A DNA stretch of 47,932 bases from a virus. Positions within the stretch are counted from its first letter, which is position 1. Each line of letters starts with the position of its first letter. Under the pieces are notes generated by a model. The model did no database searches. It was not told where the DNA came from and was given only the letters and a program-made list of their open reading frames with translations. Both the position numbers and the translations under genes were made by a program. Shown piece after piece: positions 1 to 47,932 of this stretch. The stretch is taken from positions 1-47,932 of IMG/VR virus record IMGVR_UViG_3300017991_000154. One strand, given 5' to 3'.

Positions 1-906
1 ACAGAAGATGGAGAAGTACAGGAATATACGAATGAGATCGGTGGAATATATGAAACTACGATGCCGAATGGTGTTTATTATCTAACTCCTCCACCATTAG
101 GCGTAGATGTGAAATGGTGGACAGACTTCATCAAGGGTTGGATAGACAGAATCACGCATTTATCAGATGCATTGAGAGGATTTAACGAATTTGCTCGTGA
201 CAGTGGACGCAAGGTTCAGGAGCTTAGAATTGCAGCCAGCAACACATTTAAGCCGAAACTTGACGAACAGGTCGAGTTTTGCAATAAATTGTACAAGCAC
301 TGGACGTGGATAATTCAGAATTTAAGAAGCGATGTTATCTTGCAAAAGATAGAGGACGAAGATGGTAAAAGCAATTTTGAAGAATTTCAACCTTCGGATG
401 GACGCAGTTATGTTTTAGGAGTTGATGTATCTGCATTGTCGATATTACCGAAGGACGTTCTTGCTAACCAGGAAATGGCAGTTGCTTTGTATGATCGTAG
501 AGTCCCGATGCCAGATGGAACAGATAGGGGTCTCATTTCAGTTGAGCATCTACTTGATATATTCGGAGATGCAGGCTTTGAAGATGTTCAGCGTGCAAAA
601 GACTATAACGCAAGAGAACAGCGCAAAGCTGATGTAATGATGCAGAAGAATCGTATTTATGAGCAGTTCCAGGAAGCAGCAGCAATGGTAGCGCAAATCG
701 TTGAAGGCGGTGGAGAGAATACAGAAGAAGAAGATTCTGCTGTTTTATCGATGATCGAGATGGTTAGAACAGTACCAGAGCTTATGGCAACTAACGAATT
801 TATGGCGTTGCCAGATAGAATTAAACTTGCTATTGTTGCAGCAGTAGCACAAATTGGTATGATAGACGAAGGAGAGGAAGATGAGAAAGGAATTAACATG
901 GCATGA
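1..906 (+). CDS. Portal protein, C-terminal part (5' end outside window)
   Basis: The reading frame is open from the first base and shows the last 301 residues of a longer protein. The segment with 'DALRGFNEFARDSGR' followed by 'QELRIAAS' and a long helical, Gln/Glu-rich tail matches the C-terminal pattern of podovirus-type portal proteins, where helices lead into a crown. The portal is the dodecameric ring at one capsid vertex through which DNA enters and leaves. The tail end is acidic (EEEDS, EGEEDEK). The next small gene overlaps its last 26 bases in another frame, which indicates translational coupling. The family assignment rests on motif memory, not on a search; the position just before scaffold and capsid genes supports it. 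Confidence 0.75.
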   Translation, partial: TEDGEVQEYTNEIGGIYETTMPNGVYYLTPPPLGVDVKWWTDFIKGWIDRITHLSDALRGFNEFARDSGRKVQELRIAASNTFKPKLDEQVEFCNKLYKHWTWIIQNLRSDVILQKIEDEDGKSNFEEFQPSDGRSYVLGVDVSALSILPKDVLANQEMAVALYDRRVPMPDGTDRGLISVEHLLDIFGDAGFEDVQRAKDYNAREQRKADVMMQKNRIYEQFQEAAAMVAQIVEGGGENTEEEDSAVLSMIEMVRTVPELMATNEFMALPDRIKLAIVAAVAQIGMIDEGEEDEKGINMA

Positions 907-1105
907 TGAACTATTGATAGAAGACGTTTATAAATATTTAAACGATTCAGAACATAAGTATTTTAGTCTAACAGAGGTAAAAATTGCATTAGTTCACACA
1001 AGAGTATATAATGTAGCTCAAGTAAGGAGAGCAGGGGATTTGTTGAGATCGCTATTCCCTGAAAGGGGTTCAGATATTGGCAAAGGAGAGAAAGATGTTG
1101 AATGA
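881..1105 (+). CDS. Small hypothetical protein downstream of portal
   Basis: A 74-residue protein whose ATG is preceded by GGAGAGGAAG and lies inside the 3' end of the portal gene. It is predicted helical, contains 'YFSLTEVKIALVHTRVYN', and ends in a charged tail (GKGEKDVE). I do not recognise a family. The following gene starts inside its 3' end, so the pair is tightly packed in the virion operon. A winged-helix-like or small head-completion role is possible but not shown. Confidence 0.7.
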   Translation: MRKELTWHDELLIEDVYKYLNDSEHKYFSLTEVKIALVHTRVYNVAQVRRAGDLLRSLFPERGSDIGKGEKDVE

Positions 1106-1334
1106 ACAAGAATTAGTTGATATTGTTAGTTATTTAGCAGAAGACCCGCAACGTGTCAACTACACAGAGATAGCCATTAAGAAAGTTTTGGCTTTAACCC
1201 AATATTTACAAGTTATAGCAACGTTAATGCTATTAAAGGCGGATTGTACTAAAGACATAGGTTTTATTCAAAACGTTATTAATAAGTGGACGGAAATGGA
1301 AAATTCTTATGCGGATAGGTTAAATGACCAATAA
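1095..1334 (+). CDS. Small hypothetical protein
   Basis: A 79-residue, mainly helical protein. A TTG further upstream (1077) is also open, but the ATG at 1095 is preferred because AGGAG lies 7 bases before it. The protein starts MLNEQELVDIVSYLAED and has a similar length and layout to its upstream neighbour (short acidic helix, then a hydrophobic helix), so the two might be distant paralogues; this is only an impression. No known family recognised. It overlaps the next gene start. Confidence 0.65.
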   Translation: MLNEQELVDIVSYLAEDPQRVNYTEIAIKKVLALTQYLQVIATLMLLKADCTKDIGFIQNVINKWTEMENSYADRLNDQ

Positions 1335-1488
1335 AGAGAAACTTGAATTAATAAACGAGTTCATACTCAACCAGATGAAGATCAAGCAAACTGGCAAGCT
1401 TATTATCGAACTTGATATGCAGTCAGGCGGAATTGCTACGATCAAAACGAATGCAAATGTAAACGGTAAATTATTCCCATGTCAATAG
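1324..1488 (+). CDS. Small hypothetical protein (54 aa)
   Basis: A short open frame, ATG at 1324 inside the 3' end of the previous gene and TAG at 1486. The product begins MTNKEKLELINEFILNQMKI and has a beta-rich second half (LIIELDMQSGGIATIKTNA). Coding is supported by the tight overlap on the left, the small gap to the next gene on the right, and an ordinary amino acid composition. No family recognised. Confidence 0.55.
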   Translation: MTNKEKLELINEFILNQMKIKQTGKLIIELDMQSGGIATIKTNANVNGKLFPCQ

Positions 1489-1502
1489 ATAGAAAGTAAA
1501 CA

Positions 1503-1742
1503 ATGTTTTACGATTACGAATGCAAATCATGTGATAACAGGATAGAAATAAGACATAGACCAGCCGATGTACCAGAGTTTATTCACTGTAATAAATGCGG
1601 TAGTAAGATGAAAAGAATATTCGGTGGTCACCAAATAAACATGAAGATAGGAACAATGCAACATATCAATTACGATAGATTACCAGAGAATTTAAAAACA
1701 GGTGATACAACATTTTTAAAGAATCCACAATATAGTAGGTGA
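1503..1742 (+). CDS. FmdB-type zinc-ribbon protein
   Basis: A 79-residue protein with the pattern of the FmdB/CxxC_CxxC regulatory zinc ribbon: an N-terminal 'YDYECKSC', then 'HCNKCGSKMKRIFG'. Cysteines at residues 7, 10, 29 and 32 would bind one zinc. Such small proteins are frequent between portal and capsid genes in phages; their role there is unknown. The C-terminal half (to ~79) is not part of the ribbon. The gene begins 14 bases after the previous stop and ends 3 bases before the next ATG. Confidence 0.8.
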   Translation: MFYDYECKSCDNRIEIRHRPADVPEFIHCNKCGSKMKRIFGGHQINMKIGTMQHINYDRLPENLKTGDTTFLKNPQYSR

Positions 1743-1745
1743 AAG

Positions 1746-1988
1746 ATGAAATCGGAGAAGAAAATTGAACTTCCTCAAAATAGGATAGTTATTAAAGTAA
1801 CCGAGGCGCCAGCAGGATCAGATCAGTTTATATGTGATACAGGCTTATCTAATCAGCAGACAGCGAACATCTTGTTTAAATTGGCGAGACAATATCAGAG
1901 CTATTCAGCTATTGAATCATATCAAAAGGAATTACAGAAAAAAGGCAGTATAATAAGTCCGCATACAGGACAATTTATCCCAAATTAA
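1746..1988 (+). CDS. Small hypothetical protein
   Basis: An 80-residue protein starting MKSEKKIELPQNRIVIKVTE. The N-terminal half is beta-like and the C-terminal half is a polar helix (ANILFKLARQYQSYSAIESY). No family recognised. It is the last gene before the promoter and structured leader of the HNH endonuclease, so in a relative without that insertion it would probably be followed by the gene now at 2992. Confidence 0.65.
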   Translation: MKSEKKIELPQNRIVIKVTEAPAGSDQFICDTGLSNQQTANILFKLARQYQSYSAIESYQKELQKKGSIISPHTGQFIPN

Positions 1989-1996
1989 AAAAGTTC

Positions 1997-2025
1997 TTGA
2001 CATTTAAAGATATTTATACTATCTT
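1997..2025 (+). promoter_or_regulatory. Sigma-70-type promoter for the HNH gene
   Basis: TTGACA at 1997-2002 and TATCTT at 2020-2025 with a 17-base spacer. The same -35 with TTTAA behind it and the same TATCTT -10 recur at 33807 and 47115, which supports a shared promoter class. Confidence 0.65.
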
Positions 2026-2028
2026 AAA

Positions 2029-2084
2029 TAAGAAGTAGATAGGGTCGCTCCCGAAAAGCTGACTTAGCCAGCCTGCTACTTCTT
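2029..2084 (+). ncRNA. Structured leader RNA upstream of the HNH gene
   Basis: Between the promoter and the HNH start codon the sequence folds as a closed three-stem element: AAGAAGTAG (2030-2038) pairs with CTACTTCTT (2075-2083), enclosing a GGG-TCGCT-CCC hairpin and a GCTG/CAGC hairpin. CTTAGC (2064-2069) could alternatively pair with GCTAAG just downstream. It may be a regulatory leader, an attenuator or a mark of the inserted element; I cannot assign it to a known RNA class. Confidence 0.5.
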
Positions 2085-2119
2085 TAACAGCTAAGAGAAC
2101 TTAAGCTAAGGAGTTCAAA

Positions 2120-2866
2120 ATGGAAGTACGTGAAATAATTATTAAATCGAATTATGCATTAGTGCCATTGACACAAGGCAAGTTCGCAATTATTGATTTG
2201 GATGATATTGACAAGGTAAAAGATTATAATTGGTTTTATCAAAAAGCTGGATTGTATGGGCGAGCAGGAAGATGGAGTGGCGGTAAATTAATATCCTTGC
2301 AAAAAGAATTGGGATTAGCCCGTAGAAGGAAAAAAAAACATGGTTTAGATTATAGAAAGAGTAATTTTATAATTCAATCAATAGAAATCGCTGATAATAT
2401 AGCAAAAATAAAGTTAAATAATTTTATAGCAACTATTGACAAAGAAGATATAGATAAAGTTAAGGATATAAATTGGACTTTAAGTATTCGAGAAAATGGA
2501 ATCTATTTTAAAAGTAGAGGGAAACCTTTACAAAATTATATTTTGAACTTTGAATCAAATAGAAAGAATGTTATTGATCATATAGATGGAAACCCACTAA
2601 ACAATAGAAAAAACAATTTACGTATTTGCACTAATATACAAAATATACGCAATCAACGAAAAAGGCAAAAAGCAAGTTCAAAATACAAAGGTGTATCATT
2701 AGACAAAACAATCAAATTAAAGAAGTCTAAAAAATGGGTTGCTAAAATATCTGTCAATAAAAAAAGAATATGTTTAGGGATATTCAATTCTGAAATCGAA
2801 GCAGCCAAAGCTTATGATAAAGCTGCTATAAAATATTTTGGCAAGTTTGCATGTACAAATTTTTAA
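2120..2866 (+). CDS. HNH endonuclease with AP2 DNA-binding domain
   Basis: A 248-residue homing-endonuclease-type protein. The HNH core is at residues 151-180 ([20 protein letters not shown], with His154 and the Asn cluster 161-167). The C-terminal region 188-246 is an AP2/ERF-like domain ([27 protein letters not shown]) as is common in phage HNH proteins. The N-terminal part holds two copies of one motif ('[10 protein letters not shown]' near 29-38 and '[10 protein letters not shown]' near 110-119), each followed by a short substrate-loop-like stretch, so it looks internally duplicated. The gene has its own promoter and structured leader and interrupts the virion operon, which fits a self-spreading insert. 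It would nick or cut DNA of phages that lack it. Start chosen at an ATG with AAGGAG upstream. Confidence 0.9.
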
Positions 2867-2924
2867 TATTATTTGAAATAAACATATCGGCAAATTAAGT
2901 TTAATCCGTTAGGAATATAAATTT

Positions 2925-2976
2925 AAAGCCGTTTTGACACACTATTCTCCTTGTGTTGTCAGGACGGCTTTTTTTG
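2925..2976 (+). terminator. Hairpin plus T-tract just upstream of the 2992 gene
   Basis: AAAGCCGT (2925-2932) pairs with ACGGCTTT (2964-2971), with an inner GACACA/TGTG-TTGTC helix, followed by a run of T to 2975. The start codon of the next gene is only 16 bases beyond the T-run. It may be the terminator of the HNH transcription unit, or an attenuator for the virion operon. Confidence 0.7.
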
Positions 2977-2991
2977 TTTATGGAGAGAAAA

Positions 2992-3267
2992 ATGGAAGAA
3001 AAGAAACCAAAGGTAAATACGCCATTGATGGGAAAAGAGATTACTCCCAGGGAAATATGGAAAACAATGTCGATCAAGAAGTATGCAGATACTTTTGTTG
3101 TGACAGAAGTATGTCAGGCTGGATTGCATACAATCGTTAGAACGGTAATACAACGAAACGGGGAAATAACAGGAACAGATACTTTGTTAGTTCCTAATTT
3201 CGGTATTAAAGAAACCAAAAATGCTGATAATGAAGATATTGTCGTATTTACGCGAGAGGTAAGGTAA
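2992..3267 (+). CDS. Small hypothetical virion-operon protein
   Basis: A 91-residue protein. An upstream ATG at 2981 is in the same frame, but the ATG at 2992 is preferred because GGAGAG lies directly before it. The product begins MEEKKPKVNTPLMGKEITPRE and has a beta-rich C-terminal half (HTIVRTVIQRNGEITGTDTL). No family recognised. Its stop codon is 1 base before the scaffold gene start, so it probably belongs to the head-assembly set. Confidence 0.65.
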   Translation: MEEKKPKVNTPLMGKEITPREIWKTMSIKKYADTFVVTEVCQAGLHTIVRTVIQRNGEITGTDTLLVPNFGIKETKNADNEDIVVFTREVR

Positions 3268-3268
3268 C

Positions 3269-4393
3269 ATGCCAGAAGAAGAACGAAAACCTTATGAGCT
3301 TAGTTCAGCAACATTGACAAAGCTCAACATGAATAAAGACTTGACCGAAAAGGAAACACCTTCTGAAAAAGAGGTTACACCTTCGGAAGAAGTAGACGAA
3401 CATGGGAATGAGATAAAATCATATTCTGATGCTGAGATAGGAATCAATATCGGTGATAACTTTCTTCAACCGAAAGAGGAGAAGGCTGATGAAAAGAAAG
3501 AGACCGATAAAGAAACTCCTACCGATGAAGCAAACTCTGAAAAAGAGCACTCAAGTAGTCAACCGTCAGAATCTGGTGAAGAATCCTCGAAAGAGCACCC
3601 AAGTAGCCAGGAACTATCAGATTTCCATAAGAGCGTAATTGAGAAAATAGCAGCATTTGAAGATGCTGAATCTCAGGATAAATTCCTGAAAGACCTTGAG
3701 AACTATGAAAAGTTTCATAAGACCAATACAGAAACACAGCAGAAACTATCAGGTGATAGAAGCGCACTTGAAGATTTTGCAAAGTCTATTGGAGCGGACA
3801 AATTCCAGGGTATTGTTCAAAAGATTCTCGATTTGGATGATTTGGATGATTTCAAGGTATCAAGCGATCAGTGGTATGATGACAAGGACGAAAATCCTGT
3901 CAGGGAGTTAATTGAATATCTTGAGTCCTATAACAAGCCAATTAAGGAAGAAGCTGGAAAAATATCGGCAACTGAAAAGGAACGAGAAGAATTAGCTCTT
4001 GAGAAAGAATTATTTGCTTTGCAGAAAATAGATGAGCGTTACCAGAAGCTTGAGAATATTCAAGCGTTAGGTGATATTGCTGATAAAATTAACAACAACG
4101 GCGGTGTTACGCTGGAAGTAGCTCACAAACTTTGGAAGGCTGATAATTTGGATACCAAGTTAAGTGAATTAGATGATCAGATTAAAGCTTTGAAAAAAGA
4201 TAAATCCAAATTGTCTAAAGAACTCAAAGAAAGAAACGAAGAAATATCTAAATTAAAATCAACAGTACCAACACCAAATACAGGCGAAATATCCAGGATA
4301 GGAGCAGAATCGTTTGATTATTCGACTCCGAGTACTGGATTCGATGAGACAGAAGATCGTCTCCGTAGAAAATTAGGTGTTGAAAGTTATTGA
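3269..4393 (+). CDS. Scaffolding-type protein
   Basis: A 374-residue, highly charged protein placed directly before the major capsid gene, the usual position of the scaffold. Residues 1-125 are Glu/Lys/Ser/Pro-rich and probably disordered (repeats of 'EKEHSSSQ' type). Residues ~240-335 are a long coiled coil (KDKSKLSKELKERNEEISKL). The C-terminus ends in a short basic segment (DRLRRKLGVESY) that could bind capsid subunits. Scaffold proteins guide prohead assembly and leave before DNA packaging. No protease motif is visible, so a head protease fusion is unlikely. The assignment rests on composition and position. Confidence 0.7.
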   Translation: MPEEERKPYELSSATLTKLNMNKDLTEKETPSEKEVTPSEEVDEHGNEIKSYSDAEIGINIGDNFLQPKEEKADEKKETDKETPTDEANSEKEHSSSQPSESGEESSKEHPSSQELSDFHKSVIEKIAAFEDAESQDKFLKDLENYEKFHKTNTETQQKLSGDRSALEDFAKSIGADKFQGIVQKILDLDDLDDFKVSSDQWYDDKDENPVRELIEYLESYNKPIKEEAGKISATEKEREELALEKELFALQKIDERYQKLENIQALGDIADKINNNGGVTLEVAHKLWKADNLDTKLSELDDQIKALKKDKSKLSKELKERNEEISKLKSTVPTPNTGEISRIGAESFDYSTPSTGFDETEDRLRRKLGVESY

Positions 4394-4425
4394 CACATTA
4401 AATTAAATCAATTGAATATTAATTT

Positions 4426-4463
4426 AAAGTCATGTGGAGAAGTGTATCTATATGACTTTTTTT
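4426..4463 (+). terminator. Hairpin plus T-tract directly before the capsid gene
   Basis: AAAGTCAT (4426-4433) pairs with ATGACTTT (4452-4459), followed by seven T. The capsid start codon follows 13 bases after the T-run with a GGAG in between. The AT-rich segment before it resembles the one before the 2925 hairpin. An intrinsic terminator in front of the most highly expressed virion gene is odd; it could instead be an mRNA-stabilising or processing hairpin. Confidence 0.6.
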
Positions 4464-4476
4464 ATAGGAGTAAACA

Positions 4477-5514
4477 ATGAGTAGAACAATAAGTGTCGTA
4501 TTAAACGACTTAAACATAGCGACAAGAGACTTTATGATGGACGTCATTTCAGCAATTAACAATGACAACTATTTTTCGTCTCGGATGCTAAGAAAATCGA
4601 AACCGTTTACTGGTGGAGATAAAGCGGAAACTGATCTCCGTTATGAAAGAGAAAATGTCCAGACTATGACAGAGTATGGTGAGTATATTTTACAGCCAGT
4701 CGATATTTTAGATTTGGCTAAGTACAGCATCAAGCATGTTCATGGTGACATGGTAATCTCTCAGAAACGTTTAGAAGTACAAAACAGGGGCAAAGCTGCT
4801 GACATCTCTCTTGCTCGCACAAAGAGTGAGAATATGTCAGAAACAATGAAAAATGAATTCAGTGAGTTACTGTTCAAAGCAGTGGCAGACCTGGAAGATG
4901 AAGACCCCGATTCTCTGATTAAAATTGTCGGAACAACCAATAATACAGTTGGCGAAATTAATGCATCTACGGAAACACGGTTCGATTGGAATCCAACCGT
5001 GTATGATATTTCGAGTGCAACTCCAACATACACTAATTTAGTGGACGCAACAAATACTTATTATTTTGAAAAGTATTTGAGAATGTTGGTTGGTCCCTTA
5101 ACCATCGGAAATGATAAGCCTACTATCGGCTTGACAACTCAGGCTGTATGGGATGCTTATGAGGAAATTCTCACCACTGCGAAAAGATTCAATGATTCAA
5201 CAATGGAAGTTGATGGCGGATTTAACGTTTTGAAGTTCAGAGGAATGAAAATCGCTGTTGATTCTCACGTTCCTGGTGGAAAGATGAATTCAGATGTTTC
5301 CGATAATACAGCGTATTTCATGGCTATTAACGAAAAGTACATTGGTTATACACATTCACCCAATGTCAACTTTAAGTGGACTCCCTGGAAAAAGTTGGAG
5401 CGTCAACCAGTTTACGCCAGTCTGTTAGATTGGTTTGGCTGTGTTTGGTGTTCACGCAGAGATCGTCATGGAGCGATTTACGGACTACCATGTGACAGCC
5501 AAGTTTACACTTAA
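4477..5514 (+). CDS. Major capsid protein
   Basis: A 345-residue protein after the scaffold gene, with its own hairpin leader and a good GGAG. The size, the N-terminal helix (TRDFMMDVISAINNDNYFS), a long mid-region helix (SENMSETMKNEFSELLFKAV) and the 'FRGMKIAVDSHVPGG' strand-turn near residues 253-267 fit an HK97-fold coat protein. It would form the icosahedral shell. No decoration or Ig-like insertion is visible. Position between scaffold and decoration protein supports the call; sequence alone is not diagnostic. Confidence 0.75.
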   Translation: MSRTISVVLNDLNIATRDFMMDVISAINNDNYFSSRMLRKSKPFTGGDKAETDLRYERENVQTMTEYGEYILQPVDILDLAKYSIKHVHGDMVISQKRLEVQNRGKAADISLARTKSENMSETMKNEFSELLFKAVADLEDEDPDSLIKIVGTTNNTVGEINASTETRFDWNPTVYDISSATPTYTNLVDATNTYYFEKYLRMLVGPLTIGNDKPTIGLTTQAVWDAYEEILTTAKRFNDSTMEVDGGFNVLKFRGMKIAVDSHVPGGKMNSDVSDNTAYFMAINEKYIGYTHSPNVNFKWTPWKKLERQPVYASLLDWFGCVWCSRRDRHGAIYGLPCDSQVYT

Positions 5515-5557
5515 TAGATAGATAATTGAAATTTTAACTCTCATTTAGGAGAAAAAT

Positions 5558-6295
5558 ATGTTTGGATTAGGAAAATCAACAGATTTTAGTCGTGCTGGGA
5601 TCGGATTTAATATAGGTAATGACGGTTTTGGCATTACGGCTTATAACGATACTGGCGCCAAATTGGCACTTGGCGATGTAGTCGCATTACAATGCACAGG
5701 TACATCAGGACAAGAATGGAAGGCAATTATACCAGTAACTAATACAATAGCTGGTTATCTTGGTGTAGTTTGTGATCTAAGGGGCATTGAAAGTGCTGCT
5801 ATTGGCAAAGTTCAAATTTATGGTAAATGCCAAGCACGTACATTAGGACATGCTTCGCTTGCAGTTAACAGTTACTTGGAAGTAATGAACCGCATTGCGT
5901 TTGACGGAACAGCTACTACTCTTGAATTTGTTCCTGGTTCTGGAACTACCAGGGATACTATTGAAGATAGTGATTCTGGTTTCGTTGACGATGGTTTTTT
6001 GGCAGGAATGCGGATTGCTGTTACTGGATCAACTACGGCAGCTAATGATGGTTCTTATGAGATTTATTCCGTTGCTGCTGGTGTATTGACATTAACAGGA
6101 ATTGGTGAGCTTGATACTAACGAAGATGGTTCTGCTGCATCTGCAATATTAACTCATGGTTATTTGGAATATACTGGTGCATCAGACGCAGCAGAAACTT
6201 TTGCTGTATCACGAGAAGCTTATACAACAACAACCGCTGCTGCATTAAAGTGGGTGCAGTTGCAGGGTGTTCCGAAAGTTGTTGCAGCAAGTTAG
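5558..6295 (+). CDS. Head decoration-type protein with a modular insert
   Basis: A 245-residue, Gly/Ala/Thr-rich beta protein immediately after the capsid gene. Residues 30-110 (ALGDVVALQ..., GYLGVVCDLRG, GKVQIYGKCQA) look like the DUF2190-type capsid cement fold. Residues ~115-195 form a distinct module (DGTATTLEFVPGSG, then DGSYEIYSVAAGVLTLTG) that recurs in the adaptor protein at 7471. The C-terminus returns to the base fold. It probably sits on the capsid surface. The module shared between two unrelated structural proteins is notable. Start chosen at ATG with GGAG 9 bases upstream. Confidence 0.65.
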   Translation: MFGLGKSTDFSRAGIGFNIGNDGFGITAYNDTGAKLALGDVVALQCTGTSGQEWKAIIPVTNTIAGYLGVVCDLRGIESAAIGKVQIYGKCQARTLGHASLAVNSYLEVMNRIAFDGTATTLEFVPGSGTTRDTIEDSDSGFVDDGFLAGMRIAVTGSTTAANDGSYEIYSVAAGVLTLTGIGELDTNEDGSAASAILTHGYLEYTGASDAAETFAVSREAYTTTTAAALKWVQLQGVPKVVAAS

Positions 6296-6310
6296 TTCTT
6301 TCTCTCCGAT

Positions 6311-6356
6311 GGCGGGAAGGACTTTAACAAACTCCTTTATCCTTCCCGTCTTAATT
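6311..6356 (+). terminator. Terminator-like hairpin after the decoration gene
   Basis: GGCGGGAAGGA (6311-6321) pairs with TCCTTCCCGTC (6340-6350), followed by a weak T-rich run. It separates the head genes from the beta-helix gene. Confidence 0.65.
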
Positions 6357-6377
6357 TTAAATAATGAGGTACAAAAA

Positions 6378-7463
6378 ATGAAGAAATATTTTTTATTTAT
6401 CATTCTTTGCTTTTCACTTTTGTTCGTTAATGTTTACGCGCAGAGAGTGTCACCGCAATTGATTGGTAGATATGTCAACTATATGCGTAATGCAAATTTA
6501 ACACAATCCGACTTTTCAGGAATGGGATTACCAAAGATTGCAGGCACATGGTATTATGTGGATGCCCATGATGGCAACAACTCTTATGATGGAAAAACAA
6601 TTGCGACAGCGTTTGCTGATATTGCAACAGCCTATGCAGCGTGTACATCAGGTCGTGGTGATGGGATTGTACTATTATCTCGGACTATTTCTGGAACAAG
6701 CTATTCTTTCAATTTAACAACAAGATTGGCATGGGCGAAGTATGGAATTACCATGATCGGTGTTGCTTCTCCCAATGTTTATTTTGGAAGGGCAAGGGTG
6801 ACTCACTCAAGCTCATGTGACTCATTAGCATCGCTTATGTTATTAAGTGGGTGGAATAATACATTTATTAATATACATTTTTCTAATAATCCAGAAAATG
6901 ATGGTGACCCTGTTTCTGCCACAGCCCAGGTAAGTGCGGTGCAATTAGCAGGAAACAGAAATACTTTTATTGGGTGTCACTTTTATTGTGCTGCCCAATC
7001 AGCAAATGCGTATAAATCCGATTTGGAAATAAGAGCGAGTGGAAACGAAACTCGATTTATTGATTGTTTTTTCGGATCATCTTCTTATGATGCTGGCAAT
7101 AATGCTGCATGTTGGATTTATATCAATGGCGCAGCAGCGCAACAGTTTTTTGATAATTGCACATTTTTACAGCAAGTAAGTTCAGGAACGGCATTTGGAG
7201 CGGTTGAATGCGGTGGAGCAACTTATTTGAATGGTGTGCAAATTTACAAAGATTGTACTTTTGCATGTTGGCGAGCTAATACTTCGTGTCATCAGTTATT
7301 AGCATCGTGGTTTATCGGCACGAAACCCAACACAGGAGCGATGTGTTTGCAAAATTGTTTAGTGGTTGGATTTACTGCCCTTGATGCGACAGGTGGAAAT
7401 GACAGGGTATTTACTAATCAAGGAGCATCGAATGCTGCCGGCGGAATTGGCGTTACTCCATAG
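6378..7463 (+). CDS. Secreted right-handed beta-helix protein
   Basis: A 361-residue protein starting at the ATG at 6378 (AGGT upstream); an in-frame extension to 6267 overlaps the previous gene and hairpin and is rejected. Residues 1-22 form a clear Sec signal peptide ending VYA before Gln. After 'GTWYYVDAHDGNNSYDGKT' the protein shows repeated strand-turn units (NTFINIHFSNN, NTFIGCHFYC, TRFIDCFFGSS, QFFDNCTFLQQ), typical of pectate-lyase-like parallel beta-helices with Asn/Cys ladders. Such folds serve as tailspikes or polysaccharide-binding or -cleaving proteins. A signal peptide on a phage structural-region protein is unusual; the product may act outside the cell or in the periplasm. Catalytic residues cannot be assigned. 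Confidence 0.75.
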   Translation: MKKYFLFIILCFSLLFVNVYAQRVSPQLIGRYVNYMRNANLTQSDFSGMGLPKIAGTWYYVDAHDGNNSYDGKTIATAFADIATAYAACTSGRGDGIVLLSRTISGTSYSFNLTTRLAWAKYGITMIGVASPNVYFGRARVTHSSSCDSLASLMLLSGWNNTFINIHFSNNPENDGDPVSATAQVSAVQLAGNRNTFIGCHFYCAAQSANAYKSDLEIRASGNETRFIDCFFGSSSYDAGNNAACWIYINGAAAQQFFDNCTFLQQVSSGTAFGAVECGGATYLNGVQIYKDCTFACWRANTSCHQLLASWFIGTKPNTGAMCLQNCLVVGFTALDATGGNDRVFTNQGASNAAGGIGVTP

Positions 7464-7470
7464 GTGAAGA

Positions 7471-8391
7471 ATGGCTACTTTCTCTACATTAGCAAATCGA
7501 GTCAGGGCAATTGTTGATTTGTCTGGCTTCAATATGCCAGTGAATATTTCGTTACTTCTCCAGGAAGCAGAAAACGAATTTATCAGGAAAACGTTCTGTA
7601 CGGAAGAAATACGAGAGATTCAAAGCGAGGCATCAACTGTTACTTTTGATGGGACTGAAACAGATATTACTTTTGTTCCAGGATCAGGCAATACGAAGGA
7701 TACCATAACAGATGATAGCGATGGCTTTACCGATGATGGATTTGAAGCTGGAAAAGAGATTGTTGTGGCTGATAGTACCAGCAATGACGGAACGTATACT
7801 ATCTCATCCGTTGCTGATGGAACGCTTACGCTTGTTTCCATAGGCAGACTAACGAGTGAAAGTGGCGTATCGGGAATGACAATATCTCAAAACCAAGTGC
7901 CGTATATATTTGCTTTACCAAGTGACTTTGTGAAAGAGTTTCGAGTAAGTTATCGGGGAATACAACTCGAACCGCTCAGTATGCAAACCACTGGTGAAAT
8001 AACTAAAAGTACAGGTACTATTCAAACAGGAACACCTTATTATTATTGGATAGAAGGTTCTTATATTCACATAACTCCTAAACCGTTACAATCAGGTCTC
8101 TTGAAGTTGTGGTACTGTAAGTATAATACGGACAGTACCTCAACTTCCCCTATTATACCAACTATTGAACATTACTATCTACCAGATTGGGTCATTGGTA
8201 CGATTTACGAATTAGACAAAAACTCACAAATGGCAGATAGGTTTTTATCGAAGTTTTATTCTAATTGTGAATCAAGGAAAGTAATGTATGCTTCTCGCAG
8301 ATTCAAACAAAGAAGAATAGCCGATGTAGTTGGTGGAGAAGGAAAGAGAACTGGAATAGAAAATTGGATTAATATAGTAGAGGAGGCGTAA
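7471..8391 (+). CDS. Head-tail adaptor-type protein with shared beta module
   Basis: A 306-residue protein. The N-terminus (TLANRVRAIVDLSGFNMP, LLLQEAENEFIRKT) and the C-terminal part (PSDFVKEFRVSYRG, YYYWIEGSYIHITPKP, LKLWYCKY, HYYLPDWVIGTIYEL) fit the podovirus adaptor/gatekeeper pattern (P22 gp4 or T7 gp11 type), a helical ring beneath the portal. Residues 59-137 carry the same inserted module as the decoration protein (FDGTETDITFVPGSGNTKD, NDGTYTISSVADGTLTL). Apart from the insert it is about the usual length. It would connect the portal to the tail nozzle. Confidence 0.65.
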   Translation: MATFSTLANRVRAIVDLSGFNMPVNISLLLQEAENEFIRKTFCTEEIREIQSEASTVTFDGTETDITFVPGSGNTKDTITDDSDGFTDDGFEAGKEIVVADSTSNDGTYTISSVADGTLTLVSIGRLTSESGVSGMTISQNQVPYIFALPSDFVKEFRVSYRGIQLEPLSMQTTGEITKSTGTIQTGTPYYYWIEGSYIHITPKPLQSGLLKLWYCKYNTDSTSTSPIIPTIEHYYLPDWVIGTIYELDKNSQMADRFLSKFYSNCESRKVMYASRRFKQRRIADVVGGEGKRTGIENWINIVEEA

Positions 8392-8392
8392 A

Positions 8393-8587
8393 ATGCCTAT
8401 TACACAACATAACGCAAAATTCAAACAGATTCAGGATTCTCAGGCAAATCTTGCAAAAGAAGTTGATGAGCTTGAGAAAGAAGTAAACTTACTTCGCAAG
8501 GATGTTAAAAAACTTTTAGAGGTTGCAAAGAAAATTCTTGCGGAAATGAACCAGAAACAAAGACCAATTGCAAAGAAAGGCAAATAA
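8393..8587 (+). CDS. Small coiled-coil protein
   Basis: A 64-residue, almost fully helical protein with heptad-like Leu/Val spacing (LAKEVDELEKEVNLLRKDVKKLL) and a basic C-terminus (RPIAKKGK). The ATG follows AGGAGG in the preceding gene end. No family recognised; it could be a small trimeric or dimeric virion part or chaperone. It is coupled to the next gene: its stop overlaps the next ATG by one base (TAATG). Confidence 0.7.
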   Translation: MPITQHNAKFKQIQDSQANLAKEVDELEKEVNLLRKDVKKLLEVAKKILAEMNQKQRPIAKKGK

Positions 8588-9072
8588 TGAAACGGTTTGT
8601 ATTTCTGTTCATGTTGCTTTTTTACAACACTCTTTTTGCTCAGGATTGGATCGGATATGTTGAAAGAAGTAAAAATGTTTATCTAAACCAGGAAATAATA
8701 AAGTATTTCCATGATAATATTGAAGATATTGAAAGTTGGCAAGGTAAGCATAAAGTAACATTGGCTTATAGTAAAATATTTCGTCCAGGTGATCCAATTA
8801 CTTTCATCGATGGCTATCCTTATCAATACTCAATTACAGAAGATTTCAAAACGGTTAACGTTAAATCATTGGAATGTTCGATAATTGAATTTGATTTTAA
8901 AAAAGAAGAATGGAAAATCACCAAAGAAAAAGATGATACCAAAGATGATAGAAAAGCAAAGAATGAAGAAAAACTCAAGAAAAAAATAAAGGAAAAACAT
9001 GAAAAGCTTAAAAAGTCTAAAAAGCCTACTGTTACTCCTGGCATTATTAAGTTTCTCAGAAAAATCTTTTAG
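8587..9072 (+). CDS. Exported small protein with Lys-rich tail
   Basis: A 161-residue protein with a signal peptide ending LFAQ (residues 1-19), then a beta-like domain (ESWQGKHKVTLAYSKIF, DPITFIDGYPYQYS) and a strongly charged Lys/Glu tail from ~110 to 148. I do not recognise the family. The protein at 38352 has a similar layout (signal peptide, then YFHDN/YKLLNDN-like helix and 'YYLYGNY'), so they may be distant relatives. The last 74 bases also encode, in another frame, the start of the following gene. Confidence 0.65.
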   Translation: MKRFVFLFMLLFYNTLFAQDWIGYVERSKNVYLNQEIIKYFHDNIEDIESWQGKHKVTLAYSKIFRPGDPITFIDGYPYQYSITEDFKTVNVKSLECSIIEFDFKKEEWKITKEKDDTKDDRKAKNEEKLKKKIKEKHEKLKKSKKPTVTPGIIKFLRKIF

Positions 9073-9604
9073 TCAGTATTCCAACATTATTGACTATGGT
9101 CCCATCCATGCAAAACAGTTGACAAAAACTGTTTTGGTTACATCGGGTGTACAATCGGCTATTGATAAAGATTCGATATTTGTTCAATTTATTGACAGGT
9201 TTAACTTCAATAAAACATGGGTAATAGATACACTGGCAGCGGGTGAGACACTCGTAGCTGCTGGATTCGATACGATTCGCAGTGGCATGTGGTCTGGTTA
9301 TGGTGAAATTGATATTAAATTCACTAACGTAGATTTGGCAGCGGATAGTCTACAAATTATATGCTATTCAGTAAACAATCACGGTGAAATCAATACGAAT
9401 GACTATGTGTATCTTGATTTTACGACACCACCGAGTTACACGACCAGTGCGAATAATCTTGACTGGACAGATGCAACTACTTATCGAGCATCAATTACAG
9501 GAGCTTTTGGGTATGGCACGGCTGGATTATTATTTATTGTGAATGGATGGGACGCGACATCTTCACATGAAGGATTACTACGTTTTGACATTTATCTGAA
9601 ATAG
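8999..9604 (+). CDS. Exported beta-rich protein; signal peptide encoded inside the previous gene
   Basis: A 201-residue protein. Residues 1-26 (KSLKSLKSLLLLLALLS, then SFS before Gln) form a good Sec signal peptide that is read from the +1 frame of the preceding gene's Lys-rich tail. The mature part is beta-rich and Thr/Asp-rich (GMWSGYGEIDIKFTNVDL, SLQIICYSVNNHGEIN), resembling a small jelly-roll or fibre-tip domain. No family recognised. It is followed by a GGAG before the next gene. Starting downstream of the overlap would lose the signal peptide, so the upstream ATG is chosen. Confidence 0.65.
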   Translation: MKSLKSLKSLLLLLALLSFSEKSFSQYSNIIDYGPIHAKQLTKTVLVTSGVQSAIDKDSIFVQFIDRFNFNKTWVIDTLAAGETLVAAGFDTIRSGMWSGYGEIDIKFTNVDLAADSLQIICYSVNNHGEINTNDYVYLDFTTPPSYTTSANNLDWTDATTYRASITGAFGYGTAGLLFIVNGWDATSSHEGLLRFDIYLK

Positions 9605-9613
9605 GAGATCATC

Positions 9614-9964
9614 ATGGCAACTTTAGCATCGCAGTTTGCAGATGGTCAGACAGCACAGACATTCCGGGAAAATCTTATAGATAGATTGACTGAATTATAT
9701 ACCGTCGGTTTTATTGCTGAAAAGCAATCATTTTCTGATGGTAGTCCCGGTACTGGTGATCCTGCTGCGCTTGATACAAATACACATACTTTAACAGGCT
9801 CTTATACAAATACACCGCATGTTATCTTAATTCCGAAATCTGATTGGCATTGTTATATAAGTTCAGTCAATACAACCACTGTTGTGGTCGGAATAGGAGC
9901 TTATGGCTCAGGGACAACGGTAGACTATGATATTCTTGTTATCAGTACGGATATTCCATCGTGA
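9614..9964 (+). CDS. Small virion-associated beta protein
   Basis: A 116-residue protein starting MATLASQFADGQTAQTFREN. The second half, 'HTLTGSYTNTPHVILIPKSD' followed by 'TTTVVVGIGAYGSGTTVDYDILVIS', resembles the short H-type or fibre-associated beta domains at the ends of phage tail proteins (pattern: expected value, comparison, 'VD'). The exact role is unknown. The next gene's GTG start overlaps the stop codon (GTGA), suggesting coupling to the large tail protein. Confidence 0.65.
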   Translation: MATLASQFADGQTAQTFRENLIDRLTELYTVGFIAEKQSFSDGSPGTGDPAALDTNTHTLTGSYTNTPHVILIPKSDWHCYISSVNTTTVVVGIGAYGSGTTVDYDILVISTDIPS

Positions 9965-12552
9965 AAGAAATAAAACAAATAAAAGGTTTATTTACAAATG
10001 CCGATCAGTCTGATATAGCAGATGAATTTGTAACGGAACTTGAAAATTTCAAACCACTTCATGGAAAAATCACCAAGACATTCGGAGTTGGTGATTTTTT
10101 TGGTTTAGATGTACTGGATATTATCTCAACTGGTAATTGGGTAGATACTGGTAATGTATGGGATGATGGACAATATTGGTTAGATGCTGGTGGAGCTACA
10201 CTCGATAAGGCACTGGATGAATCTATTATTAACCTGGTGACGTTCTTTAATCCAAATGCAGAAGCAGGTTCAGGCTATGGCTCAGGTGATGGTTACGTAC
10301 TTATCGCATTGGCTATCTCAAGTACCACAGGTGTAGTTACGTTTTATTACTGGAATGGTATTGATTGGGAGAATGTTACGGGTCTCATAAAAAACACAAG
10401 TTCAGTTGAGACGTTTTACCATATTTACGGCAAAAACCCAGTAATTCAGGAAAATGGCATTATTCGATTTTTGCCAGGCGGCGAGAAATATGCTGGAAGC
10501 GGAAGTGCTATACACCAGCCAAACGCTGCATGGTTAGGTTGGATTGAAAGAGAGTTCTTTGACGGATTGTATTCTGCTGATGATAGTGATTATGTTCCTG
10601 GATTATATATGTATGAAGCGCATCCAGAGAGACCAGATATTTCAAGCAGTGGATTGAATGCGACAGTGACAGTTGAGGCAGGCGGAACATGGCAGGCTAC
10701 CGATGCAAGTAGATTCTATAAAATTGCTTACAAGTATGATGGAATCAATTTAAGTCTATTATCAGAAGAAATTAAGGTCACATTTACAAATGATACATAT
10801 CTTAAAATTGTAATGACTATTGATACTTTAACTTTCATAAAAAGAATCACAAGTATTGAAGTTTATAGAAGTGAGACAGGAAATATTGAGGATGTGATCG
10901 ATGAAATAGACGGCTCTTATGAATTAATTCATTCGATAGATTTGATTCGTGATTTAGATAATATCGATGTAATAAGTGGTGAATCGGGGCTCTGTGGGAT
11001 AAGAAAAATTTATATACCAGACATTGCCAGCGCAACAGAACATGGTTATCCTACACCAAATTTTAATGATTGGCAAATTATCATTGATGGAGATACGTAT
11101 GGAATAAATGCACCTACTGATCCATACAGTTTAACCCAGACTATCTATACCGCTTTATCTGATATGTCAGATGATTATTGGGGTGTTAGTTGGGAAATTT
11201 ACGTTAGAACTGGCGGCGGTTATCAGAAAGTATGGAGCGGAACTGCTGCTTATGCTGGCGAACAATTAATGATAATGGATGAAGAAAATAGCTATGCAAC
11301 AGGGGTATTAGCTGGATCGTTATTAATTGTAAAAGATACCACTTATATTACAAAAGTTGTCGATACGAATCATTTAAGAGCTATTAAGGTTGCTACTGCA
11401 TTTTCTTCTAACTTTGGAACAGAGGACTGGCAATTACTCACAATGGCTAACGGTCTTTATTATTTTGAGGAAGATGGAACAGATATAAATATTTACTTCT
11501 TTGATACAAAGATCACGGAAGGTACAGCATATCCATTATTAAATTCACCATCAATAAAAGTTAATGCGGAACAAGCACTTTATCATTTGAATAGACTCTG
11601 GCAATTTGGAAGGTTGGTTCTTGATCCAGGTGGAGAAAATAAGGAACATGATGATTGGTTAACTTATTCAGAAATTAATCAACCAGATGTCAATCCAGTT
11701 TCAAACGTAAAAAGAATAGCAGACTTAACAGGTGGAGAGGGAACTGGTATAGCAACAACATTCGGATCGGTATTATTATTAAAGCAAAATTCAATTCACA
11801 AAATGCTGATCGATGATATAACCGATCCCACAACGTGGAAATTGCTGGATAGCACTTTTAAAAGAGGATGCATAGCAAAGAAAGGATACATTCAGATAGG
11901 TCACGTTGTTTACTTTTGTGCATCAGACGGTATTTATAAGCTTGACGTTAATTTTCAAGCTGCTGTTGATGAGACTCCACTTATTCACAACAGGATAAGT
12001 GAACCAATTAATAACATTTATTTGGCATTAAATAATATTAGCCAAAAACCATATATTACATGCGGTTACGACAAGATTGAGACTGAAATAATATTCAGGC
12101 TTACATCTTCACAGATTTATGCTTATAATATCACAACTGATACATGGAGAACAATTGATTCGACAAAGACATTTGATATATTTGCAGAAGATCAGAATGG
12201 TAACCTTATTATTTTTAATGAATCAGATGACAAACTTTATTCAATCGCAGAATCAGAAGCGGTTGGGTGCAAGATAGTTACAAAAGTGTGGGACATAGCA
12301 AAGGACAATGGAAACAGAAAAGCAATTGTTCGGCACGTGGTTATTAAATATAAATCAGCAACACAATTGACAGTAAAACTTTATTGTGACGATGATTCAA
12401 CCGCTAAAGTAACCAAAACTTTAGCGGTATCATCGGTCATTATTGAAAAGCGATTAACAGTAAGATATTATTGTAAAACATTTAAAGTAGAAATTTCAGA
12501 TTCAGCAACATCCACAACTGATACTGAAATTTATAATATTCAAATTGATTAG
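9961..12552 (+). CDS. Large tail nozzle / stabilisation-type protein
   Basis: An 863-residue protein with GTG start overlapping the previous stop. The N-terminus 'KEIKQIKGLFTNADQSDIADEFVTEL' and repeated blocks such as 'WLGWIEREFFDG', 'FKIAYKYDG-like' and 'GSVLLLKQNSIHKMLI' with 'CIAKKGYIQIGHVVYFCASDGIYKL' match the propeller-like build of podovirus tail nozzle proteins (T7 gp12 and P22 gp10 type). Those form a hexameric tube plugging the adaptor ring. The C-terminal part (AKVTKTLAVSSVIIEKRL) is a beta-sandwich. The assignment combines position between adaptors and ejection proteins with these motifs. Confidence 0.65.
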   Translation: MKEIKQIKGLFTNADQSDIADEFVTELENFKPLHGKITKTFGVGDFFGLDVLDIISTGNWVDTGNVWDDGQYWLDAGGATLDKALDESIINLVTFFNPNAEAGSGYGSGDGYVLIALAISSTTGVVTFYYWNGIDWENVTGLIKNTSSVETFYHIYGKNPVIQENGIIRFLPGGEKYAGSGSAIHQPNAAWLGWIEREFFDGLYSADDSDYVPGLYMYEAHPERPDISSSGLNATVTVEAGGTWQATDASRFYKIAYKYDGINLSLLSEEIKVTFTNDTYLKIVMTIDTLTFIKRITSIEVYRSETGNIEDVIDEIDGSYELIHSIDLIRDLDNIDVISGESGLCGIRKIYIPDIASATEHGYPTPNFNDWQIIIDGDTYGINAPTDPYSLTQTIYTALSDMSDDYWGVSWEIYVRTGGGYQKVWSGTAAYAGEQLMIMDEENSYATGVLAGSLLIVKDTTYITKVVDTNHLRAIKVATAFSSNFGTEDWQLLTMANGLYYFEEDGTDINIYFFDTKITEGTAYPLLNSPSIKVNAEQALYHLNRLWQFGRLVLDPGGENKEHDDWLTYSEINQPDVNPVSNVKRIADLTGGEGTGIATTFGSVLLLKQNSIHKMLIDDITDPTTWKLLDSTFKRGCIAKKGYIQIGHVVYFCASDGIYKLDVNFQAAVDETPLIHNRISEPINNIYLALNNISQKPYITCGYDKIETEIIFRLTSSQIYAYNITTDTWRTIDSTKTFDIFAEDQNGNLIIFNESDDKLYSIAESEAVGCKIVTKVWDIAKDNGNRKAIVRHVVIKYKSATQLTVKLYCDDDSTAKVTKTLAVSSVIIEKRLTVRYYCKTFKVEISDSATSTTDTEIYNIQID

Positions 12553-12563
12553 GGAGATATATT

Positions 12564-13244
12564 ATGGCGGCAGGAGATATAACCGATGCTCTGGTCGATG
12601 AACTTGGTATTCGGTTAGAAGATGCAAGTGAATCCAACTTCACGGAAACTACAAAACTATTAGCGTTAAATCGAGGACAAATTCAATGTTGTCACTTTTT
12701 GCATAGTGCTTATTTAACTGAATTGGAAGCAGTTGAAACTGATCTGGATATTTCTGGTGGAAGCTATTCAATAAGTTCTCTTGATTCGAGCAATGGTGCA
12801 TTAAAAGGCGGTGAAGGAATAATTGCGGTTGCTTTTGACCTTGATGATGCAGGTTCTTATACTTTTGCAACGCAGGTTGATCTGAAAAATATAAAAAGAA
12901 CTGAAAATACTTATTTAGCAGACAGTCTCACCAACTTTTTGTATTACATACATGGCAATACGATTTATTGTTTGTGGGGTGGCGATACTAAAGCATCGGC
13001 TGATGGTCAGATATTCTATCTATCAATACCAGCAACTATGACAACAGATGTCGATCCTGAAATAAATTCTGGATTACACGAGATAATGCTTCTTTTTGCA
13101 GAGGCTATTTGTTGGGCGATGGATGGACAAATAGATCGCAGGACTAAGGCTATGGAATCTGCTCTTGCTCAGGTCGAAGTACTGAACAAGAAGTACACCC
13201 CAGCCGACAACATAGGAACAAAGGGACGAATTAGAGTTGAATAA
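12564..13244 (+). CDS. Adaptor-like tail protein (paralogue of the C-terminus of the next gene)
   Basis: A 226-residue protein: N-terminal helix-rich part (ITDALVDELGIRLEDASES, KLLALNRGQIQCCHFLH), a beta insert (DLDISGGSYSISSL) and a helical C-terminus (LHEIMLLFAEAICWAMDGQ, ALAQVEVLNKKY). The same order of motifs is repeated in residues ~406-620 of the following protein. The build resembles tail-adaptor proteins that insert between portal and nozzle. Because another adaptor-type gene exists at 7471, this pair may have a different ring-forming role. ATG follows GGGAG. Confidence 0.65.
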   Translation: MAAGDITDALVDELGIRLEDASESNFTETTKLLALNRGQIQCCHFLHSAYLTELEAVETDLDISGGSYSISSLDSSNGALKGGEGIIAVAFDLDDAGSYTFATQVDLKNIKRTENTYLADSLTNFLYYIHGNTIYCLWGGDTKASADGQIFYLSIPATMTTDVDPEINSGLHEIMLLFAEAICWAMDGQIDRRTKAMESALAQVEVLNKKYTPADNIGTKGRIRVE

Positions 13245-15121
13245 TGGCTGATTTTGTACTATTCTATTGTACTAAACTTTCTGGTGTACCTATATATGGA
13301 TGTTATTTAAATGATGATTTAACATTCACAGAAATAGGTGTTGGTCAAACATACGAATATTATACCGCATACGATACGACCACAGGGATAGTTTATGTAT
13401 GTAGAACAGATACGAATCAATTACTAGGAATCACAGCCAGTACAAGAAATGTTGCTTATACATACAATATTCCATCTGGCAATTATAAACCGATGTTTTG
13501 TGATGCTGATGGAAAAGTATGGTGTATTGCGAGCACGGCAAGTAACAAGGTTTATATTTTTGACGCGGATTTGGGAAGTGTAAATACCTATACTTTAAAA
13601 ACAGGTAATCCGCTTGGTGGAAAGATAGATTATATTACTGCCACGTTTGATAGTAATTATGTTTACATGATGTATGATCATGCAAGTGGAAAATTGGCAA
13701 AATATGATGTAAACAATATCGATGGAGGTGAAGCGGAATGGTCAATTGATGTGATTAGTCCTAAGTGCATATTCTGTGATAGTGACAATCATGTATATGT
13801 ATTAACACTTAATTCACTGACTAAATATGACGAATCAGACGGATCACAACTTTGGACAACAGCTAATGCTGGTGGTTATTTCGGTTTTTACAGTGTAGAT
13901 ACAAATAGAATTTATGTTCCTGACATAACGGACACTATGTTTAGAGAATATACAGAAGGAGGTAATGCGGATGGATATGCTGATAATGATTACATATTCA
14001 GTACAGCACCACCACATTGTATAGGCGGAAATACGACTTTTATCTATGCGATATTGGGAATGAACGGAGCAGGATCAAACTATCAAATTTGGAAATACAA
14101 TCACGAAGACTGGGATTCACCTGAAACAGAGCAAGCTAATAAATATTGGTTTCTGTATAATTATCGCTTTTCAGGTGATCCTTTAGGTTATTTGAATTGG
14201 ATATTACGTTCATATCCAGAAGCAGAATTTTCGGGTACTCCACGTTCAGGATATTCACCATTAACGGTACAATTCACAGATTCATCCAATGGGAATATAG
14301 CTACATGGTTATGGGACTTCGGAGATGGAGAAACGTCAAACGAACAAAATCCAGAACATATCTATTCTTCGCCAGGTGTTTACGATGTTTCATTAACAGT
14401 CACCACAGATGAAGAATGGGAGGACACAGAAACAAAAACCGAATATATCAGGGTAACTCTTGAAGATGTTGCAACTAGATTAGATGAATTGGCAGTTAGA
14501 TTAGAAGACCCACAGAATGAACATTTTACAGAGGAAATGAAACTTGAAGCATATAATAAAGCTCAAGTAAGAATAGTTAATCATTTAAAACCAGAATATT
14601 TACCAAATTTACAATTAATAGAAAATGACATTGATATATCAAGCGAGGAATACAGTTTAAGTTCTTTTTCAGAAAGCGTCATTAATGGTAGAGAGGGAAT
14701 ATTTAGTGTAAAAGTTACTATCAGCAGTACAGATTATTGGGCTTATGAAATAGATATTGATAATTTAAAAAGACTCGATAATCCGTATTTTCTTCCAGAT
14801 GGAACTATTTTCTTTTATGTTGACGCTGGAAAACTATATTTTAGAACGAGCACTGATTTGTCATTAACAGGAGCAACGGCAGATGTTTACATGATGAAAG
14901 TTCCAGATGATATGACAGATTATGTTACAACGGAACTGACAGATGATTTGAGAGAAGTATTGGTTTGTTGCGCTGAATTTTATTGCTGGCAAATGGACAA
15001 TAAACTTGACAGGATGCAAACAATAAAGAACTTAGCTATGTTACAACTTGATTTATTAAATTATAAATTTACAGAATCACCAGAAGTTATCATAACAGGA
15101 GATCAAGACAATGCCAATTGA
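13244..15121 (+). CDS. Propeller + PKD + adaptor-like fusion protein
   Basis: A 625-residue protein with three parts. Residues ~1-310 contain regular blade-like repeats (GIVYVCRTDTNQLLGIT, KVWCIASTASNKVYIFD, NYVYMMYDHASGKLAKYD, NHVYVLTLNSLTKYDE), as in a beta-propeller. Residues ~327-403 are a PKD domain (SPLTVQFTDSS, WLWDFGDGETS, HIYSSPGVYDVSLTV). Residues ~406-620 repeat the domain of the upstream gene (RLDELAVRLEDPQNE, DIDISSEEYSLSSF, LREVLVCCAEFYCWQMDN). PKD domains often bind surface polysaccharide or protein. The protein could form a tail ring carrying host-binding domains. Its start overlaps the upstream stop (TAATG). Confidence 0.7.
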   Translation: MADFVLFYCTKLSGVPIYGCYLNDDLTFTEIGVGQTYEYYTAYDTTTGIVYVCRTDTNQLLGITASTRNVAYTYNIPSGNYKPMFCDADGKVWCIASTASNKVYIFDADLGSVNTYTLKTGNPLGGKIDYITATFDSNYVYMMYDHASGKLAKYDVNNIDGGEAEWSIDVISPKCIFCDSDNHVYVLTLNSLTKYDESDGSQLWTTANAGGYFGFYSVDTNRIYVPDITDTMFREYTEGGNADGYADNDYIFSTAPPHCIGGNTTFIYAILGMNGAGSNYQIWKYNHEDWDSPETEQANKYWFLYNYRFSGDPLGYLNWILRSYPEAEFSGTPRSGYSPLTVQFTDSSNGNIATWLWDFGDGETSNEQNPEHIYSSPGVYDVSLTVTTDEEWEDTETKTEYIRVTLEDVATRLDELAVRLEDPQNEHFTEEMKLEAYNKAQVRIVNHLKPEYLPNLQLIENDIDISSEEYSLSSFSESVINGREGIFSVKVTISSTDYWAYEIDIDNLKRLDNPYFLPDGTIFFYVDAGKLYFRTSTDLSLTGATADVYMMKVPDDMTDYVTTELTDDLREVLVCCAEFYCWQMDNKLDRMQTIKNLAMLQLDLLNYKFTESPEVIITGDQDNAN

Positions 15122-15881
15122 TCCATTTACAGGAACGGCTATTGCCCAGGGAGTGGGAACTGGAATAAATACTCTTTATCGAATTTTCAATAGACCAAAG
15201 TCATTTGAAGATACAGCTTACGGTAGACGTTTGAAACGTTTGTCGGAAGTTGGTATGTATTCTCCTTCTGTTACAAGCAGTATATTAGGCAGGGTTGGTA
15301 AAGAAACTGCTACGGCAGGGCAGCAAGCTAAAACAGCATATAAAGGACGATTAATCAGTTCGGGCTTTGAGGGTTCGATTGCAGGTGAGAGAGGACTTGC
15401 AGAAATAGACACGTCCAGGATGAGGACTATCGGAGAAAAGGCATCAGAAATAGAAGAAGCAAATGCACTCTCTAAAGAAAAGTATAAAACTGAATACGCT
15501 CAGGCAAAGGATAGATATAGAGAGGGACTAAGAGGTTACGACCAGGGAACGGTAACAGGATTTATCGAAGGCGCTGGAAATGTTGCAGGGACACTATTAA
15601 AAGGTCAGCAATATAAAGAGGAAATGGGATTAAAAGATCGTCAACTCGGTATCAGAGAAGGAGAGGTCGATAATCGTGGTAAATACTATGATTATCTAAA
15701 CAGAAAGCTTGATGAAGGTGGAATGCCAGATGTTACTAAAACAAATGCGGGTGATATTAATCAATGGATATTCAATGCTAAAACAGAGGAAGAAATAGCT
15801 ACAAGAAAAGAACTGATTAAAAATGCATTGAAAAAGGCTGGTATATACGAACAATATCTTGAAGCTATGGGGCTATTATAA
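15111..15881 (+). CDS. Ejection / internal virion-type protein
   Basis: A 256-residue Gly/Ala-rich, helical protein. The start 'PIDPFTGTAIAQGVGTGINTLYRIF' and 'AGQQAKTAYKGRLISSGFEGS' followed by a long coiled-coil-like stretch (EIEEANALSKEKYKTEYAQAKDRY) fit small internal virion proteins (T7 gp14-like) that enter the cell with DNA. The Gly-rich segment 'TGFIEGAGNVAGTLLKG' (~residues 145-163) could insert into a membrane. It overlaps the previous gene by 11 bases and the next by 1. Confidence 0.6.
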   Translation: MPIDPFTGTAIAQGVGTGINTLYRIFNRPKSFEDTAYGRRLKRLSEVGMYSPSVTSSILGRVGKETATAGQQAKTAYKGRLISSGFEGSIAGERGLAEIDTSRMRTIGEKASEIEEANALSKEKYKTEYAQAKDRYREGLRGYDQGTVTGFIEGAGNVAGTLLKGQQYKEEMGLKDRQLGIREGEVDNRGKYYDYLNRKLDEGGMPDVTKTNAGDINQWIFNAKTEEEIATRKELIKNALKKAGIYEQYLEAMGLL

Positions 15882-16630
15882 TGAATGAGCCAAAAAAGAA
15901 AAAACGAACAGAACAGGAATTAGATGCTCTATTTGACAAAGCGATTCAAGTACCGAGTTTCACAAAACCAGCAAATCTATCCGATTGGGAAACTGCTTAC
16001 CAGAATGTATATGGTGGTAAAGGCACGGCAGCCGATTCGATAAAACTTGGTTTAAAAATGTCTCCATATCAACAGGCTCAAGATGCAAGAAGCAAGGCAA
16101 AGTTTAATATTGACTACCAAACAAAATTACTAAACTTACGAGAGAAACAAAAAGAAGCTGGTGTTGGATTAGAAGATATATCAAAGAAACGGAGTGAGTT
16201 TTTTAAGAAAATAGGAGAAAGTCAAAATATTTTAAATAAAACAGTTAAATCCACCAAAATAGACGAAGAAGGCGTTGAGTACGATACCGAAAAACCAGCA
16301 TATCCATACCAAGCGAGACAGCAGGCTAAAAAAACTGTATCAGCTTATAGTGATTCGCTTAGAACTCTTAATTTGGTAGAGAAGCTAAGAGGACAAGGCA
16401 TTCAAGCTAATATGTCAGATGTCGTATCGTTTTTCAAAAAAGCAGAGAAACCAATTGATGCGATGACACAGGAAATGATTAAAAGGGGATTCACAAAAGA
16501 ACAAGCTCTTGTTTTTAAAAATACCGCTATGGAGATAGTAAAAGAAGGTAATTCACCAGAAACAGCCATGAAACGTGCAGCCGAACATATCAATATCATG
16601 TTTGGTGGAGATATTTTCAACAGGGAATAA
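15881..16630 (+). CDS. Ejection / internal virion-type helical protein
   Basis: A 249-residue basic, helical protein, starting with a Lys/Arg-rich N-terminus (EPKKKKRTEQELDALFD). It holds 'LSDWETAYQNVYGGKGTAADSI' and long helices (KFNIDYQTKLLNLREKQKEAG). The C-terminus repeats a 'FTKEQALVFKNTAMEIVKEG' type helix pair also seen in injected proteins. It is coupled to both neighbours, so it probably belongs to the ejection set with 15111 and 16632. No family recognised. Confidence 0.6.
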   Translation: MNEPKKKKRTEQELDALFDKAIQVPSFTKPANLSDWETAYQNVYGGKGTAADSIKLGLKMSPYQQAQDARSKAKFNIDYQTKLLNLREKQKEAGVGLEDISKKRSEFFKKIGESQNILNKTVKSTKIDEEGVEYDTEKPAYPYQARQQAKKTVSAYSDSLRTLNLVEKLRGQGIQANMSDVVSFFKKAEKPIDAMTQEMIKRGFTKEQALVFKNTAMEIVKEGNSPETAMKRAAEHINIMFGGDIFNRE

Positions 16631-16631
16631 T

Positions 16632-19010
16632 ATGCCACGAGAAGAAATAGTAAATCAGATAAGTAGCTTATTTTCAGGCAAGCAAGTAACTTATGATGAT
16701 TTGTTCAAGAAAAAAGAGCAACCAGTTTCTGGTGAGCAGCTTACGTATGATGAGCTATTTGGTCAGCCAGCGAAACCGCTTCAACCTACCACTGAAGAAG
16801 TACGTCCTATCGAATCAAGAGAATCAATTGTAAATAAGTTATTGAAAAACATAGATTATGCATTTGTACCTGAAACAGCAAAGCAAGCGACAACAGAAGT
16901 ACCTGAGTTTCAGACTGAGTTAGAAGAAATTGCTATAAAACAACCTGAGCTATTTGATACTTATTCTAAACTTAGAAAAGATGGTTTGTCTCACGAGGCA
17001 TCGTTACGAGTAGCTCGATATAAATTTTCTCCTGAGCAAAAACCAAAGAGTTTTTTGGAGAAGATGTCAGCAAGATTTCAAAGAGGTACAGTAGGAATGG
17101 AGATGGATCAATTAATGTATGATGCATCTTTGGGAGGGCGACCTTATGAAGAAGTCAAAGCGATAAAGGATGAATACGAAAGAATTGTTCAGGAAAATCC
17201 AATTGAGGGCAAAAATTTCTTAGAAAATACATTATTGCAAACGGCTGAAATTGCGGGACCAATGGCAGAGGGAATTAGGCAAGGGTTGCAATATGGAACA
17301 GCAGCAGGCGCAGCAGCTATTGTGGCTGGACAGGCGGGACCGCAAGCATTAATACCAGAAGAAATCATAACTGCACCAGCAGCTTTCACAGCAGGTCAAA
17401 CAGCAGGCGCAGGAATGGCATGGTACAAGCAAGGAACTGGCGCAATGTTTGATGCGCTTATGGAATCTGGTGTTGATCGCGATATAGCAACACCCATTGC
17501 TCATATTGCAGGTATCCCTTATGCTATCATAGAGTTTTTTCAAGTTGGTAAAATTGCAAGTCCAATTGTCAAAAAAGTACTTGGTAAAGAGACAAGCACG
17601 ATTGTAGCAAATACACTTCCCAAAGTGATAACTAAATTAGTAGCAAGATTTGGTGGTCAGGTGTTACAAGAGACTGGTGAGGAGATAGCACAAGAGGCAG
17701 TCCAAATAGCATCAGATGAAATTGGAAAGGAATTGAGTAATCGTTTAAGAGACACAGATATTCCACATACAGAAATAAATGAACTGGTAGGTCGCTTGAC
17801 TCAAACAGGTAAGGAATCAGCAGCGCCATTAGCAACTTTATTGCTTCCTGGACATGCAACAACGTTGGTATCATCTGCATCTGGCGTAAAGAAAGTTAGT
17901 AACGATGTGAAAAAGATAGCAATGGGAACTGGTTTAAATGATAAAGAAGCAAGTGAAGTTGCTAAGAAAGTTATTATAGATATTACAAAGGGAGAAAATT
18001 TTCAACAGTCTATTGCAAGACATATCCAAGAAATTAAAGTCGAAAAACCGGTTGAAAAAGAAACTCCAGCGAAACCAGAGAAAATAGAAATATCAAATTT
18101 TGAACAATACAAAGAAGCTGAATTAGATCGTCTTACAGATGAAGCAGAAAAGAAAAAGTTAGAAGAAAATCCAAAGCAATATCTTGAAGAACAAATATCA
18201 ACTCTCGAAGGATTAATAAAAGAAGAACCAGACCTTGAAAAAATTTACAAACCTGAATTAGACAATCTAAATGACTTTTTACAGGAGATAGAAGATGCCA
18301 GCGCAGTACGAAGCGATCAAGAGGTCGTTACTGAAGAAGGGATACAACCTAAAGAGAGCAAAGACATCAGCAGCGAAGATATACAACAGCCAGCACCCGA
18401 ACAACCCAGTGTACCCGGGGTACGACAAGAAGAAAAGGAGATCGTACCGCCAGAGGTTGAGCGAGTACCGACAGAGATAGAAAAGAAACCATTGGAACGT
18501 AAGTTCTATGAAGAATTACAAGCAGCGTCTACCATTGAAGAAGTAGCAAAAATATCAACTGAATTTTCTAAAGCTGATGATTCTGGTGAATATGAAATTT
18601 CTGGTAAGTATAGAAATGATTTCACTAATTTGTTGGAAAAGAAAAACAAGGAACTACAAGCGAAAGTAGTTGAAGAAAAGCCAGTAGTTGAAAAGGAAAT
18701 AGAAAAAAACAAATACCTCAAACAAGCAAAGGAACAACCTGAAAAAATACCTGAAATCGTCAAGGAATTAGAAACTGAACGAGAAAAACTTACAGAAGAT
18801 GTTCCCAATGAAGTTAAAATGTCAAAAAATGAATATTTGGAACATTTAAAGACTTCAAAAGAAGATGCTGGTGTACTATATGAAAAAACAATAGATGTAA
18901 AAGGCGAGAAAGTCAGGGCTTCCAAAGATGCAGGAAAAGCACTGCGAGACGTAACGCAGAAACAGGATACTTATAAAAAATTCATAGATTGTTTAAGAGG
19001 GAAGCAATGA
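16632..19010 (+). CDS. Large ejection-type protein with membrane-active segment
   Basis: A 792-residue protein from the ATG at 16632; an in-frame extension to 16575 lies inside the previous gene. The N-terminus has two copies of a short motif (QVTYDDLF and QLTYDELF, residues ~17-48). Residues ~193-266 are Ala/Gly-rich and hydrophobic (YGTAAGAAAIVAGQAGPQA), likely to insert into membranes. A helical block (KVITKLVARFGGQVLQETG) follows, and the C-terminal 330 residues are Glu/Lys/Pro-rich with little expected structure. This layout fits a protein packed in the head and injected with DNA. The disordered region around residues 555-616 also encodes the nested gene at 18295. Confidence 0.6.
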   Translation: MPREEIVNQISSLFSGKQVTYDDLFKKKEQPVSGEQLTYDELFGQPAKPLQPTTEEVRPIESRESIVNKLLKNIDYAFVPETAKQATTEVPEFQTELEEIAIKQPELFDTYSKLRKDGLSHEASLRVARYKFSPEQKPKSFLEKMSARFQRGTVGMEMDQLMYDASLGGRPYEEVKAIKDEYERIVQENPIEGKNFLENTLLQTAEIAGPMAEGIRQGLQYGTAAGAAAIVAGQAGPQALIPEEIITAPAAFTAGQTAGAGMAWYKQGTGAMFDALMESGVDRDIATPIAHIAGIPYAIIEFFQVGKIASPIVKKVLGKETSTIVANTLPKVITKLVARFGGQVLQETGEEIAQEAVQIASDEIGKELSNRLRDTDIPHTEINELVGRLTQTGKESAAPLATLLLPGHATTLVSSASGVKKVSNDVKKIAMGTGLNDKEASEVAKKVIIDITKGENFQQSIARHIQEIKVEKPVEKETPAKPEKIEISNFEQYKEAELDRLTDEAEKKKLEENPKQYLEEQISTLEGLIKEEPDLEKIYKPELDNLNDFLQEIEDASAVRSDQEVVTEEGIQPKESKDISSEDIQQPAPEQPSVPGVRQEEKEIVPPEVERVPTEIEKKPLERKFYEELQAASTIEEVAKISTEFSKADDSGEYEISGKYRNDFTNLLEKKNKELQAKVVEEKPVVEKEIEKNKYLKQAKEQPEKIPEIVKELETEREKLTEDVPNEVKMSKNEYLEHLKTSKEDAGVLYEKTIDVKGEKVRASKDAGKALRDVTQKQDTYKKFIDCLRGKQ
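18295..18480 (+). CDS. Nested small basic protein (overprinted gene)
   Basis: A 61-residue open frame in the +1 frame inside the ejection-type gene. AGGAG (18283-18287) lies 7 bases before its ATG. The product, starting PAQYEAIKRSLLKKGYNLKR and continuing AKTSAAKIYNSQHP, closely resembles a small basic protein type often found among phage structural genes (pattern: Y-E-x-I, then AK-x-x-AAKIYN). The outer frame here is low-complexity (Ser/Glu/Pro-rich), as expected if the inner frame is the constrained one. The role is unknown; the charge suggests DNA or RNA contact. Confidence 0.65.
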   Translation: MPAQYEAIKRSLLKKGYNLKRAKTSAAKIYNSQHPNNPVYPGYDKKKRRSYRQRLSEYRQR

Positions 19011-19330
19011 GCTTAAAAAATTTAGAACTTGAAGGTTGGTCGATTAATAAAGAAGATTTAAATACTTTGTCTTTCAAGCAAAATAGTCAACTTATTGAGA
19101 AAGCTATTCAGTCTTTAGATGCGAGTTTATTGACTAATCATCAACTTAAAAATATTTCTGAGGAAGCAATCAAGGAGAATAATAAAATTTTGATGGAGTT
19201 ATCTCGTCAATTTCAAGAAATATTGATGAGGCTCTCAAATCGAAAAGAAGAAAAAGCTAAAAGTTGGAAGTTTAAAATTGCACGTGATAAAAATGCGTTG
19301 ATTTCTGAAATAACTGCAAAGGCGGATTAA
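19007..19330 (+). CDS. Small helical protein
   Basis: A 107-residue protein from the ATG at 19007, overlapping the previous stop (ATGA), with GGGAAG upstream. It is helical throughout (LIEKAIQSLDASLLTNHQ, NNKILMELSRQFQEILMRLSN) with a basic C-terminal part. Possibly a coiled-coil oligomer used in tail or fibre attachment. No family recognised. Confidence 0.6.
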   Translation: MSLKNLELEGWSINKEDLNTLSFKQNSQLIEKAIQSLDASLLTNHQLKNISEEAIKENNKILMELSRQFQEILMRLSNRKEEKAKSWKFKIARDKNALISEITAKAD

Positions 19331-19603
19331 ATGTATACAGCAGTAATTGACAAAGTAAGTGACCTATCATCTGGTGGACAGTATGAAGTAGTCTTTACTG
19401 TTTACAATGATGATAAAAGTAACAGTTGGCAAGAAACGGTTAGCCTTGGTCAAACTGAATATCCAGATGTAGATAGTGTTAAAGTCTATATTAGAAAGCG
19501 AATCAGTTTCTATGAGAACGCCAACTCTTTGATAGCCAATTTAAAGAAAGAGGTCGGGGTGGAGATTAAACCAAATATAACACCAGGTAGGGTAAAACCA
19601 TAA
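19331..19603 (+). CDS. Small tail-associated protein
   Basis: A 90-residue protein, beta-rich at the N-terminus (YTAVIDKVSDLSSGGQYEVV) and helical at the C-terminus (ISFYENANSLIANLKKEVG). Short proteins of this type commonly precede fibre or spike genes in phages. The start codon directly follows the previous stop, and the last base of its stop codon is the first base of the next ATG. No family recognised. Confidence 0.6.
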   Translation: MYTAVIDKVSDLSSGGQYEVVFTVYNDDKSNSWQETVSLGQTEYPDVDSVKVYIRKRISFYENANSLIANLKKEVGVEIKPNITPGRVKP

Positions 19604-21777
19604 TGGCAGCAATAAGTTCAAATGGTACAGGTGGCGGTGATTGGTCAGCAGGAGCAAGCTGGGCAGGTGGAACAGCACCTGGCGACGGAGACCACGCCAC
19701 TATTTTAGCAGGCGACACCATTTCAATTGATGGTGATATTACGGTTGGCAATGATGATGCAACACCCGCCATTGATATATCTGGTATTTTAGAACGAGCA
19801 AGTTCAGCTAACGACTGGACATTGACCTGTAAAGGTGACATCTCGGTTAATAATGGCGGTGAGTTTAATATTGATATGAGTGATGATGCGAGTAACTGGC
19901 AAAAGGTAGTTATGAACTGTGCCACTACTGACGGCAAGTTTGGGATTATAGTTGATGACGGCGGGAAAATGGATTGGGATGGGGCAAGTAAATTATATGC
20001 TACTCAATTAAATGATGCGGATGCTGCGGCTTCAGATACTACGATTACAGTTGATGGCGATATTACTGGCTGGCAAGTCGATGATGAATTGGTGATCGAG
20101 GGTGATGTGGCTGGTCAAACAGAGAAGGTAGTAATTGCCAGTATTGCGAGTCAGGTAGTGACTATCGATGCGCCTGGTTTAGTAAGTCAACATGACGATG
20201 ATAGGAAGGTTTGTAATATCACAAGAAATGTTATTTTCAAAAGTGATAATGCAAGTTATCGAACTTACATTGATAATAATTCATTAACACAAGCTAATTT
20301 TGATTTGAATTATGTTGAAATATATAGGTTGTACCAGGTTGGCACTACTCAAGCAGGGATTGATTTTGCAACTTCATGTAGGGGAAACATAACTTATTGT
20401 AGTATTTATAGTTGTTGGGCTACGGCACTTCGATTATATACAGCAGGCATTTGTAATATTACTCATAATATATTTTATTTAAGTCAAACAGGAATACAAA
20501 CAAGAAGTTCAGTAAATCGAATTGTTATTACTGATAATTATATGTTTGACATTACAATGTTTGGTATATATTTATTTGACTATGTTTATGGACATATTTT
20601 CAATGATAATTATATATGTGATAGTGGAACGGCGATTTATATTAGATCGGCTGAATTTGCAGAATGTAAAAGAAATATATTAAGAACAAACACAAAAGAT
20701 ATTGATATAATGTCAAGTCGATTTAGTCGATTAATTTTTGAAGATGGAAGTGCAGAATCTTCAACTATGATAAATAATTATCAAAATTCATTAGTTGGAA
20801 GTTATTTTAGATTTAATAACCTAAACTCTAACAATGATGATAATAGGTCTTATGAAGTGTATGGCGTGGTTCGTTCTACTGGTGCTGGATTGGCAGACAC
20901 CGAAGTTCGTACGGCTGGAAGCTTGGCTTTAAAAATGACGCCAAATGACACCGACAATGCTCTGGAATGGGAATTTACCGTTCCCTGTGTGACAGATCAG
21001 CCAATGGCGGTGACTGGTTATTTAAAGTCAACAGAGGATTGTTCTGGTGATACTGAGCCAACAATCGAAATATCTGGTTGTGGAATGACTGCCGATACCT
21101 ATACTTGCGATACGGCAACAAATGAAGATAGTTATGAGCAATTTGTGGTGGCTGGAACACCAACAAGAGATGGATTGGCAACTGTTAAAGTTTCAGCTTA
21201 TAAAAATGCTGGAAATGCACCTGACTTTTATTTAGATGATATTGTGGTGACTTCAACGGCGATTGATTTAGGTGCTTTGGATTATTGGTATAAAGGACTT
21301 CCTGCTCCGATTTTGTTAGCGACAGGAATTGGCGCAAATGATATATGGAAGGTTCAGGATAGTATTGATTTTGGCTCAGGTGCTATGGGTGAAAAGGTCA
21401 AAGATACTTATGATGATACTACTGCTATCTTAGCTGACACTGATACGATGGAAGCTGATTTAAAAACATATCTGGATGGGATCGAAGATAATATCCGAGG
21501 CGCAGATGATGATGATCTGAAAGATATTTCAGATGAGATTGCAGGTATTACAGTTGACAACGATGCAATAGCAACAGCAGTCCATGAGCGAGTTATTGAA
21601 GGCTCGTTGACATTGGAACAAATGCAAAGAATAATGTTGAGTATTTTGGCTGGGTTAGCAAATGGCGGAGGAACTTTAAATCTTGCATTTAGAGATTTGG
21701 CTGATAGTAAAAACAGAGTAGATATGACTGTTGATACCAATGGCAATAGGTCAGCCGTTACATTGGATGGAACTTAA
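19603..21777 (+). CDS. Tail spike with right-handed beta-helix
   Basis: A 724-residue protein. The N-terminus 'GTGGGDWSAGASWAGGTAPGD' followed by 'DHATILAGDTISIDGDITV' is typical of phage beta-helix spikes. Residues ~200-400 show short parallel-helix rungs with Asn/Ile/Tyr ladders (CRGNITYCSIYSC, GICNITHNIFYLSQ, VNRIVITDNYMFD, YGHIFNDNYICDS). Residues ~410-550 look like a beta-sandwich carbohydrate-binding domain (SYEVYGVVRSTGAG, PTIEISGCGMT). The C-terminal 150 residues are helical, then 'LADSKNRVDMTVDTNGNRS', likely for trimerisation. It should bind, and maybe cleave, surface polysaccharide; no catalytic site can be assigned. Confidence 0.75.
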   Translation: MAAISSNGTGGGDWSAGASWAGGTAPGDGDHATILAGDTISIDGDITVGNDDATPAIDISGILERASSANDWTLTCKGDISVNNGGEFNIDMSDDASNWQKVVMNCATTDGKFGIIVDDGGKMDWDGASKLYATQLNDADAAASDTTITVDGDITGWQVDDELVIEGDVAGQTEKVVIASIASQVVTIDAPGLVSQHDDDRKVCNITRNVIFKSDNASYRTYIDNNSLTQANFDLNYVEIYRLYQVGTTQAGIDFATSCRGNITYCSIYSCWATALRLYTAGICNITHNIFYLSQTGIQTRSSVNRIVITDNYMFDITMFGIYLFDYVYGHIFNDNYICDSGTAIYIRSAEFAECKRNILRTNTKDIDIMSSRFSRLIFEDGSAESSTMINNYQNSLVGSYFRFNNLNSNNDDNRSYEVYGVVRSTGAGLADTEVRTAGSLALKMTPNDTDNALEWEFTVPCVTDQPMAVTGYLKSTEDCSGDTEPTIEISGCGMTADTYTCDTATNEDSYEQFVVAGTPTRDGLATVKVSAYKNAGNAPDFYLDDIVVTSTAIDLGALDYWYKGLPAPILLATGIGANDIWKVQDSIDFGSGAMGEKVKDTYDDTTAILADTDTMEADLKTYLDGIEDNIRGADDDDLKDISDEIAGITVDNDAIATAVHERVIEGSLTLEQMQRIMLSILAGLANGGGTLNLAFRDLADSKNRVDMTVDTNGNRSAVTLDGT

Positions 21778-22016
21778 TGGAATGGTTAGAAAATAGCAAT
21801 TTTCCGAAGTATGCCTATCCCTTACATACTTTTCCTAAATATGCGGTATTGGGAAATGAGATAGCGGTAACAATAGTTAGGCGTAAGCGTGTAACGACTT
21901 CCAAAGGTGGCGGAAATGTTGAGTTTTATCCAGAAGATAAACTTATTGCTATAAAATTAATTGAAGAAAGAGAGATATTAGAAATTATCACAATTCTACT
22001 AAAGGTTATTGAATGA
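21777..22016 (+). CDS. Small hypothetical protein
   Basis: A 79-residue protein coupled to both neighbours (its ATG overlaps the spike stop, its stop overlaps the giant gene's ATG). It begins MEWLENSNFPKYAYPLHTFP, has a beta pair with Arg/Lys (ITIVRRKRV-like region) and ends in a hydrophobic helix (EILEIITILLKVIE). No family recognised. Its position suggests a role connected to the spike or to the polyvalent protein. Confidence 0.6.
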   Translation: MEWLENSNFPKYAYPLHTFPKYAVLGNEIAVTIVRRKRVTTSKGGGNVEFYPEDKLIAIKLIEEREILEIITILLKVIE

Positions 22017-25000
22017 GCTGGAAAGATTGTTTAAAAATATTGAGCTTGAAAGATAGGAATGAGTTTAAAAAGCTCCGTACTACAAAAGAGATGATTGCAG
22101 AAGCACAATCTCGTCTTGATGTTTTATCTCAAGAGCAAATAGATATTGAAAGCGTTATTGTTAAGCATTATAACAAGCTCAAACGAGGATATAAATATGA
22201 TCCAGAAGTCAAGGCTAAGTTGAAAGAAATAGATACGACTATTGATGAATTGAGAAGAATTAGACCAGCAGTTGAAGTAGAGCAGCCGATTGAAGAAAAA
22301 GAAGTAGAGCCAGAGGTAAATCTCGAAGCAAAAGCAGAGGAGAAACAAGCAGAGCCTGCTGAGGAGGAGAAGGAAACACCAGAACAACGAATTACAAAAA
22401 TAATTACTGAATCAAAAGAAAGTGGCAAAGTATTAAGAGATAAAATTCAAAGCGAACTTAATAAGGCAGGCAATGAATTACAACAAGAAGCTGGCAAAAA
22501 GATACGTGATTTAAAGCCAGTTGGTAAACAATCTGAAATGGGAGAAGTTTTCAAGGCTGCGCCTCCCAAAGGTAAAGTCTTTGTGAATATACTTGGTACG
22601 AATTACGCTTTCCCTGAAAACAAACAACCCACAAAAGAGCAAATTGATGATATAGAAGCCACTTTCAAAAAAGGTGAGGACTATCTAAAAAAGACCTTTG
22701 ATTATAATTTTTCTATTATAGAGCCTAATCGTACAATAGGAAATAAAAAAGTATTAGAAAAAGGATTAAGTCTAAAAGATAAAGGTTTATTAGAAAAAGA
22801 TGAAATTGAATTTGTAAATAAGTTAGAAAAATATTGGAATGAAAATCCAAATGCTGATTCAGGTATTGTAGATGAAAATGGGAATATAATTACATTAGAA
22901 GAAAGCAGAGAAAAACGAAAGCAACCAAAGAAGAAGCTGGAAAAGCCAAGCGAGAAAGTTCCAAAACGGAAGCCTAAAAAGGAGTTGAAAAAACCTGAAC
23001 CAACTAAAGATAGATATTTAGGCAAGAACGAAAATGGGGACGAAATCTATTTAGACAAAAATGGTGTTCGATATATCCTAACTGGTGCTAACAAGAATAT
23101 CAGAAGCTCTGAACCTGTTAGCGTGTTACCAACTGGTGAATATTCTCCGAGACATACGCCTCCACGTCAATTTAGAACAATGGAAGAACTGGCAAAAGAA
23201 TCAGAGCCGAAGGAACTCAAAAAACCAGAGCAAAAAGCCGAGACAGAAAAGAAACTTGTAAAGCCAGAAGCAAAGAAAACTGATTTTGTCATATCTACTA
23301 TTAATGAAGCACAGAACGGTATTGAACTTTCATTTAAAAGCAAACCGTCAGAGGAAATAAGGAATAGACTTAAAGCGCATAAATTTCGGTGGTCACCCAA
23401 GAAGAAAATATGGTATGCTACAAAAAATTCCAGTACACTAACATTTGCGGAAGAATTGAAAGATGAATTGAATGTGGCGCCAGAAGCTCCTATCGAAGAT
23501 TTGACTCCTGTACAAGCAGAGATAGCAAAACGAGCCGAAGAATTAACTGAACCAGAGATCGAAGAAATACATAGAGATTTAAAACGGTTAGCTGGTGTTG
23601 ATTATGACATGGCTACTGAAAGGAATGATGTAGGGTTCAATAAATTCGACACACAATTTGGCAACGAGTTAGCCAATAAAGAAAGACTAACTCCAAAGCA
23701 GGCAGCAGCAGCCGAGAAGATGCTTAGGAAGTATGCAAAGCAATTAGGTAAAAAATCAAAAAAGGAACTAAAAAAACCAGAGAAAGAAATTAAACCAGAA
23801 AAAGAACTCGCACCCTATTCATCTGAATATGGTGCAAACAACAAGATAGTAACCAGGGATAGAGCTAAAGAGCTTGAAGAAAAACTACGTCAGAAGTTGA
23901 ATCAACTTAATGTTGGTGTTGATCCTGAATTATTTACAATAGGTACTGAATTAGCTGTATTTCACATAGAGGCAGGGGTACGTAAATTCACTGATTATGC
24001 GAGGACAATGGCGGAGCAATTCGGTGAAAAGATAGTTCCATTTCTGAAATCTTTCTATCTCGGTGCGAAAAATTATCCAGGCGTCAATTATCCTGGTATG
24101 AACTCGGAAGCTGAAATTGAGCAATTGGAAAAAGAAGGCTTCTTGAATGATATGGAACTGTATGCTGAAACTTATAAAGACAAAAAAGCGTTAAATATAT
24201 CGAAGGAGGAACAAGATGGATTACGAACAAATAGCGACATCCCTGCTATCGGAAATGAGAAACAACTCAAAAGTGAAGGCGTTGAAACGACCTCAACTCA
24301 AACGTCTGATCAAGAGCGTATCTCAGACAGCGCAAGAGAGCGTGTGGATAGCTCTACAGCAAGCACAGAAAGACAAGAACCTACCGTATCAGAATCTACT
24401 GCAATTAACGAAAGCAGCCGAAGAAATAGCTCTGAAAGATATGGAAAACGAGATATACCAACTGTTCCAAGAAGAAACTTCAGACGAGGAGATTACGGAG
24501 AGACAAGTGGCTTAAAAGCAAAAGCAAGGGCTACTATTGACGCTATTAAGACGTGGAAAAAGATAGACAAAGAAGGTAGGCAAGCTACACCAGAGGAACA
24601 GGAAATACTTTCACAGTTTGCAGGAGCAGGTGGATTACTTTATTTATTCCCAGACCAAAACAATAAGATCAAAGAGGGATGGGAAGATGTTGCAACAGAA
24701 CTTCAAGAAATACTTTCACAGCAAGAATATGATTCTCTGAAATCAACTCTCCCAAATGCACATTATACCTCACCATTGGTTGTAACCAAAGTATTTAACA
24801 TTTTAGAGAAATTAGGCTTTAATGGTAAAGGAAAGATATTTGAGCCAGGTATGGGTGTTGGAAATTTCTTTTCATTAATGCCAGGAGAATGGAATGAAGC
24901 TGAATTGCATGGCGTTGAGATGGATATTGTCTCAGGGTCAATAGCAAGATTGCTTTATCCTCATGCCAATATAACAATCTCACCATTTCAGAAAATGGAA

Positions 25001-28000
25001 ATACCTGATAATACCTACGATGTTATTGTCGGTAATGTACCATTCAGCAATAAAATAACTCCTTTTGATCCAGTTCATAACAAAGAGAAGTTCAGTCTCC
25101 ATGATTACTTTATGAATAAGAGTATGAATATTCTCCGTCCAGGTGGATTAATGGCTGTTATCACATCAAGATACACAATGGATAAAATTGATCCAACGGT
25201 ACGAAAGAAATTGTATGAATCTGGTGATTTGATAACGGCTATCAGACTTCCAAAGACTGCATTTCAAAAGACTGCTAATACGGAAGTGGTGACAGATATT
25301 TTAATATTTCGCAAGAGGATGCCAGGGGAAAATAAAGGTGATAGTATTTGGTTGGGAACAATTGATAAAGAATTAGTTAATTCGGAAGGTGGGTATGATT
25401 CCTCAAATATCAATGAATATTTTATAGGTAACAGCAAAAATTTATTTAGAAATGTAGCTGGAAATATTTCATTAACAGGAACTATGTATGCTAAAAATGA
25501 ATTAACTGTTACACTTTCTAATCCGAGTTATTTAGAGAATGTACTCGATCAAATAATAAATGAACAAAAAATAAACGATAGTGATAAATACGTAGAAAGA
25601 GAACCAATTTCACCAACCGAAAGAGAATTTGAGGAACAAAAGTTTGAGAATGCTGAATTTGACAATTGGAATGATGTAAAGATTGGCGCATATACTGTCA
25701 GTAAAGATGGTAGATTGTTTATTAAACAGGAAGGTAATCTTCCAGTTGAAGTCACGATAAAAAAGAAAGGTTCAAAGTTAGGTGTTAATCAACAGGATTA
25801 TGATCGTATAATTGGATTTGTTAGATTAAGAGATGCATGGCAGAAAGTTCTTACCACTCAGGCTAATTTAGAATCAACAGCAGTTAAAGAGCAGGCTCGT
25901 AGGGAACTCAATAGAATTTATGATTCTTATGTAAAAGAATTTGGATATTTCAATCATACATCGAAAACAGAGTATACCAGGAAGTCAGATGGAAAAGTTA
26001 TTGTCACTCGAAGACAAAAAAATTTGAAACCATGTATGGCTGATCCAGATGTTTGGGGCGTTTCTTCTCTTGAGAGTTACGATGAGGATACAGGCGAATC
26101 AAAAAAGAATCAAATATTTGAACATGATGTAATCGGAGTAGAGCCACCAGCACAAATAGAAACTCCTTCAGATGCACTTATAGCTTCACTCAATGAAACA
26201 GGAAAAGTTGATTTTGATTATATGTCTGAACAATTGGGGATTGATGAAGATAAGATAATCGAGGAATTAAAAGGTCAGATATTTCTTAATCCTGTAAATG
26301 AAACTTTTGAAATAAAAGAAAAATATCTATCTGGCAATGTAAAACGTAAACTTGCAGAAGCAAAAGAAGCATACAAGAAAGATAAAAAGTATGCGGATAA
26401 TGTAAAGGCATTGGAAGAAGTACAACCAGAAGATGTACCACCGACTCAGATAGCTGCTAATCTTGGTCAGCCCTGGATTCCAATAGAGGACATAGAAGCT
26501 TTCGTAAATCATATTGATGAAAATGCAAAGGCAACTATTACTTATACACCAAGAGAAGCAAAGTATCACGTTTCTATCTATGGAATGGACGAAACCATTG
26601 CAAAAAATACTTGGGGAACAAGCAAGAAATCATTTGCAAAGCTATTAGAAACGGCACTAAATAAAGGTTTACCCAAAATATTGGTTAAAACAACTAACGA
26701 ACAAGGTGATGAAATAACTGTTGTTGATCAAGATGCGACTGCATTGGCACAAGATAAGATGTCGAGAACAAAAGAGCGTTTCTCCGAATGGTTGTGGGAA
26801 GATGATGATAGACAGATAAGGTTAGCAAGGCTGTATAACGACACATATAATACCAACGTAAGTCCTAAATATGATGGTACGTTTTTGACTTTCAAGGGAA
26901 TGAAAGCAAAGGGTGGATGGTTTAAGGGATTGTATCCACATCAAAAAAATTCAGTATGGCGCCAATTGCAAGAAGGCAATACGCTATTTTCTCATGTAGT
27001 CGGAAGCGGTAAGACAATTACAATGATTACCGCTGGAATGGAAATGAAACGTTTGGGAATGATCAATAAACCTATGTACGTTATTCCGAATCACATGCTA
27101 CGTCAGTTTAGTAATGAGTTTTTAGAACTTTATCCAACTGCAAAATTAATGGTTGCCGATGAAATAAACTTTAAGACATCTAAGCGAAAACTCTTTGTAA
27201 ATAAAATTGCAAGTCAGGATATAGACGCTGTTATTATTACTCATAGCGGTTTTGGAAAAATACCAATTAGCGCCAGGACAGAAGAAAAATACGTAAGAGA
27301 AGAAATAGAAGCTTATGAAACACTGATTGTTGAGGCAAAGAGAGATAGAGACACAAATGCTACAAAAGATTTAGAAGCAAGAAAATTAAATCTTCAGGAG
27401 AGATTACGTAAGTTATCAGCAAGTATGAATAGAGATACAGGTATTGAGTTTGAGAAAACAGGTGTTGATTATATTTTCATAGATGAGGCACATGAATTTA
27501 AGAATCTTGAAACAAGATCAAAAATGGCTGCTTTGAATATAAAGAATCTCCCAACTCAAGGAGTAGCTAAAGCGTGGGATTTGTTTGTAAAGTCTCGTTA
27601 TTTGGCGGAGCGTAATCCCAAGCGATTTATGACATTTGCAACTGGTACTCCTGTATCGAATAGCATGGTAGAACTTTATAATCTTATGCGATACTTACAG
27701 CCCTGGAAGCTGCAAGAGTTAGGTATGGAACACTTTGACGCATGGGCATCGAGTTTCTGTGATGTGGTAAGTCAAATCGAAATCGATCCCACTGGTTCAG
27801 GGTTTAGAATGGATAGTCGATTTGCTAAATTTGTTAATTTACCAGAATTAATGCAGGCATTTGGAGAGGTTAATGACTTTGTATCAAATGACGATTTAAT
27901 AAGAGATAAAATAATAAAACTTCCACCGATTAAAGGTGGAAAAGCACAATTGATACAAATAGAACCCGATGAAACACAAAAAAGTGCGGTTAAATGGCTT

Positions 28001-31000
28001 AAATATAGATTAGATCATTTGACAAAGCCAATGAAGGGTGCAGATAATGCATTAAGTATTGTTAATGATGGCAGGTTAATTGCTATTGATCCGAGATCGA
28101 GATTTAAGGGAATAAAGCATCCGCCAGAGGGAAAGGTCGCAAAGGCTACAAAGGAAATATATAGAATATGGGAAGAAACCAAAGACAAAAGATATACTCA
28201 ATTAGTTTTCTCCGATTTGGCAACTCCAAGCAAAACGAAATATTCTGTTTATAACGATATTCGTAAAGCATTAATAAGCATGGGTGTTCCGAAAGATGAA
28301 ATTGCTTTTATGCACGACTATCCAGGAGCAATACAAAAAGAACGATTGTTCAGCGATATGCGGTCTGGAAATAAGCGTATTCTCTTTGGTTCGACTAAAA
28401 AGATGGGCATGGGAACAAATGTTCAAAAAAATCTTTATGCAGTTCACCACATAGATGCACCCTGGCGTCCAGCCGATGTAGAGCAAAGAGATGGGCGTAT
28501 TTATCGGCAAGGTAACTTGTGTCCTGAAATAGAAATCATTCGCTATGTCACAAAAGGTACATTTGATGCTTATATGTGGCAGACGTTAGAAGTCAAACAA
28601 GGGTTCATTGAACAATTGTTAAAGGGTAGTGCTGAAATTAGAGAAATGGAAGATGTAAATCTAAAAGATGCATTATTCGATCCTGCTCAGGCAAAAGCAT
28701 TAGCAGCAGCCAATCCGTATATGTTCGAGAAAGTCAAGACAGATGTTGAGATTAAGAAATTAGGTGCTTTAAAGAAAGCAATGAAAGATGAGGAATATAG
28801 AAGAAATAAGAAATTAACGGATGAAAAAAGATTTGTTGAGAGAAGCCAAAATAGAATTAAAGAGTTGGATGAATGGATAAAACAAGCAGTTGACACAACT
28901 GGCGATAAGTTTAAAATAAAATTAGGAAACAAATATTTTGCAGATAGAAATGAAGCTGCTAATGAATTGGATAAAAAACTTGAAGATATTTCCAGAGGGA
29001 CAGAGATAAAAGCGATAGGATATTTTAAAATTGGAGAACTTGCTGGTTTTCCATTATATGCTAAATTTTTCAATACAAAAGTCCACAAGAAGACTAACAA
29101 ATGGTATGCGGTTACTTTGCGATTCGGGGAGATTGCGCAATCAGTTGAAGTTGGAACTTTTGCTAAAGAACAAATAGTAAAAGATAATCCATTTGACATT
29201 TTGGAATTTAATTATAAATCTGAGGCATCTTTAAGTTATGTGATCGGAGGAGGTTTAGAAGTAAGAGATGATGTAACATGGAACAATGCTCGTGAAGCTA
29301 TTCTATCGTTGGAACATATTTCCAGATCATTGCCAAGAAGAAAAGAGTACGTAGAAAAACAAATAGAACAATCAGAGAAATCAATTAAATCTCTAAGTCA
29401 AGCACCGGAAGGTTTTAAACAGGAAGAAAAATTAAAACAATTAAAAGAGAGATCGCTTGAATTAGAAATGTTAATTCGACAATCGGGTGCGCAACAAGGA
29501 GAGGAAGAATTTCCAGATTTCAGTGACATTATTTCCAAATATACAGGTAGAATTACATCGAATATTATAGAATATATCGGAAAATTAGCGAATGAAAAAG
29601 GTGGCATTTCTCAAGCATTAGAGGACAGAATCAGGCAAGTAGAGGAGGAACAGGAAGAAGAAGAGATAGAGGAACAAAAGAAGCGAGGCAAAATTGCAGG
29701 AAAAGAACCAACCATCAGTTCATTAGCAGAATGGAATGCTCAGGCTATTGTTATGTTAGATAAAGCTGTACCAGGAATAGACGTTTATTATGATATTCCG
29801 AAAACAGAATTTAACAAAGCATTAGCTCAAATTGGAGCAGAGGGTGAGCCGTTAGGGTTTTTCTCACCAAAGAACAATGCAATTTTCATAAATCCAACAA
29901 AGGCAAATAAGGATACCATTTTCCATGAATATGCTCATATAGTAGTGGGTTGGATTAAGAAAAGCGATCCTGCTTTGTATCAAGAAGGTATTGGATTGTT
30001 AAAAGATTCTCCATACAAAACAACTGAAGAAGGATTAGTTCAAGCTATCGGGGAGAAAGGAGCGCAAATACAAGATGGATATAAAAAGAATCGGTTTGTT
30101 GCATGGATAAAAAAGATATGGATAAAAACAAAAATACGATTTAAGAGATTGTTCAATATTGATTTGACACTAAATGAATTTACTGAAATGATCTCTTATG
30201 CAATGCGTGGTGGTAAGCCAATCGTGCCCAAAAATGTTAGTAAAAGATTAGTAAAGCCACAATATCAATATGCAGGTGAAAGAGCAAGGACAGCGAATTT
30301 AGGCAATCTTGAATTAGCAAAACAACTTGAATCACAGGGACAAAACACGAGAACAACGACAGGATGGTTTAAGGGTCCCGATAAAAAGTGGAGATTTGTG
30401 ATTGATGATAGTGAGATGTCAATACGTAAGGTATCTGAATATCAAGCATTTCCATCTGTTTGGGACGAGAATATAAGAGATTATAAACAAGAATTTAGAG
30501 GAAGATTGGCTGACGCTGTTAAACATGATGCATTATTTGAAGCATATCCAGATTTAGCAGATATAAGGGTTTCGCTGTATATCAATGAAAATGTTAGCGT
30601 GGCTGGAATGTTAAAAACGAAAGGACTTGATTTAGCAAATGCGGAAATAATACTACAAGCTCCCGATGTTAATTCATTGAGAGAAAATTTAGCACATGAA
30701 ACCCAGCACTGGATTCAATTCTATGAAGGCTTTGCTCGTGGCGGGGAGATGGATAGAGATAGCAAGGCAGTCATTAGACAGAACATGGCTACTTTACAGC
30801 GATATTCTAATGAGATTGCTATTTCCCAACAGTTGATAGATCAAAATCCGTTCTCTTGGGACAAAGACAGACTTAACAAGGTAAGATCGAAGATTAAAGA
30901 ATTAAAATCTCAATACGATGAACTTTATAAAGTAACGAAAGAATTAAAGGATTTTGCTTATGAACAATACAAAAGATTAGCAGGTGAATTTGAAGCGAGA

Positions 31001-33805
31001 GATGTTTCAAGTAGAATAGACTTACCACCAGATTTGAGTTTTCTGATAGCTCCGTATTCTTCTGAAAAAAGAGATTTCAAGGACTTGATAATACAATATC
31101 ATGGGAAAAATGCAGCGTTATTAACAGAGGAAATGGAAGACCCGTTTATTACAGAAATGAGGAACAAATACCATTCAGGAGCATTTGAAGATCAGTCTGA
31201 ATTTTTATCTTTATTGGCAAAGGAAAAGTATCACTTCACTGATGTAGCCAGGGCAAAGAAATATTGGGGTGAAATTATTGCTGATAAGATAGAGCCAGAA
31301 GAAAAGACACCTCTTGATTTACCAGTAGAAACATGGTATCAGCATTTACAGCAACTATGGCAGGATAAATATAGACGATCTGGGCAGTTAGTAAAGAGAG
31401 CAAGGGAACGTGGTGAATCTTTTGGCGACGAACTTGATTTTAGATTGAGCGAAGAATTGTTTATTGGCAGAGCTTCGGATCAAATCGAAAAATTCCAAAA
31501 GAAAATAACAAATGATAAAGATGGTTTTTTGGAAAGGTTAATTGATGCAGGCATTGATTGGCAAGATTTGAGTTTATTCATGTATGCCCGACATGCTCCT
31601 GAACGAAACGAGACTATCAAACAGGAGGATATTGAAATTAAAAAAACTCATCCTAATCACGAAGTAAATGAAGCAGGTTCAGGAATGAGTGACAAAGATG
31701 CTCGTGATACGATGCTTGAGTTTGAAGAAACAGGGAAAGTCTCAGAATATACTCGTTTTGCTGATGAATACTATGAGACAGTAACGAAACCAGCATTAAA
31801 GCTTCAATATGAAGCAGGATTGATAAAAGAAGAAGAATATGAGCAATATCTAAGTCAATGGAAATACTACGTTCCACTCAAAGGAATAAATAGGGCAAAA
31901 CAATTTAGAATGAGAGGAAAAGGCTATTCTGTTGAATATAAGGGTATTATAAAAGCCAGGGGACGGCATTCACTTGCTCAAAACAATCCATTCATTCAGG
32001 GAATAATGGATCACGAGGATGCCATTATCCGAGCCGAAAAGAACAAAGTCGGTCAAGATTTTCTTAAATTTGTATTAGCTCATAAAGATGCTACAATGCC
32101 AGGTAAATTCGGAGATGAACCTTTGTGGCATGTTGAAGGAAGAAAGAAACTTCCAACTTATAATAAGTTTGGAGAAATAGAATATTTCAGAAATGCAAAA
32201 CAACAGTTAGCAGACGAGGAATTTGCTGTTTGGGTTGATGGCAAACAGAAAGTGATTACTATTTACGATCAAGCATTGTTAAATGGATTAAAAAATATTG
32301 GTATAGAAAGAGGTTTCAAATTTCTAAACAAAGTAAATCATTATCTACGATTAGTAAATACGATGCTCAATCCAGAATTTATTATTTCCAATTTTGAGCG
32401 TGATTTACAAACAGCGATTATTAATTTGGAAGCTTTTCAAATAAAGAAGATAAAGCGCAATGTGATGAAAGATATTCCAAAAGCGATGTCAGGTATTTGG
32501 AAAGGAATTCGAGATAAAGAAGGTAATGAGTGGACACGGATATTTGACGAGTATAAAGCAGAAGGCGGAAAAACTGGCTGGTTTGATTATAAGACTTTGG
32601 ATGAAAAAACAGAGGAATTTGAAAATAAGATAGCTAATTACAAAAAATCGGGTGATATTAAAAAAGCACTTGAACTTACAAAGCAATTTGTTTTTGATAT
32701 TAATGATACAGTTGAAAATGCTGTTAGGTTGTCTGCATATAAAAACGCAAAAGACGCTGGAATGACTAAAAAACAAGCAGCTAATTTAGCTAAAAACCTT
32801 ACTCTCAATTTTAACAAAAAGGGAGAGATGGGTGGATTTATGAATAGTCTTTATCTATTTGCAAATGCTGGGGTGCAGGGTGGAGCAAGATTATTAGTGG
32901 CACTAAAATCAAAACGAGTACAAAGAATTGGTGTTGGTTTGGTATTATGGTCTATATTATGGGATACAATAAACAGACTAATTGGCGGTGATGATTATGA
33001 AAAAATAGATGAGTATATTAAAGACACAAATCACATTTTTATAATTCCTGGTACTGACAAACATTTTAGAATAAGACTTCCTTACGGATATAATGTATTT
33101 AATGTTGTAGGATTGGCAATCAGTGCTGTTTTACATGGTGAAGACCCCATTCATCAAGGAGGACGAATACTCTCAAATATAGTTGATGCATTTAATCCAC
33201 TTGGCAGAGCAGGGTCGTTGGGACAATTGATTTCTCCGACAGCTTTTGATTTACCGCTTCAACTGTGGGAAAATAAGAATTTCTTTGGTGGTCCCATTAG
33301 AAAGGAGCAACCAGCGTATGCACCAAAGATACCAGAGTCAGAGCGATATTTTAGTACAGTTAGTCCATACACTCAACAATTGACAACTTGGCTCAATGAT
33401 GTTACTGGTGGATCATCACGAAAAAGAGGATGGTTAGATATTAATCCAGAGAATATAGATCATGTATTAGATTTCGCAGGAGGTGGTACAGGCAGATTTC
33501 TGATTCGATCTATAAATGTTCCCTGGACATTAATCTCAGAGGGCAACTTTCCGCATCCTGAAAAGATTCCATTTGTTAGACAGGTATATGGTGAACGTTC
33601 TGAATGGATGGATTTCAAAAAAGTGAATGAGTATATCAAAGAAGCTGGACGTACTCGCTTCTCACGTAAACAAGTTACTGATTTTATGACTTCTTTAAAT
33701 ACGCTATACGAGGAAAAGAAGATCACAAAAGAAAATTACAAACGGAAAAAAGCTGTTTTTTTTAACGCACAGCATAAGCTAAAAAGACGTACAGTAAAGA
33801 AATAG
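22013..33805 (+). CDS. Giant polyvalent protein: DarB-like methyltransferase/helicase with metallopeptidase-like modules
   Basis: A 3930-residue protein, far longer than phage P1 DarB-type proteins. Visible order: Lys/Glu/Pro-rich linkers (1-430); a small domain with 'HKFRWSPKKKIWYA' (~438-475); LPD-type segments (~540-578 and ~605-693, YGANNKIVTRDR); a methyltransferase with FEPGMGVGNFF (~943-953) and NVPF (~1007); an SNF2-type helicase with GSGKT (1664-1668), DEAH (1824-1827), ATGTPVSNS (~1876) and a motif V-VI block (~2131-2167, DAPWRPADVEQRDGRIYRQG); an HEXXH site HEYAH (2638-2642); a second HETQH (2895-2899); a long helical region; and an LPD38-like C-terminus with a membrane helix (~3637-3660). 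Polyvalent proteins of this class are packed in the head and enter the host with DNA to counter restriction. Its place beside ejection-type genes agrees. The methyltransferase motif IV is N-V-P-F rather than N-P-P-F/Y. Confidence 0.9.
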   Translation: MSWKDCLKILSLKDRNEFKKLRTTKEMIAEAQSRLDVLSQEQIDIESVIVKHYNKLKRGYKYDPEVKAKLKEIDTTIDELRRIRPAVEVEQPIEEKEVEPEVNLEAKAEEKQAEPAEEEKETPEQRITKIITESKESGKVLRDKIQSELNKAGNELQQEAGKKIRDLKPVGKQSEMGEVFKAAPPKGKVFVNILGTNYAFPENKQPTKEQIDDIEATFKKGEDYLKKTFDYNFSIIEPNRTIGNKKVLEKGLSLKDKGLLEKDEIEFVNKLEKYWNENPNADSGIVDENGNIITLEESREKRKQPKKKLEKPSEKVPKRKPKKELKKPEPTKDRYLGKNENGDEIYLDKNGVRYILTGANKNIRSSEPVSVLPTGEYSPRHTPPRQFRTMEELAKESEPKELKKPEQKAETEKKLVKPEAKKTDFVISTINEAQNGIELSFKSKPSEEIRNRLKAHKFRWSPKKKIWYATKNSSTLTFAEELKDELNVAPEAPIEDLTPVQAEIAKRAEELTEPEIEEIHRDLKRLAGVDYDMATERNDVGFNKFDTQFGNELANKERLTPKQAAAAEKMLRKYAKQLGKKSKKELKKPEKEIKPEKELAPYSSEYGANNKIVTRDRAKELEEKLRQKLNQLNVGVDPELFTIGTELAVFHIEAGVRKFTDYARTMAEQFGEKIVPFLKSFYLGAKNYPGVNYPGMNSEAEIEQLEKEGFLNDMELYAETYKDKKALNISKEEQDGLRTNSDIPAIGNEKQLKSEGVETTSTQTSDQERISDSARERVDSSTASTERQEPTVSESTAINESSRRNSSERYGKRDIPTVPRRNFRRGDYGETSGLKAKARATIDAIKTWKKIDKEGRQATPEEQEILSQFAGAGGLLYLFPDQNNKIKEGWEDVATELQEILSQQEYDSLKSTLPNAHYTSPLVVTKVFNILEKLGFNGKGKIFEPGMGVGNFFSLMPGEWNEAELHGVEMDIVSGSIARLLYPHANITISPFQKMEIPDNTYDVIVGNVPFSNKITPFDPVHNKEKFSLHDYFMNKSMNILRPGGLMAVITSRYTMDKIDPTVRKKLYESGDLITAIRLPKTAFQKTANTEVVTDILIFRKRMPGENKGDSIWLGTIDKELVNSEGGYDSSNINEYFIGNSKNLFRNVAGNISLTGTMYAKNELTVTLSNPSYLENVLDQIINEQKINDSDKYVEREPISPTEREFEEQKFENAEFDNWNDVKIGAYTVSKDGRLFIKQEGNLPVEVTIKKKGSKLGVNQQDYDRIIGFVRLRDAWQKVLTTQANLESTAVKEQARRELNRIYDSYVKEFGYFNHTSKTEYTRKSDGKVIVTRRQKNLKPCMADPDVWGVSSLESYDEDTGESKKNQIFEHDVIGVEPPAQIETPSDALIASLNETGKVDFDYMSEQLGIDEDKIIEELKGQIFLNPVNETFEIKEKYLSGNVKRKLAEAKEAYKKDKKYADNVKALEEVQPEDVPPTQIAANLGQPWIPIEDIEAFVNHIDENAKATITYTPREAKYHVSIYGMDETIAKNTWGTSKKSFAKLLETALNKGLPKILVKTTNEQGDEITVVDQDATALAQDKMSRTKERFSEWLWEDDDRQIRLARLYNDTYNTNVSPKYDGTFLTFKGMKAKGGWFKGLYPHQKNSVWRQLQEGNTLFSHVVGSGKTITMITAGMEMKRLGMINKPMYVIPNHMLRQFSNEFLELYPTAKLMVADEINFKTSKRKLFVNKIASQDIDAVIITHSGFGKIPISARTEEKYVREEIEAYETLIVEAKRDRDTNATKDLEARKLNLQERLRKLSASMNRDTGIEFEKTGVDYIFIDEAHEFKNLETRSKMAALNIKNLPTQGVAKAWDLFVKSRYLAERNPKRFMTFATGTPVSNSMVELYNLMRYLQPWKLQELGMEHFDAWASSFCDVVSQIEIDPTGSGFRMDSRFAKFVNLPELMQAFGEVNDFVSNDDLIRDKIIKLPPIKGGKAQLIQIEPDETQKSAVKWLKYRLDHLTKPMKGADNALSIVNDGRLIAIDPRSRFKGIKHPPEGKVAKATKEIYRIWEETKDKRYTQLVFSDLATPSKTKYSVYNDIRKALISMGVPKDEIAFMHDYPGAIQKERLFSDMRSGNKRILFGSTKKMGMGTNVQKNLYAVHHIDAPWRPADVEQRDGRIYRQGNLCPEIEIIRYVTKGTFDAYMWQTLEVKQGFIEQLLKGSAEIREMEDVNLKDALFDPAQAKALAAANPYMFEKVKTDVEIKKLGALKKAMKDEEYRRNKKLTDEKRFVERSQNRIKELDEWIKQAVDTTGDKFKIKLGNKYFADRNEAANELDKKLEDISRGTEIKAIGYFKIGELAGFPLYAKFFNTKVHKKTNKWYAVTLRFGEIAQSVEVGTFAKEQIVKDNPFDILEFNYKSEASLSYVIGGGLEVRDDVTWNNAREAILSLEHISRSLPRRKEYVEKQIEQSEKSIKSLSQAPEGFKQEEKLKQLKERSLELEMLIRQSGAQQGEEEFPDFSDIISKYTGRITSNIIEYIGKLANEKGGISQALEDRIRQVEEEQEEEEIEEQKKRGKIAGKEPTISSLAEWNAQAIVMLDKAVPGIDVYYDIPKTEFNKALAQIGAEGEPLGFFSPKNNAIFINPTKANKDTIFHEYAHIVVGWIKKSDPALYQEGIGLLKDSPYKTTEEGLVQAIGEKGAQIQDGYKKNRFVAWIKKIWIKTKIRFKRLFNIDLTLNEFTEMISYAMRGGKPIVPKNVSKRLVKPQYQYAGERARTANLGNLELAKQLESQGQNTRTTTGWFKGPDKKWRFVIDDSEMSIRKVSEYQAFPSVWDENIRDYKQEFRGRLADAVKHDALFEAYPDLADIRVSLYINENVSVAGMLKTKGLDLANAEIILQAPDVNSLRENLAHETQHWIQFYEGFARGGEMDRDSKAVIRQNMATLQRYSNEIAISQQLIDQNPFSWDKDRLNKVRSKIKELKSQYDELYKVTKELKDFAYEQYKRLAGEFEARDVSSRIDLPPDLSFLIAPYSSEKRDFKDLIIQYHGKNAALLTEEMEDPFITEMRNKYHSGAFEDQSEFLSLLAKEKYHFTDVARAKKYWGEIIADKIEPEEKTPLDLPVETWYQHLQQLWQDKYRRSGQLVKRARERGESFGDELDFRLSEELFIGRASDQIEKFQKKITNDKDGFLERLIDAGIDWQDLSLFMYARHAPERNETIKQEDIEIKKTHPNHEVNEAGSGMSDKDARDTMLEFEETGKVSEYTRFADEYYETVTKPALKLQYEAGLIKEEEYEQYLSQWKYYVPLKGINRAKQFRMRGKGYSVEYKGIIKARGRHSLAQNNPFIQGIMDHEDAIIRAEKNKVGQDFLKFVLAHKDATMPGKFGDEPLWHVEGRKKLPTYNKFGEIEYFRNAKQQLADEEFAVWVDGKQKVITIYDQALLNGLKNIGIERGFKFLNKVNHYLRLVNTMLNPEFIISNFERDLQTAIINLEAFQIKKIKRNVMKDIPKAMSGIWKGIRDKEGNEWTRIFDEYKAEGGKTGWFDYKTLDEKTEEFENKIANYKKSGDIKKALELTKQFVFDINDTVENAVRLSAYKNAKDAGMTKKQAANLAKNLTLNFNKKGEMGGFMNSLYLFANAGVQGGARLLVALKSKRVQRIGVGLVLWSILWDTINRLIGGDDYEKIDEYIKDTNHIFIIPGTDKHFRIRLPYGYNVFNVVGLAISAVLHGEDPIHQGGRILSNIVDAFNPLGRAGSLGQLISPTAFDLPLQLWENKNFFGGPIRKEQPAYAPKIPESERYFSTVSPYTQQLTTWLNDVTGGSSRKRGWLDINPENIDHVLDFAGGGTGRFLIRSINVPWTLISEGNFPHPEKIPFVRQVYGERSEWMDFKKVNEYIKEAGRTRFSRKQVTDFMTSLNTLYEEKKITKENYKRKKAVFFNAQHKLKRRTVKK
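24216..24515 (+). CDS. Nested helical protein inside the giant gene (overprinted gene)
   Basis: A 99-residue open frame in the +1 frame of the giant gene. A perfect AAGGAGG (24203-24209) stands 6 bases before the ATG. The product is a normal-looking amphipathic helical protein (YEQIATSLLSEMRNNSKVK, SVWIALQQAQKDKNLP, NLLQLTKAAEEIALKDM) with acidic C-terminus. In the same stretch the giant protein (residues ~735-835) is Ser/Thr/Arg-rich and low-complexity, as often happens when a linker is overprinted by a real gene. Function unknown. Independent translation is inferred, not proven. Confidence 0.6.
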   Translation: MDYEQIATSLLSEMRNNSKVKALKRPQLKRLIKSVSQTAQESVWIALQQAQKDKNLPYQNLLQLTKAAEEIALKDMENEIYQLFQEETSDEEITERQVA

Positions 33806-33806
33806 C

Positions 33807-33834
33807 TTGACTTTTAATAAAAAATAGTTATCTT
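33807..33834 (+). promoter_or_regulatory. Promoter ahead of the fibre gene cluster
   Basis: TTGACT at 33807-33812 and TATCTT at 33829-33834, spacer 16, right after the giant gene's stop. It shares TTGAC-TTTAA and TATCTT with promoters at 1997 and 47115. Confidence 0.6.
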
Positions 33835-33881
33835 ATATTATAAGGCAAATCGTTTTTAACCATTAAATGGAAATAGAATCG

Positions 33882-33929
33882 AAGCCACTAAAACATAGCA
33901 CTATGCTATGCATTAGTGGCTTTTTTTTT
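33882..33929 (+). terminator. Strong hairpin with T9 tract upstream of the 33946 gene
   Basis: AAGCCACTAA (33882-33891) pairs with TTAGTGGCTT (33913-33922), stacked on CATAGCA/TGCTATG, followed by nine T. It lies ~50 bases downstream of the promoter at 33807 and 17 bases before the next start codon, so that promoter would yield only a short RNA unless read-through occurs. Confidence 0.75.
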
Positions 33930-33945
33930 GTTTGTGGAGATTATT

Positions 33946-34521
33946 ATGAAAAAAATATTAATTCTGCTGTTACTGATAAGCACTCCGCTTTTCGCTCAAA
34001 ATAGAGCATTAAGAATTGATTCACTTGAGGTGAACGACAAGAATGTTACTGGATTCTTTAATGATCTGATGTCAACGGATTTAATGAGGATTCATGTGGA
34101 TAGTCTTATCATGTTCACAGCCAGTGATTCAACAGATAGCGTATGGATAGCAGATAATGGCACTTATGTTCTTGTAACGTCTGATAATCCAGTTAAATTC
34201 AGTTCGGATATAATTATTTCAGACTATCTTCGTGTGAAAACCTACTATGATGATGACATAGATGACAATGATACGTATAATCTACCTGACGGTGCTTTTG
34301 GTCATGGTATAGTTTTTATATCAAACGACACAAATGAAGAAGGTGGAACATTTGGTTTTTTCGATGACAATCCATGTCTCATTTCAGTGTCAGCGAACTG
34401 CCAGGAAGCAGATGCAGACAGTAAATTAGTAATTATGGATGGTGGTGATACTGTTACAATTAAAAATACACTTGGAGATAATTATAAATTAACATTAATA
34501 ATCTGGTATTATATACCGTGA
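33946..34521 (+). CDS. Exported protein of the fibre cluster
   Basis: A 191-residue protein from the ATG at 33946 with GGAG upstream; the longer in-frame form would run through the terminator hairpin. Residues 1-18 are a signal peptide ending LFAQ. The rest is beta-rich and acidic (DSVWIADNGTYVLVTSD, DDDIDDNDTYNLPDG) and ends 'KLTLIIWYYIP', resembling the C-terminal tip domain of phage fibres (a 'KLVLQ/TLIW' type ending). It may be a fibre paralogue or adaptor. The start of the next fibre gene has a near-identical signal peptide. Confidence 0.65.
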   Translation: MKKILILLLLISTPLFAQNRALRIDSLEVNDKNVTGFFNDLMSTDLMRIHVDSLIMFTASDSTDSVWIADNGTYVLVTSDNPVKFSSDIIISDYLRVKTYYDDDIDDNDTYNLPDGAFGHGIVFISNDTNEEGGTFGFFDDNPCLISVSANCQEADADSKLVIMDGGDTVTIKNTLGDNYKLTLIIWYYIP

Positions 34522-34528
34522 GGTTAAT

Positions 34529-37315
34529 ATGAAAAAATTACTTATATTATTATTCTTAACTCCGACACTTTTGTTTGCTCAATTACGAAGTGACGGATTA
34601 AGAAAAAAAACCAATACAACATCTCACATCTCAATAGCCGATACGCTTGAAGCAACTAAAGCGAAAATAGATACATTGGAAGGATTAAGTACAGATTCTG
34701 TTTTTACCAAAGCAGACATGGTTTTTCTGCAAGACATTTTATTCAAAGCATCCAGTTCAAATGTGAGTCATTGGGTTGATTCAGGCGGGGATACCGTACT
34801 AACTTTTGACCCAAATGGAGCTTCTGGTCCCGTGCTAATCTTTGCAGATGGAACGGCTGCGGACACAGTGCAATTATATCACGATGGAACTAATTTTAAC
34901 ATTGTTCCTGATGCAGGAACTGGCAAAATTGATATAGATGGAAAATTAGAAACGAATCTTTCTGTGACAATTGATTCATCACGCAATGAAGGGACTTTTA
35001 GGCAAAAGGATGATGCAACATTCGGAGCTACTGCAACTGATGTTGTTATTAGTTCGGCTGGTAATGTAACGCTTAATTCAACGGTTGCAGATCAGGAACA
35101 CCCAACTTTTGTAATGAAGTCAGACTTTGACACAGATGCAAGTGCGACTACAGGATACACACTAACATGGGATCGTACAGGCAATGCTACACCTACTTCT
35201 GGCTACTGGACTTGTACAAGTTCTGGTGGACTTGGAGTCCAGATGCCTAATATGAGTATAGGTTCTGCACCCATTTCTGGTGTTTCACTGAATATAAATG
35301 GAGCACATATTAGAGTTGATCAAGCGACAAATTATACATTAGCCTTTGGAAACTCTTCTCAACAAAATAATAGTGGGCTATACTCTAACGCTTTTGGCTA
35401 TTTTTCTCAATATATTAACAGTGGATCAAAATCTAATGCTTTTGGAAACTATTCTCAACAAAATAACAGTGGAGCAAAATCTAATGCTTTTGGCTATTTT
35501 TCTCAACAAAATAACAATGAAGCAGAATGTAGTGCTTTTGGAAACTATTCTCAACAAAATAACAATGAAGCAGAATGTAGTGCTTTTGGAAACTATTCTC
35601 AACAAAACAATGATGGAGCAAAATCTAATGCTTTTGGATGTTATTCTCAATATATTAATAGTGGATCAAACTCTAACGCTTTTGGCTATTTTTCTCAATA
35701 TATTAACAGTGGGGCAAACTCTAATGCTTTTGGAAGCTACTCTCAAAAATATAACAATGGAGCAAGCTCTAATGCTTTTGGAAACTATTCTCAACAATAT
35801 AATGATGGCGATAATAATTCTTCTTTCGGCAACAAGTCTTTCAATACGTTTACGGAAGACGGTGGGAATGCCAAAACGTTTGCTAGTACAGATGTGATAG
35901 TAGATGGAGACTCAATTGTAATATCTTCTCACGGTTTTGGTAGTGCTGATACTTATGTAAATTTGAAGTGGACAGCTACTACAGGAGTATTACCGACAGG
36001 AATCAGTCTTGATCAAATAGATCAATTTTATATCGCTCATGCAGATACAATCGTTTTACAAACAGACGATATGACTACTCAGGGGAGTGGAAATCACACA
36101 CTTACACCACAAACTGTTTATACAAACAGTACGGCATTAGGATATGATGCAGAACCAGATGCAAGCAACCAGGTTATGCTTGGTGATGGGAATGTAACAC
36201 AAGTAAAATCAACTGGTAGTTTATATATTTCTGGTAGTAATGACAATTATATTAACGGAACAATGTCTATTGGTTCTTGGGGTTACACTGGTGAGCACAT
36301 CGTAATACCAGAAGCATCTAGCAATACAAATGCAGGACTTGGTTTATATGGAATGGTCAACTACGCAGCCTCGGCTGGTAAAACTATTGCTGGTACATAT
36401 TCAAGAGCTTTGTGTATGACCGAGAATCAGACGAACCAGGCAACTATCGTAGGTACTGAATCTCAGTTTAGACTACGAGATGTTAATATAGCAGATGGAG
36501 TTCACGCTGGCTTATGGGCGTATGCAGAACAAAGTGGGACATCAGTTTTAAGTGGTAATGGAACATTCGATGCTATAAATGCAACAGTTGAGTCGGAGTC
36601 TGGTTTCTCAGTCGGTGCGACAGAACAGGTTACTGGACTGACCCTTGATAGCTCAATCAATGGTAGCGCAACAATTAATGCCAGTGCTAATTTCACTGGG
36701 TTGTATATAAAGTCCAACGGCAAGGACTGGTTCAATGGAATATGGACAACTGGCTGTGCTAATGATTGGAAGTTAAGAAATGGAGCTACAATAGATAATA
36801 CTGATGCAAATACATTGACTATTACAGAACAAGATATTGATTTTGTAGGTAATTTATCGGCAACTACATATTCTATTGATGCAAACGAAGCGGTAATTTT
36901 GCCAGCGCCAGGAACTCTTACTGATGGTCAGTATGCAGGTGCAAGAATAATTACTTTAACTGCTGGTTATGGAACAACTGCAATCGGAGATTTGGTTTAT
37001 CTCAACAATGATGATTCTAAGTTTGAAAAGACTGATGGCAATGCAGCAGCAACAGCAGCCGATGTTTTGGTAGGAGTGGTATTAGAGGCTGTTGCTGAAA
37101 ATGCTTCATGTAAAATAATGCTTGAGGGAACGATTACAGTTGATGCCTGGGATTGGGCAACTGTTGGAGCTTCGTTATTTATCAGTGGCACAGCAGGGGG
37201 ATTCACTCAAACACGCTTAGCTGTAACGAATGATATTGTTAGAATTGTGGGATATGCTCTGGATGATGATACGATTTACTTTTGTCCAGATAATGCTTAT
37301 GCAACGGTGGAGTAA
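34529..37315 (+). CDS. Long tail fibre/adhesin with signal peptide and 16-residue repeats
   Basis: A 928-residue protein. Residues 1-18 form a signal peptide (ends LLFAQ). Residues 30-280 are beta-rich fibre material. Residues 286-429 are nine tandem 16-residue units of the type S-N-A-F-G-x-Y-S-Q-Q-N-N-S-G-A-K, like the YadA-head left-handed beta-roll of trimeric adhesins. The C-terminal half (ITLTAGYGTTAIGDLVYLN, ASCKIMLEGTITVDAW, GASLFISGTAGG) is the common phage fibre domain seen in many virion proteins. It is presumably a trimeric receptor-binding fibre. The combination of an adhesin-like head and a Sec signal is unusual for a phage; export before assembly, or a decoy or adhesion role, are alternatives. 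Confidence 0.75.
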   Translation: MKKLLILLFLTPTLLFAQLRSDGLRKKTNTTSHISIADTLEATKAKIDTLEGLSTDSVFTKADMVFLQDILFKASSSNVSHWVDSGGDTVLTFDPNGASGPVLIFADGTAADTVQLYHDGTNFNIVPDAGTGKIDIDGKLETNLSVTIDSSRNEGTFRQKDDATFGATATDVVISSAGNVTLNSTVADQEHPTFVMKSDFDTDASATTGYTLTWDRTGNATPTSGYWTCTSSGGLGVQMPNMSIGSAPISGVSLNINGAHIRVDQATNYTLAFGNSSQQNNSGLYSNAFGYFSQYINSGSKSNAFGNYSQQNNSGAKSNAFGYFSQQNNNEAECSAFGNYSQQNNNEAECSAFGNYSQQNNDGAKSNAFGCYSQYINSGSNSNAFGYFSQYINSGANSNAFGSYSQKYNNGASSNAFGNYSQQYNDGDNNSSFGNKSFNTFTEDGGNAKTFASTDVIVDGDSIVISSHGFGSADTYVNLKWTATTGVLPTGISLDQIDQFYIAHADTIVLQTDDMTTQGSGNHTLTPQTVYTNSTALGYDAEPDASNQVMLGDGNVTQVKSTGSLYISGSNDNYINGTMSIGSWGYTGEHIVIPEASSNTNAGLGLYGMVNYAASAGKTIAGTYSRALCMTENQTNQATIVGTESQFRLRDVNIADGVHAGLWAYAEQSGTSVLSGNGTFDAINATVESESGFSVGATEQVTGLTLDSSINGSATINASANFTGLYIKSNGKDWFNGIWTTGCANDWKLRNGATIDNTDANTLTITEQDIDFVGNLSATTYSIDANEAVILPAPGTLTDGQYAGARIITLTAGYGTTAIGDLVYLNNDDSKFEKTDGNAAATAADVLVGVVLEAVAENASCKIMLEGTITVDAWDWATVGASLFISGTAGGFTQTRLAVTNDIVRIVGYALDDDTIYFCPDNAYATVE
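35384..35815 (+). repeat. Nine tandem 48-bp repeats in the fibre gene
   Basis: Units start with TCTAATGCTTTTGG (or close variants) every 48 bases from 35384, with a degenerate half-unit on each side. Two sub-types alternate: units with TATTTTTCTCAATATATT and units with AACTATTCTCAACAAAAT. The near-identity of adjacent units suggests recent expansion and easy length change by slippage or recombination. Confidence 0.9.
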
Positions 37316-37318
37316 ATT

Positions 37319-38038
37319 ATGAAAAAGGTAATAATTATATTAATGCTTTGGTGTACAGTTGCCAATGCTGTAACTGGTACTTGTACGCTTACCTATTGGA
37401 TTAGAAATAGTGAAGCAACTTACGCTGCCACCAGGGATGATGCAAGCGGAAGTAATGATTCCAGTGCTGGACCTCAAGTTGGGCAAGCAACTGGATTTAA
37501 CGTGCATAGAGGGTATCTTCATTTTGATATTCCAGCTTTAGAAAATTGTACGAGTTGTTATTTATATATGTATGGGAAAAGTGACAATACAACAACTGAC
37601 TTTCAAATTATGGCGTATGCTGGTGAATGGGCTGGAAATCCTTCAAGTGCAGAATGGGATGAGTTTGATGGATGGACTTCTGGGTCTCCACATACTGGAA
37701 CAACTTTTATTGATGTTGGAGAATGGTCAACGAGTGAATTAATAATAGATGGTTGGAATGTTATAGAATTAAATGCATCAGGACGTGCTGCTGTTTTGGC
37801 TGCTGCCGAGGGTGAGCTTAAGATTGCATTAATATCAAAAGAAGATACTGATAGGAGTGAACCTACTGATGATGAATATTGTCAGTTTGAGGGTTTTAGC
37901 TCGGATTATCCTCCTTATCTAAGAATCAATGATCCGATAGGTACTGGATATACAGGAACAGCGTGTGGATTAGATAATCCTGCGAATGTTTGTGGGGTTG
38001 CAAAAGCTGATTTAGCTAATTTTATAGGTGTGGAATAA
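37319..38038 (+). CDS. Exported carbohydrate-binding-type (DNRLRE/CBM-like) protein
   Basis: A 239-residue protein with a signal peptide (KKVIIILMLWCTVANA) and a domain reading 'FNVHRGYLHFDIPALENCTS' then 'SCYLYMYGKSD', 'SELIIDGWNVIELNASGRAA', 'LKIALISKEDTDRSEP', 'SDYPPYLRIND'. This order (phage-like 'G-x-L-x-F-D-I', then 'IDGWN', then 'PPYLRI') is typical of DNRLRE/CBM96-like beta-sandwich domains that bind sugars. It would help attach to host surface polysaccharide, or be secreted. It follows the fibre gene directly (3 bases between stop and start). Confidence 0.65.
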   Translation: MKKVIIILMLWCTVANAVTGTCTLTYWIRNSEATYAATRDDASGSNDSSAGPQVGQATGFNVHRGYLHFDIPALENCTSCYLYMYGKSDNTTTDFQIMAYAGEWAGNPSSAEWDEFDGWTSGSPHTGTTFIDVGEWSTSELIIDGWNVIELNASGRAAVLAAAEGELKIALISKEDTDRSEPTDDEYCQFEGFSSDYPPYLRINDPIGTGYTGTACGLDNPANVCGVAKADLANFIGVE

Positions 38039-38085
38039 TAACTCTACTGAAATATTGCATAGTGGATTTTCAACAGGACAAGCGA

Positions 38086-38355
38086 ATGAAAAATTATTTT
38101 AAAGATGCCTGGAATTGGATACATTTTTTGGGAAGTTGTGTATTGACAATTGCACTATCAAAGCTAACACAACCTTTGTACGCTGGATTCATCGCTTGGG
38201 GACTGGGTTTCTTGTGGGAGTTGTTGGATAAAGCTAATAAAGACTTTGACTGGAGCATCTGGTTTTTTGATCCTGCAGGATTTGATCTCCGAGACTGGCT
38301 TACGGATCTAATTGGTATTTTGTTAGGCTTATTTCTTATATATTGGAGGGTATGA
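38086..38355 (+). CDS. Small membrane protein, possible lysis factor
   Basis: An 89-residue protein from the ATG at 38086 (AGGAC 9 bases before); an upstream GTG at 38062 in the same frame is weaker. Two or three hydrophobic helices: 'WIHFLGSCVLTIALS', 'AGFIAWGLGFLWELL' and 'DLIGILLGLFLIYW', with an amphipathic 'FDLRDWLTDLIG' turn between. The order resembles VanZ/YfiM-like or holin-like small membrane proteins. Its gene overlaps the next ATG (ATGA), placing it in a block of membrane and exported proteins. Confidence 0.6.
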   Translation: MKNYFKDAWNWIHFLGSCVLTIALSKLTQPLYAGFIAWGLGFLWELLDKANKDFDWSIWFFDPAGFDLRDWLTDLIGILLGLFLIYWRV

Positions 38356-38651
38356 TGAAGTTCCTTAGGATATTATTACTTATATTATTCCCTATTTGTT
38401 TAAACGCTCAAGACTTAATATTTACATGGATAGGGAATGATACTTCTATTGTTGCGAAAGCTAACTATAATTTTTACAAGCTTCTCAATGATAATATCAA
38501 TGCTTACGACAAATGGGATAAGGAAGATGCTATAACTATTCCAGTTGAATTTCAACTAACTCATGGAAATAACTACTATCTATACGGAAATTATATAGTT
38601 GGTTATACCTATAATGAAAAGAAAGATAAAGTGGGGATTATATTATGGTAG
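38352..38651 (+). CDS. Exported small protein
   Basis: A 99-residue protein from the ATG at 38352, with GGAGGG upstream and overlap with the previous stop. Signal peptide of ~19 residues (MKFLRILLLILFPICLNA, then Gln). The mature part is small and Tyr/Asn-rich (YNFYKLLNDNINAYDKWDK, NYYLYGNYIVGYTYNEK). Its layout is like the protein at 8587. Family unknown; in this context an outer-membrane or periplasmic lysis helper (spanin-like) is possible but unproven, as no lipobox is present. Confidence 0.6.
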   Translation: MMKFLRILLLILFPICLNAQDLIFTWIGNDTSIVAKANYNFYKLLNDNINAYDKWDKEDAITIPVEFQLTHGNNYYLYGNYIVGYTYNEKKDKVGIILW

Positions 38652-38866
38652 AAAGCATACCAGGTTTTGCAGGAATAGTAGCTATATTGGTGGTTAACGT
38701 AGGTCATTTATTGAAAAGTATAAGTGATAATAAGGTCGTAAAGTCAGAAATTAAGAACCTAACTGAACAAATTAGACGTCAAAATGGTTCAATAAATGAG
38801 AACACTCATCGTATAGAAGACCATATAAAAACTTGTCATTTAAATAAATGGAGAAATGAAGAATGA
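38645..38866 (+). CDS. Membrane-anchored coiled-coil protein, holin/spanin-like layout
   Basis: A 73-residue protein: one N-terminal hydrophobic segment (GFAGIVAILVVNVGHLL) followed by a coiled coil (SEIKNLTEQIRRQNGSINEN) and a charged end. This type II membrane plus coiled-coil layout is common among phage holins of the 'HP1/BhlA' kind and inner spanins. Overlaps both neighbours. The exact lysis role is inferred from layout only. Confidence 0.55.
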   Translation: MVESIPGFAGIVAILVVNVGHLLKSISDNKVVKSEIKNLTEQIRRQNGSINENTHRIEDHIKTCHLNKWRNEE

Positions 38867-39039
38867 AAACTTCAGTATTCAAATGCAAAATTGATATACT
38901 TCTTGCAGAAAATTTGCAAACTTTATTCAACAAACAAACAGAAGAACAGAAATTAGAATTTGTTCGCAATGCGCTTAATAGTGCAATTGACAAAGAATAT
39001 CCAAACGACCCAATTGATATCATAGTTGAGGCAGAATAA
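38863..39039 (+). CDS. Small hypothetical protein (58 aa)
   Basis: ATG at 38863 inside the end of the previous gene, with GGAG upstream, stop TAA at 39037. The product begins KTSVFKCKIDILLAENLQTL and contains 'EEQKLEFVRNALNSAIDKE', an ordinary soluble alpha/beta composition. Its stop overlaps the next start (TAATG). No family recognised; coding is supported by the uninterrupted chain of overlapping genes. Confidence 0.55.
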   Translation: MKTSVFKCKIDILLAENLQTLFNKQTEEQKLEFVRNALNSAIDKEYPNDPIDIIVEAE

Positions 39040-39182
39040 TGAAAAAGATAAAATTGGAAATTGAAGTGACTGAACAGATCGAAGACAAAATTCAGTCGGG
39101 AATAAGCATTGCCTATTTGAGAGAACTGTTGAAAAATGATGTGATGCTGGGACATAGAACCAAAATAGAAGTTATCAAATGA
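39039..39182 (+). CDS. Small hypothetical protein (47 aa)
   Basis: ATG overlaps the preceding stop and the TGA stop overlaps the next ATG. The product starts KKIKLEIEVTEQIEDKIQSG and ends with 'MLGHRTKIEVIK'. It resembles the preceding small protein in reading as a beta strand, helix and short end. Function unknown. Confidence 0.5.
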   Translation: MKKIKLEIEVTEQIEDKIQSGISIAYLRELLKNDVMLGHRTKIEVIK

Positions 39183-39493
39183 TAATCTTATTATTTATTG
39201 CAATTCTTGACTATCTTGCAATCGCAAGCGATGCAATCTCAGATTCAGGAATTAACCGTAAAGTGAATGTATCAAGACGTGACTGGCATTTTTTTAAGTG
39301 GTTACGATACTACATTCCACAAGTAGTAATATTTTATCTTTTGTATCGTTGTGGATTAATTCAATTAAGTGAATACTGGTTGATCGGAATTTTTAGTTAC
39401 ATAGGTTTTGGATGGATAATTTGGAAGCTTTTTTATAAGTCAAATATATTAGAAACTCAGTATGACGATTACGATGATTCATTTGGGAGATAA
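39179..39493 (+). CDS. Small membrane protein
   Basis: A 104-residue protein with three hydrophobic segments (IILLFIAILDYLAIASDAI, YYIPQVVIFYLLYRCGL, YWLIGIFSYIGFGWIIWKLF) and an acidic C-terminus. The start overlaps the previous stop (ATGA). No family recognised. Within this block of small membrane proteins it could be part of host lysis or of superinfection exclusion. Confidence 0.6.
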   Translation: MIILLFIAILDYLAIASDAISDSGINRKVNVSRRDWHFFKWLRYYIPQVVIFYLLYRCGLIQLSEYWLIGIFSYIGFGWIIWKLFYKSNILETQYDDYDDSFGR

Positions 39494-39495
39494 CA

Positions 39496-39855
39496 GTGAA
39501 AAAATACTTAATAAGAATTATTCTTTTATCTATGTTGTGTTTGGTTTTGTGTAGTTCTGATATAAATATCATAGCTACATGGACTAAATATGATATTGCT
39601 AATAATTCTGATGTTGAAAGATTGTCATTATGGGAGGTCGATCCCGATACTAACTGGGTGCGAACTATTAATGATTGGATTAGTCCATTTGATACAAGCT
39701 ACTCTTTTATAGTACCCGATGCTGATGCGTATGGTACCAAATATTATGTTTTGATAGCGGTAGATTCAGCAGAAAACAGAAGCGATCCAAGCAATGTTGC
39801 TTCAATAACATTCAAACTTGGATCGGTTAAAAATCTAAAAATACAAATTAAATGA
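39496..39855 (+). CDS. Exported fibronectin-III-like small protein
   Basis: A 119-residue protein with GTG start 2 bases after the previous stop. Residues 1-20 form a signal peptide with Cys at the end (LCLVLC), a poor but possible lipobox. The mature part reads as one Ig/FnIII-like domain: 'IIATWTKYDIANNSDVERL', 'WEVDPDTNWVRT', 'YYVLIAVDSAENRSDPSN'. The pattern 'A-V-D-x-A-x-N-x-S-x-P' is typical of FnIII ends. Probably surface or periplasmic. Role unknown. Confidence 0.6.
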   Translation: MKKYLIRIILLSMLCLVLCSSDINIIATWTKYDIANNSDVERLSLWEVDPDTNWVRTINDWISPFDTSYSFIVPDADAYGTKYYVLIAVDSAENRSDPSNVASITFKLGSVKNLKIQIK

Positions 39856-39864
39856 GGTGGAAAA

Positions 39865-40167
39865 ATGTTAGTCGTAAACATTCTTGGAGCAATAGTTAAA
39901 TTTGCACTTCCCTGGGAATCTATTCTTAGTTTCTTGCTTGAAATGATAGCAAACATTATCAAGGGTGAGATTGGTAAAACTAAATTCACCAAAGTTGGTA
40001 AATATGCAACTATGGGTGGATATGTACTTGCTGATGGACTTGGAGACCATCTTGTTTCTCATACGAAAACAAAGACAGATGATAAATTCATTGAGGAGTT
40101 CAAAGGTCTCTGTGAAGAAGCAGCAAGCAAGCATAACTTTAAATTACCAAAAGTGGAAGAACTGTAA
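39865..40167 (+). CDS. Small hypothetical protein closing the virion operon
   Basis: A 100-residue protein, ATG after GAGGTGG. N-terminal hydrophobic helix (VNILGAIVKFALPWESILSFL) and a soluble C-terminal half (KFIEEFKGLCEEAASKHN). Its layout fits a small membrane-associated protein. It is the last gene before the terminator at 40201. Confidence 0.6.
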   Translation: MLVVNILGAIVKFALPWESILSFLLEMIANIIKGEIGKTKFTKVGKYATMGGYVLADGLGDHLVSHTKTKTDDKFIEEFKGLCEEAASKHNFKLPKVEEL

Positions 40168-40200
40168 CTCTATCCCTTATTCATTACTTTCCTCTCAGAA

Positions 40201-40227
40201 GCCCGATCATCTTGGTCGGGTTTTCTT
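40201..40227 (+). terminator. Rho-independent terminator of the virion operon
   Basis: CCCGATCA and TGGTCGGG form an 8-bp stem with a 3-base loop, followed by TTTTCTTT. It lies 33 bases after the last plus-strand gene, at the point where the two large convergent operons meet. Confidence 0.8.
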
Positions 40228-40269
40228 TATTTGGCGGGTTAGTACTATGTTATATTTTTCCACCCATCC

Positions 40270-40399
40270 CTATAATAATTTGGGAATGGTGAGAGTAGGC
40301 GTTGCTTGGACGCTTCGTTTTTTGGTGCACCCTGGAACCCTTACCAGTCGATTTTAATCAACGCTGGATTGCAGTCCAGTCTCTCTCACCACCCCCAAA
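40270..40399. ncRNA. Structured non-coding segment within the first cassette
   Basis: No credible gene on either strand. TTTGGG-AA-TGGTGAGAG near 40272-40290 pairs with CTCTCACCA-CC-CCCAAA near 40383-40399; inside it GCGTTG pairs with CAACGC, and CTGGA-TTGCAG-TCCAG and CTGG/CCAG form side hairpins. The stems hold on either strand, so orientation is open. It occupies the cassette between the GTT at 40249 and attC-like site A. Confidence 0.5.
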
Positions 40400-40528
40400 A
40401 TATAACAATGCAAATTAACTTGACGACACCTGCGACAATGTGTACCAACGCACTTAATTCCTGTACTTTTTATCGTGTATTTCACGGCGCATATTTCATT
40501 GTCGCAAGTTATTTGCGGTACGTTATAA
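40400..40528 (+). other. Integron attC-like site A
   Basis: Left outer box ATATAAC (40400-40406), right outer box GTTATAA (40522-40528). Behind the boxes, unequal spacers (AAT / GGTAC) stay unpaired, then GCAAAT-AACTTG-CGACA pairs with TGTCG-CAAGTT-ATTTGC. The left arm has two extra bases: a T after GCAAAT and an A between AACTTG and CGACA. These are the hallmarks of attC sites (central spacer and extrahelical bases). Length 129 bp, VCR-like. The end loop holds a second short helix (CGACAATG/CATTGTCG). Confidence 0.75.
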
Positions 40529-40541
40529 TCTTGCTCACCCA

Positions 40542-41021
40542 TTACTCTTTACGGTATATACAACATACACGGGGTCGATGCCATACTCGTGTTAATATTA
40601 CAATCCTACGTTCAAATTTGCATCCATCGGGTCTTGGTGTCATTACCCAATGGTATATTACAACCCATCCACCCACTTTACAAATACGTACCGCCTCTTT
40701 AACATATTCTTTATATCTTGGTTTTGGTGTTCCGTATAATTCATAACTTTGTTGTTTATCATACGGTGGGTCCAAAATCACAAGATCATAACTATTATCA
40801 TCAATCCAGTTTAAATCATGTGCATCCCCAACCCAGGTCGGGTTTGTTCCCCCCACCAAATCAACTCTATCGCCTATTTCCGCCGCCCCACCAAACGGAT
40901 GTATTACTTTCTCAGGTTCATCTAAAAGTCGATATAATTTCTTTTCAAAATGTAATGGAAACCCACCCCTATATTTATTCTTTCGTGGTCTTGGTAAAAC
41001 CCATGTTTCAGTCGGTATCAT
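40542..41021 (-). CDS. DNA methyltransferase (DPPY type)
   Basis: A 159-residue protein from the ATG at 41021 (AGGGG upstream); a longer form to 41048 lacks a better start. Motif IV LDPPYDKQ is at residues 83-90 and a motif I-like 'HPFGGAAEIGDRVDL' at 41-55, with the order IV after I and 'VREAVRICKVGG-like' helix following, as in short N4/N6 DNA methyltransferases of phages. It would methylate host or phage DNA with AdoMet as donor, probably to avoid cutting. The stop is 11 bases before the outer box of attC-like site A. It may be either a phage gene or cassette cargo. Confidence 0.8.
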   Translation of the reverse strand: MIPTETWVLPRPRKNKYRGGFPLHFEKKLYRLLDEPEKVIHPFGGAAEIGDRVDLVGGTNPTWVGDAHDLNWIDDNSYDLVILDPPYDKQQSYELYGTPKPRYKEYVKEAVRICKVGGWVVIYHWVMTPRPDGCKFERRIVILTRVWHRPRVCCIYRKE

Positions 41022-41051
41022 ATTACCCCTTCGCAAAATTATAAACAACCG

Positions 41052-41369
41052 TTATCTTCTAAGAAACTCATACAATTTACCAGCAGTGGAAATGTCAATA
41101 TGACTACCATCTGCATTTGTAGCACAACCTGGTTTGTATTTTTTTCCAAAGTCTAATTCATAGATAAAGTATTCTATCCAGTCTCCATTGTCATTCAATT
41201 GAGTTTTTAGTATCTCAAGAATTTGGTCAACAAGAAAACTGTTGTTATAAAGCAAATTACCATCAAATGTATCTGGAAATGCTTTATGCATTGACTCTAC
41301 GAAATTATTATCATGTTCCAGTTGTTTCTTCAGTGCATTGATTGAAGAAACGAAAAGTTCTTTAGTCAT
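41052..41369 (-). CDS. Conserved phage hypothetical protein
   Basis: A 105-residue protein from the ATG at 41369 with GGAGAA upstream; the extension to 41426 overlaps the small membrane gene. The order 'INALKKQLEHDNNFVESMHKA', 'FDGNLLYNNSFLVDQILEIL', 'WIEYFIYELDFGKKY' and 'ISTAGKLYEFLRR' is familiar from small proteins of many temperate phages, with no known role. It is probably soluble and helical. Confidence 0.7.
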   Translation of the reverse strand: MTKELFVSSINALKKQLEHDNNFVESMHKAFPDTFDGNLLYNNSFLVDQILEILKTQLNDNGDWIEYFIYELDFGKKYKPGCATNADGSHIDISTAGKLYEFLRR

Positions 41370-41482
41370 TTTTTTCTCCACTTTGTCCACCAAATTATGA
41401 ATAAAATAACTCCAATTGTGTAGCAAATTAGTTCCATATTTGCCATTTTAAGCGTTTCTAAGCGTTTAATTATTTGTAACAT
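41366..41482 (-). CDS. Small single-span membrane protein
   Basis: A 38-residue open frame ending in ATGA overlap with the next gene. The product 'LICYTIGVILFIIWWTKW' with a RKK end is a clear single-span helix with a basic tail. Alternative ATG starts lie at 41446 and 41437; none has a strong Shine-Dalgarno sequence. It may be a small inner-membrane factor, like many phage micro-proteins. Confidence 0.45.
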   Translation of the reverse strand: MLQIIKRLETLKMANMELICYTIGVILFIIWWTKWRKK

Positions 41483-41640
41483 TTTTTTATAATTTCAATA
41501 TTAATAATAAATCTAATTACCAGTTAATGGTTTTGTATAACCAATTTTTTTGAATCAATAAAAACAGTAACTTATGCACTGCTGTAATCTGTGTTTTAGC
41601 GTGCTTATTATCCCTCTATTTAACAATTATTTACACTCTT
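41483..41640. other. AT-rich non-coding stretch
   Basis: About 160 bases with no credible gene on either strand. The same sequence holds CTTATGCAC also found in the half-site at 43516, and, just left of it (41448-41468), a tandem AAGCGTTT. No promoter of the TTGACA/TATCTT type is visible. Confidence 0.4.
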
Positions 41641-41880
41641 TTAGGTTTCACCATATTCCTCAATTGCTTTCCCAAGTCGTTGCAAATCCACATTTAGTGG
41701 TTTGCTGTCGAGAATGTCCTGGTATCCGTTTTCTCTAAGCCAAATCTCAAATGCTTCGTATGGTTCTATTGGTTCTTTTTCTTTGTTATCTCTATAAAAA
41801 ATTACCAATCTTTCAATGTGGTCAAGAATATTTTTTTCTCCATGTTCAGCGTCTCTAATTCGATTCCAATTTGGAGTATT
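41641..41880 (-). pseudogene. Gene remnant or +1-frame continuation lacking a start codon
   Basis: An open frame of 79 codons with coding-like content ('WNRIRDAEHGEKNILDHIERL', 'PYEAFEIWLRENGYQDIL', 'QRLGKAIEEYGET') and no methionine. It overlaps the 3' end of the 42010 gene in the +1 frame. It may be the second half of that gene after a frameshift, a programmed +1 shift, or a decayed gene. No slippery heptamer is visible at the joint. Confidence 0.55.
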
Positions 41881-42010
41881 CTATTTCATCAATTATCGAA
41901 TATCCTGCACTATTTAAATCAGTTTCAAAATCGTCTATTTCCTCACCAAGTAGAGTGAGACCCATATCTGAGAATATATCAAATAGTATCTGTTTTAATT
42001 TTGGAGTCAT
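41855..42010 (-). CDS. Small hypothetical protein (51 aa), possibly frameshifted
   Basis: From the ATG at 42010 with AAAGGACAATAG upstream. Product 'TPKLKQILFDIFSDMGLTLL' followed by an acidic segment (GEEIDDFETDLNSAG). It overlaps the end of the YopX-type gene. The following frame (41641-41880) may be its natural continuation. Confidence 0.5.
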   Translation of the reverse strand: MTPKLKQILFDIFSDMGLTLLGEEIDDFETDLNSAGYSIIDEIEYSKLESN

Positions 42011-42374
42011 TTCTATTGTCCTTTGATTCTGGATTATCATAAACATTGCCAATTATTTCACTTGTATTTGAAACAAAATACAACCATTCCCACTTCTGAT
42101 TCTTAGCGTAAAATCCATATCCACCAAAATTATATTCAACACAATAAATATTACCCATGTGCCTAAATAAATCTTTATGACAATATTCTTTTTTATTCTT
42201 GTCGTGTAAGTCTGTAAATTGACCGATTGTTTCGGGAATTACTTCATATTCATCATAGCTATCTTTGCAGATTATAAAAGCTTTGTCAGGTTCAAGTTCA
42301 CCACGATAATAATATCCATATATCCATCTATCGCTTTCTACGTCTTTTCCTCGAAACTCCATTTTTCTATTCAT
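41979..42374 (-). CDS. YopX-family phage protein
   Basis: A 131-residue protein from the ATG at 42374 (GGAGAAAAC upstream). 'MEFRGKDVESDRWIYGYYY' at the start, 'VIPETIGQFTDLHDKNKKE' in the middle and 'IIGNVYDNPE' near the end are the classic YopX order. YopX proteins are common in phages of Firmicutes and Bacteroidota; their role is unknown but they cluster with early genes. The C-terminal 17 residues are an unusual Asp/Lys/Asn tail. Confidence 0.85.
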   Translation of the reverse strand: MNRKMEFRGKDVESDRWIYGYYYRGELEPDKAFIICKDSYDEYEVIPETIGQFTDLHDKNKKEYCHKDLFRHMGNIYCVEYNFGGYGFYAKNQKWEWLYFVSNTSEIIGNVYDNPESKDNRNDSKIKTDTI

Positions 42375-42654
42375 TTGTTTTCTCCTCATGTAAAAATTCA
42401 GTTATCAGTTCTTCGATAACAGCAGCCATGGAAGTTCTTCCTTGCTCGTTTAAATATTCAGCGATGATTTCAAGTTGTTTCAGCGTTGGTTCATTCTTTT
42501 CTACACAATATTTTTCAATTAACTTTATTGTTTCAAAAATTTGCTCTTTGATCATATTTGAGAAGCTTTCTTTATTACCATAATGACTATGTAATGCTAT
42601 CACAGTTGTAAAAAAATTTTCTAATATTTCTTTTCTACTCAATTGTACTTTCAT
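42367..42654 (-). CDS. Small helical hypothetical protein
   Basis: A 95-residue protein from the ATG at 42654, preceded by AGGAGAAAGG; the alternative start at 42693 has no good ribosome site. All-helical: 'LSRKEILENFFTTVIALHSH', 'QIFETIKLIEKYCVEKN', 'LKQLEIIAEYLNEQGR' and 'AAVIEELITEFLHEE'. No family recognised. It overlaps the next gene's start by 8 bases. Confidence 0.6.
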   Translation of the reverse strand: MKVQLSRKEILENFFTTVIALHSHYGNKESFSNMIKEQIFETIKLIEKYCVEKNEPTLKQLEIIAEYLNEQGRTSMAAVIEELITEFLHEEKTNE

Positions 42655-42679
42655 CCTTTCTCCTACTGGCTCTGGTTGT

Positions 42680-43129
42680 TTATACTCTATCATTTTTCAC
42701 CATTTTTTTATTTAATATTTCTCTTATTTTATGGAACTCATTTCTTTCAGTGAGTTGCTGTTTTTTGTTTTTTTGTTCAAGCTGTATTCGTTCAGCGTTT
42801 CGCTGTCTGATCATTCTTTCATTTTCTCTTAATTGTTCCTCAGTGACCTGAACAGAAGCAAGAATTCTTTCGTACCTGGTACGACCTTTTTCTTTTTTGC
42901 TTTGTTCAAGTCGATCCACGTGAGCCTGTTTAAAATCAGCTATCAGTGGAAATGATCGATACTGGTCAAAGTGTTTCTTGCCAATATCAATTATTTCATC
43001 AATAGTCAGATATTTCAGAGCATCATAGAATTCGTTGACAAGTATCGTATTGATCTCTTTTTCTTTGTAGCTCTTGCTTGACCAAATGAGCATCTCTTTA
43101 TGAAGTTTTTGTTTGTCTTGTTCAGTCAT
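42680..43129 (-). CDS. Helicase-loader-type (G39P-like) replication protein
   Basis: A 149-residue protein. The segment 'EFYDALKYLTIDEIIDIGKKHFDQYRSFPLIADFKQA' (split here: EFYDALKYLTIDEIIDIGKK, then FPLIADFKQA) has the helix pattern and Phe-Pro turn of phage helicase loader proteins (SPP1 G39P type), which bring the replicative helicase to the origin. The C-terminal half is a long basic coiled coil (RNAERIQLEQKNKKQQLTE). A weak match; it could also be another early helical protein. Position in the replication-type cluster supports it. Confidence 0.5.
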   Translation of the reverse strand: MTEQDKQKLHKEMLIWSSKSYKEKEINTILVNEFYDALKYLTIDEIIDIGKKHFDQYRSFPLIADFKQAHVDRLEQSKKEKGRTRYERILASVQVTEEQLRENERMIRQRNAERIQLEQKNKKQQLTERNEFHKIREILNKKMVKNDRV

Positions 43130-43170
43130 TGTTTTATCATTTTTGAGATATTTGGCTGTCTAAACCTATG

Positions 43171-43488
43171 TTAGTTTGACCTAAGTTTTTTTCTGGTTTT
43201 TTTTGCGTTTTTTAAGGCTTGTTCTTTATCATCAAACACACAACCACTAACACATTGTAATTTCTTGTTTATTGTCCATGCAATATATTTAGTAGTTTCT
43301 CTTTTTAAGTTTGGCACAACTATACAGGTCGGCAAACTAACAACCGCATCAAGCTGATGCTCTTCCAATGCTTTCCAATAGCCCTTCAGCTCATCAAGCT
43401 TCCAGGCATATTGACATTTCGTGCAATGCCATAGTTTTGTCCCTGCTGAATCTTCTATTATTTCTCTTTTACATTTCGGGCATTTCAT
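43171..43488 (-). CDS. Zinc-ribbon protein
   Basis: A 105-residue protein from the ATG at 43488 (GGAG 8 bases upstream). N-terminal CxxC pair 'CPKCKREIIEDSAGTKLWHC' followed by TKC is a zinc ribbon; the middle (LPTCIVVPNLKRETTKYIAW) and C-terminus (DDKEQALKNAKKTRKKL) are an alpha/beta domain with a basic tail, likely to bind nucleic acid. A degenerate attC-like left arm lies within its coding sequence at 43336-43360. Confidence 0.65.
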   Translation of the reverse strand: MKCPKCKREIIEDSAGTKLWHCTKCQYAWKLDELKGYWKALEEHQLDAVVSLPTCIVVPNLKRETTKYIAWTINKKLQCVSGCVFDDKEQALKNAKKTRKKLRSN

Positions 43489-43508
43489 TAAATTATCTCC
43501 TTTTAATC

Positions 43509-43547
43509 GCACAGCTTATGCACGAACCGTTATATTTTTCCACCCAT
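43509..43547 (+). other. Half attC-like site D with 19-bp repeat
   Basis: GCACAGCTTATGCAC, spacer GAACC, then GTTATAT (43529-43535): the same order as the right arms of sites A, B and C. From the GTT it continues with GTTATATTTTTCCACCCAT, which recurs exactly at 40249-40267. Its left arm may be the sequence ACTAAC...AAGCTGATGC at 43336-43360 inside the zinc-ribbon gene, or may be lost. Confidence 0.5.
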
Positions 43548-43682
43548 TTTTTCTTGTAATTTATCTAAAATAGCCAATACAAATTTATCAAAAGTTCCAA
43601 ATGTGCGTCCAATATAAATCCCAACCCATAAATAACCAATTACACATGTAACGCTAATAATTATTTCTATAATCATTTTCAT
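43530..43682 (-). CDS. Small membrane protein ending in an outer box
   Basis: A 50-residue protein from the ATG at 43682 with GGAG 8 bases upstream; a TTG further upstream (43718) lies in attC-like site B and is rejected. One hydrophobic helix (IIEIIISVTCVIGYLWVGIY) followed by a soluble helix (KFVLAILDKLQEKMGGKI). The stop TAA is formed by the GTTATAT box of half-site D. The gene fits as the single cargo of a ~305-bp cassette between half-site D and site B. Confidence 0.6.
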   Translation of the reverse strand: MKMIIEIIISVTCVIGYLWVGIYIGRTFGTFDKFVLAILDKLQEKMGGKI

Positions 43683-43709
43683 TTTAATACTCCAATATTT
43701 TCCCCAAAA

Positions 43710-43840
43710 ATATAACAACGCAAATTAAGCTGACTGGATTAAGGGAGATGAATAACCTACCTCCATCCCACTTTGTAGGCTACGGTGTTCTGTGGGACTT
43801 TGTCCGCATAATCCAGCAGCTTATTTGCGGTGCGTTATGC
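43710..43840 (+). other. Integron attC-like site B
   Basis: Left box ATATAAC (43710-43716), right box GTTATGC (43834-43840). After unpaired spacers (AAC / GGTGC), GCAAAT-AAGCTG-CTGGATTA pairs with TAATCCAG-CAGCTT-ATTTGC. The left arm carries an extra T after GCAAAT and an extra A between AAGCTG and CTGG, at the same places as in site A. Length 131 bp. The classical aadA-type site also has AAGC(C)G-A-C in its left arm. It sits between two small minus-strand genes. Confidence 0.8.
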
Positions 43841-44029
43841 TTCAATGTGTTTTAAATCAGCTTTTAGATTTCTAATAATTCTATCTTTTTCATTAAGCAC
43901 CAATCTTACCAGTTCAGCAGGTGGTGTTCCGAGTGGCCCGTGTTTTTCAATGGCAGATTCAGACAAATCAAGCTCGTTAACCACATTTTCAAGCATATTT
44001 TCTAATTGTTTTTTAGACCAACAACTCAT
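43835..44029 (-). CDS. Small helical protein, one-gene cassette cargo
   Basis: A 64-residue protein from the ATG at 44029 (GGAGAA upstream). Helical: 'WSKKQLENMLENVVNELDLS', a Gly-Pro turn 'HGPLGTPPAEL', and 'LVLNEKDRIIRNLKADLKH'. The stop codon TAA lies inside the GTTATGC box of site B. The gene is alone between sites B and C, so the segment of 335 bp has the size and layout of a typical single-gene integron cassette, but with the gene reversed relative to the inferred site orientation. Function unknown. Confidence 0.65.
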   Translation of the reverse strand: MSCWSKKQLENMLENVVNELDLSESAIEKHGPLGTPPAELVRLVLNEKDRIIRNLKADLKHIEA

Positions 44030-44051
44030 TTTTTCTCCAATCTCTTTTTTT

Positions 44052-44175
44052 GCATAACATGTTAATTAAGCTGACTGGCAGCCCGCAGGCACGCGCTTAT
44101 TAGGTCGCCTGCATCGGCTGACCTTGAAGACGCTTAACCGATACCGCCAGCCAGCAGCTTATTTAAGCATTATGC
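44052..44175 (+). other. Integron attC-like site C (right box mutated)
   Basis: Left box GCATAAC (44052-44058). AAGCTG-CTGGC arms pair with GCCAG-CAGCTT, and the left arm again carries the single extra A (AAGCTG-A-CTGG). The right box reads ATTATGC (44169-44175) in place of the GTTATGC of site B, so the G of the crossover GTT is lost. Its loop has short hairpins including CAGGC/GCCTG. It may be inactive as an acceptor. Confidence 0.7.
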
Positions 44176-44610
44176 ATACAACTGATCTATATTATCCAAG
44201 TCTCTTTCGAGCTTGGTTTGTTTTTTCTGTGATTTCTGATTCAGATAAGATTCAAATTTGTTACCAAATAGCGTTTCTGGACGTAGAAACTTTTCATATT
44301 CAGTGTTAGACCAATCAGCTACTTTCTTGTCGATAACTTCTTTGCAATCTTCAACAGTGAACTTTTCATTGAATCTTGCAACTAAGTGTTTCTTGACATT
44401 ATTTGAATTATGTCTGAATTTTGAGTTAGTTTTTTCATTAAGATAATTGATAATTTCTTTTCGTTCAGCATTATAGTTTTGTTCCATTGCTAAAGCTTTC
44501 AATGCTTTTAATGAATTAATTTTCATAAATTCTAAAGTTTCATCAGGAATTGTGTTGTTGTTTTCTCGTAAAAATAAATACGCATCCATTATTGACTCTT
44601 TTGTTGGCAT
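44170..44610 (-). CDS. Phage protein with Phg_2220_C-type C-terminal domain
   Basis: A 146-residue protein. The region 'IINYLNEKTNSKFRHNSNN' followed by 'IDKKVADWSNTEYEKFLRPE', 'TLFGNKFESYLNQ' is the conserved phage C-terminal domain (often named Phg_2220_C), seen at the end of replication initiation proteins. Here it is a stand-alone protein with a short N-terminal helical part (ESIMDAYLFLRENNNTIPDE). It may work with the initiator at 46243. The stop TAA lies within the right box of attC-like site C. Its leader holds the attenuator-like element at 44625-44735. Confidence 0.8.
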   Translation of the reverse strand: MPTKESIMDAYLFLRENNNTIPDETLEFMKINSLKALKALAMEQNYNAERKEIINYLNEKTNSKFRHNSNNVKKHLVARFNEKFTVEDCKEVIDKKVADWSNTEYEKFLRPETLFGNKFESYLNQKSQKKQTKLERDLDNIDQLYA

Positions 44611-44624
44611 TTTCCATATTCCTT

Positions 44625-44735
44625 AATAAAAAAAGCCTATTTGGATCGAGACTTGTGGGTGTGCTTGAAGGGTAATGTCACATAACCCTGCCCTCAAGCC
44701 CCGATCAAAACAGGCTTTCATGTGACATTTTTATT
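44625..44735 (-). promoter_or_regulatory. Attenuator-like leader with mutually exclusive stems
   Basis: Read on the minus strand: AATGTCACAT (44729-44720) can pair with ATGTGACATT (44683-44674). A second fold pairs AAGCCT (44717-44712), GATCG (44706-44702) and CTTGAGGG (44698-44691) with CCCTTCAAG (44672-44664), CGATC (44648-44644) and AGGCTT (44638-44633), followed by seven T and the ATG of the 44610 gene. The folds compete, or form a pseudoknot. On the plus strand, AATGTCACAT/ATGTGACATT followed by a T-rich run is a terminator. Confidence 0.6.
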
Positions 44736-44795
44736 TATTTTTTCTCAAGCACAAAATAAAGATAGTAATAATAACTGAAAATTGCAAGTACTTTT

Positions 44796-45032
44796 TTATT
44801 TTTCTTCTAATAGATCATAATAGTCGCAAATGATTTGATTTTGTCTTTCTTGCTCTGACATTTTTGGTCTTTTATTCCACCGTGATATTAATTCACCACT
44901 ACCACAACAAGTTAAAATAGCTGCACCACAAGTATAGCAATGTATAATATCTTTCATTATACGATCACCCACTGTGACTTCCTCAATTAAACCAATATCT
45001 GCACTTCCACAGAATGGACATGGTTTATACAT
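44796..45032 (-). CDS. Lar-like restriction alleviation protein
   Basis: A 78-residue protein from the ATG at 45032 (GGAGAAGC upstream). 'YKPCPFCGSADIGLIEE' and 'IIHCYTCGAAILTCCGSGEL' followed by 'RWNKRP' match the Lar family (Lar_restr_allev), with two CxxC zinc-binding pairs and the terminal W-N-x-R motif. Lar of Rac and related phages reduces type I restriction. The tail (MSEQERQNQIICDYYDLLEEK-like) is extra. Its start overlaps the primase gene's end. Confidence 0.75.
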   Translation of the reverse strand: MYKPCPFCGSADIGLIEEVTVGDRIMKDIIHCYTCGAAILTCCGSGELISRWNKRPKMSEQERQNQIICDYYDLLEEK

Positions 45033-45558
45033 TGCTTCTCCTTTCATAAACAAGATCATTGAGTTGGTTATCGAGCTTATACAGAATAAACTCAATGTCC
45101 TCATTGTTTTGTTTTCTGCATATATCGCTTATTTCGTCAATTGCTTTCACGACTGCTTTTATTTTTTTTTCATAACCAAAATAGTCTGATAGCTGTTCTC
45201 TCCATTGCGCTTGTAAAAAGTGAGTTGGAAAAATAGCTTCGTTGTACTTGCTGTAATCTTGTTTCTTTTCTTTTCCAGGATCGTATGGAGTTCCAGTTAG
45301 ATCACAAAGATATTTTATTGCTTCCTGGAATGAGCAGTTGTTAACAAGTTGTACCAATTTTAGTTTATCGCCAGACTCTAAACAACTAAAGCATCTGAAT
45401 GTGTTATTATTCCAACTAAATGAATTTGGATTTTCACCTAAATGTATTGGACATTTTGATCTTTTTTTGTTTGTATTAAAACTTGTTATGTTGAAATGAA
45501 GCAATAATTGTTCAAATGATATTGCACTTTTCAATCTTGCTAATTTATGTTTTTCCAT
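45025..45558 (-). CDS. CHC2 zinc-finger primase-type protein (no Toprim)
   Basis: A 177-residue protein. The finger 'KCPIHLGENPNSFSWNNNTF' then RCFSCLESGD gives ligands C36, H39, C56 and C59, the DnaG/CHC2 pattern with Ile in place of the usual Phe of CPFH. 'SFQEAIKYLCDLTG' continues the DnaG N-domain. No Toprim domain is encoded; the C-terminal half is a coiled-coil-like segment. A stand-alone finger could prime together with a host or phage core, or regulate it. Confidence 0.75.
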   Translation of the reverse strand: MEKHKLARLKSAISFEQLLLHFNITSFNTNKKRSKCPIHLGENPNSFSWNNNTFRCFSCLESGDKLKLVQLVNNCSFQEAIKYLCDLTGTPYDPGKEKKQDYSKYNEAIFPTHFLQAQWREQLSDYFGYEKKIKAVVKAIDEISDICRKQNNEDIEFILYKLDNQLNDLVYERRSNV

Positions 45559-45601
45559 TATTACCTTGTATAATATAAATTTATTTTACATTCTTTCATT
45601 T

Positions 45602-45823
45602 CTATTCCTCAATTTCAATTGCTTTCCATTCTGAAAATGGTTTTATTTTTATTTCAGTATTACAAAATATTTCCAGTTTTTGATCTGGTGTTACTCTTAG
45701 TTCTATTTGAACAGCATCTCTTTTGAATTCAAATGGTTCTTTATCAAGCCAAACTGTGAATGTTTCACCAGGTTTGCAAGTTACTTCATGCATTTCAAAC
45801 TCAACGTGTTTTGTGAATTTCAT
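45602..45823 (-). CDS. Small beta-rich early protein
   Basis: A 73-residue protein with GGAGAATAG directly before its ATG. Beta-rich: 'FEMHEVTCKPGETFTVWLDK', 'FKRDAVQIELRVTPDQKLEIF', 'IKPFSEWKAIEIEE'. No family recognised. The same 14-base leader GGAGAATAGAAATG precedes the adjacent upstream gene at 46050, suggesting duplication of a ribosome site or of an expression unit. Confidence 0.55.
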   Translation of the reverse strand: MKFTKHVEFEMHEVTCKPGETFTVWLDKEPFEFKRDAVQIELRVTPDQKLEIFCNTEIKIKPFSEWKAIEIEE

Positions 45824-45825
45824 TT

Positions 45826-46050
45826 CTATTCTCCTGTTTGTGAATCATTTAACCACTCCTCTAATTTTTTAATAACTTGCCGAGCTTCATCTTTTGTCAA
45901 TGCGATCGACTGCCACTGAAAGCCATTTTGTGTAATTGATAGACACATTTCTTCGCCTTTTGGATATAATGATCCGCCATGAGTATCTTCTATTTTTACA
46001 GCAAAATTTCTTAGTCTGTATTGTATTAATTCATTAAGATCAACGTCCAT
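45826..46050 (-). CDS. Small early protein
   Basis: A 74-residue protein from the ATG at 46050 (GGAGAATAG upstream); a longer form to 46065 is possible but would include the ribosome site. 'DVDLNELIQYRLRNFAVKIE' and 'FQWQSIALTKDEARQVIKKL' suggest an alpha/beta fold with a C-terminal helix. No family recognised. Confidence 0.55.
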   Translation of the reverse strand: MDVDLNELIQYRLRNFAVKIEDTHGGSLYPKGEEMCLSITQNGFQWQSIALTKDEARQVIKKLEEWLNDSQTGE

Positions 46051-46065
46051 TTCTATTCTCCTCAA

Positions 46066-46239
46066 CTATGTTTGTAGTTAGTAATTGTAATCATTACAAA
46101 CTTGATAATGAAAAACTACTTTGAAATTTTAAACTCTTTACAATATATACTAATAATGTAGTAAAAATGCTATTATTCATGTTTGTACCAGAAAAATTTT
46201 AATTCTCTTTTCTTTTCTTTCCTTTTCTTTCACAACATT
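46066..46239. other. AT-rich region with pyrimidine tract next to iterons (candidate origin)
   Basis: No gene. A TTTT/CTTT pyrimidine run of 36 bases (46197-46232) follows the AT-rich part (46066-46196) and abuts the four 21-bp repeats at 46240. An AT-rich, strand-biased tract beside iterons is the usual layout of an iteron origin. Confidence 0.4.
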
Positions 46240-46323
46240 AATTCAAATAATGTCGACATTAATTGAATTGTTGTCTACATTAATAAAATTAATGTTATCA
46301 TTTATTGAATTATTGTTTACAAG
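46240..46323. repeat. Four 21-bp iterons
   Basis: Consecutive 21-bp units begin at 46240, 46261, 46282 and 46303 with shared features A-A-T-T-G-A-A-T-T-x-T-T-G-T-x-x-A-C-A-T-T. They lie in the 3' end of the initiator gene and are read as heptapeptide-like Asn/Asp/Ile repeats. This arrangement (initiator gene with its own binding repeats) is typical of lambda O-type origins. Confidence 0.65.
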
Positions 46324-46707
46324 AAAAAATTCTCTAATTATTGGTATCTCTTTTCTGCGTTCTGTGATTCGCAAATATCTTCTCTGAATACTTTCAGAAG
46401 TTAGTATACTATAATTGTCATATAGTTCTTTGTGAAACAGACCTTCTTGCAAACATACATTTGCAATGGTGACTAATTTGTCAAGTTCAATATTAATTTT
46501 ATTGGATAATAATTTCTGTCGTTTTTGATCGAACTTGATATAATAACCTTTGTCTTGATATATTTTCTCAAGTAGTTTATTGTAAATTGCATAACCTTCG
46601 AGACCTGTTTCAGCTTCTAAATATTCTATTCTTGGATCGCTTGACATATTAGTATCGTGTGAAAAGTAAATCAATCCAATTTTATGAGGTGCTCCTGGCT
46701 GTGACAT
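46243..46707 (-). CDS. Replication initiator-type protein (Lin1244/Lin1753-like)
   Basis: A 154-residue protein from the ATG at 46707 (AAGGAT upstream); the longer form to 46737 overlaps the HTH gene. 'KIGLIYFSHDTNMSSDPRIEYLE' (split: IYFSHDTNMSSD, RIEYLEAETG), 'LEGYAIYNKLLEKIYQDKGYY' and 'IQRRYLRITERRKEIP' match the Lin1244/Lin1753 (DUF4373) replication N-domain. The C-terminal 24 residues are encoded by the four iterons and read as Asn/Ile/Asp repeats. It should bind those repeats and begin phage replication. A separate Phg_2220_C protein at 44610 may supply the missing C-domain. Confidence 0.7.
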   Translation of the reverse strand: MSQPGAPHKIGLIYFSHDTNMSSDPRIEYLEAETGLEGYAIYNKLLEKIYQDKGYYIKFDQKRQKLLSNKINIELDKLVTIANVCLQEGLFHKELYDNYSILTSESIQRRYLRITERRKEIPIIREFFLVNNNSINDNINFINVDNNSINVDII

Positions 46708-46876
46708 TGTTATTATCCTTCTTTGCTTTCCATTCATCTAAATCAGATTGTTTAACTTTGTATTGATTGCCAAACTTAGTACTTGGGATAGCAAAGTTTC
46801 TGATTAATATAATAAGCTCAGAATAGTGCATATCCAAATATTCTGCTGCTTCTTTGACAGTCATTTCTGTATTCAT
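46682..46876 (-). CDS. Excisionase/MerR-like HTH protein
   Basis: A 64-residue protein, ATG with AAGGAAG upstream, first gene of the minus-strand operon. 'TEMTVKEAAEYLDMHYSELI' and 'FAIPSTKFGNQYKVKQSDLDEW' are typical of the excisionase/helix-turn-helix (HTH_17) fold that bends or marks DNA. It may be a regulator or directionality factor; no integrase gene is in the window to pair with it. Confidence 0.75.
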   Translation of the reverse strand: MNTEMTVKEAAEYLDMHYSELIILIRNFAIPSTKFGNQYKVKQSDLDEWKAKKDNNNVTARSTS

Positions 46877-46920
46877 ATTAATTCTTCCTTATAGTATAAA
46901 ATTTTTGTCTTGTACAAAGC

Positions 46921-46949
46921 AATATACAGAATTTTATATAAATTGTCAA
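46921..46949 (-). promoter_or_regulatory. Strong early promoter
   Basis: On the minus strand TTGACA (46949-46944), 17-base spacer, TATATT (46926-46921). It reads into the HTH gene and thence the whole early operon. It is the best match to a sigma-70 consensus in the window. Confidence 0.8.
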
Positions 46950-47015
46950 GAAAAAAGTGCAATAAACTGAAAAAAAATGAATTTTCTAAAAAAGTGAGCT
47001 AAGTTCAATATTTAA

Positions 47016-47035
47016 CTATGCAAAAACATGCATAG
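47016..47035. promoter_or_regulatory. Palindromic operator-like element
   Basis: CTATGCA and TGCATAG with a 6-base spacer, flanked by AATATT on both sides, between the two divergent promoters. It is a plausible repressor site controlling one or both units. Confidence 0.5.
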
Positions 47036-47114
47036 AAAATTAATATTTGGAGTGTTTTTGTAAGTGCTAATAAATATAATGTATTATGGTGAACTAAAAA
47101 AAGTAAAATATCTG

Positions 47115-47143
47115 TTGACATTTAATAATAAAATTATTATCTT
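47115..47143 (+). promoter_or_regulatory. Promoter of the divergent plus-strand unit
   Basis: TTGACA (47115-47120) and TATCTT (47138-47143) with a 17-base spacer; shared motif with 1997 and 33807. It reads into the 47178 gene. Confidence 0.75.
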
Positions 47144-47177
47144 GTTTCAGCATTAAAAATAAAACAAAGGACTAAAG

Positions 47178-47348
47178 ATGAAAACAGTTACCTTAACAGT
47201 AAGGCTTAATCAACAAAAACATGCTTTATTCAAAGCAATTTGCTCATTGCAACATAAGAATTTGCAAGATGCTTATGAGAGTCTTATAGATAATTTTCTT
47301 GAGCAGAATAATCACTGGTTACCTGAAAAGAAGGAGATTGAAAAGTGA
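47178..47348 (+). CDS. Small ribbon-helix-helix-like protein
   Basis: A 56-residue protein, ATG after AAAGGACTAAAG. N-terminal strand 'KTVTLTVRLNQQKHALFKA' followed by two helices (NLQDAYESLIDNFLEQN) resembles an Arc/ParD-type ribbon-helix-helix repressor. Its stop overlaps the GTG start of the pentapeptide gene (GTGA), so both are made together. It may bind the nearby palindrome. Confidence 0.6.
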   Translation: MKTVTLTVRLNQQKHALFKAICSLQHKNLQDAYESLIDNFLEQNNHWLPEKKEIEK

Positions 47349-47932
47349 AAATAGAAATAAAAAATAGATTCACAGGAAATATTTTATTTTCTGTTAAAAC
47401 AAAGAATATTAAATTGGCAGTAGAAGCAGCTATTAAACAAGACGCTGATTTGCACGGCGCTGATTTGCAAGGCGCTTATTTGCAAGACGCTTATTTGCGA
47501 GGCGCTAATTTGCAAGGCGCTGATTTGCGAGGCGCTGATTTGCACGGCGCTTATTTGCGAGGCGCTGATTTGCAAGACGCTGATTTGCAAGGCGCTGATT
47601 TGCACGGCGCTTATTTGCGAGGCGCTAATTTGCAAGGCGCTGATTTGCGAGGCGCTAATTTGCGAGGCGCTGATTTGCGAGGCGCTGATTTGCACGGCGC
47701 TGATTTGCAAGACGCTGATTTGCGAGGCGCTGATTTGCAAGACGCTGATTTGCAAGGCGCTGATTTGCAAGGCGCTTATTTGCGAGGCGCTAATTTGCAA
47801 GGCGCTGATTTGCGAGGCGCTAATTTGCGAGGCGCTGATTTGCGAGGCGCTGATTTGCAAGGCGCTGATTTGCAAGGCGCTGATTTGCACGGCGCTTATT
47901 TGCGAGGCGCTGATTTGCGAGGCGCTAATTTG
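47345..47932 (+). CDS. Pentapeptide-repeat protein (3' end outside window)
   Basis: GTG start at 47345 overlapping the previous stop; 196 codons open to the window edge. Residues 1-33 (KIEIKNRFTGNILFSVKTKN) form the short N-terminal part often found in phage pentapeptide proteins, followed by ~32 units of A-D-L-x-G type (variants A-Y-L, A-N-L; Gln, Arg or His then Gly or Asp). These fold as a four-sided right-handed helix; some relatives (Qnr, MfpA) mimic DNA to protect gyrase. The opposite strand has a long open frame over the repeats that is a shadow. Confidence 0.85.
   Translation, partial: MKIEIKNRFTGNILFSVKTKNIKLAVEAAIKQDADLHGADLQGAYLQDAYLRGANLQGADLRGADLHGAYLRGADLQDADLQGADLHGAYLRGANLQGADLRGANLRGADLRGADLHGADLQDADLRGADLQDADLQGADLQGAYLRGANLQGADLRGANLRGADLRGADLQGADLQGADLHGAYLRGADLRGANL
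47444..47932 (+). repeat. 15-bp tandem repeat array in the pentapeptide gene
   Basis: About 32 units of GC-(G/T/A)AT-TTG-C(AA/GA/AC)-G(G/A)C every 15 bases up to the window end, almost without synonymous change. Variation is limited to four base positions. The uniform third-codon bases indicate very recent amplification. Confidence 0.9.

Follow-up and report, generated by a model that had tools for sequence, protein, structure and literature searches.

Polyvalent proteins are a published class, known for mosaics of circulating modules (Iyer et al. 2017, PMC5512222). The archetype of one branch, phage P1 DarB (AF234172 10469–17236, 2255 aa), belongs to a working antirestriction system (PMC5512222; PMC12810830). 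The DarB-like dyad of methyltransferase and SNF2 ATPase is described with an LPD36 GxGU motif N-terminal to the methylase, and motif IV of adenine methyltransferases is given there as NPP(Y/F) (PMC5512222). P1 DdrB, a packaged protein, is processed before packaging; the N4 virion RNA polymerase (vRNAP), an ejected giant of 3500 aa with a zincin-like HExxH, is packaged unprocessed, and the zincin-bearing plasmid proteins ArdC and TraC1 are packaged or transferred in one piece (PMC5512222). N4 vRNAP has also been expressed and solved full-length as a recombinant protein (PMC12633501), so the presence of a zincin does not by itself imply cleavage.

Setting and extent of the giant gene

The window analysed here is a virus record of 47,932 bp, in which one open reading frame, starting with ATG, runs over 3930 codons without an internal stop (Table 1). 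It was found to lie in a same-strand run of phage late or virion genes, including a head protein, an SU10-type adaptor, and PKD and beta-helix tail-like proteins. Among the proteins scanned from the window, none was identifiable as a terminase. The window also seems to be fragmentary, so additional virion proteases may exist.

Several side observations were made on the neighbouring genes. Four tail-like or accessory late proteins on the plus strand, at 33916–34521, 34529–37315, 37319–38038 and 6267–7463, showed signal-peptide-like stretches (MKKILILLLLISTPLFAQ, MKKLLILLFLTPTLLFAQ, MKKVIIILMLWCTVANA and MKKYFLFIILCFSLLFVNVYAQ) at or shortly after their predicted starts, which is unusual in virion proteins. 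The second of them, of 928 aa, contains many YadA-head-like repeats (SNAFGxYSQQNNxG). A pentapeptide-repeat protein (ADLRGANL...) encoded on the plus strand at ~47430–47932 runs off the right end, and the minus-strand frame listed at 47384–47890 is the antisense of this gene. An HNH/AP2 homing-endonuclease-like gene (2120–2866, plus strand) was observed within the head-gene region.

Table 1. Coordinates of the giant protein, its parts, two virion neighbours and the free LPD23-zincin genes (residues numbered in the giant)
Feature	Position (nt)	Strand	Basis or remark
Major head protein	4477-5514	same as giant	
SU10-type adaptor	7471-8391	same as giant	
Giant polyvalent protein ORF	22013..33805	+	3930 aa; PHROG 10089 DarB-like antirestriction, E=0 (residues 754-2495)
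Small module of phage primase/unknown families, residues 398-486	23204..23470	+	PHROG 6744 3e-8; PHROG 19458 (primase) 4e-4
Module common to other giant phage proteins, residues 609-707	23837..24133	+	PHROG 938, 2.6e-17
LPD36-like segment, GxGG motif (GAGG at 871)	24470..24712	+	Alignment A1; motif definition PMC5512222
N6-adenine methyltransferase domain, motif I EPGMGVGNF ~944, motif IV GNVPF 1007-1011	24713..25342	+	PHROG 10089/11801; A1; motif IV census; P1 DarB GNVPF
SWI2/SNF2 ATPase, residues 1640-2230 (GSGKT 1664, DEAH 1824, QRDGRIYR 2158)	26930..28702	+	Pfam SNF2-rel_dom (3.1e-9), Helicase_C; A1
Zincin 1 (predicted), residues 2590-2745; HEYAH 2638 (29924-29938); third-ligand candidate E2673 (30029-30031)	29780..30247	+	Alignment A4; AlphaFold; VIA-align
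LPD23 domain, residues 2751-2804	30263..30424	+	Pfam PF18838 4.3e-16; in all 51 members of alignment A5
Zincin 2 (predicted), residues 2825-3010; HETQH 2895 (30695-30709); third-ligand candidate E2992 (30986-30988); coiled-coil insert ~2910-2990	30485..31042	+	A5; AlphaFold; relatives' profiles
C-terminal module, residues 3094-3880, with LPD38 (residues 3660-3854; 32990-33574)	31292..33652	+	Phage-record matches; Pfam LPD38 3.7e-38
Free LPD23-zincin genes	L034 9689-11173; L069 9638-10822; L056 6277-7509; L071 9671-10990; L088 2089-3318; L030 2965-4152		Beside terminase, portal, head or connector genes

The earlier note on this DNA had named a methyltransferase, a complete SNF2-type helicase and two HEXXH sites, and these motifs and modules were found as placed or consistent with what was found. 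A domain-profile search gave LPD23, LPD38 and SNF2, together with an Eco57I-type methylase trace below the cut-off, which with the PHROG match upheld the polyvalent, DarB-like assignment. Of the "several" LPD-type domains expected, two were obtained by profile, and an LPD36-like GxGG was added by its motif. The giant thus joins unrelated activities, namely a methyltransferase, an SNF2 ATPase and two zincins, plus LPD23 and LPD38, and it is almost certainly a polyvalent protein of the DarB type. The note had also regarded it as unusually large, with DarB-like proteins much shorter. This does not hold, because its relatives span 3467–5376 aa (closed, methyltransferase-bearing ones reaching 4609 aa), the PHROG 10089 model has 4647 positions, and a polyvalent plasmid protein of 12,242 aa was already mentioned by Iyer et al. 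(PMC5512222). The protein is an ordinary representative of the class described in 2017 (Iyer et al. 2017, PMC5512222).

N-terminal to the methylase, the region 400–750 is conserved in the relatives L103 (9e-51), L013 and L010. At the other end, PHROG profiles showed that the C-terminal part matches other giant families. Phage records matching the C-terminal module numbered 136, with at least 80% of the query covered in 125 and a best identity of ~33%; the module is common to giant proteins of Vibrio, Stx, Burkholderia, Bacteroides and Pelagibacter phages, including a 2502-aa protein of Vibrio phage K249. A membrane-active end had been proposed as well. The highest 19-residue hydropathy means of the giant do lie near the C-terminus (1.38 at 3689 and 1.37 at 3639), but they stay below 1.6, the usual threshold for a membrane helix, so that the proposal is weakly supported.

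The methyltransferase-SNF2 part and its motif IV

In an alignment of the giant with 11 relatives (A1), the conserved elements were motifs I and IV, the LPD36-like GxGG and every one of the helicase motifs (methyltransferase part, METHYLTRANSFERASE). The GAGG at 871 aligns with GWGG or GFGG in most relatives, in the form (V/A)GWGG, and the SWI2/SNF2 ATPase follows C-terminal to the methylase with Walker A, Walker B and motif VI present. P1 DarB has the same order of methyltransferase and SWI2/SNF2 and aligned in three blocks at 24–32%. Unlike the giant, however, it is without HEXXH; the alignment covers the methyltransferase-SNF2 part only, and DarB has little over half the giant's length.

Motif IV of the giant reads DVIVGNVPF (1003–1011), and it had been suggested that NVPF marks an altered or inactive methyltransferase. 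At the homologous position of 75 distinct relatives, NVPF was found in 67, NIPF in 5 and NPPF in 3, and P1 DarB itself carries VGNVPF. Since both the large majority of relatives and the archetype have it, NVPF is the normal state of the DarB-like family, and the suggestion is not supported. The published NPP(Y/F) form fits a minority of the relatives, and the letters of motif IV do not separate members of the DarB dyad from non-members. A literature search for DarB together with NVPF returned nothing.

Other DarB-like giants are those of the Burkholderia phages JC1 (4515 aa), BcepMigl, BcepIL02 and DC1 and of Pseudomonas phage 8P (5145 aa). Each is the product of a single gene towards the end of the virion region, and identity in the methyltransferase-SNF2 part is 34–37%. 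The 8P protein also has an LPD23-zincin and a second HEXXH, and that of JC1 has the C-terminal module in common with the giant. In these phages the other modules differ both in kind and in arrangement, and some of the proteins are annotated with lytic transglycosylase domains, which were not found in the giant.

The two zincin domains and their relatives

Two HEXXH sites were observed in the giant against 0.065 expected from amino-acid composition alone, and both are conserved in relatives. In the alignment of zincin 1 (A4, giant plus 17 relatives), H79, E80, H83 and E114, the last corresponding to E2673, were invariant in 18 of 18 sequences; the candidate third ligand stands in the context LEEALxQAIGEKG, of which the GEKG is invariant as well. 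The AlphaFold model showed a core with pLDDT mostly 82–96, in which three strands are accompanied by the HEXXH helix and by a second helix bearing E2673, which is the layout given for these domains by Iyer et al. (PMC5512222). Foldseek returned weak E-values for this model (best 0.06). By VIA-align, all of the top 50 listed matches were zincins of the lethal-factor/PPEP type, the best with Z 7.4 over 137 residues at an rmsd of 4.3 Å. A Z below 8 is modest by itself; what supports the assignment is that the list is uniform and the ligands are conserved. Iyer et al. (PMC5512222) placed the N4 domain in the same structural family. Searched alone, zincin 1 gave no match in plasmids and, in phages, a clear match in Tenacibaculum phage Gundel_1 only.

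Zincin 2 follows directly after LPD23. Among the 51 sequences of alignment A5, HExxH was kept in 51 of 51, the residues corresponding to Q2902 and E2905 in all, and E248 (= E2992, within AGExEAR) in all 49 that are ungapped there. The relatives matched the DUF6782 metallopeptidase profile (23 of 51, best 8.7e-10) as well as M78/IrrE, SprT and MPTase-PolyVal profiles. In the AlphaFold model (pLDDT 84) the strands and helices follow one another as in zincins, and a coiled coil of ~75 residues separates the HEXXH helix from the one with the glutamate. Against the PDB, the match list was filled by matches to this coiled-coil insert. Against a viral library, other LPD-containing phage proteins were matched; these matches confirm the family, though not the function. 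A phmmer search of PDB sequences found nothing, and profile searches gave chance-level matches only.

Conserved HEXXH and downstream glutamate in both alignments, the model match of site 1, and the element order and relatives' profiles of site 2 led us to assign both sites to zincin domains. The claim of two separate modules was thus borne out; structure prediction did not place both sites outside a zincin fold. Judged from their sequences, the two look like different clades. A tandem duplication was considered and rejected, as the profile-profile comparison gave 54% probability over just 34 columns and the relatives differ.

Scans of viral contigs with single proteins yielded one locus for the zincin region and none for the C-terminal module, so that queries built from alignments were needed. 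In L103 (IMG/VR contig 3300005077_000040), one reading frame carries the middle module, methyltransferase, SNF2, zincin 1 (HEFAH) and LPD23-zincin 2 (HEVQH), but the frame has at least 5376 aa and its two HEXXH sites are separated by 947 residues, compared with 257 in the giant. Both zincins were found in L099, L102, L104 and L110, where the DarB part was not detected. In L024, methyltransferase-SNF2 is followed by another HEXXH domain (HENWH) and then by LPD23-zincin 2, with almost the same spacing as in the giant. The possibility that this HENWH domain is zincin 1 was rejected, since BLAST joined just LPD23-zincin 2 and the surroundings of HENWH differ. As modules recur in different combinations among these relatives (L103, L099, L024 and the records with the C-terminal module), the giant is a mosaic of circulating modules.

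LPD23-zincin was also found as a separate gene of 331–547 aa at no fewer than a dozen loci, with no adjoining giant. Pseudomonas phage F116, its relatives and the stand-alone genes all have LPD23 followed by HE(L)QH and then, where the sequence reaches, AGEVEAR; in F116 the LPD23-zincin module starts a second, separate gene, which is different from the fused arrangement of the giant. The neighbours of the free genes were terminase and portal (L034, L071, L056 and L069), portal (L088), a head protein (L034 and L045) and head closure (L030, whose free protein has 396 aa). This agrees with a general remark by Iyer et al. (PMC5512222), who noted that certain LPDs are found by themselves close to the structural genes of phages. 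As a separate observation, L039 (8163–9320 and 13409–14701) has a free LPD23-zincin near a gene weakly matching PHROG 2534, "released from the phage upon host infection" (1e-8).

Proposed working of the giant

The PHROG match, the alignment with P1 DarB, the methyltransferase-SNF2 invariants shared with 11 relatives and the late-gene context support a virion giant of the DarB type, which is probably a component of the particle that enters the cell along with the DNA. The packaging, antirestriction and any cleavage that we infer for it would proceed as follows. The protein would be produced when the late genes are expressed, be enclosed in the head and leave it along with the DNA. The SNF2 motor would travel along this DNA as it enters, and the methyltransferase part would shield the DNA against restriction; the C-terminal LPD38 module, common to giants of other phages, would serve packaging or ejection. 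For the two zincins, the likeliest job would be to make limited cuts in the giant, in partner ejection proteins or in both, while the head matures or during ejection. Taken as a whole, a virion-borne antirestriction giant built on a DarB-like dyad, with zincins for limited processing, is the explanation we favour, at somewhat better than even odds.

Conservation of the ligands suggests that both zincins are likely to be competent metallopeptidases. That the HEXXH domains are instead zinc-stabilised structural or binding modules lacking protease activity seems improbable: among the LPD23-zincins found none has a shown activity, and the C1 domain of N4 vRNAP keeps its HExxH with no reported cleavage (PMC12633501), yet no informative sequence has lost the general-base or the third-ligand glutamate (51/51 and 49/49 for zincin 2, 18/18 for zincin 1), a pattern that favours catalysis. 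As for the substrate, processing of virion proteins is tentatively proposed as the main job of the zincins, with chances a little short of even. It is supported by the free LPD23-zincin genes adjoining terminase, portal and capsid genes, and by the precedent of P1 DdrB, in which we located HELGH at 872. The earlier note had proposed that the zincins process the giant itself after injection, and this was already one option put forward by Iyer et al. (PMC5512222). Such cuts in the host cell would free methyltransferase-SNF2 from the C-terminal ejection module, and both zincins do lie between the DNA-acting half and that module, a sensible place for separation. We nevertheless consider this unlikely, as N4 vRNAP and ArdC/TraC1 have zincins yet are packaged or transferred intact, recombinant N4 vRNAP is stable at full length (PMC12633501), and LPD23-zincin 2 occurs as free genes with no giant nearby. 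Zincin 2 can accordingly act without a giant substrate in cis, which makes a role in trans or at the head stage at least as likely as self-cleavage in the cell.

A further reading, that the zincins are injected effectors cleaving host proteins such as defence or transcription factors, is rather unlikely in our view. Two unrelated zincin clades are swapped between relatives, with the HENWH domain of L024 at the place of zincin 1, and further HEXXH sites were observed in L099, L102 and L029; for jumbo phages, such variability has been interpreted as a sign of host targeting (PMC7824862). The stand-alone copies, however, belong to the head-gene region, away from early takeover genes; this location is as compatible with a virion role as with an injected effector. 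Virion-protein processing may also be framed more specifically, with LPD23-zincin as a mobile head/ejection protease that works as a free gene in trans on head and ejection proteins and has the same role when fused in DarB-type giants. This is doubtful; if true, LPD23-zincin would be the metallopeptidase counterpart of the serine-type prohead proteases.

The class has been described and the self-processing hypothesis published, and the giant is thus a good test case, not a surprise. Zincins are very common in polyvalent proteins, and this giant keeps both of its own intact beside a DarB dyad. Since the zincin 2 module exists elsewhere as a small free protein, expected to express readily, the hypotheses of self-processing, head processing and host targeting become directly comparable.

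Follow-up and report, generated by a model that had tools for sequence, protein, structure and literature searches.

A small gene very probably nested in the +1 frame of a DarB-like methylase–helicase giant, and probably a divergent relative of the TnpV family

Does the low-complexity linker of a giant viral gene conceal a second, separately started gene and, if it does, which of the two frames was laid over the other? The question arises in a virus record of 47,932 bases (hereafter the window, meaning the whole stretch of DNA that was analysed), where a 99-codon frame preceded by a Shine–Dalgarno site lies inside a polyvalent gene of 3930 residues. The features on which the argument turns are these:

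22013..33805, + strand: giant polyvalent DarB-like gene (the outer gene), 3930 aa, with matches to phrog_10089 and to the Pfam domains SNF2-rel_dom, Helicase_C, LPD23 and LPD38
23837..24133, + strand: conserved block directly upstream of the nested gene (outer aa 609-707), from a phrog_938 match and tblastn to relatives
24203..24209, + strand: Shine–Dalgarno AAGGAGG, 6-nt spacer to the inner ATG
24215..24514, + strand: outer-frame reading of the overlap, a low-complexity linker of the giant, from translation, composition and the codon-position test in relatives
24216..24515, + strand: nested (inner) gene, 99 aa, ATG start, +1 frame of the giant
24509..25792, + strand: DNA methylase block of the giant (outer aa 833-1260)
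26930..28530, + strand: SNF2-type helicase region, used as query for relatives

The first third of the giant matches the phrog_10089 profile 'DarB-like antirestriction' (E 2.2e-153), and a single chain carries an adenine-methylase block followed by an SNF2-type helicase, the arrangement by which we call it DarB-like. The inner ORF lies wholly within this gene. As the original prediction had it, a 99-codon frame with AAGGAGG at 6-nt spacing is present inside the giant's low-complexity linker, and the two translations of the overlap differ in the way described: the outer is rich in Ser, Thr and Arg (40% together, with 15% hydrophobic residues), whereas the inner is 30% hydrophobic and its AlphaFold2 model is that of a helical protein. 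Our reading, drawn from sequence analysis, is that 24216-24515 is very probably a genuine protein-coding gene nested +1 in a DarB-like methylase–helicase giant; we put the probability at about 0.87, a figure from which any companion role of the product is excluded.

Taken by itself, the window leaves room for coincidence, namely a chance open frame in a low-complexity linker next to a chance AAGGAGG. The length of the frame is not significant in the window alone: when the codon order of the giant was shuffled 2000 times, the longest +1 ORF reached at least 99 codons in 139 cases, and 2000 synonymous shuffles gave 123 such cases; the latter left the exact stretch 24216-24515 open in +1 30 times. 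The + strand of the window has two places where an ATG lies 4-9 nt after AAGGAGG. The one outside the nested gene (13956-13973, inside a 625-aa ORF at 13244-15121) begins no ORF as long as 20 aa, which shows that the motif can arise by chance on its own. Nor does the window have a relative close enough for testing selection. Against coincidence stands, within the window itself, the GC content by codon position, which in the overlap is 0.55/0.28/0.47 for the inner frame and 0.48/0.55/0.28 for the outer, compared with 0.47/0.34/0.26 for the whole giant gene. This pattern fits the inner frame, rather than the outer, as the one likely to be coding here.

Relatives bear on the matter more directly. 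The giant's linker region matches 109 phage records by tblastn, and in eight of ten records examined the corresponding linker contains an unannotated +1 ORF of about 90-176 codons; one of the remaining two has a divergent nested ORF and the other is phage PBC5. None of the phage records inspected annotates the nested gene separately; gene callers seldom keep a 100-codon gene inside a 4000-codon gene. Two sequence types can be told apart among the nested ORFs, one with the pattern NW..A..HWKE..P..Y..L...G.L..AL..AAE.T (the HWKE type) and a Lessievirus type. Five HWKE-type sequences used as queries retrieved 72 loci in viral contigs and 20 in bacterial or archaeal genomes. Where inner gene and methylase are both held by a locus (100 loci, made up of 70 viral contigs, 13 genome contigs and 17 phage-record loci, with some phages counted twice), the inner gene stands in the +1 frame relative to the methylase, whose own frame runs through the overlap without a stop (100/100 for each). 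The upstream block was recognised in 72 of these 100 and forms one ORF with the methylase in 70, the two exceptions being both copies of phage PBC5.

A second set of relatives was gathered without the inner gene, using the window's helicase alone and a helicase alignment, so as to lessen circularity. It comprises 104 distinct loci, six of which stop short of the stretch upstream of the methylase, leaving 98 that are informative. A match to the nested family was found in 92 of the 98, and all 93 matches in this set lie in the +1 frame, neither +2 nor the minus strand giving any. Because helicase-found loci had contributed in part to the profiles, the hit rate is not independent, whereas the frame result is. 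The six informative relatives without a family match are L118, L204, L207, L262, L202 and L252; L202 has a weak 15-bit TnpV match in +1, and L252 is phage PBC5. An inner frame broken beside a conserved outer frame, the pattern named at the outset as telling against a nested gene, is thus absent from most relatives, and these six indicate that losses exist and are few. Several giants had been scored as having no inner gene; this was wrong, the gene lying further from the methylase than the 700-1300 nt searched. The nearest relative found, L199 (52% helicase identity), has a nested ORF with AAGGAG upstream. Together, these comparisons show that the position and frame of the predicted nested gene are kept across very divergent giants.

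Which frame is constrained was read from substitutions in homologues, the codon-position test that had been proposed for both frames. We used 44 disjoint pairs (60-97% identity, aligned as DNA, each locus taken once), drawing on 88 of the 134 distinct nested sequences; outer position 1 equals inner position 3. Differences at outer positions 1, 2 and 3 numbered 1107/4465, 686/4467 and 655/4466 in the overlap, and 813/6259, 599/6257 and 2267/6258 in the downstream flank; the upstream flank gave 26/25/38%, values that are noisy and include poorly aligning stretches. Pair by pair, outer position 1 exceeded outer position 3 in 42 of the 43 untied pairs within the overlap, with one the other way, and downstream the count was 0 against 43. 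Differences therefore pile up at inner third positions, which means that the inner frame is constrained and the outer protein comparatively free in the overlap; the window, having no close relative, is not among the pairs. For the relatives compared, the test shows the coding constraint in the overlap, as judged by substitution pattern, to be borne by the inner frame and not by the outer.

The starts of the nested genes carry their own signal. ATG accounts for 124 of 130, and a Shine–Dalgarno match of at least 4 nt precedes 95% of them (20-21% of control ATGs); a match of at least 5 nt precedes 62%, against 4% of the 1510 further ATGs that these stretches contain, figures obtained by taking the best-scoring start within 30 nt, which somewhat favours the nested set, and after dropping the 4 of 134 loci without a start in that distance. 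This enrichment shows predicted ribosome-binding sites to be present at nested starts. With frame, substitutions and starts taken together, the comparative tests lift the nested ORF far beyond chance. Set against the shuffle counts and the stray second motif, the recurrence of the gene at matching position and frame in informative relatives, the near-unanimous inner-frame constraint and the Shine–Dalgarno enrichment make coincidence very improbable.

A programmed ribosomal frameshift from the giant would also use the inner frame, producing a shorter protein that ends in a TnpV-like domain and has no start of its own. Phage PBC5 (L004/L046) has its inner domain in frame with the upstream block and its methylase in another frame, as a frameshift product might suggest, and the phrog_938 profile likewise joins upstream block and inner domain; but PBC5 is a single phage, possibly with a sequencing indel, and Shine–Dalgarno sites with ATG are nearly universal at nested starts. 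In 40 of the 134 distinct nested loci the inner frame is open for 10 codons or fewer before the start, and in the window just 7 codons (open from 24195) lie between the in-frame stop and the inner ATG. So short an open run leaves little room for frameshift entry, and we consider frameshifting very unlikely. Independent initiation is the most likely course: translation would start within the giant's mRNA at the AAGGAGG-ATG, irrespective of ribosomes on the outer frame, and an mRNA with two start sites would allow every giant transcript to yield the small helical protein as well.

Two details of PBC5 may be recorded here. The arrangement in Sinorhizobium phage PBC5 (L004:2719-3145, also L046 and L252) could be a natural split or a sequencing indel, and phrog_938 ('endolysin', 2185 positions) has the length of the PBC5 ORF (6558 nt).

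To what family does the nested gene belong? Against the Pfam family TnpV (PF14198, cut-off 27 bits), ten proteins were tested: the nested genes of three relatives scored above the cut-off (L199 at 41.0, L277 at 31.1 and L275 at 28.3), five proteins scored below it, and two (L158 and L103) gave no match. In a separate comparison of seven proteins, five also match TnpV below the cut-off. A search for TnpV in 16 records, including giants first scored as lacking the gene, gave 10 matches at E<=1, 6 of them above the cut-off; in L202, L203 and L205 TnpV is nested +1. Six faecal phage records were searched, and the four with a match all have canonical TnpV nested +1 in an open frame of 940-2480 aa. 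Among 199 genomes of one phylum (that of the Halanaerobiales genome behind L112), 11 carry TnpV above the cut-off, at 26 places. Canonical TnpV is nested +1 in 13 of the 25 copies scored and free-standing or broken in the other 12 (L312, without a tblastn match, was the place left unscored; L319 and L321 are an identical broken copy), and all 13 outer ORFs, of 2022-3286 aa, hold methylase and helicase in their own frame. Plasmids gave 19 records with canonical TnpV and no match to an HWKE-type protein. By these profile matches the nested gene, taken across the relatives, is a member of the TnpV family in the wide sense, a family that commonly occurs in two states, one of them nested in methylase–SNF2 giants. 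The nested genes of the window's nearer relatives are like TnpV in size and helical make-up; they differ from the family as the papers describe it, which is as a transposon protein linked to excision and not as a gene overlapping a giant.

The window's own protein does not reach the 27-bit cut-off and gives no TnpV match in Pfam at E up to 1, and is for that reason not filed as TnpV. No relative came from tblastn of the protein against phages or from pattern searches of viral contigs, the window's outer linker DNA found no match among phages, and a search of NCBIfam returned nothing above a cut-off. A more sensitive comparison used the group-B profile, built from thirteen mid-range relatives with the window excluded. 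When all six-frame segments of the window were scored with it alongside 200 shuffled versions of the inner protein, the inner protein came first (E 0.0088), aligned over its residues 2-78; the hhalign alignment of this profile to the window protein has E 7.6e-4 and a probability of 25%. In the shuffle comparison the window protein beats all 200 with the group-B profile, 199 with canonical TnpV and 146 with the HWKE type, where 54 shuffles reach its score and it is thus no better than they are; with a two-sequence profile, three shuffles outscore it. From place and profile scores, we regard 24216-24515 as the positional equivalent of the TnpV-family gene in related giants and probably a divergent relative of it. 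Identification of the window protein as ADSL_C, LRRCT_2, YqbG or phrog_37562 was set aside, the matches being weak.

Structure models agree with a helical product in both the window and its nearest relative. AlphaFold2 gives an all-helix model for the window protein with 39 relatives (pLDDT 89.6, pTM 0.74) and a model of similar quality for the L199 nested protein (pLDDT 90.9, pTM 0.76); both open with two short helices followed by long ones, from alignments that are largely shared. Foldseek searches of the window model against BFVD and the PDB had best E values of 1.2 and 2.1, and no solved or viral structure resembles the nested protein convincingly by Foldseek or VIA-align. A likeness of the L199 model to histones (VIA-align best Z 4.6 over 68-70 residues at 5-6 Å) was rejected as falling in the range of unrelated helical proteins, and the designed repeat proteins and other helical matches from a solved-structure search with A4 were not taken as relatives.

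The direction of overprinting seems to be the reverse of that first supposed. Frame invariance, codon-position constraint and the ribosome-binding sites of relatives uphold a small gene that is real and has its own start within the giant; the picture of this gene as printed over the giant is not upheld, since the inner gene would be the old, folded family and the giant's linker the part laid over it. Across 134 loci the outer linker is 75% S/G/E/D/R/Q/P/T/N and 9.6% hydrophobic. Because a structure is predicted for the inner protein, which also has relatives outside the overlap and shows constraint, while the outer linker is of low complexity, the linker is most likely the overprint on an older inner gene, and it may serve the giant as an unstructured spacer.

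Codon structure offers a possible reason for the choice of frame. For an inner gene in +1, outer stops arise solely at the junctions T/AA, T/AG and T/GA, and a T-to-C change there is silent in the inner gene. Such junctions number 0/4232 in nested copies, as an open outer frame demands, and 28/230 in seven free-standing TnpV. Outer stops are therefore removable by silent inner changes, which may explain why the +1 frame alone occurs.

Relatives of the inner protein outside any overlap do exist, as the free-standing L093, L096, L100, L103 and L106. The HWKE-type copies with no methylase giant in the stretch examined are:

L093:4001-4297, HWKE-type copy
L096:508-900, HWKE-type copy
L100:2919-3149, HWKE-type copy
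L103:3974-4762, HWKE-type copy
L106:3980-4306, HWKE-type copy
L111:2083-2634, HWKE-type copy

In L103 the HWKE-type domain belongs to a longer protein of 262 aa, and stops interrupt the other frames. The L106 ORF adjoins apparent type I restriction-modification genes, their translations being judged by eye. A small tree places free-standing TnpV (L296-L321) among the nested copies, which would suit an escape from the overlap; the tree is weakly supported, both for that placement and for what the tree would say of an origin by fusion of separate genes and of the order of nested and free-standing states.

Same-strand overprinted genes are classical in phages, the familiar cases being lambda Rz1 in Rz and phiX174 E in D. 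In each of them, as in the window pair, a complete gene is read in a different frame from the longer one around it and is started separately; what sets the window pair apart is that the nested protein looks ancestral and structured, with the outer linker as the newcomer, and that the arrangement spans phages and bacterial genomes. With the DarB-like polyvalent proteins (P1 DarB and JC1 gp69) the window's outer gene shares phrog_10089 and the SNF2 and helicase domains. P1 DarB, however, starts at the methylase and has neither the linker nor the nested gene of the window giant. The main text of a review of polyvalent proteins (PMC5512222) contains neither 'TnpV' nor 'overlap', and a literature search covering mostly openly available papers found no report of such nesting in DarB-like or SNF2-methylase giants. 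TnpV, DarB and gene overlap are all familiar separately; as far as we have seen, the conserved pairing is new. It would add a deep case of overlapping genes, the folded protein being old and the disordered linker laid over it.

What might the small protein do? It may be a companion of the methylase–helicase, serving as folding partner, adaptor or regulator while incoming DNA is shielded from restriction, a suggestion that we advance tentatively and at somewhat less than even odds. Divergence of the inner protein follows that of the methylase (Spearman 0.80, 0/999 permutations, in the first 90 loci meeting a length condition), showing that the predicted nested gene diversifies together with the methylase; this fits a lasting partnership, and physical overlap alone would give part of the correlation. 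The giant of a relative, JC1 gp69, is reported in virions with 51 unique peptides (PMC9144972), and no mention of the small protein was found beside it; the nested ORF of JC1 lies at L005:2913-3251. Packing of the small protein with the injected giant, as the original prediction had it, would be one possibility. P1 DarB is described as a component of the virion, acting in cis to protect the phage DNA, and protection from type I restriction by a virion protein is known for P1 (PMC5512222).

The nested gene could equally be real and have a job unrelated to the giant, as an excision or DNA-binding factor kept there for compactness or co-transfer, a proposal that is compatible with the gene-level explanation and that we also place a little below an even chance. 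Free-standing copies of the TnpV family exist, and TnpV of Tn4451 was postulated to act in excision on the basis of similarity to lambda Xis (PMC3158075). TnpV-carrying mobilizable elements, moreover, insert in snf2 genes of ICEs; those of Streptococcus suis are reported to do so site-specifically (PMC9815147). Such a job sits less easily with nesting that is specific to methylase–SNF2 giants of phages and other elements, and with the co-diversification with the methylase (r 0.80), of which, again, overlap alone would produce part.

It may be observed separately that carriers of free-standing TnpV target the very kind of gene that nests TnpV relatives.

Returning to the companion reading, a wider version can be sketched, which we hold to be rather doubtful. 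TnpV would then be in essence no transposition protein but the second half of an ancient two-protein anti-defence unit, set in fixed +1 overlap with a methylase–SNF2 giant and common to phages, plasmids and conjugative elements, with the free-standing TnpV of transposons as escapees; through the overlap both products would be transcribed and transferred as a single unit, and the small protein would act on or with the giant at DNA entry. Should the nested gene be expressed, work on DarB-like giants by knockout, expression or virion proteomics has treated two proteins as one, and Pfam TnpV gains a natural context, that of a methylase–helicase protecting mobile DNA.

Several further features of the window were noted in passing:

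28687-29199, - strand: ATG-started ORF of 170 aa, antisense to the giant, without a Pfam match
2120-2866: probable AP2/HNH homing endonuclease gene, close to the capsid genes
4477-5514: major head protein family
7471-8391: SU10-type adaptor
45025-45558, - strand: 177-aa ORF with a DnaG-type zinc ribbon (PF01807), possibly a primase piece

Follow-up and report, generated by a model that had tools for sequence, protein, structure and literature searches.

In a classical integron, a gene cassette consists of one open reading frame (ORF) followed by its own attC site in the same polarity. The attC site is an imperfect inverted repeat with inner arms and a central spacer that stays unpaired; only its L'' arm has extrahelical bases. 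It is bounded by the outer box RYYYAAC (R'') on one side and, on the other, by GTTRRRY (R'), which is cut between the G and the TT. Where two or more attC sites cluster within a few kb without an integron integrase, the element is called a CALIN. According to Qi et al. 2023 (PMC9892861), a screen of 10,705 phage genomes yielded 17 CALINs in phages, and IntI1 recombined five of the six phage attC sites that were tested. A preliminary description of the present locus had held that phages carrying cassette arrays without an integrase are rare or undescribed, a view that these findings do not support. Among the phages of that study, the closest systems are TJE1, PH101, P12002L and MW202573, which, like the DNA studied here, hold attC sites without intI in a phage together with small accessory genes, and DNA methyltransferases are among the cargo of the published phage CALINs, as they are here.

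We analysed a stretch of 47,932 nt (the window), positions 1 to 47,932 of the IMG/VR virus record IMGVR_UViG_3300017991_000154. The array that it contains is a phage-borne CALIN. A profile search with TIGR02249 found no integron integrase in the one record, a linear fragment beyond which an intI may lie, while the same profile, as a control, found integrases over the cut-off in the Vibrio integron L003 and in the bacterial genome of L007 (both described below). We consider it probable, at roughly 0.87, that the locus is a short CALIN situated where the late and early regions of an uncultured tailed phage meet. Phage CALINs having been known since 2023, it is a further well-formed example that is unusual in its reversed genes. 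It differs from the published phage CALINs in being uncultured, in its long attCs (124-131 nt), in its GCAAATTAA arm, in the stop codons within the right box and in the multi-gene block between sites A and D. L003 (MK672802, Vibrio phage Va_90-11-286_p16, chromosomal integron array) has the same site grammar with an extra base in the left arm, and most of its sites are 126-129 nt long, similar to those of the window; however, it has intI and a long array in which 15 of 18 annotated genes lie on the attC top strand, whereas the window lacks intI and its likely array genes run opposite.

Architecture and detection of the sites

Three hairpin sites, A, B and C, had been placed by the preliminary description at coordinates that we confirmed in the sequence, and the top strand of each is the + strand. 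Site A (40400..40528) has the left box ATATAAC and the right box GTTATAA, its left half reads TAAC-AAT-GCAAAT-(T)-AACTTG-(A)-CGA and its right half TCG-CAAGTT-ATTTGC-GGTAC-GTTA, and it was recovered by our covariance model R2, by a strict architecture search and by folding. Site B (43710..43840), recovered by the same three approaches and by relaxed scans, has the boxes ATATAAC and GTTATGC and the halves TAAC-AAC-GCAAAT-(T)-AAGCTG-(A)-CTGGAT and ATCCAG-CAGCTT-ATTTGC-GGTGC-GTTA. In both, the AAC and GTT cores are intact and the flanking letters fit the consensus in part only. The unpaired spacers of 3 and 5 bases in A and B and the unmatched extra A in the left arm are present as claimed, the GCAAATTAA arm is common to A and B, and the extrahelical bases occur in the left arm only, the same side as in the L003 sites. 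The outer TAAC/GTTA boxes claimed earlier hold for A and B and for the left side of the attC-like site C (44052..44175; left box GCATAAC; relaxed scan and fold), but the right box of C, ATTATGC, reads ATTA rather than GTTA and departs from the attC box consensus; C is plausibly an attC-type hairpin with a decayed right box. A fourth hairpin, site D (43338..43532, + strand, 195 nt), was found by the strict architecture only and is a candidate attC relic. It has TAAC/GTTA boxes and reads TAAC-AACC-GCAT-C-AAGCTG-A-TGC ... GCA-CAGCTT-ATGC-ACGAACC-GTTA, and its minimum-energy structure is not attC-shaped (z -1.61). A and B are ~3.2 kb apart with D in between, and C lies 0.2 kb past B. The preliminary description had overlooked site D as well as the inverted polarity of the ORFs.

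The sites were compared with chance in several scans. When extra bases were admitted in the left arm only, a relaxed pairing scan gave B (22), A (19) and C (18) as the top three of the window, the next scoring 15, and 20 dinucleotide shuffles (one strand) produced no score of 17 or more and two of 16 or more. Without this bulge rule B (22) was first and A (19) second, and the best score in 40 shuffles was 17, which was also the score of a terminator-like ordinary hairpin at 10048-10109. The strict two-bulge architecture matched the window three times on the + strand (A, B, D) and never on the - strand, and 300 one-strand shuffles gave no match. Applied to both strands of 64 further loci, which partly overlap and total 601,400 bases, it matched once, in a locus chosen for its intI gene; this architecture is insensitive, recovering none of the known attCs in L003, L004 and L007.

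For the covariance models, seven Vibrio sites whose register had been shifted by the automatic parse were dropped from 32 training sites, leaving 25 for model R1, and a MAFFT alignment of 29 joined arms (A1), in which some Vibrio sites were out of register, was left unused. R2 was built from 24 attC arms with a 66-column loop and no window site, and L007_4865 was left out of it because it had been fished out with the site-B pattern. R1 is blind to long sites because only 4 N columns were left in its loops: it detected none of the four sites (A, B, C, D) in the window, placed no Vibrio site of L003 clearly above background, and was kept for short-loop sites only, being otherwise superseded by R2. 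On TJE1 it found three sites, two of them in its training, and on MW202573 it found two, both outside training (24.7 and 20.7 bits, E 0.005 and 0.037). R2 detected B at 23.7 bits (E=3.2e-4) and A at 20.2 bits (E=0.0023), both on the + strand, with the next best match in the window at 10.2 bits; D, at 195 nt, exceeds the model length and was unseen. Run here with our own model, the covariance check proposed in the preliminary description lifts A and B above background, but not C (7.4 bits, E 2.8). On L003, R2 found 16 attCs at 18.4-34.5 bits, 12 of them outside training (next best 10.6), and on PH101 a cluster with two sites at 22.8-23.7 bits and one at 16.3, which we take to be the published PH101 CALIN. 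R2 is neither complete nor noise-free, because apparent background rose to 13.3 bits at its highest, in an AT-rich part of PH101, and no site of the published P12002L CALIN rose above background, the best match near the methyltransferase genes scoring 9.8 bits (L052:30005-30059). Its 96 kb of negative ground (best 10.2 bits) is not clean, as it contains 48,000 of the 48,689 bases of P12002L.

Folded as DNA, the bottom strands of A, B and C gave z values of -2.13, -4.08 and -3.83 and the top strands -3.29, -4.75 and -3.77. In A and B the top strand folds no worse than the bottom one, so folding energy alone gives no bottom-strand preference. Taken together, sequence, structure and strand support the prediction that A and B are attC sites. 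The earlier proposal of an integron-like attC array in a phage accordingly stands for A and B, through R2 and polarity, and is plausible for C with its decayed right box.

Gene content and polarity of the array

The array has phage genes on both sides, lying past the late-operon terminator and adjoining the phage replication genes. Just to its left, a terminator-like hairpin (40198..40224, + strand; terminator scan) stands at the end of the late + strand operon. The left edge, identified by repeat search, is a 19-nt stretch, GTTATATTTTTCCACCCAT (40249..40267, + strand), which starts with an R'-like GTTATAT box and recurs exactly at 43529, from the D right box, directly after site D. The first-cassette body (40250..40402, no strand assigned) holds no convincing ORF and is strongly structured at ~40270-40403 (RNA fold z -4.05 on + and -4.86 on -; 0/200 shuffles each). 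This element matched no Rfam family at the gathering score and had no overlapping match at a relaxed threshold, and ARAGORN found no tRNA in the body; a tRNA or a known RNA family is ruled out by these searches.

The likely array ORFs all lie on the - strand. The first is a DNA methyltransferase-like ORF (40542..41048; phrog_3816 DNA methyltransferase, E 1.6e-14; weak PADLOC MTase models), whose stop codon is 13 nt from the A right box and which alone among the array cargo matched defence models. It is followed by a run of small genes that are phage-type or of no known kind by PHROG and Pfam searches (41052..43129), including a phrog_28377 family gene (41052-41426), a YopX family gene (41979-42389) and two genes without a sure family (42367-42693 and 42680-43129), and by a Zn-ribbon ORF (43171..43512; weak zinc-ribbon models, all under the Pfam cut-off), for which the ATG at 43488 after AAAGGAG is the likelier start and whose 5' part sits within the D loop. 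The interval from A to B, which the preliminary description took as cassette space, thus consists mostly (~2.8 kb, A to D) of several phage-type genes in succession, unlike a cassette with its single gene. Beyond D, a likely cassette ORF (43530..43718) encodes a small protein ending in MGGKI, has its stop codon within the D right box and matched nothing in Pfam or PHROG. Another likely cassette ORF (43835..44029, 64 aa, ATG after GGAG), without a PHROG match, has its stop codon within the B right box; a 75-aa + strand ORF that overlaps it (43830-44057) has neither a family match nor a GGAG-like sequence. The right border is a replication-initiator C-terminal domain, Phg_2220_C (44170..44610; PF09524, E 1.1e-28; phrog_428, E 1.9e-36), the stop codon of which lies within the C right box.

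The attC top strand being +, this arrangement is the reverse of the normal polarity, and three of the - strand ORFs end within a right-hand box (D, B and C). The choice of the - strand ORFs is partly inferred, since + strand ORFs overlap them in the mechanical ORF list; six of the overlapping + strand ORFs matched neither Pfam nor PHROG. The array consequently differs from a classical cassette, in which ORF and attC share one polarity. MW202573, like the window, has an attC polarity opposite to its annotated genes, and in P12002L the methyltransferase genes close the block of - strand genes on the side turned towards the late operon. Unlike the window, TJE1 has normal attC/ORF polarity, and in PH101 both strands carry ORFs between the sites; we therefore reject inverted polarity as a general rule in phages.

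Related phages and similar sites

The head protein (window 4477-5514) has three relatives among the viral contigs, the same three being returned by alignment, and in the phage collection it matched three records at 25% identity or less, with no close isolate; three other proteins of the window gave no relatives among the viral contigs. One related phage, G372, whose head protein is 66% identical, carries other cargo at what is apparently the same junction; among this cargo is a methyltransferase gene flanked by two weak attC-like hairpins in normal polarity. These hairpins are only suggestive of attC, because they were found by neither R1 nor R2, the fold of the one at L057:1358 is unremarkable (z -1.28 and -1.40), and its left-arm motif, which occurs once against 0.0067 per shuffled genome, was picked post hoc. 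Three exact patterns of the window's sites matched 0, 0 and 1 stretch in other viral contigs, the single stretch not being an attC, so gain or loss of these particular cassettes is not seen in a second phage. Two stretches of Riemerella phages, which share the gene at 41052-41426, held no attC-like site near that gene. Among genome contigs, the site-B pattern matched four stretches, and one of them (L007) is an attC with arms, AAATTAAGCCGACC/GGTCGGCTTATTTG, nearly as in the window, located within the attC array of a gammaproteobacterial MAG that carries the over-cut-off intI mentioned above. In 369 genomes of the L007 class, one-mismatch matches to the left-arm pattern occurred in 5, not above a reversed control pattern.

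Origin and possible function

Within the CALIN reading, and compatible with it, the array could be a passive fossil, in which illegitimate recombination captured part of a host integron that is now inert, and the phage has simply retained useful genes. We regard this as possible and hold it tentatively: the right box of C and the length of D look decayed, the record has no integrase, and illegitimate or off-target capture is suggested for some phage CALINs by Qi et al. (PMC9892861), whereas A and B retain intact box cores, spacers and extrahelical bases, and much of the A-D cargo is phage-type rather than typical of host cassettes. That the hairpins are ordinary terminators, or some other repeated gene-end structure that resembles attC by coincidence, is very unlikely. 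Three of the four sites do hold the stop codon of a likely - strand ORF in the right box, and attC sites can be weak terminators (PMC9892861), but a terminator scan of 39800-44800 found five terminators and none at A, B or C, on which ground we rejected this reading of the sites; one of the five (43360-43346, - strand) lies within the left arm of D. Moreover, the boxes, spacers and extra A fit attC, and R2, built from outside arms, picks out A and B in the expected strand orientation. An assembly chimera of a phage contig and a bacterial integron, conceivable for a linear metagenomic record whose coverage is unknown, is scarcely credible, given that, on a single contig, the late operon and the replication genes of the phage flank the array and that a similar accessory region occupies a comparable position in G372.

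If the locus is a phage CALIN, as we favour, its sites would work only in trans, since the phage record has no such recombinase. In single-stranded phage DNA, during entry or replication, the strand complementary to + may fold at A or B, and a host integron integrase could join the folded site either to another attC, so that a cassette is gained or lost, or to attI, which would transfer phage genes to the integron of the host. At other times, the genes would be read from the phage's own early transcription and not from a Pc promoter, so that ORFs running against the attC polarity would be tolerated. The late/early junction might even be a standing platform for phage-adapted cassettes, whose ORFs opposed to attC would join early transcription, stay silent behind a host Pc and circulate among phages with borrowed host integrases, but we think this unlikely. 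The methyltransferase genes that neighbour attC sites, or sites resembling them, in the window and G372 fit such a platform, as does the inversion in MW202573; the weak G372 sites and TJE1, with their normal polarity, speak against it.

The locus adds an uncultured lineage to the few phages with integron sites, and A and B are two unusually clean sites suited to the published assay. Phage-borne cassettes may hold genes in a polarity that suits the phage operon and not the integron promoter. Should phages and integrons exchange genes in this manner, genes against restriction could pass back and forth between phages and the cassette pools of bacteria.

attC sites in the array

Sites A (40400-40528) and B (43710-43840) carry the complete set of attC parts, namely AAC/GTT box cores, unequal spacers, and a central arm followed by AAGCTG or AACTTG, and in both the unmatched A occurs solely in the left arm, with pairing continuing beyond it. 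A search for the strict two-bulge architecture returned A and B together with a new site, D (43338-43532), with no match on the other strand or in 300 shuffles. Applied to both strands of 64 other loci (601,400 bases), it gave a single match, in a locus with intI. This search is specific yet insensitive, recovering none of the known attCs in the integron array of Vibrio phage Va_90-11-286_p16 (MK672802), in the array of a gammaproteobacterial MAG, or in another locus with known attCs (L004). In a relaxed pairing scan, B, A, and C (44052-44175) ranked first, second, and third among the window's hairpins with extra left-arm bases, and none of 20 shuffles gave an equal score. The pairing scan also reached 29, far over ordinary attCs, at long near-perfect hairpins whose left arms resemble those of attCs (GTTCAACC-GAC...), located in two bacterial loci chosen for their intI genes (L038, ~3184-3296, + strand; L046, ~3215 of the - strand).

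We scored the window with R2, a long-loop covariance model trained on 24 attC arms, all from elsewhere. As a positive control, R2 detected 16 Vibrio sites in MK672802, 12 of which had not been used for training, at 18.4-34.5 bits. In other phage DNA (96,411 bases), background scores did not exceed 10.2 bits; an AT-rich part of phage PH101 gave a background of 13.3 bits, and the published CALIN (a cluster of attC sites lacking an integron integrase) of phage P12002L gave no site above background. The preliminary description had claimed attC architecture for A, B, and C; for A and B it is borne out by the box cores, spacers, and extra left-arm A, and by R2 scores of 20.2 and 23.7 bits, respectively, above background, while C fell short of the window's next best score of 10.2 bits, reaching just 7.4 because its right box is ATTATGC. 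For A and B, folding energy did not favor the bottom strand over the top strand. D exceeds the R2 model length, and its minimum-energy fold does not give an attC. The strict search, the relaxed scan, and R2 agree on A and B, which we take to be attCs; we regard C as an attC that has decayed, and D is probably a relic.

Array layout and gene context

The window spans the whole of an IMG/VR virus record, which is linear, 47,932 nt long, and probably a fragment. The major head protein (phrog_9953) is encoded at 4477-5514, and late genes occupy the + strand as far as 40167, with a terminator-like hairpin on their 3' side (40198-40224); from ~40542 to the record end the likely genes, replication genes among them, are on the - strand. 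Away from the array, we observed an HNH/AP2 homing-endonuclease-like ORF amid the structural genes (2120-2866, +), 9.6 copies of a 48-nt tandem repeat (35345-35802) within a large ORF (34529-37315), and 33 copies of a 15-nt unit running to the record end (47438-47932), which codes for a decapeptide-repeat type protein (PF25296 slightly under cut-off).

The left edge of the array (40249) is a 19-nt sequence that opens with a GTTATAT box and has an exact second copy at D's right box (43529). The first cassette (40250-40528) is without a clear ORF and folds very stably on either strand; its folded element (40270-40403) has z-scores of -4.05 (+) and -4.86 (-), matched by 0 of 200 shuffles per strand, and matches neither Rfam families nor tRNAs. 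Of 29 Vibrio cassettes without genes that were tested in another study, most had promoters (PMC11014356). The A-to-D segment (~2.8 kb) holds mostly phage-type genes, including a YopX-family ORF and one resembling a DNA methyltransferase, the D-to-B and B-to-C segments hold one small ORF each, and a phage replication-initiator C-terminal domain is encoded right of C. This initiator is apparently split over two - strand genes, 44170-44610 (Phg_2220_C part) and 46243-46737 (Lin1244_N part), which match opposite ends of phrog_20981 and are separated by primase-like and Lar-like genes. An AT-rich unit is repeated about four times, with a period of 21, at the 3' end of the N-terminal gene (46235-46321); the copies are possibly origin iterons. 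The Lar-like restriction alleviation protein (PF14354; 44796-45104, -) is encoded near the array and, together with the methyltransferase-like ORF, forms an anti-restriction neighborhood by it.

The integron integrase profile TIGR02249 had no match in the window record and exceeded its cut-off in MK672802 and in the MAG genome, so the element can be classed as a CALIN. The view in the preliminary description that phages with integrase-less cassette arrays are rare or undescribed is not supported: Qi et al. 2023 searched 10,705 phage genomes using IntegronFinder and HattCI and found 17 CALINs, and they also report methyltransferases in the cargo and recombination of five of six phage attCs by IntI1 (PMC9892861). 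The window array belongs to this kind as a further example. Our literature search, with preprints and most subscription journals outside its scope, gave no other title on phage CALINs.

Polarity of the array ORFs

In the Vibrio array, 15 of 18 annotated genes share the attC top strand. In the window, the top strand is + (R2 lists A and B on + alone) and the likely array ORFs are on the - strand, as are all array ORFs with a family match (Pfam/PHROG, E < 1e-5). Six overlapping + strand ORFs from a mechanical list had no Pfam or PHROG match. A GGAG-like sequence precedes some - starts and none of the + starts, and three - strand ORFs have their stop inside a right box (D, B, and C). Because bottom-strand choice determines the orientation required for expression from the cassette promoter Pc, as a review states (PMC8946536), these ORFs would oppose normal expression if placed in an integron; in the phage they run in the same direction as the early genes. 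Phage MW202573 has the same reversal, with two sites found on the - strand by our short-loop model R1, a weak third site added by the pairing scan, and genes annotated on +. TJE1 has normal polarity, and in PH101 the ORFs occupy both strands, so reversal is no rule of phage arrays. Between the PH101 attCs we also noticed a top-strand ORF of 82 aa (32466-32714) absent from the GenBank annotation, and a second start, at 31059, that shares its leader and is interrupted by an early stop. Phrase searches of the literature returned no title on polarity reversal.

Related phages and proposed cassette exchange

The window head protein has three relatives in IMG/VR, of which only G372 (41,266 nt, 66% identity) extends past the structural genes. 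Many of its structural genes match the window in conserved order up to a large ORF (22013-33805), and the next ORF matches weakly. The last few kb of late genes and the junction ORFs gave no blastp match to the window (1e-4), so calling the junction the same rests on gene order and the coding-strand switch. At this junction, accessory genes converge on the late genes and terminate at a terminator-like hairpin. A DNA methyltransferase gene (phrog_757, E 3.7e-76; 1427-2050 of the G372 locus L057) is flanked by two attC-like hairpins with decayed right boxes, one before the gene and one at its 3' end, which have normal polarity, unlike the window. The left-arm motif of the first was observed once against 0.0067 expected; both hairpins were missed by R1 and R2. 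The comparison hints that the cargo varies at a single location.

We propose that a host integrase may be used in trans on single-stranded phage DNA, by which anti-restriction and other accessory genes would be exchanged, and that the array genes would be expressed via phage early transcription.
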